Shown: one piece after another, positions 1-64,000 of the stretch
How the letters are laid out: each line of letters begins with the position of its first letter
Numbering within the stretch: the first letter of the stretch is position 1
Assembly (NCBI GenBank): GCA_026874595.1
Contig: CM049308.1
Span: 52,897,624 to 52,961,623 of the forward strand
From: Sipunculus nudus
Taxonomy: Eukaryota > Annelida > Sipuncula > Golfingiida > Sipunculidae
DNA length: 64,000 nucleotides
Direction: 5' to 3'
Notes under the pieces: generated by a model
The model's input: only the letters and a program-made list of their open reading frames with translations
Told to the model about the DNA's origin: nothing
Databases searched by the model: none
Made by a program: the position numbers and the translations under genes

Positions 1-152
1 TTATCCCATTTGACCTCAAACCATATCATATGACTGAGACTACATCGTATATAATGTCCGATATTTACAAGTCTGTGTTTAAACAAATGAAAGGAAATTG
101 TCTTCCTGTTGAACATGACTATATTAGTATTCATTGCTTTATTAATAAACGT

Positions 153-158
153 GCTTAC
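153..158 (-). other. splice donor at end of gene 1 large exon
   Basis: On the minus strand GTAAGC follows the codons for K-C-P-N. ZNFX1 proteins continue here as NGHIY plus a CGGA/CPEC half-finger. The 158 bases left in the window hold no such exon, so the final exon lies beyond coordinate 1. The alternative, that the protein ends at HVY* at 142, would leave only half of the RZ finger. Confidence 0.75.
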
Positions 159-3100
159 CATTTGGACACTTGTACCAGTGGCCTTGGCCCATGCTCATGG
201 CCTCGACGATCATGCGCCTTTCATCTTCACTTATACCAAGGCCAGTATCCGGTAAATCTTTGCGAAGTGTCTCAATCTGTGTCTTATACCTGTTCTTGTT
301 CACTTCATCGAGTGCTTTTCCACAGCTTAGTTGGCGTATAGCTTGTGCTGTTGTCAAAACATATGCCGTTCTCTCAGGGTATCTTCGTTTGACCAAATGT
401 TGTATGTCTATAAAGTTGAACAGGTATGCAAGACGTGTGATTTCTAAGTCGGCCTCCTTCACTTCCTGCTCACTGTATAGGCGTCTGTACTTGTTATTCC
501 ACTGCTGCAGACTATCGATTTCATCTAAAACGTTATTCAGCTTTACGTCCGGAGTTTTTAGTAAATATTCCTTGATCTTCTTTTGCCATTTCAAAAGACG
601 CTCTAGAAAGTCAATTTGATGTTCTGCTTTCCGTATGCCATCTTGGTCAATAGAATCATTCTCTAATTCTTCTTCCATTCTGTCAAGAGTAACTTCATCT
701 TCTCCTTGCCGGCGAAGTCGCCGTATATCGCCCAAGAGTTCATTTCGTTTCGCATCAATGTCCATCTGAGCACCAAATATCTTTTCTTTGACCCTTGCAA
801 TGTCATTCAACATGGAGTTAATTTCAGTGCGATACCGCGCACTTTTCCGAATCGGGGATTTGCATAACGGGCATACCTTTGGCTGAATAGTTGTTGGAGC
901 ATCATTTTCTGTATCTTGATCTACCCACTGATCAAGGGCTCTCCTCTCTATCACGTGACCGCAGTCTGCCAGTTGTATAAACTGGGCGTTTGGATCGTCT
1001 TCATTTCCAAACAGGATAGTTGTCACCACATCGTGGTTGCAGATTCTACACAGTCTAGGGCATTGCTCTCCACAAATTCCAATGCACTGGTGCCCACATC
1101 GAAGCCTCTTTCTACAATACTGGTTACAACGGAAATTATCACAAGGGTCACCGCACAGTTTTGTGCACCTATAGTGTCTGCATCCTGAACCACATGGTTC
1201 TTTACATGATACACAGGGTACACCACATTTCTGGGGACATCTACTGTGAGGGCATCGATTTACACATTTTTCCTGGCACGGTGGACATTTCTTTGTGCAA
1301 AGCTCTTTACAAACATGACCACACACCAGCGTTCTTCCACACGGTTGTGCACATGCCTTATGGAGTCTTCCATTCCTGCACCCTCCACATGTCCCTCTAC
1401 ATTGATGCCCACAGTCAAGTAGCGCCCCGCATGGATGAGGACACGGAGTACCCCTTGTCTCTCTTGAGCAAGGAACTTTCCATCGGTGTTTGCAACTTTC
1501 CCATTCTTTCTCAATGATCGTTGGACATTGTATATTACATGGATGTCCACATCGTTCCTGACACTGATGACCACAGGGTAGTACGCTTTCACAGTCCTCC
1601 ATGCAAGTTATTCTGCTTGCTTTTTGACCGCACTCAACTTTATTAACATGTCCACATTTCGGAGCAACCTTTTCCACCAGTACAGTGCAGGTTCCACATT
1701 TCTCATGGCATCTTTTTTGGCAAAAGTGACCTTCTACATCACAAACAACTTTCCTACATGGTTTGTTACATCGATATTCTGTGTGCTTTGGGTCTAAAAT
1801 ATGACATGGAAGGTCACATGCGTGACCACACTTGAGTCTAAATTCACATGGCCGCATACATCCTCCTTCGGGTGCTCTTTGAAAATCTTCTGCGCAAGCG
1901 GCATTTATTCGTGCCTCTTCCGGGTGGTTTTGGCAGTACAGAGGCAACGCTCGCCCGATATTGTTTGATTCTCCCAATATATTCATCATTTGACTCCACA
2001 AGTTACTATCTTTTGACAGCATGCTAATGTTTCCGATTACGTAAAACCCCATTTTTGCCCTCGAAAGAGCAACACATACCCGATTCGGGCTCTTCAGGAA
2101 GCCTATTTGTCCCTCTTTATTACTCCTCACTAGGGACAATAAGATTATATCATTTTCCTCACCCTGAAAATTATCAACAATGCAAACGCGTACTCCTTCA
2201 AACTGATTCTTTGGCATACACCGTTTCAGCGCAAATAGTTGACCACTGTAAGTTGCCAAGACTGTGATCTGTTCGGGCTTGTAACCCTGTAGCAAAAGAT
2301 AACGGCATAGTGCTGCCAAATATAAAGCTTCGTGGCGGTTTGATTTACTCTTGCTGTCCTCGATCTGTCTCTCATACCTGTCATGGTTGATAAAGAAAAT
2401 GTTCTTGGATACACCCTTCACATTTGGATACTCAAGAACTGAGGGATGATTTCTCAGGTTCTTGTATATTGGCCGCATTAAAGAAGCTATTTCAGGGCTC
2501 ATTCGATGCTGAAGTTCCAGAGTTATACATTCCATGCCATTTCGTATCATTCTCTCAAAGAGGGAAAGGTCAAGATTGTACTTTACAGCTAATTTATAGA
2601 CTGTTGGATTTGGTTTTAGCTGTTGGTGGTCTCCTATGAGAATTAGATGTTCACATCCCCTGCTGAGCGTTGTGACAATGTGAGCCTCAAGCACTTCGGC
2701 TGCCTCTTCAACAATTACAATTTTTGGACGGATTTGCTGCAGAACATGCCAGTAGCGAGCGGCCCCTGTGGTTGTAATGCCAATGATTGTTGCATTTTGC
2801 ATTATGGAAAGGTCTTGCTGGTTTTTGGCCTCGACATAGCGGGCATGTTGAGCTTTGAATTCACGTTCTTTATCTCTGATGATTCCCTTAATTTTGTCTT
2901 TGTATTTACTTAGCCAGGTGCGATACAATCTCCACCTTTCATTCAAAGGCAAGTCCCAAATATCGTGAACTCCGGTAACTTCTTCATCAGTCATTATTGT
3001 GTGCTTTCTAAGTTCTTTCCTTTTCCTTTCTTTCCTCCTCTTCTTTTCCTGCGCAGTGATTTCCCAGAGGCCATCATCATAACCAGTAAACTCGCCAATA

Positions 3101-5601
3101 TCAGGTTCTCTTCCCTGAGCCCTGATCTGCCTATCCTTGGCGGCTGGTGTATTTCTGTCTCTTGCGGCGTGTTGATCTGCTTCGTCGTCTTCTTCCATTT
3201 TCCTCTCTTCCTCCAATAGCTCCGCATCTTCTGCCACATCGATTGCCTCTTGTTCATCCCACTCCTCCGCGTTCTCTCCGCCTTGTTCTTGGCGTACATC
3301 TTCATTTGCCTGCTGTTCATCGTCCACTAACATCGAGCCAATGCCAAGCCATTCCATGATGCCCACAGCGTTTTGGGTATTGATGTGAATCATTTGCCCA
3401 AGACCTCCTGTGGGATTTGTAATCTGTTCTACATGTACAGGAAACATGAATTCTTCCAACAGGTATATTGGTAAAATCCACTGTTCTGTTGATTTTATGT
3501 AGGAAACATGGTGGTCTATTTGTGCTTCAATGGGGTCCATTGCACGTCTTGAATCGAGAACGTTTCCTCTGATAGGTCCTGGGATTGTCCGTCTACCGAT
3601 TTCGTTTCTTCTCAGGTTTGCAATACGGTACTTTTCAAGGTTCTCGCTCTTGCTGCGTCCTCCCACCCTAACAATTCCAGAATCATGAAAGGTCTGTATT
3701 CCCTCAAGAAACTGGTCAAGGGCATGGTTTGTATAACAAACAACAAGAACCGGGCTGTGTTCATCCTGCCACTTGGCCTTATTATGAAGTAAGGCCTTGA
3801 TGATTTTGAGACCAACGTAAGTTTTTCCTGTGCCTGGTGGGCCCTGAATGACTGCAAATTCTTGTGTCAGTGCCTGTTTAACGGCCCTCAACTGAGATTC
3901 ATCCAAATTAAGTTTTTCTGCCTCTGGCCAGCTTTCTTCTTGAAAAATATTGACCTCACTTGCATATTTAACATCATCCTTGAACTCTACTGGAGCAGTT
4001 TCTTCTTCATCTGTTGATTCATCTGAACTTGAGTCTAAGTGTATGTATCGAAGCCGTTCCCTGATTGGTCGTAGCCTCTTTCTCAGAATTGAGGCCTTGG
4101 TATCTGCAATAGGTCTTAAGTCATATACAGGCGATCTGTTGTTGAGATAGCGTGGTGGTCCTACGTCCTTCATTACTTGCACAATGTAATCTTGGAATGG
4201 CAAAGTTTCTTCAGTGACCTCTTGCAGCCCCCTCAGGACATGTCTGTATGCTTCAAAATAGGCACTTGTTTCCGCCATGATAAACTGATCAGATGGATCG
4301 ATGTCAGGGCCAGCACCTTCGTCTTCAAACGTTATATATACATTACCCATCTGAAGTTCTTCTGGGTTTCTGTCAGCCACAGTTGCGAACAGCAATGTCC
4401 GGAAATTGTCTTTTGAAAGACATACGAGGGATCCGTAAATCAGTCTTTTCGTTGCTTTCCAACGGACAAACCTTAACTTACTTGTGTCAAAACGGATTTT
4501 ATGAACCAAACCATTTGGTGTGCATACTGGATACAGAACCCTAACACCATCATATAGCCTGATATCTTTGTTGAACGTCGTCACAGGCTCTCCCTGCTCA
4601 AGCCCTGTGACGCAACTTGCAATTCCTTCTCGTAGTGGTGCGATGAAATCCTCTCGAAGCAAGCGGAACTGGACATCAAGGTAGTGGTTGAGGTTTCGGT
4701 AACTGCCCTTTTCTTTGTTTACACGAAGGAATGGTTGTTCTGCAGCATGAATGTCGCGTAGTTGGGGTATCACCTCGAGCTCTCGGAAATCCTCCGGTGG
4801 TGTTTGACTGTCCTCCCTGTCTACTTTTTCACCAGGTCCTGGCTTCATTCTCTTCCTGATGCGTTCAATTTGATCCCTTACCTGATCTATACTCAAATCT
4901 ATTTCATCTGTGATGCATCCAGGTCTGCTTACTCTCAATTCACGGATGGAAAATTCTAAGGTACTGAAGACGACAGTCACACTTGGTTCACTGCTTGGTA
5001 GACGTTCTAACAGCTTGCTCAATATAGCCAGTATGTCTTTCAGCTGGCATGCCATTCTCTCATTGGGTAATGTAGAACTTTGAAGCTGTGTCAGATGAAC
5101 ACTCAATTGAGCTGTTAGGAAATGAGAAAACTGGATAAAGTTCAAAAGAGCAATCAAAGTTGCAGGCATGTTTTCACACTGGACTGCCTTTGCCACTGCA
5201 CGGATAGTCAAAACAATAAAGTCATGACGCATTTCCCTCAAGTTTAACAAATTTTTGAATCCTGATCTTTCCTGTGATAACTCTGACATGATGTGGTAAG
5301 GGTCCTTTTCCACCAAATCAGCTAATCTACGATACCCCATGACTCTGTCAGTTACTGCTTGGTAGTCCCTCCCGCGCCCTCCCGGAGTTCCTCTGCCCCC
5401 TTGATCCTGTCCTCTTCCTCCTCTATGATCTCTGTCGGCTCTGCCTTGACCTCTTCCTCCTCCATCACGTTCTCTGTCAGCTCTGCCTCGACCTCTTCCT
5501 CCTCCATCATGGTCTCTGCCGGCTCTGCCCTGACCTCTTCTTCCAAGGCCTGGCCCATCTCGGCGGCGACCTCGCCTTTCATCATCTCGTCGTGCGAACA
5601 T
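159..5601 (-). CDS. ZNFX1: ZNFX1-like NFX1-type zinc-finger helicase, gene 1 (3' partial)
   Basis: Large single coding exon of about 1814 residues. Order: Arg/Gly-rich N-terminus (1-80); helical ARM-like region; SF1 helicase core with Walker A GPPGTGKT near residue 583; acidic then Lys/Arg-rich linker (about 757-867); Walker B VEEAAEVLEA near 958; GDHQQL; QGEENDIILLSLVRS; NRVCVALSRAK; NFX1-type CGH-rich zinc fingers (from about 1246); RING-like CGH...CPLC (about 1540-1580); coiled coil; and GHWYKCPNG, the start of an RZ-type finger. The open frame extends 35 codons upstream, but a good acceptor (polypyrimidine then tag) lies 5 nt before the ATG at 5601, so that ATG is preferred. The frame runs to a TAA at 142, but CCAAATG|gtaagc at 159/158 is a donor exactly where other ZNFX1 proteins continue with the finger, so the last exon is outside the window. 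Family knowledge: cytoplasmic RNA-binding helicase of small-RNA or antiviral pathways. Frame intact. Confidence 0.93.
5380..5600 (-). repeat. Arg/Gly/Asp-rich coding repeat at N-terminus of gene 1
   Basis: Imperfect tandem repeats of roughly 36-39 nt encode units such as RDHDGGGRGRGRAD and RERDGGGRGQGRAD at residues about 5-75. RGG-type tracts commonly bind RNA or promote condensates. The neighbouring paralogue lacks this tract and starts with a short basic segment (RPKVRTSRRR). Confidence 0.75.
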
Positions 5602-5620
5602 CAGTCCTACAGTGGTAAGA
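5602..5620 (-). other. splice acceptor and 5-nt leader before gene 1 ATG
   Basis: Minus strand reads ctttcttaccactgtag|GACTG|ATG: AG at 5608-5607, exon from 5606, ATG at 5601. At least one 5'-UTR exon therefore lies at higher coordinates; it was not located. Confidence 0.65.
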
Positions 5621-7950
5621 AAGGTCAAGTGTAAAATGTAATACTCGTGTGAGAAAGACTGGTAATAACATTCCATGATATGGCATGCAACTAGCAGTTC
5701 TAACAACCAGTGACTAAAAGTAAAATGCGAGGGATATGCTAGGATGCAGACTGGCCTGCCTGGGGTATCTCTTTACATTGAACTGCAACTTTGTCGCGCT
5801 TGGTAATAGGAACGTGTACTCTGAATGTGTATTTTGATGTGATAATATCTCTCCACGCAGGTGATATCGTTTAATAAACGAATGATAATACTTGATTATA
5901 AACCTTTTTCTCTCGTTAATAGGATAACTACATACATTTATTTGCTTGGGAATTAACTTGAATGTAACTTACTTTACATAATATAATTTGGAAGTAGTTA
6001 GACTTTTAGTGAGCTTTTTTAATTTCTTCTAACAACGTGTTCATTTAAGGTCCAGACGTGCGCTAAGATACGGCAGGTGAATTTACGGTTTGCTTCATGA
6101 ACAAACATTCAAACAAGATAAATCGCATACTTTGCAGGTTTATTTTTCCACGAAAGCTCCGTCTACTATGTTCATTTTGATATTTCATTATTTCCCAAGT
6201 TTTTCATTTGTCAATTTTAATGATCCAATGTACAGAGTATAATGTGCAATATTGTGTTTCTGGGAGGTATTTGTAGAACTTAGTAAACTGCAAATATTTT
6301 TGCGCCCCCTTGCCAATCGCAAACTTTAGCCACTGTTCCGCAGCTTGTTATTAAGGTGGGCCGCGGTAGTAGGTGCATTAGACAAAACTAAAAGTTTATT
6401 AATTGTCCCACTTATTTTTTTATATACGCAGTACAACTCGGCGGTGAGTAAGAATCCTCACATATGCAATACAAGTTGTGGATAGAATATATTTACGTAC
6501 GGGCTGTTGTTACTAACTGGTACCCGTACCTCGCTGTACTGTTAAGTCTGATTCATGGTTCGACATTATTGCGTATACATGTCCGCGTCCGTTACTTCTG
6601 TGACTTTTTGTGATGTCCATTTTACATAATTAACAATAGCATGTGGTTGTCTAAGCATGCCTCCATGCCAGATCTGTGCTCGATAGCATGTGCGTATATG
6701 ACACCTCCCCTGTACACTACAGCTGTTTATAATCCCATATAACCACCGTCCTACCTAGTTCATCCAGTAAGGAGTACAAGGTCCACCACTCAGGTGATTT
6801 AATATGGTTGTGTTACAGCATGTTACATTGAATCAAAAATGGACCATATATTCTTTGTACAATTTAGCATTTCCCAAATTAGGGTATCAAACTTCACGTT
6901 TAAACAGAAGTTCACACTAGGATGAAATGAATACGTGGTTTATAGGCAAATTATCTATATTTCCTGCAATAAATAAGTGATCGGGTAAATTTACAAATGT
7001 GTCGATTGCTATGAGTAATAGCCACCTACCTGTAAATTTTTAGATGACCAGCCAGAAAAATAAATAGAAATATTTGTTGTTCTGACAAATGATACAAATC
7101 TAGGCCCACCATGCAGAAATAGCCATCAAGCCCAGCTGTGTAGGTGTCACTAGCCTGCCATAGAGGGGCTCGTCGGTCGTTATGTGCTTTGTGTGTGACA
7201 CCAACTACTACCTTGCAGTAGCTAAGTACAGTTTGTCGAATCTCCGCAGTACCAGATCAGACATGGACATTCCCGGAAGACACTGACAACACTGACGAAA
7301 ACGATACGACAGGAAATTTGGAAAAAGACGGCAGCGACATCTGTAGGAGGTTTGCAATATCAGTAGGGACCATACAAATATCTACAAATTGTGTATATAT
7401 AACGTGAAGACACCTTCCTCTAATAATAAATATATACTACGTTCAGTACGGCTAGAGCATCATTATGTTAATTTTCAAAATAAAATAAAAATTTTAATAA
7501 CAAAATATGATTAAGGGATGTAGAAAATCTAATTTTTGGCAGATAATGCAGACTCAGCTTGTCCTTTTGCTCAGAGAAGGCTTAATTATAAAAAGGATAA
7601 AGGATTGTCCGAGATGTCTCATTTCATATTGTTATTTTCATTCTAAATTAACATAATGTGCCTAATACGCCATTAGAGTATCAAATTACTGTGCGCCTTA
7701 TTAAATAACTTGAATAATTATTGAGTTAGGAATATACTTCCGGTTTAAAGCAAACTTCCTTGATACTCTTGGCCTCTGCTATTACACCTACCTGTCTCAA
7801 ATTAGTTTTGTGGAATAATGTTATGGAAATTCATATTTTTTTAGGATTTCATAGAATTTAAAAAAATGAAAGTGACTACCTTATATGGTATATGGTATTT
7901 AATAATTATAGATAAATCTCAAGTTTGTTTTACTTTACCATTAGAGTCGT

Positions 7951-7953
<3 letters not shown>

Positions 7954-8004
<51 letters not shown>
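7954..8004. repeat. (TA)n microsatellite
   Basis: Uninterrupted TA dinucleotide run of about 50 bp in intergenic DNA. Confidence 0.95.
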
Positions 8005-8007
<3 letters not shown>

Positions 8008-9766
8008 CAGAGAGGGAGAGATCATTTGTGCCCCTTCATGAGCAGTCACTGTTTTTAGCTAGTTATGTTTTTATCAGTTTACTTTACATCGTTATATACC
8101 AACAGCTGTTGTCAGGGGCGAACTGGCTCATCGGATACCGGCTAAATTCCCGCTGGGCCGACGGTTTATGACCAATATCTTGATGTCAGGGGACCCCTGA
8201 ATAAATTATAAATATTGATGCGGTGGGCCAGTTTAATTAAAATTTGGCCGCTTTCTCTCTTATTTCCAGCGCTTGTTTCCCACCCGAGTCTGCAAATCTC
8301 TGCCGTTTTTGCATGAGACTAAGGAATTAATATTATCTCCTCGATGTCAGCATTGACACTCACTGTCATAATTTGTTTTCTCATTTGTTTTAATTTTAAT
8401 TTGAATTATTCATTTTGAAGAAAATATAGATTTTTTTTAACCTCTGCTCTCCCGTGATGAATGGAACTGTATTTCTTCTGCTAGAGGTCGAGAATATATA
8501 TTTTCCTCATTCAATCTTACATTGGGAAGACGAAAATGGAGACTTAGTTTAACTATATTCCCATATGTAGAAAACAGAATTTTAATGAAAAATCGAAATA
8601 TCCGTAAGCCAACAGTTGGACAACAGACCAATATTCCATTGTGCCTAGAGCCCGGACGAAGCCGATATTTATAATTCTACAATATTTAATTAATGCTATT
8701 AAAAATAGGAATATCTCTGAATCTTATATTTGTAATTAACTGGTTTGTAGAACTTATCGGTTTTAACGTATCATAATTCCCATTTCAGTATTATATCATA
8801 AATATATAACATTGTCAATCAAACTCTCCCTCTTGATACGGTCCCTCTGTTGTCGCGCGGCTGACCTTGGGAGATTCCCTTATGATATCACAAGTTACAA
8901 TCAGGGAACTGATCAATAAGCCAAACCTTTATACTGCAGAGTGATGTGAACAAAATTTCCCAGATAAGCAGCTTTGAATGCGTCACAACCTAGCAAGGAA
9001 ATGTGGGGAAATGGGACTCATGCGAAAAGAATGTTTGTTAACTGTGTACATTGATATTTTGTCAGGCATGTGCGCGCAGAACGTGGCATTGACAGGTAAA
9101 ACACAAGGTCCTCGCAGCCTGTGGACAGCGTGTATATATATAGACCTAACCTACGTGTCATAACACGCAAATGCGTCTTCGTTTATATGGTTTCAATCTT
9201 TATTGCGGCCCGTGGCATATGCTGTAGGTATATACATATATATGTGGGGGAAGGGGGGCTGTTAATGCGGACACTCTCAGGTGATCACATATTTACCTAG
9301 TAGAAACCTCTCTGCTTTAAAGATTAACACATGTATGACCTGGCTCCTTTAAATTTTGCAGGGATTATAATGGCACTTATAAATAGCATACTAAAGAATA
9401 GGCTTACGTGGAGATCACGTAGAACTGAATTAAACGGCATTGTCAATATAATATGCAAAACGGATATGTTCACAATAAGCAAACATATGTATATCTTATA
9501 TTGTAGATTGGAAGTTGATTCTGACTCTGTCATATCAAAATGAATAAAAAATGTTTATGTTTTTACCTATATCTTGTGAGATTTTTAACATCTTAATAAA
9601 TGATCGGGAAATGCTTCTAATGAAATCAGTTTAGGAATGCCCTGATCTGTCTTTCGTAAATTGAGAAGCACTTGCAAGTTTCTAAATCTATATATTGACC
9701 TAACTATAAAAATGTAGTTTCTATGTGCATGTCTGTCTGTCTGTTTGTATTTCGGTATCAACTAGT

Positions 9767-9840
9767 TACAGTAAAACCTCCCAATGACGGACACGAGCGG
9801 ACCAGAATTTTTGTATGCAGGCAGGTGTCCGCATGCTAAG
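9767..9840 (+). mobile_element. fragment with ACAGTAAAACCTC terminus
   Basis: TACAGTAAAACCTCCCAATG followed by GGAC-rich sequence. The same terminus recurs at 46,265 (TACAGTAAAACCTCTCCTTA). This resembles a Tc1/mariner or pogo-type terminal repeat with a TA target site. No transposase and no opposite end were seen, so it is probably a solo or truncated end. Confidence 0.4.
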
Positions 9841-10261
9841 ACGAAAATCTTATTGACGTCCAGGGGCGAATATTACCATAATACAAAAAGGCATTTACCG
9901 ATACATATCAAATGGCTGACCATGGTTAGGTGCATATCATACATATGTTTATCTGTGTGTGGCCAGGGGCGTCAATACAAGGGGGAAGGGGGGGGGGGGC
10001 GTATATATCCCTCACGTTTAAGCAAGTGGGGGATGGTCAATGTAATTATCTCCCTGCTATTCAGAGAATAGTATATATATTGAAAATGATATATGTTCAT
10101 CATTTGAATTATATACTTTGGTTCTATTTCTGAGTTTAATATGAAATAATCTTTTTCTAAACCTAGCTTAGAATTAACCTATACTGGAAACATTATACCT
10201 TTTTGAAAACGTTATACTAAATTGTAAAACATTTCAAATGTGTCACTCAGAAAATAAATAA

Positions 10262-10265
<4 letters not shown>

Positions 10266-10322
<57 letters not shown>
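10266..10322. repeat. (TA)n microsatellite
   Basis: TA run of about 55 bp preceded by AAATAAATAAAT. Confidence 0.95.
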
Positions 10323-10323
<1 letters not shown>

Positions 10324-11039
10324 GTTTATAAAGAAGTCAATCTTTGATTATCCTCCCTCGCCTGCAAGTCATACCCCTGCCCCTGCAAATAAATTAACGC
10401 CAATGGTTGAGTCATTAACACTTTATTATTGATTGCTGGCAGCAGCTGACGCAGTGAATCTCACTGGCCGTATGACTCGAATGTTGGGGTTGAATCTGAC
10501 AGTCAGATAAAAAGAGTCACTGATAAATACTCTATTTCAGTATTGACAACCGAGTAACTGTACATAAAAAAGGCTGTGTTAACATCATGAACATCCTGCT
10601 GTCAAGTTAACTTTAAATTCAGTTATTTCAAATGCAGTAGGTTCCAACTTTTGCAGTATAGTGCTCGATACAGCCAAGGTAGATAATTAATAGTATATAA
10701 AGCACTCAGATTTACTTTTCTTTGTGTTATATATCAGCATATGTCCATACAATACGCGTTGAGGTTTGTACATAATTCTCTTCGTTAAAAATGGTTTAAT
10801 TGAAAACAAGCTTTATCTATTTTAGTAATCCGTCTTGCCTATTCTACTTGCATGTTATTCCTAAACAAACAGTTCTAGCACATGCACAGTCATAAATACC
10901 ACTGCCAGACACAAGACAAACACACAATCCGGGTAATGAAAAGTTTAATTTTCAAAATGCACATGTATATCCATGCATAGTCAGTCAGTTTAAATTGGCT
11001 TGAAAATTTTTATCAAATATTAATATGCATTACTTAAAC

Positions 11040-11055
11040 ACACACACATATATAC

Positions 11056-11107
<52 letters not shown>

Positions 11108-11136
11108 ATATTTATACATATGTGTGTGTGTGTGTG
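11040..11136. repeat. compound (CA)n-(TA)n-(GT)n microsatellite
   Basis: ACACACACA grades into a long TA run and then TGTGTGTGTG, forming an imperfect self-complementary block of about 95 bp. Confidence 0.85.
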
Positions 11137-12476
11137 ACCAAGGAACCGGGCAGAAAGTGTAACCACCTAAGACTTGGTAAGTCCTTACATATTATTTCTG
11201 TAGAAATGTAAATTTAAGAATATATAATTTTGGAGGAAGTGATACAAAATATCTAGGTGGCTGTAAATTTGGTTTGGCTAGCCGAACAATTTCCGAAAAA
11301 TGTATACATAAAAATGTATTCATATAGCTTGATTTGTGAAAAATATACATGTATCTTGACAATAAATATATACTCTATTAATGAAAATACCAGTTATGTC
11401 ACTACAGGTGCAGCGGTTCGAATCACAGACACAAAATGATATCGTTAACATTAACACTCAAAGATCTAAAGTTCGTCCAAAAAAAATACTACTACCATCA
11501 ATGGAACTTAATGCATTAAATGTGTACCTCATATAAGTATGTTTATAACAAAAATGAATCAATCGAGAACCAAAATAGTCAATAAAAATAGTTATAACAC
11601 AAAGAACTACGCATAGATAAAGATTAAATGTTCCGAAAGTGGCCCCTGGACCCCCGGCCGTTACCAACTCCGCTTGCTTGGCCAATGCCCATAAATTTAG
11701 CCTGCACTCAAATTTGTTTAGCTATAACCCTGGTTCCTATATATAGTTCCTATAGGCTAGTGTTCCTATATATGATATTTTTGGTTTAGCTATACATCTT
11801 TTTGTAATCACAGCATATAAGACCACTAACATGAATTGTTGAACTTTCTGTATGCGTTTGAGTCACAGACACACAAGATTACAGACAAAAAATTATATGG
11901 TTTTCAAAAACAAATATATGTGTGTGTGTGTGTGTGTGTGTGTTATTACTACTAAAGCTCGGCTAGGGCTCATATGTATGATATTTGTAGTTTAGCTATA
12001 CATCTTTTTTGTAATTATTATATTTTTCTATTTATATTTTGTAAATATAATAACACAAATATGAAATGCTGAACATTTTTAGTCACAAAACTGGAGATAT
12101 TCCAAACATGTAAACCTGTGAAGGGTTATATTCATATAAAATACGGTGCAGTAGGAAATATGTGTGTATTTATGTATGTGTATTAATATATTTATGGTTG
12201 TATTTATTCAAAACCATACACAACCTAAAAAGTACCCAAAATGAACCTTTATACAGGAAAATAGATCATACAGTAGAGCATTTCTGAAAGACAACTTGTC
12301 TAATAAAACCACCTGTATACATAAAGACGAACCTTATCTAAACCATGAAAACTCACATACGTTATAACTGACCTAATTTATAAGACCATCTGTGAATTAA
12401 GACCGCTTTTCGTAAGTCTTGAGGTTGGTCTGCACATATCCCATTGTATATGCAATTATAGCAATAACAACAAAAA

Positions 12477-12478
<2 letters not shown>

Positions 12479-12519
<41 letters not shown>
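12479..12519. repeat. (TA)n microsatellite
   Basis: TA run of about 40 bp, one of three arrays within 500 bp. Confidence 0.95.
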
Positions 12520-12522
<3 letters not shown>

Positions 12523-12584
12523 GGTAGAGTTACCTTCCGTTGTAAAGTGCTCTATGGCCTACAGACTAGGCCAGAGCGATATAA

Positions 12585-12734
<150 letters not shown>

Positions 12735-12938
12735 TAGTTACAAAGTGCTCAATGCAGCTAAGCATGCAGAACATGTTTACCAAGTATTGAATACGTAAGC
12801 AGCCTGGTACAGCTCTGAGTTTCACGCCTAAGGTTAATGCTTGTGATGTTTACACTCCGGTGATCGTCAGGTAACGCCGGAGTGTAATCAGCAACTTAAC
12901 CTCAAGAGTTGTAGAACGCTTTAACGTGTTTAATACTC

Positions 12939-12941
<3 letters not shown>

Positions 12942-12993
<52 letters not shown>
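12942..12993. repeat. (TA)n microsatellite
   Basis: TA run of about 50 bp. Confidence 0.95.
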
Positions 12994-12997
<4 letters not shown>

Positions 12998-14950
12998 AAT
13001 TATCATATCTAGGTATAATTTTATGCAGAATGTCAATCTTTAATAACATTAACTTTACAATACATGATGTTCCCATATTCATGACCGACTTCCCTTAAAC
13101 CATGAATGTCTCACCTCAATGACCTCCTTTGGCAGCAGTTCTTGATGCAAAATGAGATCATGAGCAGTGTTTATTTATGAAAAATCAAAAGAATTACTTC
13201 TAAATACGCGTATATATACTTCATTATACAGTTTTTATAACATGCACAGCTTGAGGAATCACATATATTGTATATATCAGAAATACAAGCAACATGGTTC
13301 ATTAAGCCCTTGAATATGAAGGACAATATTTTTCTGCAGTGCACAAATAATAACTATTACAATATAACAAGCACATAAATACGGGATTAGTGCCTCACTG
13401 CCATGTTTAAATTTCGACAATCCGTTATTCAATACAATCAAGTTAAGCACTCCGCAACGACAATCCTGCAAAAAAAAATCGGTCGAATGAAAATTCATTC
13501 ACGCTGCGACAATGCGGTATGACTATCCGGCTATTTTTCGAATCGGTCTGTGAGCGATGTTATGCCGTTGCCGGACATAATCGTACGGCGTCATTCCCAT
13601 AAAATGACGTCACTACTACCATGCATAGGCATCCTTTCTCAGCATGTTAAATGTCGGCTAAATGGGTAATGAAAGATCATGGTTGCCCAGCTACACGATA
13701 ATATAATCTAAATAACTCTTAATGTTTACAAGGCTTGTTGAATAAATTCCAAAATGTTCATTTCTCTCTCCATTTTTTATTAATAAACTGAACCAAGTAT
13801 ATTGAATTCCTCTACTTCTTCATCTTGTTGGCACGGTAACTTAAGGCAAAAGCAATATTTAGAAAGATATGGTTGCGCTGAAGGTCCATCGTGCTGAACA
13901 AAACACCTGCGATTTGGCATCCGATTATAAATTTTTCTGGGTGAATGTGTACACCACAAACGCATAGTCGTTTTTGTCGCCATTGCCGGATAACCGTATG
14001 AATGTGTACATAGCTTTCAACACCGAAAAAATATTATCTATTACATCACGTTCGGAATCAGACATATATGGTGTTATAATATATTAAACCTCGATCAGAT
14101 TGACACAAGATTGGGGTGCAATGACTTTTTCTCATGAGATAACCTTTTTTAATATTGTAAAGAAACGATCGTCTCAGCTTTCCGTTATACATCACTAACC
14201 ATTAATGATGTAAAATAAGGTATCTAAAATAGAGGAAAGCCTCAATACAACACAAGACAGAAATATTTCACGCATTCTCTGAAATGTAAAGGACAACTGA
14301 ACTAATAAATCACAGTGAACCTGCGCAAACACGACCGCCACCGGAACAACAGAAAAGGCATTGCTATTGACTATTCAATGCTGGCATTTTGATTGATAAA
14401 GCTAGGTAGTTATTTAGTCGCAGAGGTCGATTGGGTTTTTACTTGAATCAATCAAAAATGATTATATTTGCTTCTTCCTCTTGATCATACTGATTTTGTT
14501 GAATGCGCCGTCGTCAGGTATGGCGTTAACCCAAACAGCCCCATCGAATGACCCCATCAGTCTGCTGAACACTCCGGACAGTCGGAAACACTATCAGCCG
14601 TGGATGGGGACCGCTCAACACCAAACACATGCCCTGAAACCACATGATCTGCTTACATGAATTATATTTTGGATACATTTGTGAATGAGTTGTGTGTTGT
14701 TTATCATTGCAAACATATCCATTCAGTTTACAGATGGATGATTTAATATATTTTTTTTTAAACAATCCCAATATTAATCATATGATGTTGATTTCAGTGG
14801 AGGGTAGGAGGAATATGATAATACCTCTTGCCCAGAAAATTTTGGATTCAAAATAAAAAATTAACAGGTGCTGAGGGCATGTATGAGTGACTGTCAAACA
14901 TTGTTATCAGGAGGGAAGAAGAAATTAACTGAAAACATTATCTATGTGTG

Positions 14951-14958
<8 letters not shown>

Positions 14959-14984
<26 letters not shown>

Positions 14985-15002
14985 GAAAGAGAGAGAGAGA
15001 AG
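14959..15002. repeat. (GA)n microsatellite beside the gene 2 3' end
   Basis: GA-rich tract of about 40 bp with small interruptions. It starts just beyond the inferred splice donor that ends homology of gene 2. Confidence 0.9.
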
Positions 15003-15012
15003 GGGATCATAC

Positions 15013-16018
15013 CTGCGCAACACTTGAACCAGTTGCCGGTAGTTTTTCTTGCCAAGTTCTTTTTGTCCTTATTCTCCAGTGCCTGTACTTGGTTGATGGC
15101 AGCAAAAATGGTCTATAACAAATTCCCGTAACGCTTGCTCCGGAGAATTGGAATCTGGCACACAGGGCATCTTGGGAGATTTAATGGCACTGTTCCAGTG
15201 TTCTTCCAAACATCCATGTACTTTTCCATGGCAGCAACTTCAACCAAGTGACTACAATCTTCTAGCTGCAAGAATCTAGTGCAAGGTTCTGTCGTCTTAA
15301 ACAGATTAACGACTTCTCGGTCGCAAACCCGGCATTTGGTCGGGCATGGTTCTCCACACAGACCGATGCAAGGGTGCTCGCAAACAAGTACTTTTGGACA
15401 GGGCTCATCACATGGATCGATGTTGCACATTTCATGGCATTGGTTTGTGCAACATTTATGCATGCACGACCAACCACAAGGCAGCGTGCAAACATCGCAC
15501 GGGCCGCTGCATCTCTGCTTACAGGACGCGTGTTGACAACCCTTGTTGCAAGGTCGACTACATGGGGGGCAAATTTCAATGCACTGTGATCTGCATTTAT
15601 GTCCACAAATAAGGATTCGCTCACACGGTTTGTTGCATGGTGGACAACCTTCGCTGCACAGTCCTCTGCATCTATGTCCATAAGGCAGGATTCGCTCACA
15701 AAGTTTATTGCACGGAGGACAATTCTCCTGACAGGTTGCTCTGCACTTATGTTTACATTGGAGAACCCGCTCACACTTTCGATAACAAGGAATATGCTGT
15801 GCCCCATTGTTGCAAAGTGAGCATGTACCTCGGCACATGTGTCCACAGGTGCGTGTTTCTCGACATGGATGCTGGCAAGCATTTTCCTTTGGATCCAGAC
15901 TGCAAGGCACACGTTTCTTATGCTTACACCCGTCCCATTCTTTCTCCACGATTTCAGCACATGTTGTGGTACATTCTTCCCCGCATTTGTTCCTGCATGC
16001 GTGTCCACAAGGAAGAAA
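15013..16018 (-). pseudogene. in-frame continuation of gene 2 beyond its stop codon
   Basis: Immediately after TAA the same frame reads FLPCGHACRNKCGEEC, then a long run of NFX1-type fingers (CGHKCRSQCIEICPPC and similar), a RING-like part (LEDCSHLVEV, then CPVCQIPILRSKRYG) and LL. A second in-frame stop, TAG at 15,115-15,113, follows. Codons for TIFAAINQVQALENKDKK continue past that stop to a GCGCAG|gtatga donor at 15,013/15,012. Gene 1 has the matching segment (CPLCKSPIRKSARY) without stops. The remaining coiled coil and RZ finger of gene 1 have no counterpart that I can find at 6-15 kb. It could be translated only by readthrough or if the stops are sequence errors. Confidence 0.8.
15113..15115 (-). 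other. second in-frame stop (TAG) in gene 2
   Basis: After RYGNLL the frame has TAG, then TIFAAINQVQALENK. A CAG-to-TAG change would explain it. It is the only stop between 16,018 and the donor at 15,012. Confidence 0.75.
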
Positions 16019-16021
16019 TTA
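16019..16021 (-). other. in-frame TAA within gene 2 zinc-finger region
   Basis: The codon lies between CTAPCV and FLPCGH; gene 1 has CESVLPCGH in the same place. One base (for example AAA or GAA to TAA) would account for it. Flanking frame and homology are unbroken, so there is no indel. Confidence 0.9.
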
Positions 16022-19000
16022 AACACACGGAGCTGTACATTTTATTTCCTCCGGCTTCACATAACATGGGACGCTATTAGAATGTCCGCAAGGTAAAGCA
16101 TCCTTCTTAACTTTGATTTTGCACTTACCACATTCTTCGTGGCATTTCTTCTTACATTTATGCCCAAGTAAACAAAGTTTCTTATTGCAGACTTCCATGC
16201 ACTTGTATCCCGTATGTTCCTTGTTATATGGATGGCAATTAAGTCGACATGAATGACCACATTTCAAAGAAAATTCACATGGCCTCATGCATCCACCCTC
16301 CGGGGCTTTCATAAAGTCAGCTGCAGTTGAGGCTTCTATTTTAGCACTGTCAGGATGATTCTGACAGTAGAGTGACAAAGCAGGCCCAACGCTTCCAGAT
16401 CCAGATAATATGGTGTACATATTTTTCCACAAAGGGCTGTGTTTTGCCAACAGAGTTATATTCCCGATGACATAAAAGCCCTCTTTAGCTCTCGAAAGGG
16501 CAACGCATATCCTGTTTGCTGTGTTCAGGAATCCTATTGAACCCTCCGTGTTGCTCCTTACCAGGGACAGCAGTACAATGTCACTTTCTTCTCCTTGGTA
16601 ATTGTCAACAACGCAGACCCTGACGCCTTCGAACTGGGCCTTTGGCATCAAGTGTCTCAGAGCAAACAGCTGGCCACTATATGTGGTCAGTACAGTGATT
16701 TGATCAGGGCCATAGCCTTGTTGTAGCATATACCTGCAGAGGGCGACCAAGAACTCAGCTTCGTGTGAATTTGATTTGCTTTTATTCTCTTGGTGATGCT
16801 TTTCTGGTCGTGAATGGTCAACGAAGAACATATTCTTTGAGACTCCTTTGATGCAATCATACTTCAGAACTGATGGGTGATCCTGGAGGTCTTTGTAAAT
16901 CGGCTTCATCAGTGTGGAAATCTCAGGTCTCATTCGATGTTGGAGCGCTAGTGTTACACATTCCATACCGTTGTTAACCATCCTTTCAAATAATGAAAGG
17001 TCCAAGTTGTATCTAATTGCAAGTTCATACACTGTTGGATTTGATCTCAACTGCTGGTGGTCACCGATCAGTATCAAGTGATTACAACCAGGACTTAAAG
17101 TTGTGATAATATGGGCTTCCAAAACCTCCGCTGCCTCTTCCACAATAACAATCCCAGGACCGATCTGCTGCAAGATATTCCAGTACCTAGCGGCTCCTGT
17201 TGTTGTCATGCCGATGATTGTTGCCCTATTCAAAATAGCTTGATCTTGTTGTTGCTTAGCTTCTTTGTATCTGTTGTACTCGTCTTCAAACAGCCGTTCC
17301 AATCTCTGAATGTTCATTTGAATACAATCTTCAAATGATTGCCTCCATGTTCGGTAGAGACGCCATCTTTCATCTCCAGAGAGAGCCCATATATCCAGAA
17401 GATTATTGCACTCCTCTTCCGTCATGATTGATGTTTTGCGCAATTCTGCCTTCTTCCTGCTTTGAGCCTTTTTCTTTTCTTCTGCAATCAATATCCATGT
17501 CTCTTGGGGACTGACCAAAGGCGACAACAATGCACTGGCCCCAGTTGTTTCTTTGTTTCTTTCCATTCTTTCATTTTTTTCTGAATCTTTAGCTACGACA
17601 CTTTCTTTATTAACACCGGTTTGCTTAATGGCATTTGATGACACAGAATGTTCTCGTGAGTTCTTGTCAACTATTCCATCTTCTGCAACACTGCCTATAA
17701 ATAAGTCTTCATCCTCGTCAATTCGACGGTCTTTCTCGATTAATTCTGCATCTTTATTAACAGCGGTTTGCTTAATGGCATTTGATGACGCAGAAAGTTC
17801 TCGTGAGTTCTCGTCAACTATTCCATCTTCTGCAACACTGTCTGTAAATAAGTCTTCATCCTCGTCAATTCGACGGTCTTTCTCGATTAATTCTGCATCT
17901 TCTAATATGTCAATATATTCGGTCTCCGCTTCTTCATGCTTTGTTTCTTTGGTAGGGCCCATGGCAGCTTCAGGTTCCTCTTGTATCCAAAGTAAAGGCA
18001 AGAGACCAAGCCATTCCATCACCGGGTGCCTTTGTTCGCAAACAAACTGTGGCTTATTCTTTTCCAAGGCAGGATTTATTTGAAGCTGCGTGAAGTGGGT
18101 CGGAAGTACCAATTCTTGAAGTTGAGAGAGGCTCAAAATATTCGCTCCAGAGAACTTCAGTAGTCCAACCTGTCGATCTATTTTGAATTTTAGCCCAGCT
18201 AATTTCTTCTTTACTTCTTTTGTATTCAGTTTTACATGCTTTGGTATCCACTGATATACATGTCTTTTCTTTCTCCAGTTTGCAAGATTGTATTCCTCTA
18301 GCGTTTCACTTTGACTCCTACCCCCAACGCGTACCACCCCTTCCGTATGGAATTCCAGAATTCCCTCTAGAAACTGGTCCAATGCGTGGTTTGTGTAGCA
18401 GACAACCAACATTGGACTTCTCCCATAGTTTTGCCAAATATCTTTGTTGTACAGCAATGCTTTGACAATCTTCAGTCCGACATAGGCTTTGCCTGTTCCA
18501 GGTGGTCCTTGTATAACCACAAATTCCCGTGTGAGCGCAGCTTTCACCGCTTTCAATTGTGATTCGTCGAGGTTCAACTTTGCGGCCGAAGGCCATGTAG
18601 AGAGCTTCATTACAGGTACGCTTTGTATAGCTTTTGATGCTTGATTGCAAATACAGCTGAAGTCATAAGTGGTGCTTGATCTTTCTATGTATTGTGGCTT
18701 GGATACCTTACGGCTGCAGCCAACAATATATTGTTGAAAAGGCATTTTGTTCTCATCAAAGTCCTGCAGTCCATGCAAAACATACTTGTAGGCTTCAAAG
18801 TATGCACTCATCTCTGCCATCAGATAGGTGTCTGTTGAATAGACACTAGGCTTGTTGTCATGGTCAGTGAATTGTAAATACACAATGCCTTGTCTTAACT
18901 CTCTTGGCTTACGCTCTCCAACTGTAGCGAAGCAGAAGGTTTGGAACTTGTCCTTTGATAAGCAAACTAAAGATCCATATATGAGCCTCTTGGATGATTC

Positions 19001-20503
19001 CCAGCGAACAAATTTCAATTTTTCCGAGTTAAACGACACTTTATACACAAGGCCACTATTGGTGCAAAGTGGATGATGAACATGGACACCTTCATATAAT
19101 CTAATGTTTGTATCTCGCTTCTTGGGTCCCTTTTTCTCAGCCTGCTGAATGAAATCTAAAATACCTTCACGTAATGGAGCAACAAAGTCCTCACGAAGAA
19201 GACGAAACTGTACATCTAAGTAATGATCAAGGTCTGTGTAAGCGCCTTGGGTTTTGTTAGACCGTAGGAAGATGTCTTCTGTGGTGTGAATGTCTTCCAG
19301 CTGGGGAATTATCGATATGCTTCTGAAATCCTCTGGTGGACTCTCTGAGTCCATGTTTTTGGTACGAGTTGGAAACCGTTGCGTGTATCTCTTATCAGAA
19401 CTGCTGTTGATACGCTTTCTGATTTTTTCAATGCGGATCTCTATCCCATCAGTGTTGAGGTTTGGACGATCGGCCCAGATATGGCATAAAGCTGAATCAA
19501 CTTTTCCTATCAAGGAGGACACCTTTTCGTTACTGTGAGGAATTCTTGCCGATATAATTTCTAACAGGGAGAGGCTTTCGTCGAACAACTCTGAAATGTC
19601 TTTGTTTGAAACTTGTGAAAAGGGAATAGAAGTGATATAAGTTGGCAACTCAGATTCAAAGAACACTGATTGCAAGACTGTTTTCAACAATTTTGCACGT
19701 GCCTCAGGCATCCTGGAGCATGAGCATGCTTTCACAAGTGCACGCAACATTAGCATTAATGTTTCATCCGTCACATTTGTGGTCAATAGTTCATTAAATC
19801 CATAACTTTCTTGTACAAGAACAACAAGTAAGTCGACAGAATCCTGCTTCAGCAAGGCTTTGAGGCTTTTGGGGCCATCTAAATATTTAGGAATCCGTAT
19901 TTTAGATCTTTGCTCCTTCTTGTTGGTTTTGAAAGTGTCTTGTCTGGGAGCACTCTGTTCAATCATCATTTGAAGCCTTGAAATGCTGAGTTGCATATTA
20001 TTCACCTCAAAACGAGGCCTTTTCTGCCTAAGTTCTTGAAGCACTGTTTCTAGGATTTTGAATGCATTATGCACAAGTGACCAGCTGTCATCAGAATCCG
20101 TGATCACCCTTTCCAAGAGAGTAATGGTCCATTCAAACTCGAGTTGCATTTGGACGTTTGACACCGCTACTGAGCTTGGCCAATGATGGATATGAGAAGT
20201 CAAACTTAACGACAAGAACTGTGAACGCAAGACAAGGTTCATAAGTGACTTCACTGAACTGGATCGACAGTGGCTTTTTATGACCTTTGACATGCCTTCT
20301 AATATGAGCCGAACATATTTAGGTTGCAAACGTGGCACCATTAACAGGCTTTTGAATGCCTCCTTTTCAGACAACAATTGCTCAAGAAGCCAATCTGGTG
20401 AGTCCTCGCTGACGATATTTTGTAAAGTGTCACATGTCATTGTTGTTGCAACTCGCCTACGGCTCGTTCTGACCTTTGGTCTGGCCCCTCTGTATTCAGC
20501 CAT
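16019..20503 (-). CDS. ZNFX1: ZNFX1-like helicase, gene 2 (stop-truncated paralogue)
   Basis: Open frame of 1494 residues starting MAEYRGARP and paralogous to gene 1 throughout. It has an ARM-like helical N-terminus, the SF1 helicase core, an acidic linker (about 848-966), Walker B VEEAAEVLEAHI near residue 1117, GDHQQLRSNP, QGEESDIVLLSLVRS, NRICVALSRAKEG, and the first NFX1-type zinc fingers (from about 1407). Walker A reads GPPGTGKAYVGLK (near 663): the conserved Thr/Ser after Lys, which coordinates Mg-nucleotide, is Ala (GCC). The frame stops at TAA 16,021-16,019 inside the finger array, but the same frame continues with clear homology downstream (next entry). The start is chosen because an acceptor (tttctgtttcag) lies 5 nt upstream, as in gene 1. 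The gene is either a recent pseudogene, a truncated product, or carries assembly errors; the Walker change argues that helicase activity is impaired even if it is translated. Confidence 0.88.
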   Translation of the reverse strand: MAEYRGARPKVRTSRRRVATTMTCDTLQNIVSEDSPDWLLEQLLSEKEAFKSLLMVPRLQPKYVRLILEGMSKVIKSHCRSSSVKSLMNLVLRSQFLSLSLTSHIHHWPSSVAVSNVQMQLEFEWTITLLERVITDSDDSWSLVHNAFKILETVLQELRQKRPRFEVNNMQLSISRLQMMIEQSAPRQDTFKTNKKEQRSKIRIPKYLDGPKSLKALLKQDSVDLLVVLVQESYGFNELLTTNVTDETLMLMLRALVKACSCSRMPEARAKLLKTVLQSVFFESELPTYITSIPFSQVSNKDISELFDESLSLLEIISARIPHSNEKVSSLIGKVDSALCHIWADRPNLNTDGIEIRIEKIRKRINSSSDKRYTQRFPTRTKNMDSESPPEDFRSISIIPQLEDIHTTEDIFLRSNKTQGAYTDLDHYLDVQFRLLREDFVAPLREGILDFIQQAEKKGPKKRDTNIRLYEGVHVHHPLCTNSGLVYKVSFNSEKLKFVRWESSKRLIYGSLVCLSKDKFQTFCFATVGERKPRELRQGIVYLQFTDHDNKPSVYSTDTYLMAEMSAYFEAYKYVLHGLQDFDENKMPFQQYIVGCSRKVSKPQYIERSSTTYDFSCICNQASKAIQSVPVMKLSTWPSAAKLNLDESQLKAVKAALTREFVVIQGPPGTGKAYVGLKIVKALLYNKDIWQNYGRSPMLVVCYTNHALDQFLEGILEFHTEGVVRVGGRSQSETLEEYNLANWRKKRHVYQWIPKHVKLNTKEVKKKLAGLKFKIDRQVGLLKFSGANILSLSQLQELVLPTHFTQLQINPALEKNKPQFVCEQRHPVMEWLGLLPLLWIQEEPEAAMGPTKETKHEEAETEYIDILEDAELIEKDRRIDEDEDLFTDSVAEDGIVDENSRELSASSNAIKQTAVNKDAELIEKDRRIDEDEDLFIGSVAEDGIVDKNSREHSVSSNAIKQTGVNKESVVAKDSEKNERMERNKETTGASALLSPLVSPQETWILIAEEKKKAQSRKKAELRKTSIMTEEECNNLLDIWALSGDERWRLYRTWRQSFEDCIQMNIQRLERLFEDEYNRYKEAKQQQDQAILNRATIIGMTTTGAARYWNILQQIGPGIVIVEEAAEVLEAHIITTLSPGCNHLILIGDHQQLRSNPTVYELAIRYNLDLSLFERMVNNGMECVTLALQHRMRPEISTLMKPIYKDLQDHPSVLKYDCIKGVSKNMFFVDHSRPEKHHQENKSKSNSHEAEFLVALCRYMLQQGYGPDQITVLTTYSGQLFALRHLMPKAQFEGVRVCVVDNYQGEESDIVLLSLVRSNTEGSIGFLNTANRICVALSRAKEGFYVIGNITLLAKHSPLWKNMYTILSGSGSVGPALSLYCQNHPDSAKIEASTAADFMKAPEGGCMRPCEFSLKCGHSCRLNCHPYNKEHTGYKCMEVCNKKLCLLGHKCKKKCHEECGKCKIKVKKDALPCGHSNSVPCYVKPEEIKCTAPCV
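17606..17899 (-). repeat. 147-bp in-frame tandem duplication in gene 2 acidic linker
   Basis: Two adjacent 49-codon copies (17,899-17,753 and 17,752-17,606) each begin DAELIEKDRRIDEDEDLF and end with SSNAIKQT-x-VNK. They differ by a few substitutions only (for example FTD/FIG, DEN/DKN). Gene 1 has a single related motif, DAELLEEERKMEEDDEAD. The high identity implies a recent duplication that kept the frame. Confidence 0.95.
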
Positions 20504-20525
20504 TGCTTCTGAAACAGAAAAAGTA
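20504..20525 (-). other. splice acceptor and 5-nt leader before gene 2 ATG
   Basis: Minus strand reads actttttctgtttcag|AAGCA|ATG: AG at 20,510-20,509, ATG at 20,503. The 5-nt offset from acceptor to ATG equals that of gene 1. The 5'-UTR exon is at higher coordinates and was not located. Confidence 0.65.
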
Positions 20526-22482
20526 TCATGATTAATTAACTATATCATAATTATCAGGCCGTTTTCGACAAAACAAATGTAAAACAAAACGAAACAATGA
20601 ATCTCCGGCGAGTGATCTGCCCAACAAGTGCAACAAGGGCCATGACACCCCTCTGAACTTGTAAATAAAAAAAGGTTGTTTTGCATACACAGACAAATGG
20701 ATGTCTTCCAGACTGCAGGATACTGTAAATTTCTATCCCTTACGTTTCCAATGTGTGCCCAAACAGACTCTATAACTCCGGTGACTGTAAGTCGGCTGAG
20801 TTATTTAACCTTCATAGATCAATAAATACGCTAATATTCAGGAAATTTCAAGAACCTACAGCAGAAAATCTGGCACAACTTTCGGATTTGTCTGTTTCCC
20901 AAATGCAAGTGAAATCGATAAAAATAAGCAAAAATAAATAGCACCGTCAGTCTTTAAATTCCTGTTAAAAGGCATACCATGAACAAACTGCTGAAAAAAA
21001 AACCCAGAAACAATTAATGTAATGTATAAGTCTCAAAATACAAGTAAACCTGCGAAGTAAATGAGCAAAATAGTTAGGGTCACTAGTCTTAATCAACTAA
21101 TAAGACTATAATCATGATCAGTAAGCATATATATTGGATGCATTTCTTAGAAACTGACACAATTGCTGCAATATAAACTTTTATAAATATTTTAATTAAT
21201 CATCCTCTACAATACAAGTGACAGACTGTAAATAAAAGAGTCTGAAACGTTTAATTAAATAAACATTCAAAATAAAGGTGGAGATACCAGAGTAGTGCTA
21301 CCAGCTGATCGGTATATCAATTGCAAATAAACAATTATTCTGCCAGGTCAATCAATCTATGAATTCACTGCTGAGGAAATCACGCTATTGATAGATTTTC
21401 GCAGCCAAAAATAGGCTAGTATAATGAGTTGAAAATGTTTATATATCTATAATGTATACATGTAATAATGCAAGACCCAAAAAGGCCTAATAAATATTAC
21501 GTTATAGTGGTGCATTTATATTATATTCAATTTAGGACGCTCCGTATATATATATATTATGATCTTTTTTTCTAAGTCCTATTAAGAATTTCCATAACAA
21601 TTTAGATAACGATCAGTTTAATTTATTTAATAAATTAGTTGGACCGCATGATTCATTATTTCCAATTGCTAGTTATTTCTTGACAAATTCAAGAAACAGC
21701 TTACCTCGGATAGATCTCATTCAGCGTATAAACGGTTTTAGATGAAAGTGTACATTAATGAACCGATTAAATCATGACTGATATATTCATGTTTTAAAAA
21801 TCATCTTCATACTATAATATTCTGAACAGATATATTGTGTATTCAAAATGTTCCTTAATTATAGACGCAATGTATGGGAAGGGGGGGGGGGGGGGCTGCC
21901 TGGTCCTCCGCGACATCCTCTGGCTCGCCCTTAACTGTTTAGCAAGGATATTTTGTTGTTTATCAGCCGACTGTAGTAAATAGGTCTCCTATGTCATGAT
22001 CATGCAATTGTAAATCAGATAACAAAACCATTATTGTCCTGACCCGTGATTGGAACTTTGAAACTGGCTTGGCTAAAGCTTACATTAGGTAAATATAGTC
22101 GGTAGGCGGAGAAAACTTGCGATACAATATGTTATGTGCTTTATTTTAATCGAGGTTGTGTTTGGACCTGTCTGTGATTCCTGATTAAGCACACTGAATA
22201 TCCGGGCATTATATTTGGCATTACCAGTGAGGCATTTTATGTGTCAAAATAGGTATATAAATTTGTTGTGAGTCGTAAAAACATAACATATTTTATTCGT
22301 TTCTTTTGTATATAACTCGACTAATGAGACTAAACCTGTTTTAATTATATGAACTTCTATTTTCGCCTGATGGATCATGTATTGAAATTAAAACGTGCGT
22401 ACAAAGGACAGGTATCCCGATCTTTGTGACGTATATTGAATTTCTTTTCAAACCCAGTCTATACATAAATACCTCTCTCTCT

Positions 22483-22484
22483 CT

Positions 22485-22516
<32 letters not shown>

Positions 22517-22533
22517 CATACATACATACATAA
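22483..22533. repeat. (TA)n / (CATA)n microsatellite
   Basis: TA run followed by CATACATACATACATA. Confidence 0.9.
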
Positions 22534-22661
22534 ATATGTTACAGTCAATCTGTGAAATCAGTCATTTCATGAAAAGCCTAAACATTTCATGCATTTCACT
22601 CACGTAATGCACGTGACCACCAGACGTTAGGTGAAATGACTAAAATGTGCAAATCAGGCAA

Positions 22662-22872
22662 CAGAAGCGGATCCGGGGGGGGGGGGGGGTGCAGGGGGTC
22701 CGGCCCCCCCCCCCTCCCTTTCAGCCGAAGCAATTTTTTAAAGGGTATCAGACCAATTTTGCGGCCCGGATCCCCCCCCCCCTTTACCGGACCTGAGGAC
22801 CTTTTTCAGGTTTTATCATAGCCCTCCTGCGTTGGACCCCCTTTTCCTAAATCCTGGATCCGCCCTTGAGGC
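22662..22872. mobile_element. short MITE-like element with GCGGATCC ends and poly-G/poly-C tracts
   Basis: About 210 bp bounded by AGCGGATCCGGGG on the left and CCTGGATCCGCCCTTG on the right, which are inverted relative to each other. The inside has G and C homopolymer runs and ggtccgg/ccggacc. It resembles the widespread GGCGGATCCAGG class of short non-autonomous repeats. No coding sequence. Confidence 0.55.
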
Positions 22873-24111
22873 AATCTGTGTAACAGCTAAAAGAGTGAAA
22901 TGAAAGTAGATATTCGTCCAGGAAGTAATTTAAGCAACTGGCCAAATGTTTATTGTACGGTCAACGTTATCATCCTTTGCTATCCAGAGAATAATATTCA
23001 TATATTGGAAATTAAATATATTAATAATTATAATTATAAAGTTTAGTTCCATTTCTGAGTTTATTATGAAATATTTTAAATCTGCATGGTTTATATAATT
23101 AACCTATACTGGAAACATATAACCTTATTTCCTTAAACTTTATTCTTGAATACTTTCCATTATTAATTCCACGTGGTAAGGTTTTATGCATATATCCTCG
23201 GATTCAATTTGAGCTGAGCGTATTTGCATAATTTTAAACTGCCTGTGGAACCTTTGATGACAATTTTACCATTGTATCTGCATTATATTCTGCAACATAC
23301 ATTCGAGCTTATTTATGAGCTTTATTTGTACATATATATACTTCAAGTAACTTCAAACTTATGTAAATCATATATATACTGCAGGTTAAGTAGAATATGA
23401 ATTTCCCCATTTCCTAATAACAACATGAACATTTGTTTTTTTTATAGTTTAGTCTTTAGACAGCAATTTCAAATGTTACATATTTCCTTGTATATCTATT
23501 AACAGATGCACACAAAATACTAGTATTACTAGTTAGAATTACTAACAGCTGTTTGCATTTGCAATAACAACTGTCATCAAGTAGAACATTTATTAAAACC
23601 AGTTTGACCTACTTGGGGGTCGGTGCCGGGGACCAGGAAAACGTTCACTACATACGCTTCTATATCCACTCCAGTCTTTTCCTTGAAGGATGGCAAATAT
23701 GAACCTTGTATATATAGCTGTGACGTATCGAGACCTCTTGCAAGAAAAAAACAATCGTTTCCGGCCACCTGACTTAATTCCGCCGGTGTTTGTTTCCCAG
23801 AAATTATATATTTTGACTTGCCACATAGTTTTCCCAGAAATGTTTATTTTATAATGGTCATTAGATACACAAATAAAAAAAGGCGTTTGTGTGAATAATG
23901 AATAGTAATGCATGACTGGCAGATTTTTTTCCCGGTCTATAAGTAAATTGAGCCAGCAAATACATCAATATGTATAGGGCGGCTTAATGCGTCAGGTAAT
24001 ACATGCATTCCCCACTTTGCTCGAGATAGAAAATGGAAATATACACACACTTATTATTTTTATTATTTTTTTATTACAGGGCACTGTGCTGAATTGATCA
24101 GCTGAATTGCC

Positions 24112-24112
<1 letters not shown>

Positions 24113-24191
<79 letters not shown>
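24113..24191. repeat. (TA)n microsatellite
   Basis: Pure TA run of nearly 80 bp, one of the longest uninterrupted arrays in the window. Confidence 0.95.
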
Positions 24192-24195
<4 letters not shown>

Positions 24196-24203
24196 CGTAA
24201 ATC

Positions 24204-24350
24204 TGTGTAATCAATCATTTCATGAAATGCCTAAACGTTTCAGTCATTTCGCATTATGCCTATATGACCACCAGTCATTATACAAATTGACTAAAATGTT
24301 CAGTCATTTCATGAAAAGAATGAAATTAATGTCCAGTCATTACACGTTAT
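24204..24350. repeat. degenerate tandem repeat with CAGTCATTTC motif
   Basis: Three or more diverged copies of an about 50-bp unit, each with a variant of AGTCATTTCATGAAA (aatcatttcatgaaatgcctaaacg, cagtcatttcgcattatgcc, cagtcatttcatgaaaag, cagtcattacacgttatgac). A related copy is at 22,540-22,640 (ctgtgaaatcagtcatttcatgaaaagcc). Both follow a TA microsatellite. Confidence 0.6.
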
Positions 24351-25626
24351 GACTAGATGACAAAAATGAACACAATAAAACTTGATAAAATGGTTTCTCT
24401 GTCAAAATATAGGTTCACCAGATAGTTTTAGTTTATGCAAATGCTCATGCAGTGATACTCTTATTTATTTGTTTAACTAGTGTTTTACATTAATACATCT
24501 GTTTGAATTTGCAACTTTCAGATTGGCGAGATTCAACTGCACAACAGTTGATTTTCTCTAGATATTTCACCTCCATCTGTTAGATTCATATCTTCGTTTC
24601 CCAGAATGATTGCATCATATAAATCCATGGCAATTGATTCCACTACTAAGGCCGACTTTCATGATCACATATTAGTATTTGTTAAAGTATATATTCGTAT
24701 TTCAACTATGCATGTTAATGTAATATGCATGAAAAATATCCAATGTGAATACATGAAACCCTGTAAATTACAGATAAGGGAGAAGGTATAGATGAGCTGA
24801 GATATGATAATACATGTCTTCTTTATTAACTAAATTAAAAGTTTATTTTCATATCAGAATTTAAAATCAGAATATAAATCCATTTCATTTTGAAATAAGA
24901 AAATAGGAAATGATATTTCTCAAAACAGGTTAAAATATTCAGATGAGCTAAAAATTAAATTCTATGAAAAGAACAGAAAAAAATGCAGGAGGCAATGAAG
25001 GATTGTAAACAAATCCTATATATAGTCAGCTTAAAGTCAACTGTTCTAAAAATTCAAAATATTGTTAACAGTTTGGAAAATGGTATTATTTAATCATTGG
25101 AATTATAAGATTTACCTTATTTATTAATAATAATATGCAATCCCTTTTCGCAGTCATTTGAATGATAACTAGTATTAAGTTTTGCCCTGTTAAATGGCAT
25201 TTATATTAATTATAACATTAATGCATGAGCTTCCTAAAACCAATAAGGCTATATTTTGACTCTGTGGTGGGATCTAAGATGTATGGTATCCTAGATTTGT
25301 GCAATATCTTTGTATCTACTCACTGGTGTTTTCTATACGAGGCTGGGCAGCTATCATAGATGGTTTCTTAACTGCTCAGCTAATACATTTGTGTAGGGTT
25401 TCCTTGTAGCTGTAGCTACTCAGTGGTAATTGCTACCCAAGGAGACCAATGATGTGTGGTATACTCTAGTCCCCTGCTAAACTAACACGAACATGGAGAC
25501 CTTCCCCGCTGCCTGAGGGCCCTAGTTGTACATGAAGGAAATATCTAATAACCCCAAACTCAGTGGTGAAACAATTGATCCAAAGGAGGATAAACATTAT
25601 TATGGTTACTCACCTCCCCATCAAAA

Positions 25627-25637
25627 TAATAATAATG

Positions 25638-25677
<40 letters not shown>

Positions 25678-25692
25678 TAATAATAATGATAG
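25627..25692. repeat. (AAT)n microsatellite
   Basis: AAT/ATA trinucleotide run with a few G and A interruptions. A second shorter array is at 25,849-25,880. Confidence 0.95.
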
Positions 25693-25848
25693 ATATATTT
25701 GCCTTCAGTTCCAGGAATTTGTTGCATTCAAGTTGTTGACTTACAATTCATTTCAAAAATAGCACGAAACGTATTTGACTATGCATGTAAGATTACCTTG
25801 TATATTCCTATAAATAAGCTGCAGATAAAACACAATTTAAAACATAAA

Positions 25849-25880
<32 letters not shown>

Positions 25881-26113
25881 GTATCAGTAGGAATATAGAA
25901 ACATGCATGGGGTTGTTTGAATACATCATTATTACTTCATCAGTCATAAGAAATGTAACAGTGAAAGATGTGTAGGTATACTGATAGAAACGTTCGGCTG
26001 AATACCTCAATAACAATTCCCTGAAGGAAAGAAATGCAGGACACCAGTCTGTTTATTATTCTTGGTCGTTCTTGGTTGCCTTTGACGGTCATTGGTTCTC
26101 TCAGCAACAAATC

Positions 26114-26144
26114 ATGGCGGAACAAGCAGGGATTGATGACAGTG
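26114..26144 (+). CDS. ZNRD2: ZNRD2 exon 1
   Basis: ATG GCG GAA CAA GCA GGG ATT GAT GAC AGT G|gtaaat encodes MAEQAGIDDS and one base of the next codon. The ATG has a favourable context (atcATGG). It fits the short acidic N-terminus of ZNRD2 and joins in frame to exon 2, giving D-Y-E-W. This exon is too short to stand as an ORF on its own; the call depends on the splice and frame match. Confidence 0.75.
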
Positions 26145-29100
26145 GTAAATATATTTAATTATGAAATTTAGCGTCCTTTCACCATAAACGATGTATAGGC
26201 AACTCAAGTTAAGGTTCTTGTTACATTCAAATTGGCTTGTTCAATAAATGACGCGAAATAACTTTTTTAACAGTTAAATTTGTCATGTACACATATTATC
26301 GCCCACACGTCGCATGGTTTGGGGACATATCGGCCGCCGGCGACCAGAGGCTGACGATGTCGGCCGCCAGCTCAAATGAGCCAGAGACTGTCACTGACTG
26401 TCTGGTCAAGGAGATTACAGACTGAAGTATCAAGTGAGAGTCTGGCCATGTCGAATGTTGCTGACGGGGGTCATAAAACTCGCTGCTCAGTGGCACACAG
26501 AGATGCCCTGATAAGCCTGGCGCTAACTGATATAGCGCAAGAGACCCCCCTTTGGCGTGACTTCGGAACAGCTTGTTAGTTCCCGGAGACCCCCAGTGTG
26601 AACTAACTAAATTTTTATAAATATTGTGACAAGGATGAGTAAGTTTCTCCCAAAATTTATCTCTGGGAGTATTTAATATAAATTTAAATAAGTTTGAACA
26701 CTATATTTTCATATGTGTGAAACTGTCGTTGCTAATGACGCCTGAGGTATAGCTTGGCTTCGGTAAATATGGGCGATAATAGGAGAACAACGCCCTCAGT
26801 GACAGAGCGGGCAATGGCTCACTGTTATCCTTCAAAATGAAAGTCATCCGGTCCTTAGCGTCAAAATCTTTTTTTTATCCATGGAATACTATAATACATT
26901 GCTAATTATAAATAAAAGTCAGAAGTGTGGGAACTGATGGAATTTTTTATAATTCCAAAGTTTTTCAGGGATATTAAGGTTTACACTTACCAGTTGTCCG
27001 TCATGATTCACGGCAGAAGTTGATGTAGGGTGACCGCATCTATCCTAAAATCGATCAAGTGATTCCTCAACACGAGACCTTTCTAGATATATTTGTTGCG
27101 CATAATTTTTGACAAAACAAACCATTTGTGCATTCATAATTCTGGTCAATGTTATTCCAGTGATTTACTGCTCAGTTACTGGATATATCGCTCTCCGCTT
27201 CAGCGAGCTACAGCAGACCGCAGAAGTAGTAGGCTCGCTTTGTCAAAGGCCGTGCCGCCGCTGCGCCTGACACTGGGCAATATTAGAGTTAATGGCGCAC
27301 AATAGAGTTAATGGGCTTATCATGTCTTAATTGCAATTAGCGCACGACTGACACTCGCGACCTGGCAGGGCTTCTGACAGTTGTTACTCCAGTCTGTAAA
27401 CTCCTTGGTCTGGTCAACCATATCGGCTGCGGCGTGAACTGGTGAGCACCATCTTGGCCACCGGGCCCCTCATCACCAAGTGACTACAAGCTTGTCAGTA
27501 AAAATTACTGATTTATGCTCTGTTGCCCTTCATCGCTGATAAAGAACTCAGGCTGATGGGTAAATTTCATTATCATTTTACGAAACTTTCATCGAACATG
27601 GAATTTTCAGTGATGCTTATATTTTATTTTTTTTCTGTCATTTCTATAACGACTAAAATATCACAGGTATAAATTTTTATTATCATGTTTATAACTTACA
27701 CATATATTTAAAACACCACCTCACAATTACTCGCTCGCTCCTTCAAACATAATCTAACAGGCTATCCTATATGCATCGCCCTTTACACACATTTGAAAAA
27801 CAAATGATAATCTTTTTAAAATGTGTACGTTGACGTTATATGCTGTCCTAAAAAATCATCACGGTATCAGAAAAAAACACCATTGTATCTTGCTGAAATC
27901 TGAGAGATACTATATGCATCTAAAAATAGTCAGGGCATTATTTTACATACAAATCATGATTTAAAAGACATGGTCCAGAATACTAATATATATCTATATT
28001 CTTTATATAATGGACAATCATTTTTAGATAGGGCATATTAAGGTTTACCCAATAACCAATGGTAAATCTGTTAATTTTGTCTCTGCGATAACTTGCCATG
28101 GCATTGATGGATTTTCATGAAACTAACTATAACTACCAATAGAGTATCTCACCCAATTTTGATTCTAAACAAATATCAGTGCATACATAATGAGGTCAAA
28201 GGTCACCAGGCTTCAGAGTGGGATTAATGTGATGACTTACCAGTATAAAAGATAGATTTTGATGAAACTTGAGAGAAATATTAATCAGTATAATATCTCA
28301 CCTAATTTTGATTCCTGCCAAAAACCATATGTAATGAGGTCCGAGGTCGCCAAACCTTTTTTGTCAGCATGGTAACTTACCCAAAAATTTGATGGATTTT
28401 CATTAAACTCATTCTGTATATTCACCAAGGGTTTCTCATCAATATTAAGGTCAGAGGTCACAAGACATACAATGGACAAATTATACACTCTTGCATTGAT
28501 CTTGTTTCTTCTAACAAGCAGTAGCAGTTTCAGCCTGAAGCCTGCATTCCCTGTACAGAGTACTAGCTGTTTTAGTTCATGTTAGTTTTCGTCTGTTTAG
28601 AGTGGTAACTGTTTCATATCTGTCTTTGTAGACTACGAGTGGCAGCCTCCATCTGAAGCAGAGATGAAGGTTATACAAGCAAGGAGGGATCGTAATGATA
28701 AGATCAGTAAACTGATGGGGGATTACTTGCTAAAAGGCTACAAAATGTTGGGAGCCACATGCCCTGAATGTACCGTGAGTATAGCACTGCTTTGATTTAT
28801 TTTGGGACATTAAGGACAAATAAAAAATATCACACATATCACACACCTTCAAGTAATTACTAGGGTTGTATCAATATACAATATTTTGATACACCATGCA
28901 TGCTGTATCATTGTATCAATGAAACACAAAAACAGCTCACAAAAGTCATACAACCCTAACTTAAATCTAAATCTGAGTCTTTTATAAAGTTTAAGCTGTT
29001 TGTGTATTTCATAGTTTGACATATTGTTGTATGCAGGGGTCGAAATCCTTAGGGGCCCGCAGGCCCGATGCCCGTGATTTACAGGCCGGGCCTGGTATTT

Positions 29101-32100
29101 TTCAAGTAAGCGAGCTTAACTCAGCGCTGTCACCCATCTGCCGCTTTGTTTTCGTCAGAAGTTTGACAGCACAGATCCTTTCTTGAATTTTTATTGGTTG
29201 CGGCCGTGCCCTGGCGATTTACAGGCCAGGCCTGGTATTTTTCAAGTAAGCGAGCCCGGGGGGCCTGTCCGAATCCGACCCCACAACAAAAGGAAACCCG
29301 CCCCTCAAGTGTCAACAAATACCACAGGACACTTGCGCCAGCTGACTGCCATCTCACGCTGTGAGCGCACGTGCTGATAAGCAGGCTTGAACCCGCATGA
29401 AATTGTACCTTTGAAGCGTAATTAACCCATCTAATCTTTATGAAGGTCCTTTTCCTTATTTGCAGCAGCTCATTAATACATTTCCTGTCTTCTTGTTTAA
29501 TCTGAGATGAAACTCAGCTCCGTCACCGCTCTGCCGCTTTGCTTTTGTCAGAAGTTTGACAGCACAGATCCTGCCCAACTTTCTTGAATTTTTATTGGTT
29601 GCGGCCGGGCCCAGGCCCCGAACATGCATAACTATTCGAGTGGTGTTAATATTGAGCTCGCTTTCAATAAAATGCATGTTACAGCATCATTCAGTGCTGG
29701 AGTATCGGCCCAATAAAACTTCAGGTTTTACCAATAATTTATGCTGTTTCCGCGCCATTTGCTCGGTGAATTCGGTGTACATACATGTACGTGCGTGCGA
29801 TTATTGATAGTTTAGTATATAAATTTGATTCACAATATTGTTTAGTATACAAGTTTGTGGCAGTTTCTGGAAGGCGCGAAACCTTCCAGCAAGAGGAGAC
29901 TTACGGACTCTGACAAAGACAAACGTGAGTGTGATCGTGTTTATGAGAAAGAGAAAAGAAAGAGGGAATTCCATAATGAATGGAAAGCAGGCCGACCGTG
30001 GTTGAGCTGGGACGAGGAGAAGAAATGTATGTTCTGTGATTACTGTCGGCAATATCCAAAATTTGTTGGATCTAACTGTAACTTTGTGTTAAGATGGAAG
30101 ATCGTGAAACTGTACGCTGTCAAGTTCCATGAACAGCAGAGTGGACATGTGAGGGCTGCTGAAACTGTTCAGGCAAAAGAGGCAGAGACCATTGTTGGAA
30201 GTGATGCTCACAGGTAAATATAAAACACATTTTTATAAAAACGTCCTTTTATTGAATATATAAATATATTAAAAGAAAAATTTTTGTTAAAAATAGAACT
30301 TTGTATATGTTAATGTGATTTATTATTTATTTTTAGCTCAGCTGACTATAAGTCATCTGAGCTATAGTCGTGGTCCATTGTCCGTCGTCTGTCTGTCCGT
30401 CCATCTGACCGGATGTCCGTCCGTAAGACTGGCACGTTTCGACACCGTTGGACCTATGAATCTGAAATTTTGCATACAGTTAGATGTCCCCAAAATCTCC
30501 TACCATGCCGAAAATTGAGTCAATAGGACTTCATTCCTTCGAGATATTAAGGAAAAACCTCAATTTTTTATTAGAAATCTATTTTCACACTTCAGGACTG
30601 CCTAATATCAAAACCACTCATCTGGTTTTTCTTTATATTTACCATAAAAATTCTTCTATATAGTTCCTATGTACATGCCAGATATTAAGTCAGTATTATA
30701 TAATTTAAAAAAGTTATGGGCCAAAACATAATGGACTTTGTAAAAAAATCAGGAAGATATTTGGTCACTTAAGACCAAAAGTGTTAAAGGTAGGGACTTT
30801 TTTCCAGCAATAAAACTTTAATTAATTAAAAATTTAATTGTATACCAAAAAGTAAATCAAAATCTGTTAAATTTTTTTAAATATTGGCAAAAATATTAAA
30901 TTTGTACCTCAAATTTCGCCCAACTTTGGCCACGGCACATTTTTTTAGCTCAGCTGACTTTCAGTCATGCTGGGCTACAGCGATGGATCTTTGTCCGGCG
31001 TCCTCCCAATGTGTGACTTGTCAGAAAACCATTATGTCTGCCAGGTAGCCATTTTAGAAATCCTTTTGCCAGGACAGTTTCTGTGATTTTTTTATGATGT
31101 TTGGTCCCTTTTAGAGGATGTTTGTTGTTCAATTTCCGACCTGTCAGAAATCCAATATGGCCACCTGGACGCCATCTTTAAATTCCTTTAGAACATATTA
31201 TCTCAAGAACTATTAAAGTGAATGCAGTGGGATGTTTATTAATGTTATCTTGCATTCGGTCAAAGATTTCTTAATAAATATGACCATCATTTATGAAAGC
31301 TCAGTACAGTTGGCTTGTATTGAATAAAAATTAATATGGAAGCACCCGTTTCACAATAATTGTAGTTTATGGAAGAGTTTTGTGGATACTATGTTTTCAG
31401 CCCGCCGCCGCCGCCGCGTAGGTGTCCGGAGAACTCCTCCGTAACCACTGTGTGGAATTTTACGAAACCCGGGATTATGTTCGGGTCACATGTGAACTGC
31501 TGCGCCCCGATTTCGTTTTGACCTCTGACCTTTCCTCTGCGCTCTGCGCCTGTTTGTGCGTCTGTTTCCACACATAAACCCACATATCTCGGGAACCGTT
31601 TGACCTATCAGGAAAATTTGTTTGCACAAATGTAGCCCTTGGAGAGCTTTATAACATACACAAAACCACCTGCAACCATGTTTGCACAGTGTCCATCTGT
31701 TCGTCTGCCTTGGGTTAAAATCACTCATATTTCTGCAGTGACTTGACTAATTCACCTGAAATTCAGCATGCGTATACATCCTGGATAGATTTTCTGATTT
31801 TATGACAGGTGGCGCCACCTACATTCACGTTTACGCTGCAGACATCCAAGCTCATTTCTCGGGAACCGTTTGACCGATCAGGAAAATTTTTTTTGTACAA
31901 ATGTAGCCCTTGGAGAGCTTTATAACATACACAAAAAATGGTGGCGCCACCTGCAACCATGTTTGCACAGTGTCCATCTGTTCGTCTGCCTTGGGTTAAA
32001 ATCACTCATATACATGTAGTGGTTTGACTTATCTGCCTTAAATTTTGCATATGTATGCAACTTGGACGGCTTTCTGGATTTTGTGGTAGGTGGCGCAACC

Positions 32101-35100
32101 TACATACACAATTTGGCTGCAGACATCCATGCTAATATGCAACACTTCACTCTATTTCCCCTTGCCACTCAATCCATGCCTGACTTCACCCGTTCCACTC
32201 TGATTTAGGCGGATACACGTAGTCGCTTGTCGACTACCCGTATTCTAGTTCTTGCATGGATTTCCTTGATCTTTTGCTATATTTTGATCTTATATGTGGC
32301 CTGTGTGGTATTCCTTTTGAGACTGACAGGTATCGAGCAAGCTGTGGGATTAGTTCCTGATAGCTCAACAACCACATTTTGCCTCAGACCATCATTCATC
32401 ATGTTTTAACCAGACATGTATGATAAGAATTTATGGCAATGTAGAAAGTTTAAACAAAATTGGTATATAGGTTCTGCAACAATTTTACTAGAAGTTGTGA
32501 AATGCAGCCCATGATGTCGCAAGTCATGCTTGGCAGCTGAGCCATGGGTCACTTGTTCCTGTAAGTACTGTGGATTTAATTTTCACAGCATGTATACATA
32601 AGGATTTAATCTGTTAAAATCTGAAATTTAAAAATAAAAGCTGCAAAATTAGGCTAGTTATTGAATTTTTTGGAGGCCATTGTTGTATTCCTTTACATTG
32701 TCAAGCAGTCCACTTTGATGACTGTAGGTCATTCAGTGCACATCTCTATGCTCCCCAGGCTGTTGGCATAATTTGAGATGTCCCAAAAATCTCCTACCAT
32801 ACCGAAAATTGGGTCATTAGGACTTCGTTCCTTCGAGATATTAAGGAAAAAAAACTCCATTTTCCATAAAAAAAGCCATTATTACACTTCAAGGCTGCCT
32901 AATATCAAAACCACTGATCTGTTTTTGATCATATTTAGTATTCACATTCTTTTATACATTTTCTATGAACATACCAAAAATTAGGTCAGTATTGGGTATT
33001 ATTTTGAAGTTATGGGCCAAAACATAATGCAATTTTTTAAAAAATCAGGAAATATATTTACTCACCTAACATGAGAATTGCTGAACCTAGAGACTTTTTT
33101 TCAGGAATATAACTTTATTTAATCAAGATTCAAATGTTTACCCAAAATTAGATCTAAATTTTGCAAATTTTTCAAGTTATTAGCATAAATAAAAAATCAA
33201 TACCTTAAATTTTGTCCAACTTTGGCACTGTTGATTTAATTTTCACAGTATATATACATAAGGACTTAATCTTTTTAAATCTGAAATTTCAAAGAAATTG
33301 ATTGGAAAGAATAGCTTTTATTCATGTTTTTATACACCATGTCAAGTGTTGTTTACATCTAGCCCACCTAGTAGTACCGCCTTCACTTGCATTATGTAAC
33401 CCACCCCAGGCAGCTTGCCTTGGGTCAGCCTGGCCACTACCAGCAGGCTACCTGCACTCCCCCCCCCCCCCCCCCCGATGGTGCATAAACTAGATGAATG
33501 TTATTATTTTCTGTATTTGATTCATTCTTATTCTAGGCTATGCTACATTTTAGTTTTTATATTGTACCACCAGGGTTACAATGATTAAAGTGTACATTTA
33601 ATTGTGTCCATAAAGTGGTGTATTGTTATGAAAGTGTGGATGTTCATGAGATAAGCAATTCCTTACTTCAGAAGAGTAAAAATTTCACCAGGTGTGAAAT
33701 TGACTATTAATTCCAGTAATAAATTAAAACTGGGATAGTAATTAGCACAATGATATTGTCTGTCCCTCATTCAACCAACAGTGTGTATACTTTATTTGAA
33801 AAGATGTTTTATTTTATCAAATTTACTTTTATTTTATTTTGGTGAATAAAATTAAGCATGTACTGAAAACTCCAATGTGCAAAACTTTTTAATAGTGATT
33901 CAAGGAATATTCTTGTAGATGCCATGTTGTGGCATTATTTTCTTTAAATTCAGTTTAAACATTTATGATTTAAAAATAATAAAATATATGTGTATGCATA
34001 ATATGACCCAATATGAGCTACACTCTGGATATATGATGATTGCAACTTTTGCAAAAATTCTAATATTTTAACTTATGGTTTCAGTTTTTTACTCTGTATA
34101 TATAATGATTGCAACTTTTGCAACAATTCTAATATTTTAACTTATATTTTCAGGTTTTTTTATTAAAAATTTATAAAACCTGTAAAATGATTCAGATAAA
34201 AACTTCTTAATAGAAAAAGTGGATATGCTTAAAAAAAATAGGATTATATGTAAACTTAAATGCATTATTCCCTTGAAAGTGAAATAAAGGTATTAGTCCA
34301 TTCTGTCCACTTGCCTGTCCATCTGTAAATTTTCATATGCATCACAGTATCTCAAAATTTTACTGTTTTTCTTCATGACAGTCTTGTCAGAGTATTAGTT
34401 TGCAATCATATATTTAGAACTTTACTATAAAGAAGTAGGAGGGCCCCTTTCCTCTTAGCTTTTCATATTCTTATATAAATGAAAAACATTACAATAGAAT
34501 ATTTCTACATCCACCTTCGTGCTGCCCTCACTTTTCCCTTCTCCGAACCCCATCCCAAGGTCAGCCTCAGTAAGCAAGAACAAGATGAATCAGATATATT
34601 CATACTTTAATATTTTGTATAACTATACGTCTATAGGTACCTATGTGCATGCCAGAAATTATGTCAATATTGTGTAATATGTAGACATAGTGGGCATCAC
34701 AATAATGTACCTTGTCAAGACCAAAGATATATTGTGTCATACAGTCACAAATAATTGAAATTCATAAATCACTTAATCAGCATAGTTAATCATAATATTA
34801 TATCTGTCAAATTGAAAGCTTGCAGACTACCATACACTTTAGAGCCTTATCATCATTCTACTACTGCTTATTACTGCTCTCATTGCATTCATATTTGCTC
34901 AAATATATCACAATTTTCAACCCCTCCTAAATAAATAAAAAATAAACCACTATATTTGACTCTATTAATCCATCAGTCAGGTAATTTTATTTATCATTTA
35001 CTCACATATTACATTACATTCCTTTATAATAGCCCAACATGTCCATGATATTTATAAGCTTTATCGACTCGATATAGTATCACAGTGGTGAAACATTTAT

Positions 35101-38100
35101 AGTACATTCACGATCAGCTGAGCACCATGACCCATGGGTCCCTTGTTTATATTTACTATTATTTTTTTCATGTGAATCAGGCCTTGCCTTTCGAGGCGAG
35201 TGATCGCTTCCGCGCGCCATGGCTCGCTTTAAACACACTTCAGGGGAGCTAATAATCACATGCCTGGCATTTTGGGCTTAGTTAAACTTGATTATTTTAG
35301 TCATTAGTATAATTGTTTGCAAATGCTTGCAAACGGACGCGATCGCACTTGCTCCCATGAATTCAAACTGAAAGCTAAATCCGCTAATGGTAATAAATGT
35401 AAAATGTCATCAGTGGTGCCAACTCATTACCCTCAACAGAACTGCAGCAAGATTCAGGTCTGTTAAAAGAATAAAAAAAAACCCCTGATATCCTGATTGA
35501 AATCATGTGAACAGCTATACACGGTGTATGCTAAATGGATCAGCCGGACCAGATCAGAGGAATATAGTTTCAAATCTCCGCTGAGAGTTTCTTTTTGACA
35601 CTTGCAAAAAAAAAATCCTTACTGTAATTGTCTGTGAATAATTACTTAAACGCGTGCTTCCGTTTCACATCTGCAGTTATAATTGATTAGTAGACGGTAT
35701 TTTCAGATGAAGACTGTAACTACAGGCATGGACAAATTTGACGAACGATCATTTCTTTCGCGTGTTGGTTACCCATACTACTTTTTGCACGAACGGCGCA
35801 AATTTTCTTGGCCTATGAAATTTAAATTGAGATTCATGGATATATGTTGCAGGAAATACAGCCTGAAAATAATTTTCTACTAGTCTATAGCGTGACGACT
35901 CTCCTGTTTAAGTCAACGTCATAACTGTCACCGTCCGTTTGTTTTAGCGAATTCTCTGCCAAGACGTTTCGCCATAAACTTTACAGCCCTTGTGACTTGA
36001 CCCGATTCTGATCTGAACAACGGCATATCATGAACAGGAGAGGAATTTTTAAACCATTTTGCAAAAAGTAGGATATTTAAGTGTAATCAAAGCAAAAGAA
36101 TCCATATTAATATTGCTATGTGAATTATAAAAAAGGCCTTTACAAAAATCAGGGGAAATCTTTTCATTTTCAAACTCAGTGCAACCTTTGTCTGTTTGCA
36201 GGTCCCTGAAGATGTTGGATAAGGCTGTTCTGGACAACATGTCCCCTCTGTTCAGGATCTGTCATGCCATGGCCCTCAGTGCCAGACCTTTCACAGATTT
36301 TGAATGGCAGTGTGACCTTGATGCAGCTAAGGGCATCTCAATTTCACCCCACTACAGGAATGACAAGTCTGCCAGGCAGTTCACAAAATACATAGCAGAG
36401 GTGGATCGGAGACAGCTTGAATGTGATCTAAGGAAGTGTAAGTTTGTTTGTGTAATGGTAGATGGTACCACAGATTCCAGTGTCAAAGAACAGGAATTAG
36501 TTTATGTGAGATTTGCTCAGAAAGGAATTGTCAATGTTAAATTTACTTCAATTGAAAACTGTGCGAAAGCTGATGCAGCAAACATCACAGCAGCAATCTT
36601 TGATTCCATGGAAATGGAATTGGACTTGTCAAGACTGAATTCATAAAGCGACTTGTAGGATTTGCCAGTGATGGCGCATCTGTGATGCAGGGCAAAAAAA
36701 ACAGGAGTATCCGTGAGGTAACGGGAGCATCAGCCACAGCTGCAGTCTGTTCACTGCATGGCTCATAGGCTTGAACTGGCGTACAAAGATGTACTCAAGA
36801 CTGTGCCAATCTTTAAAAGGATGGACTCATTGCTGCTTGGAATTTACCTGTTTTACCACAACAGTGCACTGAATCACAGCAACTTGGAGGAAGCCTTCAA
36901 AACAAAACCAGCAATGTGTGATGCCAACCAGGGTTGGAGGAACCAGATGGCTGGGACACTCAAAGCTTGCCCTTGAGAATTTGACAAGGGACTATCCAGC
37001 TTGTATGGAGCACTTCAAACAGGTAACCTGTTCAATTTAATTTCATGTTTAAAGGTAACTACCAATTACTTTAATTAGAAAGCAAAATAGCTGTCATTTA
37101 AATGAGAGATAAGTGATACAAGCTGACTGAATTTTCATAAATTATACCACATGTAATAATGAAATTAAATATACAACAAATGGCAGCGGCAGAACAAGTT
37201 GACTGGATCTAGCTCTTAATTTTTAGCTATCCCACCCTGATACCTCTGCCAACAAGGACGCCAAGGCCAAGGCTGCCAACTACAAGAAGAACCTTCACTC
37301 AAGGGACATGGTGCATTTCTTGCTGTTCATGCAAGATGTGGTATCGTGCCTGAACAAGTTCTCCCTGTTACTCCAGAGGACCACTGTGACACTGGCAGAG
37401 GCATATTAGGAGTACAAGATAACATGCTCTGCACAGGAGAAGTAAAAACAGAGTGGGTATCATATTTTGAAATTTGCTAATTTCTAAAAATGTAAAGGGA
37501 GGTTTTTTACAATAAGCTAATGCCTATGGTACCTCTTTGAAGTTTACACTGTTGTATAAAATAAGCAACTTTCTGTACACAGATAACTGACTAAATTTAA
37601 CAATGTAAATAACAACAAACATCAGATGTAGACTATAATCAAAGTTTCTAACATGTAAACATATCACAAAGTATTTTTATATTTGCAGGCCAGGTCCCAA
37701 TCTCCATAAAGTGCTAGGCAAAGACATCCACCAAGGGACTGATTTGGTGGGACCACTGAAGGTGTTCTGTTCGGCTAGAACAAGAGTGCTGGAGGGACTT
37801 CTGGACAGACTGGATGCCTGCTTTGATGACTTTAAGGAAGATGTGTTGCAAGCCACCTGCCTCACAAACCTAACTGAATGGCCAACAGAGGACATTCCTG
37901 CAGGTGCCTGGAATATTTTGATATATTTAGAACTGACTTGTGGAAAAGGAAAAAATGAGGATCAGACTTAAGTTTTGGAAAAGATTAGAAAATTTGCTGT
38001 TTTAATTGTCTTCTTGTATTTAAACCTTGTTATAAAAGCTGCTGTTTCAGAAAGAAGAACTACATTTGTTGACTTTTCATAAAATGTGAAAATTTGTTTT

Positions 38101-41100
38101 GAACAGATTTTGGAGATTCCCACATCTAGGTTCTTGTGGATCACTGGCGACCAGTCCTAATGGGTGCTGAGGTGGATACTAGTCAGACTGAGATGGAGTG
38201 GACTTTCCTGAAAGAGAAAGTGTACAAGAGGTAACAGTTGTAAAGTTTGTTACTTGCTTGAATAATAACTCTCTGTAAGTTACCCCAGAATAATCAAATT
38301 TTGACGTTGATAATAAATGCATGGATAGCCATGAACCTTGCCTTGAATACTGGCAAGTGAGTAGTTTGGTCAGTTCCCTGAAGTTGGTGGCACCACCAGT
38401 ATTTCTTCCAATATTACAATAATTTTCTTTTCTTCCAGACTCTGTCTGTCCTTTAGCAATTCACAAATAGTAACTGCTGGCCCTTGAAACTTAAAAGCTT
38501 GTAAAAATATCCATATAGACAAATTCAGCTGAGCGTTGAGACCCATGCTTGGATCCCTAGTTACTATGTGAATGTTGATATTAAATTTTTGCAGATATCC
38601 CCAAGGCCCTGGCGAGAAGGTCACATGGACTGCCTTGAACACCATGTATGGGCAGGCCTGTCCTAATGTGCTGCACCTGGTGGACCTGCTGCTGTCCCTG
38701 GCTGTCACATCAGCAGACTGTGAGCGTGGCTTCAGCCAAATGAAGAGGGTCAAATCTGACAGGAGGAGCAGGCTAAGAAGTGACACACTCAACATCCTCA
38801 TGAGGATTATCATGGAGCAAACAAAAGTAAAAGACTTTGACCCAGAACCAGCAGTAGAGCTGTGGCACACAGACTCTGTAGGAGGGAGACTCTATGCAGT
38901 ATCAGCAGGGGATGATGTGTCAGAGAGACAGTGATTTGGATGTTTCTGTGGAGGAAATTTAGCTTGGCTAAATACTTAAGATATATTGTAAATAAATCAT
39001 TTTCTAGAGCCAAACATGGTTTGTTTTTTGTAAAATGGTCTAAATTCAAAGGCAATCAATTACACAGGTCAGTTATAACCAATGAGAAAGCTTTCAGTTC
39101 ACACAAGGATGGTCTTGGACAGGTGGTTTTGATTGACAGGTGGTCTTTCATACAAGCTTGTATTGTTTTTGTATTACAGACAATTCTGCTACAGACAAAA
39201 CAGGGACAGAACTACTGTGTGGCCTGCAGGGAGCTTGATTCTGATGCTGATAAAGACAACCCAGGTATGAAACCCCCAGGGGTTTCAAATTTGCAATATT
39301 TGTGAAAGAAAAATTTTCGTGAAAATAAAACCCTCGTTAATAAGATGCCCTATCACTGAAGGGAAGTCCTTAAGATAAGTTTTGATACATAAATAATAAA
39401 AGATCTTGCATATTAGCCTTAAATTAAAGATGGCTTTAATAAATTATATCAAATCTTTTAAATATTTCGCTAATACTGAACAAGAATTACCACTTGTTTG
39501 ATGTTGCCTTGAGTAGTTGTCCAATTTTGTGCCAAAATTATTTGATATAATTAGTTCATTTTAGTTATATTGGATGTAGTCTGGGTTGTTTACACTATTG
39601 GTAGATCGCAAAAATGAACAAAAAAAAAATAAAGTGAAAATTGCAAAATTTTAACCCCAGGAATGTAAAGCTGATCACAGTGTGCTGCACCTGATTCATG
39701 ATATTGCCTTTTTTATATCCATCCCTGTACACTGGTCACTGTTCAGCTTAAAATAATTATAAGTGTCAGTGCATTCTCCAATTCTGTTGCAAAACAGAAC
39801 ATTTCTTGATTAATGAAACTCAAGGATAAGCCATATCAACCAGGATAAGTATCAGTGATGTAACAATGCACTGAATAATTGATGCATTGAACTGCAACCC
39901 TGCAATCAAATTGTTATTGATTAATACCCACTGAATCAATTTGTTTGTTTATTATTATTAAGCCTGTACCATCCTGAAACCCTCACTGAGCTGTCAACTT
40001 TGTTGGACTATTTATGTCATAAGTGCTCAAGATCTACCTGGAAAGCACTCCATTTATATAGGATGAAAATGGCATTTATAAACAGAGTGGTAGCTGCATT
40101 GTTCCTTCACTTGCTAAAATTGGCAGACATACATTGTGGTGACAAAGTCAGAAACTTACTACAAGAGTGATAATCAAGAATTGAATCAATACTTATAACT
40201 CAATTGAATCAATTCAAACCATGAGAAGGCTTAAATAGTTCTGTAGCTCCCAAAACAAATGTTATTTTTATATTCAATAAGACTAAAGTGTTTCCATGTG
40301 CACGTTTATGCGTATATGGGTGATCTAGCAGACTAATATATTTATATGGTGGATCAAGCAGGTCTTCCACAAAAAGATCCTGAAGTGACGTCATTTTACC
40401 TCAAATCCCCGAGTTCACACAAACCCTATTTGGAAAATCTCTGCTGTGGCAATTTTTACACACATTCACATATATGCTGACAGACATGTGGAAACACCCT
40501 GGTTACAAAATCATATGAGCAATTTTTCATGCATATTTGCATATACACATATTCACATATACGGGCACATCGAAACACCTCTTAAGTGTTTTTTTTTTCA
40601 TTTGTAAATTAATTTATAAAATATATATAAAAGATATATCAAATAATACAAACATACTGTTGTGGTTATTTGCCACAAAATACAGTGCATAATTATATAT
40701 CCTGACAAACAACTTGCCAGATAACACTGTTATTAACAGAAGTGGAAGGTGGATTTTGTCTTTTCACATGAATTGTATTGCATTGTTGTTTTGTGACTTA
40801 TCATGTCAGCCTGAGGCACCTGAATTTGTCTTGGGGATATGGTTTGATTACAGCAGACACAAAGACAAAAAAAAAAGATTTTGTAATACTTGATGTAGAA
40901 TTTATTTGCCCCAATCTGTGCACAATAAGAAGGATGTATATATATCTAATAAAGGGACATAATCAGGAGCAATATTATGCCTAGTCTTTTCTATCTGTTC
41001 AGTTTTGCTTTATAAGAAAAGTTTTGGGGCGGAACCATCCAAACACACAGTCTCAGTACCTCGATCCAGCTGTTTAACACCTTGTAATGACTCTACGTGT

Positions 41101-44100
41101 TGGTAAACACAGTCTGCGTGGGTCTGTTTACCATAACAAGGGACCCTAACCGAGGTCCAATTATGAGCCGCAGTACGCGATGTTTCAGCCAGTGGAAATG
41201 TATTACATTTTTGGGCCAAGTCTGTCAGGTCATCTCCCGATGACACGTGTTGTGGCCCGGTGATGCACATGCTGTTTACACCTGCGATCACACCCGGTCC
41301 AATTTTGTTAACACTCATTTATAGAAGTAAGCAAACACTTTCAGGGCAATATTTTGGCAGGTACAAATTTATTTTAAAGGAAAGGAAAGCTATTTTTCGG
41401 GTTAATTCAACATGCTTAATTGGTGATTGGGCCCCTTTAGTATAATGAATGCATATATCAGAATGGGGATTTCCCATTCTTCCCTGGAGAAATGAGAATT
41501 CTTGTTTTTTCCAGGAAGAAAGAGAATTCTCATCTTTCCTGGGAAGAATGGGAATCAATTTTTACAATCACTTGATTCTCATTTTTTCCTAGAACAAATG
41601 AGAATTCTGGTGTTTCTGGGAACAATGGAAATTCTCATTTTTCCCTGCTTCTTATTTTCTGACCATTTATATCAAGAATCTGTCCTACCTATTATAATAA
41701 AAATAATACAAAAAAAAAAGAAACTTGAAAAACATATTGTCACCCCTAACTTAACGTGAAAACTTTACAACGGATATATCCTATAAAACAATAGGATGGG
41801 TTAACGCTCGCCACTTGATTTCATTAATCAAGAAATTAGATCCCGGTCATTACAGGTGACATTTCCAGGTTCTTTTAAGGACGTGTATTAAAATACCAGA
41901 CAATCATACACCCAGATCAATAGAAACTATGAGACATCAGGTTAAATTCACAAATATAATTCAAGACAATACTTACAGAGACACAAATGTGAGTGTGTGC
42001 GTTGATGTGTCAATACGACAGTTCTTCACATTAAAAATACTAGATATTTACTGAGTCCATGGTTTGGATAATAAGCCATAAAGTCCAGTTCCTTCAGAGA
42101 TCTCTGGTTACTGTTTTGTGTAGAATCTAGCGTATGGTTAGCAGCATATAGTCTTTCTGAGTTTAGCGATCTTCAACTGATCTTGCTTGTCAGCGACCCG
42201 GGTAGGTTTACATTCACATGCATGCAATAGCGCCCTTTGTTTATGTAGAGCTTAGAGTCCTTGACCTTGCTCGTGTACCAATGGTTTCTCGGCTTACGGC
42301 GGTTATGTATCTAGGTCAAGCTGAACTAGGCCGGCAGGTGACAAACGATCTCTCACTATATCGCCAATACGAAGCTCTGTCAGCAGCACGGCTGAGTTCT
42401 CATGAGCTGGGTCTTTGCCTCCTGTAGAAGCTTGCTTCTATGCCGTTCCTGGCGTTTCAATGTTCGTGCGTGCGTGCTGCCACCTCAAGCTTCAAGACCC
42501 AACTGAAGGCAGCTTCCAGCGTCTCTCCCTGAACTCTGACGTCACAATCGTCGTCACAATACGGCGATCCGGTTCTCTGATTGGCTTATTTCTCAAGTGT
42601 CCCATATAAGGATGTATGTGACCTAATTTGACTGTTAGCGTCACCATGGCGACCCACACACGATGCGTGACACAGATAAATCAGCTGATAGCCGATGGGA
42701 TTTCATACAAGAATACACAATATATATATACAATCCAGACCTGTCAACGCTTTAGGATGACGCTTCACGTCAATATCAATAGAGAACAGACTTCGTTAAA
42801 CTATGATACACAACACCGTACATATTGTCACCGATTTCTGGTGACACATATATATAACTTATATCACTTATCTCAACTTGAAAATGTAAGCTTCATATTA
42901 TATTCACATTTAATTCATTTTATTTGATTGTATACTTATTCTTTTAACTACTTTTAACAACTCTTTTAACAGTTCAGAATTCATGTGAAAGGAAATAAAA
43001 TCAAAGTTTCTTTCTGAAAAAGAAGAAAGAAAACAAAAAACGAAAAGTGAAAATTTGCTATAAATGATTCCTGTTTTTACTGGGATAAATGAGAACTTCT
43101 TTTTTCCCAGGTTTAGATTTCAAAACTGAACTCCAGTCCCGGGAAAAATGAGAATTCTCAATATTCCCAGGACAGACTGGATTTCTCATTTTCCCCAGGT
43201 AGATTGAGAATTCTCATGTTTCCCTGGAAGAAAAGGAATCATTTCAAATCATCTCTTGATTCTCATTTTCCTGGGAAAAATGAGAATTCTTATTTTTCCT
43301 GGCAAGATTCTTAATTTTCCCAGATTCTCATTCCCCCAACACACACACACACACACACACATATATACAGGGCTTTTAGGAATGCAGGGGTAAGCGTCTG
43401 TGATGCTCAAAAACTCCTATAGAAGCTCTGTTCTGAGGGTCCAAACCTTCAAAATCAGACACAAATCATCTCCCCTTGGGACTCCCGGACTCTTCAAATG
43501 TTCTTCCTATCAAAAGCCCTGTGTGTATATCCTGGAATCTTCAAATTTTCATACTATTAAAAGTGTATATAATATCTCTCTGGTGCTACACATGTATAAG
43601 AAAAACTACATATTAGGAACCTGTTCTGCACTCTTCATACAGCAGTTATACACTCAACTCCTTCTAAATCCCCTTTGTTTTAATCACAGCTTGGTATAAC
43701 AAGATCTGGAAACTCTGCAGTGTATTACCTCTGCATTAGGAGTACATATCTGACACAATAGATTCTTACTTTTTCATACATTTGTTAATGTCATTTTTGT
43801 ATCCTCTTCACTGGAATGTTTAGCTGATTTTCCTTGTTGTCAGCTTAGAGTGATATGTACAGTATGCAATTTTGTTTTTTTAGCCACAAGTGTAGCTGCA
43901 GCTATGTCTCAGTTTGAGGAGCACCAGAGGTCAGGAAAGGTCAACGACGAGGATGCTGCGAGCAGTAGAGCTTCAGAGGCATTGGCTCAATCTTCATCCG
44001 AGGCTACGGCAGAAATATCTCTACCATCTGGTCCCCAGGTTCACGATGACTTTGCAGAACCTTCACAAACTCTACCTAGATTAACACAAGATAGTATGAA

Positions 44101-44422
44101 AGGTTATTTACTGCAGCTCCGAGATAGCGGTATGGGTAGCTCCTGTGCTACATTGCCAGATAGCAGTGCAGGCAGCTCTCGTACTACATTGCTAGAACAA
44201 GTAGATACTAAAGAGCCATTACATCAACCAGCAGTTGTTAAAACAATGGCCTTGCCCGCTGGTGATACTCAAGACTGTTTTGCAACACTGACAAAGAAAA
44301 TCAAATGGGCGACTACAGAGTTGGAAAAAACCACGAGCGTAGAACATAGTATACAGCTTTGTAACATGATAAAAGCTGGAGCTGAGGCACTGAAAGCACT
44401 TAAGGATCTGGTCGGTTCATAA
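26114..44422 (+). CDS. ZNRD2: ZNRD2 (SSSCA1/p27-like zinc-ribbon protein), four exons
   Basis: Joining exons 26,114-26,144, 28,632-28,774, 39,180-39,264 and 43,884-44,422 gives 265 residues with all introns GT-AG and phases in register (1, 0, 1). N-terminal part: WQPPSEAEMKVIQARRDR and LMGDYLLKGYKMLG, both hallmark ZNRD2 segments. The zinc ribbon is split by intron 2: CPEC in exon 2, then TILLQTKQG and YCVACRELDSDADKDNP in exon 3. Exon 4 has an Ala/Ser-rich linker longer than in vertebrates (human about 199 residues) and the conserved C-terminal helix (IKWATTELEKTTSVEHSIQLC, then LIKAGAEALKAL-like). Known role in the family: small cytoplasmic autoantigen reported at the centrosome/kinetochore and with tankyrase; here function is by homology only. 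The gene spans 18.3 kb because intron 2 (10.4 kb) is packed with transposons. Confidence 0.88.
26145..28631 (+). other. ZNRD2 intron 1
   Basis: About 2.5 kb. The first half (26.3-27.5 kb) is more GC-rich and looks unique; no coding match was recognised. The end holds a three-unit degenerate tandem repeat (28,070-28,470). Confidence 0.65.
28070..28470 (+). repeat. degenerate tandem repeat, about 140-bp period
   Basis: Three units, each with GATGGATTTTCATGAAACT-like text (28,108; 28,255; 28,390) followed by AATGAGGTCAAAGGTCAC-like text (28,189; 28,333; 28,444). Units have diverged by substitutions and small indels. Confidence 0.8.
28632..28774 (+). CDS. ZNRD2: ZNRD2 exon 2
   Basis: Flanked by ctttgtag and gtgagt. 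Encodes DYEWQPPSEAEMKVIQA through GATCPECT, closely resembling ZNRD2 including LMGDYLLKGYKMLG and the first zinc-ribbon CxxC. Phase 0 at its 3' end. Confidence 0.93.
29034..29282 (+). mobile_element. hAT-like terminus / MITE-like segment
   Basis: Begins CAGGGGTCGAAATCC, a typical hAT terminal sequence; GAATCCGACCCC at 29,271-29,282 is a partial inverted copy. The inside has GGGCCCGCAGGCCC and two copies of tttacaggcc(g/a)ggcctggtatttttcaag. It may be the left end of the hAT locus downstream or a separate small element. Confidence 0.5.
29108..29620 (+). repeat. about 100-bp direct duplication upstream of the hAT zinc-finger exon
   Basis: The segment at about 29,115-29,210 (cagcgctgtcaccc, ctgccgctttg, gtcagaagtttgacagcaca, tattggttgcggcc) recurs at about 29,512-29,610 with 8 extra bases. 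The copies are about 400 bp apart. Confidence 0.8.
29855..30213 (+). pseudogene. hAT locus N-terminal exon with TTF/BED-type zinc finger
   Basis: Encodes a lysine-rich start (FLEGAKPSSKRRL), coiled basic helix, then EWKAGRPWLSWDEEKKCMFC and CDYC..KFVGSNCNF, followed by LYAVKFHEQQSGHV. This matches the TTF-type finger that opens ZNF862/C17orf113-like hAT transposases. It ends at CAG|gtaaat (30,213). The expected His-rich end of the finger is somewhat altered. Part of a locus that is frame-broken downstream. Confidence 0.7.
30947..32557 (+). mobile_element. second AGCTCAGCTGA-type element nested in copy A (copy B)
   Basis: Begins AGCTCAGCTGAC-tttca-GTCATGCTGGGCT and ends CAGCTGAGCCATGGGTCACTTG (32,534-32,557). 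The flanking sequence of copy A continues on both sides: caactttggccacggcacat before it and tgtggatttaattttcacag after it are contiguous in the related copy at about 50.93-50.98 kb. It has itself been invaded by a Helentron-like element. Confidence 0.6.
31378..32248 (+). mobile_element. Helentron/pearl-like non-autonomous element, copy 1
   Basis: Shares about 850 bp with the inverse-complement of 56,080-57,240. The 3' end has GTAGTCG-cttgt-CGACTAC (32,219-32,237), a perfect 7-bp stem, followed by ccgtatt and CTAG (32,245-32,248). Just inside is the subterminal tctgatttaggcggatac. The 5' end is slightly truncated (ttttgtggatactatg). The body contains a (CCG)n tract and two tandem units of about 290 bp with mirrored ggtggcgccacc palindromes. 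It lies inside copy B. Confidence 0.7.
32560..36201 (+). other. intron of the hAT locus after nested repeats
   Basis: AT-rich sequence of repeat copy A to 35,145, then about 1 kb without recognised features before the hAT catalytic exon. A poly-C run is at about 33,460-33,476 and a 69-bp tandem duplication at 34,022-34,157. Confidence 0.55.
34022..34157 (+). repeat. 69-bp tandem duplication
   Basis: ACTCTGGATATATGATGATT... and ACTCTGTATATATAATGATT... begin 69 bp apart (34,022 and 34,091). Both continue GCAACTTTTGCAA and TCTAATATTTTAACTTAT. Confidence 0.9.
36202..37022 (+). pseudogene. hAT transposase catalytic exon (frame-broken)
   Basis: Acceptor tgtttgcag, donor CAG|gtaacc. Encodes MLDKAVLDNMSPLFRICHAM, a zinc-finger-associated helix region, then CVMVDGTTDSS with the first catalytic Asp, GFASDGASVMQG with the second Asp region, HCMAHRLELAYKD, and GGTRWLGHSKLALENL. 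These segments lie in different frames: there are shifts near 36,640 and in the A8 run near 36,697, a TAA where an Arg-Leu-type pair is expected (about 36,720), and a shift near 36,915. Intact hAT homologues keep one frame here, so this copy is dead. Confidence 0.8.
37227..37441 (+). pseudogene. hAT locus exon fragment
   Basis: Between an ttttttag-type acceptor and a GT. The frame beginning LSHPDTSANKDAKAKAANY continues through NLHSRDMVHFLLFMQDVV and FSLLLQRTTVTLAEAY before an in-frame TAG. This matches the helical insertion domain of ZNF862-like hAT proteins. Confidence 0.65.
37689..37903 (+). pseudogene. hAT locus exon fragment
   Basis: Open exon between tttgcag and CAG|gtgcct. Includes GPNLHKVLGKDIHQGTDL, FCSARTRVLEGLLDRLDACF and DVLQATCLTNLTEWP. 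Helical transposase insertion-domain sequence; no break within this exon. Confidence 0.65.
38107..38230 (+). pseudogene. hAT locus exon fragment
   Basis: Between gaacag and AAGAG|gtaaca. The frame DHWRPVLMGAEVDTSQTEME followed by WTFLKEKVYKR is recognisable. The upstream part of the exon is in another frame. Confidence 0.5.
38595..38934 (+). pseudogene. hAT transposase C-terminal dimerisation exon
   Basis: Acceptor tttttgcag, stop TGA at 38,932-38,934. Encodes TALNTMYGQACPNVLHLVDL, then LSLAVTSADCERGFSQMKRV, KSDRRSRLRSDTLNILMRI: the conserved hAT C-terminal domain (S-x-x-x-E-R-x-F-S motif and LNxL). This exon is intact. Downstream of it the sequence returns to plain intron before ZNRD2 exon 3. 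Confidence 0.85.
39180..39264 (+). CDS. ZNRD2: ZNRD2 exon 3
   Basis: Between gtattacag and CCAG|gtatga. Encodes TILLQTKQGQNYCVACRELD and SDADKDNP, the second half of the zinc ribbon with its CVAC pair, nearly matching vertebrate ZNRD2. Joins phase 0 to exon 2 and phase 1 to exon 4. It begins only about 250 bp after the hAT C-terminal exon. Confidence 0.93.
41455..41650 (+). repeat. palindromic GAGAATTCTCAT minisatellite, block 1
   Basis: Diverged copies of a self-complementary unit of the type CCTGGGAAAAATGAGAATTC and its complement, roughly 30-35 bp each. A longer stretch (gggaatcaa...acttgattctcattttt) recurs in block 2. Confidence 0.75.
42537..42648 (+). promoter_or_regulatory. promoter-like cluster: CRE, inverted CCAAT, TATA
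   Basis: TGACGTCA at 42,537-42,544, a second cgtcac at about 42,551, ATTGG (inverted CCAAT) at 42,580-42,584 and CATATAAG at 42,603-42,610, in normal promoter order on the plus strand. An ATG in strong context (caccATGGc) follows at 42,646 and opens 93 codons with no recognised homology. It sits in a GC-richer patch (42.2-42.6 kb) of intron 3. It could be an internal promoter, a transposon promoter or chance. Confidence 0.35.
43070..43340 (+). repeat. palindromic GAGAATTCTCAT minisatellite, block 2
   Basis: Same family as the block at 41.5 kb, with units such as GGGAAAAATGAGAATTCTCA and attctcattttcctggg. Same orientation, about 1.4 kb of unrelated sequence between the two. Confidence 0.75.
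43884..44422 (+). CDS. ZNRD2: ZNRD2 exon 4 (C-terminal)
   Basis: Acceptor ttttttag at 43,883; TAA at 44,420-44,422. Starts ATSVAAAMSQFEEHQRSGK, then a Ser/Ala/Thr-rich linker with two related segments (RDSGMGSSCATLPDSSAG, GSSRTTLLEQ), and ends with the conserved helix LTKKIKWATTELEKTTSVEH, IQLCNMIKAGAEALKALKDL. The terminal helix and the SQxxEH motif match ZNRD2. A candidate AATAAA is at 45,294-45,299. Confidence 0.92.
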
Positions 44423-45293
44423 CAATATATACACATCTCCCCACCTGCCACCAAGATATATCTGAAAATACAACACTTCTGTTCACCAATATAAAAATAG
44501 TATACTCGGTCAAGAAAAAAGCCGTAAGGTTTGATTTGATAAAGATCAGGTATTCACTTGGCTTCCCATCTACCAAATTTGCAAGCCAATTTTATTTAAG
44601 CAGCCAGAAAAATTGCTTGCCACTGTTGCCCACTGCCCTCCAATTTGGTGTGCTAATCACCAGCTATTTCCAGCCACTTTAATTGTCTCAGTGTCCTTCT
44701 CCTGGATTTGCTTGACTGATGAGAGAAGGAACCCTGGCTGATTGTCAATTTTTTTTTTTGGTGGGGGGGGGGAATGAGAAATTAGTCTTGAAATGCTTGA
44801 TAGTCTCAAAAAATGTTGCAGCTGATTTTATTTTCATCCAGCCAGATATAAAAAATATAAATCAGGCCTTCACATACCTTACAGCTGTAACTTAATCCAT
44901 TTTCAGGCTGGCAAATTATGGGCAAAAAAAATGGCAGTCAACAGGTTTTAGATTGTATCAGGAGTTTTAAACCGGGCCAGCCAGACCTTGAATTGTTAAA
45001 ACACTGGCATAGCACTGATGTCTACCCGACATGTACACTCCCAACTTTTGACTTACCCCAAAAAATTATTCCACAATATGTATGAAACAAATTCTTGAGG
45101 TACAATGATTCAGTAGCCAATACAGGATAAATACTCAACCTGGAGCCTTTTTTTTATCAATTCTGAGTAAAGAATTTTAATGGGTAGAAATTCAGTTGTT
45201 ATGAGTTATCTGTCATGGGAAATTTATTGAAATGATATCTTATAAATGTATGTAAAAGTTAAATATGATTGGTATGTTAAATACAAATATGTG

Positions 45294-45299
45294 AATAAA
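45294..45299 (+). terminator. possible poly(A) signal of ZNRD2
   Basis: AATAAA about 870 bp after the stop codon, in AT-rich sequence. Other choices are possible, so this is only a candidate. Confidence 0.3.
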
Positions 45300-46264
45300 A
45301 GACATACTGACTTGATCCACTCTGTACATTATTAATGATATTAAAATATATTGTCATACTCTCTCTTTTCTTTTTGTTTTGAAACTGAATGTCAGATACA
45401 CTTGGTTGAGACACTTGGTACAGTGGCTGCTGGGTAAATGTGACTAATCAAGTTGTAGAAACCATACCATTGCAATATCTATGAAGTACTTATGCCATAA
45501 TTATAGACATAATTTGGTCAATTCGGGTAATTACATGTCTAGGGAGCTAGGCAGGTTTTCAGGTTAAGCACAGTTCCAAATGATCTATCATGAATTTTCA
45601 GTGATAGAATCGAAAAATTGATTAATAATATGAAAACTGAAGCTGATTTTGTATAAAATGCAACAAGAAAATGAATATTTGGCAAACTGACTCTAATGTA
45701 ATTCTCTTAAATGCATTATGTATGTTACTCAAATGTCAACTATATTTATATCAAGATTATTTTGACATTTCAACAGTTTCGGTTGAAGCGTCGTTTTCCC
45801 TTTTTATTTTGGTAGATGTCAATTTATTGATACTTTGAACAGGAATATGATTGCAAAAACCTCTCATTTCATTTTCCCACTGTAATAGAAAACGTCCAAA
45901 ACCATAGCTTTTAGGAACAGATACTTGTTCAAAATTTTGGCAGCAGATGGCAGCATTGCTCAACTCACAAAAATGTTATGACCATCCAAAGAAAAATCCC
46001 TTAAATTTTGAGATAATCAGGATATCTTTTTTTTTAATTACAAGGAAATTATTTTCAGATGTGTGGCATCATAATATCTTTGTCCTGGCCGGGGGCCGTG
46101 GTTATTCACTGATAGTTGGGTCGTCTTTGTATTAGAGCTGACTTGGTTGTTATCCAGCCAAGGAGGTATTGAACCATGACACGCATAGGCCAGTTCTGTG
46201 AAGATCGGGACAGTTTGGTTGCGATCCTGATAGGTACACATAATCTCAGGCGTTATATCTTTAG

Positions 46265-46420
46265 TACAGTAAAACCTCTCCTTAGTGGACAGTCACATGA
46301 CCGGACGATTTGTCTGGGGAGTCCGCCCCAGTGGTGGTCTGGCCTGGTGGTCCTAATGTGGCCAGATGTCAGAGTTCTAAGCGAAGGACATACAGTCCAT
46401 AAACATCCATGAAAAAAAAC
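46265..46420 (+). mobile_element. fragment with ACAGTAAAACCTC terminus
   Basis: TACAGTAAAACCTCTCCTTA GTGGAC start, same family as the fragment at 9767. It contains cggacgatttgtctggggagtccg, self-complementary GGAC/GTCC motifs. It directly precedes the 145-bp satellite. Confidence 0.45.
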
Positions 46421-46489
46421 TGCATTTACTTTTTTTATTTGTGGGCTGCAACATGAATTATTGATTTGGTCATTAACGTTATTACACTT

Positions 46490-47520
46490 TCTTTCGCGCG
46501 CGATAACTCAATGACAACCTCGTGCAGCTTTCCCAAATTCACGGGGATGATTGGTATCCATGAGGGCTCCAGACCTATTGAATTACAGACCTGTCGGAAT
46601 TCCAATATGGCCGCAACAGCCCGATCGCTGATTTTCTCCTGCGCGCGATAACTCAACAACAACACATTGCAGCTTTCCCAAATTCACAGGAATGATTGGC
46701 ACCTATGAGGGCTCCAGACCTTTCGAATAATAGACCTGTCGGAGTTCCAATATGGCCGCCAAAGCCCGATCGCTGTTTTTCTTTCGCGCGCAATAACTCA
46801 ACAGCAACCTACTGCGGCTTTCCCACCCAAATTGACAAGGATGATTGGTACCTATGAGGGCTCCAGACCTATTGGATTACAGACCAGTTGGATTTCCAAT
46901 ATGGCCGCCACAGCCCGATCGCTGATTTTCTTCGCGCGCGATAACTCAACAACAACACATTGCAGCTTTCCGAATTCACAGTATTGATTGGTACCTATGA
47001 GGGCTCTAGACCTATTGAATTACAGACCTCTCGGAATTCCAATATGGCCGCAACGGCCCGATCGCTGTTTTTCTTTCGCGCGCAATATAACTCAACAACA
47101 ACCTAATGCAGCTTCCCAAAATTCACAGGAATGATTAGTACCTATGAGGGCTCTAGACCTATTGAATTACAGACATGTCGGAATTCCAATATGGCCGCCA
47201 CAGCCTGATTGTTGATTTTCTATCGCGCGTGATAACTCAACAACAACCTACAGCAGCTTTCCCAAATTCACAGGGATGATTGGTACCTATTAGGGCTACA
47301 GACCTATTGAATTACAGACCTGTTGGAATTCCAATATGGCTGCCACAGCCCGATCGCTGATTTTCTTTCACGCGTGATCACTCAACAACAACCTACTGCA
47401 GCTTTCCCAATTTCACAGGGATCATTGGTGACTATGAGGGCTCCAGACCTTCTGAATTACAGACTTGCTTAAAATCAAATATGGCCAACAGACTACATTC
47501 GGTCATTTTCTATTGCACAC
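46490..47520 (+). repeat. seven-copy satellite of 145-bp units
   Basis: The phrase GATAACTCAA recurs at 46,502, 46,647, 46,792, 46,940, about 47,086, 47,231 and 47,376: steps of 145-148 bp. Each unit has TTTCGCGCGCGATAACTCAA, GCAGCTTTCCCAAATTCACA, GATTGGTACCTATGAGGGCT, CCAATATGGCCGCCACAGCC. CpG-rich (CGCGCG, CCCGATCGCTG) in AT-rich surroundings. Units at the ends are most diverged. A distantly similar phrase (gacctgtcagaaatccaatatggcc) occurs at 31,138 inside repeat copy B. Confidence 0.92.
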
Positions 47521-48730
47521 ATTATTGCAGACATATCTTCTTTAATATCATTAGATCCAGTAGGATTTTTTCCCTCATGCATATGGATAAAAACCTGTTT
47601 TTGTTTGTCATGTTTTTCCAATTTAACTTAATTTTACACCCACATGTAAACTAGTCAAGCACTACCAGAAATGCGGGGCCCTCTGAGGACCATTGTCCGA
47701 CCACATCTAGTGTATCATATATTGTAAGTGGAAATTTCCGTCCTCCCATACAGAGTGAACTTCATTTTTTTACGGCTTTATGATATCAGGTGAAAATCAT
47801 TTCGTTCATCGGGGAATTATATACGGTTTAACTGGTGTTTTTATTTCAATTGAATCATTTGGCTTCGGCAAAAAAGAAAACTATAAATTTTGACCAAATC
47901 TGTAAATAATTTCATAAGAAACCTTAATTGAATTGCTTTGATAAAATAATATGAGTAAATTGGAAGGTAAGTCCATAGATGGATGTAGCGGAACACCAGC
48001 TTTAACGCTGCTGATCAGAATGATGTTGTTCTCATAATGGAGTAGTTTACTATGCAGATCTGCCATGGACTGTTTGACAAGAGTTCAACATGATAAGCAC
48101 AGATGATTACCTGTTTCGTAATAAGGTTCTTGTTAAATAATATTTTTCAACGCCCATGAAATATATTTTTATCAAAATACAGAAGTGATAAAAACGTGGG
48201 TTTTAGATGTGATGGAATAAAAATAATTTGACATATATAGAAATCTGCATTCTAAAGAAAACAAGCCTCCGCCCTTTTGGGTTGGGGTCCGTATTGTTGG
48301 ATGCTCTCAAAACCACGTTTTCATTAAATTATTCGGCCATAAATCCAAGGTTCATTCGTGCATACGTGACCTTATATTTGTGAATATGACTTTATGACGG
48401 TCCAATAACCCGGATTATGTGCCGCATTCACACCAAATCTAATTGTTTCTTCATTGACTCATTCCCAAAGTACCCTGAAAATTTCATGAGATTCCGTCAA
48501 TGATTACGTGAGTTATGTTGTGAATACCAAACAAACATTTACACGATCAATTGATATATATTAGAATTGGTATTTCTCCAGCATATTGACTTAAATAAAT
48601 TAGAATCAAAATATAATAAAACTTGAATTTGAGTAAAAAATATAAATTGAAATCGGTTATGATAACAGTTCCTACATTTCAATGAAACACCGTATTAACG
48701 TTAATAAATATTTGTATGTCTGAGTGTCAG

Positions 48731-49115
48731 CAGGCGCTTCTGTCAGTTCAAATGTGTGACATTACAAGACTTTGTTTTGACATAATGAAGACTTCTATAG
48801 ATGAGGAAATAAAAGTTTTGACGTTGCGACCATTGAACATGATTCCAGATGAGAGCGAAAGATGGCGCTGCGTAACAGAAATTAAAAGGTACCAGGTGTC
48901 AAATTTTCTTGGGAACTTATCGATATAGTGGCTTTTTTTACTGTCAAGGAGCATTTTTTTTCACTGGTCCGTGTTGGGCAAACACCAGTATATAGATAGG
49001 GTTTACACATCATAAAATACCAGTACTGATAGATTGCTATTTCTATTCCAGAGGGAACAATTATGAGGACTATTCACTTGAAGTAATGGCAGTCCCTGAT
49101 GTTATCAGGACATAA
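48731..49115 (+). CDS. speculative two-exon small ORF
   Basis: ATG at 48,716 opens MSECQQALLSVQMCDITR...; at AAAAG|gtacca (48,888) a donor is followed by 163 nt of T-rich intron and an acceptor ttctattccag (49,051). Joining keeps frame and gives EIKRGNNYEDYSLEVMAVPD and a stop at 49,113-49,115: about 78 residues. The first exon could instead start at the acceptor-like gtgtcag just before 48,731, as part of a larger gene. Amino-acid composition looks protein-like (mixed charged and hydrophobic), but I recognise no family. Confidence 0.25.
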
Positions 49116-49590
49116 AATGTCGACATTTTAGGGGCTGGTGTGATAGGGCCCCTCAAGCAAATGGCGCCTGCTCCAACAAAACTGGCAATAAGCAAAAAGC
49201 TATCCCTTCTATCTGGTGTAATAACACTAAATTGGCAACGTGGATTGGTGCTGCAGCAACCAGTGGACAAACTCGATTATAGCCATTAAGACACCCAAAA
49301 CTGTTCCCAAGGCTGTGTTCTGATTGGTCAATGGGACTTGTTTTCCTAAATTTCAAATATTGAATCTTTCCATGTTCCTGCGCTTTAATATGACGATGCA
49401 CTTTTAAAGGGAACATGGACAGAGTTCTCTCTCTGCATCTTGCATTTTATTTGCAGTTTAAAAATTTTGATCAGATTAAGATACTTTCGCCTGCTTTTTA
49501 TTCGCGAGGGTTTCAAAGTCGCATTTATTTGATAAGAGGCCTAATGTACATAGGTAAACGGCCATTTATAAATAAAGGCTCATTGGCATA

Positions 49591-49591
<1 letters not shown>

Positions 49592-49658
<67 letters not shown>
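49592..49658. repeat. (TA)n microsatellite
   Basis: TA run of about 65 bp after TATATATGTA. Confidence 0.95.
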
Positions 49659-49660
<2 letters not shown>

Positions 49661-50559
49661 ATCCACGCGCCCACGCTTTAATAAATAGAAACATATTTTT
49701 ATGTTACCTCACAGATTGATATTGTAAATAATACAAGATCTTTCTTATTATCTGCCTGCCTATAGGAGATAAAAATTCCACTCGTTCTCGTGTGTTCACG
49801 TCCCAATCTTAAGGTTTAACAGGCATATTAAATAATGGATATACTGTGTATAGGTCACTGGTTAGATGGTGTAAATGAACCCCCGTCAAACAAAGAAACA
49901 ATTTAATTGCGGAAAAAATGCCTCGCGAGTAAATATGAATAAATACGAACCCTTATTGATATGTACTGACAGTCACATATTTAAGTGATTCTTGTCAATC
50001 TGACGGACCATAACATTTATAAGGTCTTATTTCTTTTAATTACATATCCTGTCTCCGATATTATGTGGATCATTCAAGCGTCCTCTCCTGGCACTCTCAA
50101 ACCCAAACAAGTGGTGATTAAAGACGTCCACACGTATTGTCCTGTAGCAGTCTTTCCTGCTTCATGGTGTATTTGCATGTAAAGCAATAATCAGCAAACG
50201 ACTGGCCCCAACCTGCGTAACCTATACCTCGCGTGAGCGTTAATTGAATGAGTGGATAAAATGCTATTGTTTTTACTAATAAATTAGACTGCTTCATTGG
50301 GTATTTAAATGACCGGTTACCGACAGGTTCGTGTTCCGAGATTTTTCCATTAAGTGTTTTCACACTTTGTTTGCACACACAGAGAGCTCTAGACCCAGTA
50401 GAAATATCATTTGCATGACCTAAATTCGTTTTCCTCATGTTAACTCGTGCCTGTCATAAACCGATTAAGTTTAATCTTATCAAGTCTCCTGCCGCAGCTA
50501 TTGTTGCAGAATGTACGTCAAAATGGATCTGGGTAAATTCAGGCGAACATGCAGGGTAC

Positions 50560-52146
50560 CTAGGCATGGATGTATTGCTCCAGGGGTCTCTTTTAAGGTC
50601 TTGTGCACGTTCCTTCGAGAAATTAAGGCAAAAATTGAATGTTCCCATTCAAAACCTGTTGTTACACTCTTGAACTGCCAAATATCAAAACCACTAGTCT
50701 TTTTTTGTTCATATGTAGCATAAATATTCTTCAAAACATTTCTTACGTACGTGCCAGAAATTGGTTCAATATTACTTTATTTGGACCGCAGCATGACATA
50801 TTGTGACACATAACATAGTAAATGTCGAAGCTAGAGACTTTTATTTCAAGGATACAACTCAATGTAACGTACAGAAATTACATCAGAATTTGCATAAATG
50901 TAAAATCAGTACCTTAAATTTTGCCCAACTTTGGCCAAGGTACATTCTTTCTCCGTATGCACTGTTGATTTAATTTTTAAAGTATATACACAAAAGGATT
51001 TAATCTTTTAAAATCTAAAATAAGAAAATATTGCTCAAAAATCGGTCTAGTTATTGAAGTTTTATAGGGCCCTGTTGTATTCAGTAGCATTGTGAAGCTC
51101 CAGACAGCCCATTGCTGTAGGTCACTTTATCCAGCTGTGCCTGATTAATAATGCATCGCTTGGGGAGCACCCCTGCTGTCACAGGTGTACAGTTCATCTC
51201 ATATTTCTCATATACCCCCCCCCCCCCCCTCCACCACACACTAACAGTACCATACACCAAGTTTAATTCAATTGTTTGAACTCTGTTACCATAAATGTAA
51301 ATCTGTTTTCACTGCAATGTAAAAAAACTTTTCTTGAAGTAGTAATTCAAGGAGTTTTCAGAAGATGTCATGTTGTGGTAATGTGGCATTTATAGAGAAA
51401 ATTTCCCTATTAAATAATTGTGACAAACTAATTATTCAAAATGTAATTAAATCCAGCAGTAAGCATAATTTGAAAATATATGAGCCTGTTATTGATAAAT
51501 AATTGTACAATTTATAATTATCAATTCTGAATCAAGTTATATTTTAATATGTTTATTATTTTTTTGCAAATTTGTAATATATATATATATATATATATTT
51601 GTGATTGAAAAATAAATATATCTGCATGTTTAATGTAATGTTATATGAGCAAAATTAGGGAAACTTAATTATGCAATTTAGAATTGTGAATCAACTTATA
51701 TATTCAAATATATAAGTTATATTGCAAATTGGTAAAATGTATAAACATAAAAAAAAATTGATATAATAAATGGGAAATAAAATGATAAGGTTTATTTGTC
51801 CACCTCTCTGTCTGATTTTGAATATTTAATAATTGTGAATCAACCTTTTTTTGTGTAAGCAAAATTAAAATTAAAATTCATATCCTGCATGTATATCAAT
51901 ATGCAGAAGTGTTTGTATATGCGGAACCATTTATTCCATGCACCTTTGCACTGGTTAGATCATGGATTGCTCTTTAGCTGAGTAAGACCGGTAACGCGTG
52001 ATTTACACATATGTATTACCATGGAATATTTGAAGAAAACCTTTTTTAAATTCTTCGCATTACAGCAGACACAATTGCAGCAAACTAAGTTGGTAGAATT
52101 TCTAAGTGTCAGATATCAGCTGAGCGTCATGACCCCTGGGTCACTT
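50560..52146 (+). mobile_element. long non-autonomous repeat, copy C
   Basis: Same family as 30.3-35.1 kb: ccttcgagaaattaaggcaaaaa, aactgccaaatatcaaaaccac, gcccaactttggccaaggtacat, cactgttgatttaattttt, ataatgcatcgcttggggagc, a poly-C run at about 51,215-51,229, and end CAGCTGAGCGTCATGACCCC-type at 52,117-52,146. The hairpin start is missing or too diverged, so copy C is 5'-truncated. It is not interrupted by other elements, so it gives the uninterrupted order of the family. Confidence 0.65.
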
Positions 52147-52936
52147 ATTTATTTGCTCCAAGGCTGTTTAATACCTAGCACATGGGTAGACAAATTTTCG
52201 AAATATTTTGTACCTAGAATAAATGTTTAAATTATTAACACCACGTAGCTGAAAAAAATTCCGGACTTTAAAGTACTGTGATAAAGGAAGTATTAACCTA
52301 GCTGTGTATAAAAAGAACACTTTCCCCTTCATGTAATGAAACGGTCAGCAACTGAGAAAAGAGTAACTTCAGGTCACCCTAAATTTGTGACGCAGAGTCA
52401 TATTTTAACAACATCGGACAAAAGCCACGTAAAGGGTCACGTTCGTTCGATATTTCCGGGGACCAAGCGTGGCTCGTGTCTTCGCCCTGCTTATTTATTA
52501 GCTTTACAAGTGTTTGATGTATAATAAATTCTCCCTGCTGACTTTTATTTTCCCTCGAGACCATAAAATGAAGTCACAGCCCTAGGCGTAGGAAATGCAA
52601 TCAACGAATATGCCAGTCATCCACGTTCACTGGAAATTTACGGAGAAAAAATCGCTTTCGAATATCGTTTTTCTTGATGTATACAATTGGCCTAAAAGGC
52701 TAATCAGCCAGTTTGCATGCATTGACCTAGTCAAAAGGTCATTCGAGTGTATTCATATGAAAAAAAATAGTTGTAAACACACTGTTACACGTTCAATACA
52801 AAAAAAGGCTGATAAATTTTCCGGGAAAACTTACTTATTCACAGTGGATGATGGTATTGTATCAAAATAATGTACGTGATTTGTGTTTTCTGTGCCAATC
52901 ATTACTTATCATTTTTATTATAGTCCGCCATGCCTT

Positions 52937-53061
52937 GATTAATCGCATTCACTACGCTTCGGCCATTTGAAATCAGTTCGGTAAAGGTAAAACAAAAGGT
53001 CTTTTGTTTTAACTTTGCCGAACTGATTTCAAAAGACCGAAGCGTAGTGAATGGATTAATC
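52937..53061. mobile_element. 125-bp palindromic foldback element
   Basis: Arms of about 60 bp: gattaatcgcattcactacg cttcgg...gaactgatttc in the right arm is the reverse complement of the left arm with only a few mismatches and a centre at about 53,000 (aaaaggt/cttttg). It resembles a short hairpin MITE. Confidence 0.85.
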
Positions 53062-53929
53062 GGTTACTTGATTATTTTGTAAGTAACTTTTCCCCCCAAA
53101 AAAGTTGTTCTTGTCGAGGACCGGCGCCATTCATTGGACTTGAACTGAAACCTTATATTAACCGTATAATCGAGTAGAATACAGAAAGGTTTTCTTGGAT
53201 TCTTGGCGCAGTTATCCTTTTATGCTGTGTTTACGATTCTAAATATTAGTATATTATGCAGGCTCTCTATGACTTACACAAAATGACTTCGCGCGCTTCC
53301 CTCAGGGAGAAAATCCAGGAACTGGTCATACTTATTTAAAGATATTTTCGTGCAGGTACTGCCTCAATTTTTCTGTTGTCTTATGTAACTTTTAATTTGA
53401 GTATGTAAACATCTTCAGGGTTCTATTTCGGTTTAGCACTAGGTGACAGGGCAGGAGCACTCGCTTCCTATCATTTTATTTTGTATCCTGCTGTCACCAA
53501 GACCCGGTGTCTACCACACCTGCGGGTCGCCCTGGGTGTGTTAACAATCCCACTGCAGCGTTATAGCACGAAGCCCCCCCCCCCTAATTGACGCAATCGT
53601 TTATGAATGATACACGACTATGTGATACAGATTTCCATCAAGCTTGCGGAGCGCTCAAATTCGGTTGGGGCCGACCGTGAAAAATCCCATCGTTCCTCAG
53701 CTGAAATATGAACTAAAAAACTCTCAGGTTTAAGTCTTGTGTTCTATACCGCCAGACCACAGAAACCGGTACATGCCTATTTTAACAGCAGATGTCTGTC
53801 CATCTTCTGCCAGTTTTACTATTACCTTGAAGTTTTCAAAACCCAATATATACGATAAACAGTTAGCAATTTTGGAAAGAAAATGAACAAATTGGAATAA
53901 AAAAAATAATTATCATACATTCCGTATTC

Positions 53930-54090
53930 ATAAATACCAAACAGATTATTTAAGTCTTCTGGACACTTTATATGGAATAAAAATTATATGGAATTCGCTT
54001 CCTACTACAATTAAAAAAATCTCCGACTCTTACATCATTTAAAAACGATTTAAATACTGATCTCTTTCGGCAAGCTTTTTTGTCATTTAT
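53930..54090 (+). mobile_element. LINE reverse transcriptase C-terminal remnant
   Basis: Encodes IIWNSLPTTIKK and, after a one-base shift in the A-run near 54,017, SPTLTSFKNDLNTDLFRQAF. W-N-S-L-P followed by S-F-K-x-x-L is the usual last segment of non-LTR retrotransposon ORF2 proteins. Only this tail is recognisable; it is 5'-truncated, as is typical of LINE insertions. Confidence 0.6.
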
Positions 54091-54949
54091 ATGTTTCATT
54101 TGTTTTTTCTTAAGTCAGTTACATTGCCAGAGAGGTGAGGTGGCTTAGGGGAAGACACAAGGAGTAGTTCTCCATGAAAGTGTGTGTGTGTGTGTGTGTC
54201 TGTGCGTGTGTGCGTACGTGTCTTGTAACAAGCAGTTTGTGAGCAAAATAATTTAAGTCTGACCACTTGTGGCTGACTCTCAGTCAAATATAGACAAAAA
54301 CAGAACCATGCAATCACCATTTTAAGTCGGTATGTTAATCATTTCTTTTTTCGTGCTGTCGCATAATTGGCCTCAGGGCTCCAGCCGCAAGGTACGGCTC
54401 ACCGCGGAAGCCTGTGAAGTACATTTTGTTCTTTTGTTAATTTGTCAGGAACACTAGGGGAATCCTCAGCAAAGTGATTGTCTTTGGGATGAAAGGGGAC
54501 TGACCGTTAAAGCACAAAGTGCACGAGTTTCCGGAAAGGAAGTACTGGATGATTTATTTCCATTAACATGATTTTATTCTGTCTTGGGAAACTAGTGTAA
54601 TTTAACATAATCGAGCAGCTGATTTATTTTACGTTCATTTCTTTCGCCTTTCCTTTGCAGATTCACAGCTCGTTCTAATTATAGTTTTAAAACACTAGCA
54701 GGTGCTAATTGAATAAAACAGGAATTTCTCGGTTGTTTACAAGTTATTTCCTATTTATGTAACTTTAAGTATTTTTAGTCGTTAAGGCATCGTAATTACA
54801 TTTTTGTTTCATGAAGATTAAGGCCTTTCTAAGGTTTGTGGACCATATACCTCATCAGGACAACAATGAACAAGATGCAATCGTGTTATTCACTAGGCTG
54901 GTCCAGCAAATAGCTGTAAACGAAACAATGCATTTTTTTAGGTAAAACG

Positions 54950-55440
54950 GGCGAGATTTGACTAGTCTATATTAGGATGAGATTATAAAATGCCACAACA
55001 TGCAGAAAAATAGACCTCTCTAGCATCAAGGGTGACTGAGTTATGACATTTTCTGTTAAATCTCACATATAGTCACATATTCGACGCTGAACCTGACGAG
55101 ATTTCACGAGACTAACCACTGTGTCCAGATCCCTTTAGCATTGAAAGTGACCGAGTAATGTTTTGCCAAATATCCCATATTCTCTTTTGACGCCACTCGT
55201 AAAGAGATTAAACGAGGTTTTCTACGAAAATTTTTCAAATGCTACCACTTGCAGAAACGAAACTAGACCTCCCCAGCCTATAACATGACATAGTTTTAGC
55301 CGTTATTTTTTCCAAATCTTCCGCATTCTCGTTTGACGCCAAACCTGACGGAATTCGACGAGACCTAGAACTATGTCTATGAAAACTTGTTAAATGCTAC
55401 CTTAAGCAAAAAAACTAGGCCTGGTTGCAGAATAATCGCT
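54950..55440 (+). repeat. degenerate tandem repeat, about 145-bp period
   Basis: Three diverged units, each with TTTGACGCCAAACCTGACGAG-like text (55,078; 55,186; 55,331), aaatgctacca(c/t)..gcagaaa and tagacctc. Spacing varies because of indels. Confidence 0.6.
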
Positions 55441-56079
55441 GATCAAAGAGTGAAAATGGTCTTTCTTCTTTCATGTTTCTTCACCTTGTTTGAGAGTAGT
55501 CATGTGTGCGCAGAATCGGACGGTTCGGACCTCTAGTCACGCAGTCTTGCTACGGTATATAACAAGACAAAAATGTATTGTATCAATTCACACACGGAAC
55601 CATAAGAATGTACATACAACAGAAAGAGTACTGGAAAGAGTAAATCCGTGTGCCGCATAACCATGCAGGGAATGGTTTCAAGTGGTATGCGGTCAAAATA
55701 AACTAAAAGCGTGAGACGAATCAAATATCGATACAAATGTCTATGTACATTTAACCACTAGGCTATGCACCGATAGTCTATTTATTGGATGAAATGTGAA
55801 AAATATGTGAATCCGTAGAGCACTTTTCTGAATATTCCGTAGATAGCAACTACTTTATACGACAAATCTGCGCCATCTTGTCTGACATCCTCGTCAAGAG
55901 GTCTGTCGGGTCAGTTATGTAGCTAATTCGGCATTTATTGATCAAACTTAACTGAACTCCGGCTCTTGCCAGGAAGCCTGTATTTGAAAGCTCTCCAAGA
56001 TGTTTTAAAAGCGACACAAGCTACCAAAAATACAAAAAAGTGTCAGTATCAGGACGGCGTTTTTATTTTAAGGAGTAAA

Positions 56080-57240
56080 CTAGAATACGGGTAGTCGACA
56101 AGCCACTACGTGTATCCGCCAAAATCAGAGTGGGACGGGTGAAGTGAGGCATGGATTGAGTAACAAGGGGAAATATAGTGAGGCGTGTTGCATATTAGCA
56201 TGGAAGTCTGCAGCCGAAATGTGTATGTAGGTTGTGCCACCTACCACAAAATCCAGAAAGCTATCAAAGTTGTATACAAATGCAAAATGACAAACCACTG
56301 CTGAAATATGAGTGATTTTATCCCATGGCAGACAAACAGACGGACCCTGTGCAAAAATGGTTGCAGGTGGTGCCACCAGTTTTGCGTATGATTAAGAGCT
56401 ATGTGAGATCTATATACATGCAAAATTTTGGCTCAATCGGCCAAACAGTTTTCGAGATATGAACTTGGATGTCTGCAGCGTAAAAGTGAATGTAGGTGGC
56501 GCCACCTGTCATAAGATCAAGAAAGCTCTCCAAGATGTATAAACCTGCAAAATTATAGGCAGATAAGTCAAACCAGTGCAGAGATATGAGTGATTTTATC
56601 CCACGGCAGACAAACAGACGGTTGCTGTGCAAAAATGGTTGTAGGTGGCGCCACCAGTTTTGCGTATGATCAAGAGCTATTTGAGATCTATACTCAAGCA
56701 AAAAGTTTGGCCCATTCGGTCAAACGGTTCCCGAGATATGAGCTTGGATGTCTGCAGCGTAAACGTGAATGTAGGTGGCGCCACCTGTCATAAAATCAAT
56801 AAAGCTGTCCAGGATGTATACACATGCAAAGTTTCAGGTGGCTAAGTGCAGAGATATGAGTGATTTTATCCCAAAGCAGATGAACAGATGGACACTGTGC
56901 AAAAATGGTTGCAGGTGGTGCCACCATTTTTATGTATGTTATAAAGCTATCCAAGGGCTACATTTGTGGAAAAAAAATTTTCCTGATCAGTCAAACGGTT
57001 CCCGAGATATGTGGGTTAATGTGTCATAACAGACGCAATGATGGACGCAGAGCGCAGAGGAAAGGTCAGAGGTCAAAACAAAATCGGGGCGCAGCAGTTC
57101 ACATGTGACCCGAACATATTCCCGGGTTTCGTAAAATTCCGCTTAGCGGGTACGGAGGAGTTCTCCGGACACATACGCGGCGGCGGCGGCGGCGTCCGGC
57201 TGGAAACATAGTATCCGCAAAAATCTGTTTTGGCGGATAC
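56080..57240 (-). mobile_element. Helentron/pearl-like non-autonomous element, copy 2
   Basis: On the minus strand the element starts GTATCCGCCAAAACAGA (57,240 down to 57,228 and beyond) and ends with an inverted copy (TTTTGGCGGATAC, 56,124-56,112), then a stem-loop GTAGTGG-cttgt-CGACTAC (56,109-56,091) and ccgtatt-CTAG (56,083-56,080). A 5' terminal repeat with its inverted mate inside the 3' stem-loop is the layout described for Helentron-associated elements. The body has three tandem units of about 275 bp (agtgattttatccca at 56,311, 56,588 and 56,859) and a (GGC)n tract at about 57,178-57,194. No coding capacity. Confidence 0.75.
57211..57240. other. hairpin at 5' terminus of Helentron-like copy 2
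   Basis: GTATCCGC-aAAAA-tctg-TTTTg-GCGGATAC: an 8-bp perfect stem plus four A-T pairs around one mismatch, loop tctg. The same GTATCCGC word also forms the subterminal repeat at 56,112. Confidence 0.85.
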
Positions 57241-58046
57241 AATAAGTTAGACCACAAATATGATAGTTTACAAAGACAAGAATATCGTAATTTGTTTAGG
57301 TTATTGTGTTCATCAATATTCAAGCTATGCCTTTACTTTGTTTTGAAGGCGGGTATTACTTTTATTCTGCTAATTTCGATCCTTGATCCTTTTTTTATGT
57401 CAACCCTTGACACTGGACATTCTCGTTGTGTGCAGTTATGACGGACGTACGGACCTCGCGGCTTGACCCAATCGTTAATACACTCGAGGTGACCGGATAA
57501 ACACTCGATCAGAAAAGAGTGGTCATTCTGAGCTGAACAGACCCTGAGGGTCCAAGGCCGGAGTGGTTCTCCTGAGTACACGGAGGTCTCCATAATCATG
57601 ACTAGTCAAGGACATCCAAACAGTCTGGGACCGTGGCCTTCAGGGTTATAAGTATTACAAGATGAAGGCCCTGGAAGCTGCTCTCCCTTGACAAATCTTC
57701 CATGCATGCAAGATATCTTACAAATCTAATTTCCTTGTCGCCTTTTGAAATAAATGATGGAAACAAATTATTGATTTCACCAGCTATATTGCCCAAGTAT
57801 CATGATTTATAAAAATGTTCAGTTTCTCGGGGTTGCAGTTGTCCAATTTCATCGCTAGATAACATAATAAAGCACGATTTAGATACTTGCATGGAAGGAA
57901 ATTTAAGTGACTTTTCTACTCTTCTGATGACTAATATGCTAATTAATAGATTCTATTGCGGTCAAGGAGGTCTGATACGGCTGGGCAAAATTAGAAGCAT
58001 GGTAGGCAAGGGATCATTGTAAGCCCCTTGAACATACTTCGATAAG

Positions 58047-58049
<3 letters not shown>

Positions 58050-58090
<41 letters not shown>
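58050..58090. repeat. (TA)n microsatellite
   Basis: TA run of about 40 bp. Confidence 0.95.
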
Positions 58091-58093
<3 letters not shown>

Positions 58094-59557
58094 GATATAT
58101 GTAAAAAGTAAATGTAATTTAAAAGCAAATGATTACAATTACATTTACAAAAGTAAGTTCATGTAATTGATTACGATCGTGATTACAGCCACGATTACAA
58201 ACCTTGATATTGTCAAAAGGCAACACAAGAACTGAATACTCTAAATTTTATTCAATGCATGAAAAAAACTGGTGCAAATCATTGAAAGAGTAGAGTAGAG
58301 ATCAAGAAATGAAATAGATGAAATAGTCAGAAGGAAAAGAAATGATTTACAGCGTTTCAAATGCTTGTTGCAATTTCTAAACACACACATACATATATAT
58401 ATATAATTATTTTCATAAAATAAACATGTGTGCTACATATATTTATTTTCTATTTTGATATCGTCATGATTGTAAATCTACTGTGTTTAACCATAGTCAT
58501 CACAAAATCTGCACTCAGGATTTAATCGAAGAGGTCAGACCCAGTATGGATGACAGCTGCCCCTACATCAGTTAGCACTTAAAGTGAGAGGGGTAGAGTC
58601 AACATATCCCAAAACTCTGCCAAACAGAAGCTCTGAATCTGCACACGAGATGTGTCAAGTTTAAAATGAATACGGGTCGCTTGACAAAAAAGGAAATTAG
58701 TTCATGCACTTGAAAAGTGACACTTATAGTCTCAACCCCAACATGTCAATATATTTTGTGCTGCCTGGCTAAACAAACACATCAAAGTATTAATGTGATT
58801 AATGTAAAGATCTTTAAAGGGTCGGTCGTGGCCTGGGCGAATGAACCTCCATTGATTAGTATTCCTGTATGGGTCCCTATATGACATTTACGGCAAGGAC
58901 TAAAATTAGGTCGGCGTTTTAACATCGATTTTTATCATGGAGGCTTCCGTTAATAAGCCAGAAATAGGACTTGCCATTTAGAACAGCTGACTGGCAAAAC
59001 TACTCAAACTGAAAATCCACAGAATACGGTGGCTTGGAACGATAATGTGAATCTTACGTTTAATTGAATGGAGCATCAGTCCTCTCTGAAGTAAGGTTTT
59101 AGGATGCTTAATTAATTCAATCATTTTACCTGCACAAGCCTTAAGCCTTGATTGTTTTACAGGATTTAACAGCCATATCACGTAGTCACATTCGTACTAC
59201 AGAAATTTGTTATGATTCGTCCCACTTAAGACATTTTTAGCGTTATGTTTATTTTCAAAGTCAGCTTATTTTGAAAAAAAATCACCTATAAGTAAATCAA
59301 ATAGTCATTCCTATAATTATTTACAAAGAAAGCACCACCATACCTTTCAAAGAAAGTTAAAGTAACAATTGATTAAATATCTCAGAGAATACCAGTCATA
59401 TTGACTGAAGTGATAGGGACACTTTTTGATAGACGTTGATTGGATGATGGTAAAAATTGGTATCATAAATATGATAAAAAAGCTGAATGACGCCATCCTG
59501 ATATGTCACTGTATGGAGAAACATCCTGAAAGTTGGGAAATATCCATTTAACTAATT

Positions 59558-59633
59558 AACTAAACTCTTTCATTCTCTCTATATCCAGAATGCACAACTA
59601 AACTCTTTCATTCTCTCTATTCCCAGAATGCAC
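59558..59633. repeat. 38-bp tandem duplication
   Basis: AACTAAACTCTTTCATTCTC... repeated at 59,558-59,595 and 59,596-59,633, differing only at AT/TC in the middle. Confidence 0.95.
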
Positions 59634-60017
59634 ATAATGTTCTGTAATTGTAGCAAAATGGACAGAAATATCAGCATGTCAAATTATTGCAAAAAACTGA
59701 TGGATATGCACCCATTGGTAGTATGGACTTTCTAAAAGATGAACTTGCCCTTCCAGTAAAGCAAATATCCCGCTTAACTAAGGAAAGGAAATCAAATTAA
59801 CATTAAATCCTTTACACAGAAGAAAATTACTGCATTTATGAAATATATAAAAAGTTTGACTTTAATAAATCATGTATTTAGCATTACCTGTTGTCTTTTA
59901 CATTATGAAAGAGGGACAAATAACTTCCTTCATCAGTGGTACGATTTTGAAGCCACAGATACATAATGTACGTGGGCGTCCCCGGCGCCACATATCAGAC
60001 AAAGGATGGAGACCAAT

Positions 60018-60205
60018 ATATAAATGTCATCAGTAATCCCACGGAAAGATCACCGTGACCAACTGATGTTTGAGAGCAGTGCCACGGAAACTTGGCAAAA
60101 GCCATATAAAATTCGAGATGCGTCTGACAGCTAAGCTTTCTAAGCATAGCTTTTTCACTCCATTAGATAAAATTGTCTGAGCAGAAATGTCAAGGCTACT
60201 GAATA
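60018..60205. repeat. dispersed repeat copy (mate at 61,281-61,440)
   Basis: Shared order of phrases in both: gtcatcag..., atcccacggaaa, tgtttgagagcag, tctgacagctaa(g/a)ctttctaagc(a/t)tagct. The last forms a small imperfect hairpin. Same orientation, about 1.3 kb apart; unclassified. Confidence 0.6.
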
Positions 60206-60434
60206 GTGGGGAGGAGCGGTCAAAGACCTCGGAAACCAGTTTAATTTTGAAGAAGTAGCTACTCATCTGTCTCGAGTATTACTGCTTTTGGATCTTCTCC
60301 ACAGCAAGGTCGATTTTATATCTCATTAGTTCTTCATGTTTAGGCAATGAGCTGCCTTGTGAAAGGCCAATGTTCTGAATAGGTGTAAATTTAGGTTTGC
60401 GTGACATCTAATGCGTCTGAACCAGCTGCATGCA

Positions 60435-60630
60435 ACCAGGGATATCTCATTGCGGGCTGTCTCACTGCAGGGTATCCCAGTAAGGAATATTTCATTGAAG
60501 GATACTATATACATTTAGGGGTATTTCATTGCGTGGTATCTCATTGCGTGGTATCTCATTGGGTGGTATCTCATTGCAGGGTGTCTCATGCAGGAATATG
60601 CCTTTGGGGAATATTTCACTGAGGAGTAAT
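60435..60630 (+). repeat. 16-bp minisatellite (GGTATCTCATTGCGTG)
   Basis: Roughly ten copies of a 16-17-bp unit: near-identical in the centre (60,528-60,580) and more diverged at both sides (gggatatctcattgcgggc, gggtatcccagtaaggaat, ggggaatatttcactgagg). Confidence 0.85.
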
Positions 60631-63600
60631 TTGCTGATGCTAACAACAGAAAAAAACTCTCAATTAGAACATGCATTTCGCCTTACCAAAATATTTTGCA
60701 AAGATATTTCTTCCTCCCCAGATTCTAATGTTAAATATCTCTTTGAAGTGATGAGAATTTTAAAGGTGTCCATTCGCCTACCTTTTAAAAAAGAATTTAT
60801 GTGATTTTTGGCTTCATGTGTGTATATATTAATGATCTAAGGGTAATTTTCGATGTAAAAAGTTATTATAGCGCCTTCGTGAAGGATGTATGAACTTGTT
60901 TATCAACAACCTGTTTGTAAACACAGCAATGCTGACAAACGGGAAAAACTTGTAACCAAAGGTGGTAGGTTACTAATATGAGGAGGTAGAAAGGTCATTT
61001 TTGTTTAAAACACCATTTGCAAAGCCCTGGCTGATCTGACTTGCTGCCTGATCCCTTGTTGAATTTGTTTTGATTATTTTTGGCGCCCCCCCCCCACATT
61101 ATAAACACGTTGATTTAAGCTAAACAAGCAGTCCGTGTGCGGTGATATCCACGTTGTCTGGCCTATTTTTATGAACGGTTCAAGGAATTACCTTTAGTTA
61201 ATAAAGGTCAGATAGATGATTGGGCCCCTTTAAGTATATCTGTAAATGAACTGTGTTTGTGTCAGCCTCATTCATACATCAGAGAAAATACGGTCATCAG
61301 GATACGTAATATCCCACGGAAATAACATAACGATAGTTGTTATCACGTGTTTGAGAGCAGCTGTAGTTTGAAATCTGTTTCTGACAGCTAAACTTTCTAA
61401 GCTTAGCTGTTTTATATCTTTAGAGAATGTTGTTTGAAAGAAAAAAAATGTTTCATTTTATTATGATAAAGGATGAATGACAAGGTGGAGGGCCGGATAC
61501 ACATTTCGTCAATCTCATTTAATTGCAATGAAAATACTAGGTATTATTTATATTTTTAATCCTAAAAATTTGCTATCGCTGTTTTGAATATAATGTATTC
61601 AAAGTACATGTATACACCTGAGCAATGTATAAGATTTTTACAAATGATTCGTAATTATTGATAAATTAAAAATGAGCTATTTTATATATGAATATTTCAA
61701 CAACAATGTATCTTTACTAAAAATTTTATATCAAGTCCATTCATCCTTTGTTAAATCCGGAACTTTTACAAAGTAACTTTATGTATTTATACAATTTCGG
61801 ACCATACCCGTGTAAATAAACCTTTTTCATTTTTCTGAACTCTAAATATTTGATTGAAGTAAAAAAAAAAATTAAAAAAAACTGTTATTATGGTCTTTTG
61901 ACACAGTTTATTGACCATTGATGAATCAGCTACCATTTGTGGAATGCTCCATAGAAATATGGCAATACTGCGACAAAATGAACTCTTTTTTGTTCATCAT
62001 TTGATATCTTCCAACGGCAAATTTTTAACTTTGTCCCCGCAGTGATCAGATAATTTGTTGCTGAGGTATTCTCATTCACCTTAGCTGAAGTTTCACTCAT
62101 TTGTTCAAAGTAAATATTTTTTTTTTCGTTTTCCTAATCTGTGCAGCTGAAACAACCGGTTATTTTGTGCATTTACGGCAGCCAACCTTCATCTTCAAAG
62201 CTGGTCTATGAGCCCGCTGCTTCACACCCATAGAAAGCCCAACTTCAACTAGATACATCGACATTTTAGACCAATGAAAATCTGATATTAAACGAACTGT
62301 TACTGAGGGCTCGTAATTTTAATGGTCTACATGTATTAATGTTAGGGCCATTATTACATAAACTAAGAAGCTCCGTTATCAAAATGCCAAACATGTAGTT
62401 CTTAAATCACTGGCAAAAAAGATAAGTAGTTTTTACGAGTGCGTAAAATAGGAAATGTATTACTCAGTATGGGCTGGCAAGAATTATATCCCTATGGGAA
62501 ATGTGACTCCAGAAAACACCTAACTTTTGACATTAGGTTCTAACATTTTACACTGCGAGTCCCTTGTGGTCGATAAATCTATCAGGTTATCACTTTTTCA
62601 GAAGCTTCTTTTCTTTCACAGCATATCTTGGCGCTTAAATCGCCACATCTATGTACGTTCTGTTCTTTATAAGATCTTCCAAAGGGTGCAAACCTCTATT
62701 TCTTAATATGACCATGACTTATGGAAATTTTATTTTTTTGTCCGTCTCCTTTGCTATGTAGACTTATAACTTTTATACATCATTAACTTTCATTTGACGA
62801 CTGTATTCTTATCTACGGGATTTAAATTGCATTTAGCTTTGGAATTCGTAAAATTTGTTCACACATTTTCATTTTTGTACCTCTCTGTGTATAAATGGTA
62901 TATGTAAATGACCTGTCAACTGGCTTTATCACATTATTTTAGGATGTATGGCGGCGTTTCGATAATAAGGAATCTTGAATTAAAAATTAAAAAAACCTAA
63001 ATTGCGGATAATTGAACCATTTCTTTGAATACCTAAGAATAAGTTTTTTATTCTGCAAATGGCCCCTGCAATTCGACATTTGTACCCTCGCTTCCAAATA
63101 ATACTATACATGTATATAAAGAAAAATAAATATGTACATGTATTAACAGAAAATTTGATTAACTACAAACAAATATTTACATGTTCAAATGTGAAAATGT
63201 AGGGGGGTTGGCAGAATAATATCTCTCTCCCTTCCAGTATTTATATTAGGACATGCGGTAGCCCTCTCTGCACTGAAAAAAAAACGTAAAAAAGTGTGTC
63301 TGTTGAAAGGAAAACATTTTATTACATTTGAACCTTTATTCAACAAGTTATTAACAGTGATGTTTGCTGTCGAAATGTTGTACTTGCACGTTTTTGTTTG
63401 CTCCACGATAGTCCGGCATATGGAATCACCAGGTACCCGTAGCCTGTAGAATCAGTGAACACACTAATTTTGAACCAACCAACCAAAGAAGATCATGAGT
63501 TATTGTCCCTTCAATGTGTCTCTTCAATGTAATTTATTAAGGTAAATCAGAGAAGCCGAGTAACCGTATCTGATTGTGGTAAATATAGTTTATATATATG

Positions 63601-64000
63601 GTTTTTAATGTAAGGAGTTTATATAATGAAGATTCAGTATAACCAAACCGTGAAGCATAGGTCTATAGGAAATAAAAAAAGTTATATAAAGTTAAGTAAT
63701 AAATGAATATTTTGTTCTCTGATTTTCATCTTATCTGCTCACAGCAAAATGTGCAAGGTAAGTTGGTACAGCGCAAATGTGCTTATCAAATTGGTCTTGG
63801 TTGCCAGGCAACTCACATTATAAATCTCTGTTTCTCGGTTAAGGCTGAGTAGATGGTTAATGTTTTTTTTATAAATATTTTAATTAAATAAAGCTCTAAC
63901 ATTCGCACTCAGCTACAGGCGATTTTATTTAATACAGTAAGAGGTGTTGATGAAAACTGGAAGTGGAAGACTTTGTTATTAAAACACACTGAAGTACCGA

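Follow-up and report, generated by a model that had tools for sequence, protein, structure and literature searches.

Two neighbouring ZNFX1 genes in Sipunculus nudus

The window analysed here, a stretch of 64,000 nucleotides from the Sipunculus nudus genome, carries two neighbouring ZNFX1 genes on the minus strand. Gene 1 (145..5601) has a GKT Walker A motif, and its last exon, coding for an intact RZ finger, is outside the window, about 0.7 kb to its left (L010 8916-8734). The open frame of gene 2 (16019..20503) starts with an ATG at 20503 and runs for 1494 codons to a TAA at 16021-16019. It encodes an N-terminal region, a ZNFX1 domain (PF25396; 119.1 bits, cut-off 27), the two halves of an SF1 helicase core (PF13086 and PF13087; AAA_11 97.5 bits and AAA_12 140.2 bits, cut-offs 27) and the first NFX1-type fingers. 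The domains were assigned with Pfam and the fingers by alignment with gene 1; Pfam reports no finger family for gene 1, gene 2 or the piece of gene 2 beyond the stop. The interval of the initial annotation, 15013-20503, is not a single open frame: it is interrupted by this TAA and by a TAG at 15115-15113. A tRNA scan of the whole window found none.

The best solved relative of gene 2 is human ZNFX1 (NFX1-type zinc finger-containing protein 1, PDB 9q9z; phmmer 989.9 bits), which matches residues 210-885 and 1003-1480. Metazoan ZNFX1 helicases are the subject of Blasi et al. 2022, as cited in PMC9334734. The core of gene 2 also resembles UPF1-like SF1 helicases (UPF1, SEN1, aquarius, SMUBP-2), at about 134 bits or less and with the best stretches within the core. 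Human ZNFX1 has GKT where gene 2 has GKA, and gene 2 further differs from it by the TAA among its fingers and by the degeneration of its RZ finger. The RZ finger, known from the RNF213 ubiquitin ligases, is found in gene 1 and in a further copy, C11 (L011), while gene 2 has only a remnant of it behind the stops. The RNF213 study in PMC12075652 points out the Cys/His dyad in human ZNFX1 and leaves open whether ZNFX1 is an E3.

Gene 1 and C11 are the remaining true ZNFX1 genes of the genome. They share the domain order of gene 2 and its splice phase before the RZ exon, but unlike gene 2 they carry GKT, their reading frames stay open across the finger array, and their RZ fingers are intact. At 49% identity to gene 1 and 46% to C11, and with saturated synonymous sites (pS 0.87 in the core; between 0.78 and 0.95 across the full set of nine comparisons), gene 2 is an old paralogue. 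How gene 1, gene 2 and C11 branch is poorly supported in the tree (21.9/56). A scan of viral_contigs with gene 1 as the query confirmed no relative.

An alanine in the Walker A motif of gene 2

The P-loop of gene 2 reads GPPGTGKAYVGLK, i.e. GPPGTGK-A-YVGLK, with a GCC codon for Ala (18485..18487, minus strand, read as 18487-18485), and that of gene 1 reads GPPGTGKTYVGLK, with the Thr codon ACT. The Thr-to-Ala change pointed out in the initial annotation is thus confirmed by codon reading and alignment. A scan of the window with a degenerate P-loop DNA pattern allowing up to two mismatches returned two matches, both exact (0.02 expected). Searching the genome with the P-loop and with PF25396 returned nine places each among the best-scoring candidates, and both sets comprise the same nine ZNFX1-like genes. 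Eight of the nine have Thr at this position, and gene 2 is the only one with Ala. A wider genome scan with AAA_11 gave 52 matches; when the P-loop pattern was applied to the 30 returned loci, 12 distinct P-loops were found, 11 with Thr and one, gene 2, with Ala.

Ala is likewise absent from the relatives compared outside the genome. Human ZNFX1 (9q9z) aligns with Thr in Walker A. Patterns that left the Walker A residue free matched at least 594 stretches in prokaryotic sequences (genome_contigs), of which 234 were confirmed; the best 80 of the 234 include 75 with Thr, five with Ser and none with Ala. The alignment used to recover these relatives had gene 2 at its head; among the matches listed they are prokaryotic helicases of 22-34% identity. 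Gene 2 therefore lacks the GxxxxGK[T/S] Walker A motif of the ZNFX1 family, having GKA. A literature search over titles and the starts of abstracts turned up no ZNFX1 whose Walker A motif carries Ala, which is not proof of absence.

The Walker A Ser/Thr is described in PMC9599734 as strictly conserved and Mg-coordinating. In human ZNFX1, the Walker A mutation K625A and the Walker B mutation E1007Q are reported in PMC11574294 to abolish NLRP3 binding and to leave the inflammasome unrestrained. The proposal that Ala impairs ATP hydrolysis fits this literature, and the substitution in gene 2 should leave ATP hydrolysis weak at most. Near-normal ATPase activity, with a change that has no consequence, is very improbable: within Walker A, Thr alone is changed and both the glycines of the P-loop and the Lys are retained, as is VEEA, but Ala is absent from human ZNFX1, from all eight paralogues and from the best 80 of the 234 confirmed prokaryotic relatives, at a position held to be strictly conserved and Mg-coordinating (PMC9599734).

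The initial annotation also regarded the other helicase motifs as preserved. This is only partly right, as two further, otherwise invariant residues have changed (alignment; coordinates hand-counted). Beside motif III, GDHQQLR is followed by Ser (TCA, 17042..17044, minus strand) in place of the Pro of the eight other copies, and the QGEEND of the eight other copies is QGEES-D in gene 2, with Ser (AGT, 16583..16585, minus strand) in place of Asn. Across the core, positions that are otherwise invariant have changed at 8/143 in gene 2, 4/139 in gene 1, 6/141 in C11 and 12/147 in copy c12c. The wear of the core of gene 2 does not differ significantly from that of gene 1 (p = 0.38) or C11 (p = 0.79).

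Stop codons, finger array and RZ exon

The TAA (16019..16021, minus strand) lies within the NFX1 zinc-finger array. It is followed by 301 open codons (15116..16018, minus strand) that align with the remaining fingers of gene 1 and C11. Gene 2 keeps 51 of the 51 comparable Cys and His residues that gene 1 and C11 have in common past the TAA, where they lie in the DNA of gene 2 but outside its frame, with three more falling in gaps of gene 2, and 23 of the 23 comparable ones before it. As both the frame and the fingers are intact, this stop must be of recent date, a polymorphism or an error. By eye, one more finger copy, which neither gene 1 nor C11 has, can be read in the part past the TAA; its LPYGH has Tyr where the sister finger has Cys.

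An intron that removes the TAA was sought by eye and rejected; the nearest GT...AG pair seen spans 34 bases and would delete a conserved finger. We recognised no known stop-codon readthrough context at the TAA. Private changes past the TAA number 50 in gene 2 against 16 in C11, compared with 123 against 117 in the core and pre-stop fingers (Fisher p = 0.0004). This excess need not stem from the stop, because the N-terminal region has a similar excess of private changes (61 against 23; p = 0.0007 against the core).

Might gene 2 still function as an RZ-less helicase in the species, with the TAA and perhaps the Ala being rare alleles or base errors of the assembled haplotype? As far as the TAG, no stop other than the TAA breaks its frame, and only one copy of gene 2 appears among the P-loop places listed, so there is no second haplotype to compare. 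In copy c4b, one frame break lies at eight consecutive A, where errors commonly occur. However, neither the TAA nor the GCC is a homopolymer indel; both are substitutions of single bases in an unremarkable context, and the codons on both sides of the TAA (V-stop-F) also differ from those of the two other true ZNFX1 genes (E-S-V and E-R-V). We consider such an origin improbable.

The second in-frame stop, a TAG (15113..15115, minus strand), is followed by the eroded end of the big exon (15013..15112, minus strand), in which about 190 codons have been lost relative to gene 1 and C11 ahead of GNWFKCCAG and a donor site. This donor has the same phase as that of GHWYKCPNG|GT in gene 1 and C11. A frameshift at the exon end was ruled out because GNWFKCCAG aligns in frame with GHWYKCPNG and the donor phase agrees; the loss is a deletion instead. 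A predicted GT...AG intron of 379 bp (14634..15012, minus strand) leads to the last-exon remnant GHVFGVERSPSTADSVSDCPECSAD, which ends in TGA (14557..14633, minus strand; end coordinate counted from the translation) and encodes a degenerate RZ-type zinc finger. The remnant scores 22.9 bits (cut-off 27), compared with 83.6 for gene 1 and 87.4 for C11. In a search between the two genes it was matched by the C11 exon (E 0.029) and not by that of gene 1. Its score exceeds that of the best of 300 shuffles by little, at 44 against 42. Gene 2 thus lacks the intact C-terminal RZ finger of the ZNFX1 family, its remnant lying behind both TAA and TAG.

The tail of gene 2, with its TAG, deletion and degenerate RZ finger, is in old decay and far more worn than the rest of the gene. 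With an even spread of the four lesions (TAA, TAG, deletion, TGA), the probability that at least three of the four fall in the tail is 0.009, and with three lesions that of at least two is 0.05, for a chosen tail length of 280 codons and lesions picked after inspection. The 4482-bp frame of 1494 codons has no frame-breaking lesion, all lesions being confined to the 3' end and not spread along the gene as in a dead pseudogene. Nor have introns been lost as in a retrocopy: gene 2 still has its intron ahead of the RZ exon, at the same place and in the same phase, as judged from the weak last-exon match.

Constraint on the helicase and the fate of gene 2

A comparison of dN/dS between gene 2 and gene 1, proposed in the initial annotation as a test, cannot decide the matter because synonymous sites are saturated. 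A codon model of the core rejected omega = 1 on the gene 2 branch (lnL -8282.26 v -8275.55), and an omega of its own for gene 2 was no better than a shared one (lnL -8278.67 v -8279.42); both comparisons are to be read with synonymous sites saturated, the rows used being core + prestop_znf and some branch lengths lying at the upper bound. Assuming an indel rate of 0.1 per substitution, the absence of lesions from the 4482-bp frame means that a wholly neutral phase can have lasted for no more than about 0.5% divergence; for the post-stop part, the limit set by lesions and Cys/His residues combined is about 1.2%.

The initial annotation had suggested either early decay or an RNA binder without ATPase. 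The TAA and the eroded RZ tail, neither of which it mentions, speak for decay, and the RNA binder remains its main rival: a retained, truncated, ATPase-poor ZNFX1 that would bind double-stranded or viral RNA, or partners, through its core, without turnover or RZ finger, and act as a decoy or put a brake on the active copies. The lesion-free 4482-bp frame, the ordinary constraint on the core and the rejection of omega = 1 there are consistent with such a protein. In grouper, according to PMC12585102, the only truncation pulled down with poly(I:C) was the one containing the P-loop NTPase part, and truncations containing the N-terminal or the P-loop part still reduced viral RNA; the same source cites MOV10 as acting without helicase or ATPase activity. 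On the other hand, the human K625A and E1007Q proteins are reported to fail in NLRP3 binding (PMC11574294), and a TAA in mid-array with 51 of 51 Cys/His residues kept indicates that the array was under selection until very recently, unlike a settled C-terminus. We regard retention of this kind as possible but doubtful. Unlikely, in our estimate, is a stable RZ-less pseudo-helicase in which Ala would permit RNA, and perhaps ATP, to be held without turnover, and which would compete with or cap the active ZNFX1 copies, including the adjacent one, in antiviral defence.

Most likely, gene 2 is a dying gene and not an ATP-dead copy retained for a special role. The course of events that we favour, with about even confidence, is an old loss of the RZ end, retention as an RZ-less helicase and, now, very early decay. 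The C-terminal region and the RZ finger, presumed to be a ubiquitin-ligase module, would have been lost long ago, and a protein with ZNFX1 domain, helicase and NFX1 fingers would afterwards have been retained under selection. Very recently constraint may have begun to lift, with a nonsense codon cutting the finger array and the Mg-coordinating Walker A Thr giving way to Ala, which would leave ATP hydrolysis weak at most. The present product would be a 1494-aa protein, probably ATPase-poor, without RZ and with most fingers gone, from a gene becoming a pseudogene.

ZNFX1 is regarded as an antiviral RNA sensor. From a natural copy that lost first its RZ module and then its Mg-binding Thr, one could learn which parts of the protein can be spared and in which order. 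If gene 2 is simply dying, it would exemplify ordinary birth and death in an immune-type gene family, and would caution that reading a single residue can overlook a stop codon 2.5 kb downstream.

In gene 2, the linker that joins the two helicase halves carries a tandem duplication of 147 bp, or 49 codons (17606..17899, minus strand; copies 17899-17753 and 17752-17606). With a chance of about 0.23 for zero of six synonymous changes (hand calculation from site counts), the nonsynonymous excess between the copies is not significant; they differ by six nonsynonymous and no synonymous substitutions.

The Walker A residue of gene 2

Gene 2, a ZNFX1-like paralogue, is open on the minus strand from an ATG at 20503 to a TAA at 16021–16019 (1494 codons, read from the DNA). 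The interval 15013–20503 holds more than one frame, and its ends, a donor-side exon end and the ATG, were both found here too. The Walker A motif reads GPPGTGKAYVGLK, with the Ala codon GCC at 18487–18485, and that of the neighbouring ZNFX1 gene 1 (5601–145) reads GPPGTGKTYVGLK; reading both P-loops in the DNA thus bears out the Ala-for-Thr difference proposed in the initial annotation. A scan of the window with a degenerate P-loop pattern, permitting up to two mismatches, gave two matches, both exact, with 0.02 expected.

The P-loops of all ZNFX1 copies were compared, as the initial annotation had proposed, across the genome (1.43 Gb, 153 contigs). A P-loop search and a ZNFX1-domain search, in which the best candidates alone were scored, each found nine places and the identical nine genes, with Thr in eight and Ala in gene 2 alone. 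Among 30 of the 52 AAA_11 matches in the genome, those returned as loci, there are 12 distinct P-loops (Thr 11, Ala 1). Human ZNFX1 has Thr, and the best 80 of at least 234 confirmed prokaryotic relatives have Thr (75) or Ser (5) and in no case Ala. Several ZNFX1 copies per genome are nothing new in themselves, since three potential ZNFX1 genes were reported in Aplysia (PMC9334734).

Strict conservation is reported for the Walker A Ser/Thr, which coordinates Mg and forms a hydrogen bond with the Walker B acid (PMC9599734). Ala at this position should weaken Mg-ATP binding and hydrolysis in gene 2. In human cells, ZNFX1 mutants in Walker A (K625A) and Walker B (E1007Q) were described as not binding NLRP3, with increased inflammasome activation (PMC11574294). 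In grouper, poly(I:C) was reportedly bound only by the truncation that contained the P-loop NTPase part, and viral RNA was still reduced by constructs retaining the N-terminal or the P-loop part (PMC12585102); by analogy, a cut, ATPase-poor gene 2 copy could still bind RNA.

The initial annotation held that all other helicase motifs are preserved. Among the 143 core positions at which the other eight copies agree, gene 2 carries eight substitutions: D>N, T>A (Walker A), L>W, L>R, P>S (following GDHQQLR), A>S, N>D and N>S (in QGEEND). Given the P>S and N>S changes, that claim holds only in part, and three of the substitutions lie at, or directly beside, what we take to be nucleotide-site motifs. 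Their number is ordinary: the same count gives 4/139 for gene 1, 6/141 for the ZNFX1 copy on contig C11, and, among the six further ZNFX1-like genes, 2/137 for c4a, 0/135 for c4b and 2/137 for c4c (c4b and c4c being joined over frame breaks), 3/138 for c12a, 4/139 for c12b and 12/147 for c12c. Because these counts are comparable (p = 0.38 against gene 1, 0.79 against C11), the gene 2 core is not an outlier by number of changes.

Stop codons, fingers and the RZ tail

Beyond the TAA, 301 codons stay open (16018–15116, minus strand) and encode NFX1-type fingers matching gene 1. Where gene 1 and the C11 copy align on a shared Cys or His, gene 2 retains the residue at 23/23 sites upstream of the TAA and 51/51 downstream, with three more falling in gaps; an extra finger copy, outside this tally, reads by eye LPYGH, Tyr replacing Cys. 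A second stop, TAG, was read from the DNA at 15115–15113 (minus strand). From the CPxC pair preceding it to the exon end there are about 52 codons, versus 240 residues in gene 1 and C11. These codons comprise a C11-like stretch (E 0.001, search of the DNA between genes) and then GNWFKCCAG, which abuts the donor and matches GHWYKCPNG|GT of gene 1 and C11 in place and phase. A predicted 379-base intron follows, and then an exon beginning at 14633 with GHVFGVERSPSTADSVSDCPECSAD and closed by TGA.

The C11 last exon matches this exon at E 0.029; when the gene 1 last exon was the query of the DNA between genes, it was not listed. Its best local score against the two last exons is 44, the maximum in 300 shuffles being 42 (a rough control in which base pairs were moved as blocks). 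The joined tail scores 22.9 bits (E 6.5e-5) with the Pfam RZ finger, below the cut-off of 27, versus 83.6 bits for gene 1 and 87.4 for C11. The RZ finger of gene 2 is thus a worn remnant. A paper on RNF213 points out the RZ Cys/His dyad in human ZNFX1 and does not settle its E3 activity (PMC12075652). Gene 2 is a ZNFX1 by descent; since it was negative for the Walker A and RZ finger features of ZNFX1 membership, we class it as a degenerate paralogue derived from ZNFX1 rather than a full member. The initial interpretation is right in part, and the importance of the finding is lower than first estimated because of the stop codons.

Constraint and timing

Gene 2 shares 49% identity with gene 1 and 46% with C11 (core, 475/855 and 430/842), and the tree leaves the order of the three unsettled (support 21.9/56). 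The dN/dS comparison of gene 2 with gene 1 suggested initially proved unusable, pS being saturated (0.78 to 0.95 across nine comparisons). In a codon model of the core, with some branch lengths at their bound, fixing omega = 1 on the gene 2 branch was worse (lnL -8282.26 v -8275.55) and giving it its own omega was no better than sharing one (-8278.67 v -8279.42); with caution over those branch lengths, the gene 2 branch has therefore been under overall constraint much like the others.

Private changes in gene 2 versus C11 number 61 v 23 in the N-terminal part, 107 v 104 in the core, 16 v 13 in the fingers upstream of the TAA and 50 v 16 downstream. The post-TAA excess is significant against core and pre-stop fingers (p = 0.0004), but so is the N-terminal excess against the core (p = 0.0007). 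With no lesion in 4482 bp, a wholly neutral phase could span at most about 0.5% divergence (0.4 to 0.8% if indels are taken to occur at 0.15 to 0.05 per substitution); for the post-stop fingers the bound is about 1.2%. Were the four lesions (TAA, TAG, deletion, TGA) evenly placed, at least three would fall in the tail with probability 0.009, and at least two of three with probability 0.05, tail length being assumed and the lesions chosen post hoc. The decayed tail, RZ remnant included, dates from much earlier than the TAA, and from lesion spread and neutral-period bounds the gene seems to have survived beyond loss of its RZ end, the TAA being young. The acidic linker of gene 2 contains an apparently young tandem duplication, in frame and 49 codons long (17899–17606); its 6 nonsynonymous and 0 synonymous differences are too few to decide.

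Of the two interpretations offered initially, early decay emerges as the best reading: we give an even chance that gene 2 is an RZ-less paralogue in very early decay. That it is a copy kept for RNA binding, a retained pseudo-helicase, is the main rival, which we hold less likely.

Other copies and observations in the genome

The six other ZNFX1-like genes carry C-terminal PARP-like domains (loci L016 2434–9198, L017 2701–8481, L018 2745–8522, L014 2508–8741, L013 7483–8880 and L015 4950–8279). Pfam PARP was found in all three copies scanned (two stretches in c4a, two in c12a, one in c12c), and was judged in the other three from HGT and GIYF/GVYF motifs. By eye, what we take to be the H-Y-E set seems kept in the first PARP domain of several copies. 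A helicase-finger-PARP family as large as this may merit separate attention; a literature search on it yielded a general review. Two of these copies have interrupted reading frames: c4b shifts frame where eight A stand in a row and also carries a stop (L013 5090–5175 and 7480–7482), and c4c shifts frame as well (L015, about 5060–5190), reflecting either decay or assembly errors.

Twelve AAA_11 matches, on contigs C61, C62, C66, C69, C72, C74, C76, C77, C83, C89 and C90, all cover profile positions 6–74, each within an open frame of 938 codons, and are perhaps a repeated mobile element. Within the window, translations of 29846–38931 give reading-frame pieces that resemble a transposase of the hAT type or a transposase-derived gene, and a 222-codon frame is open on the plus strand at 43754–44419.
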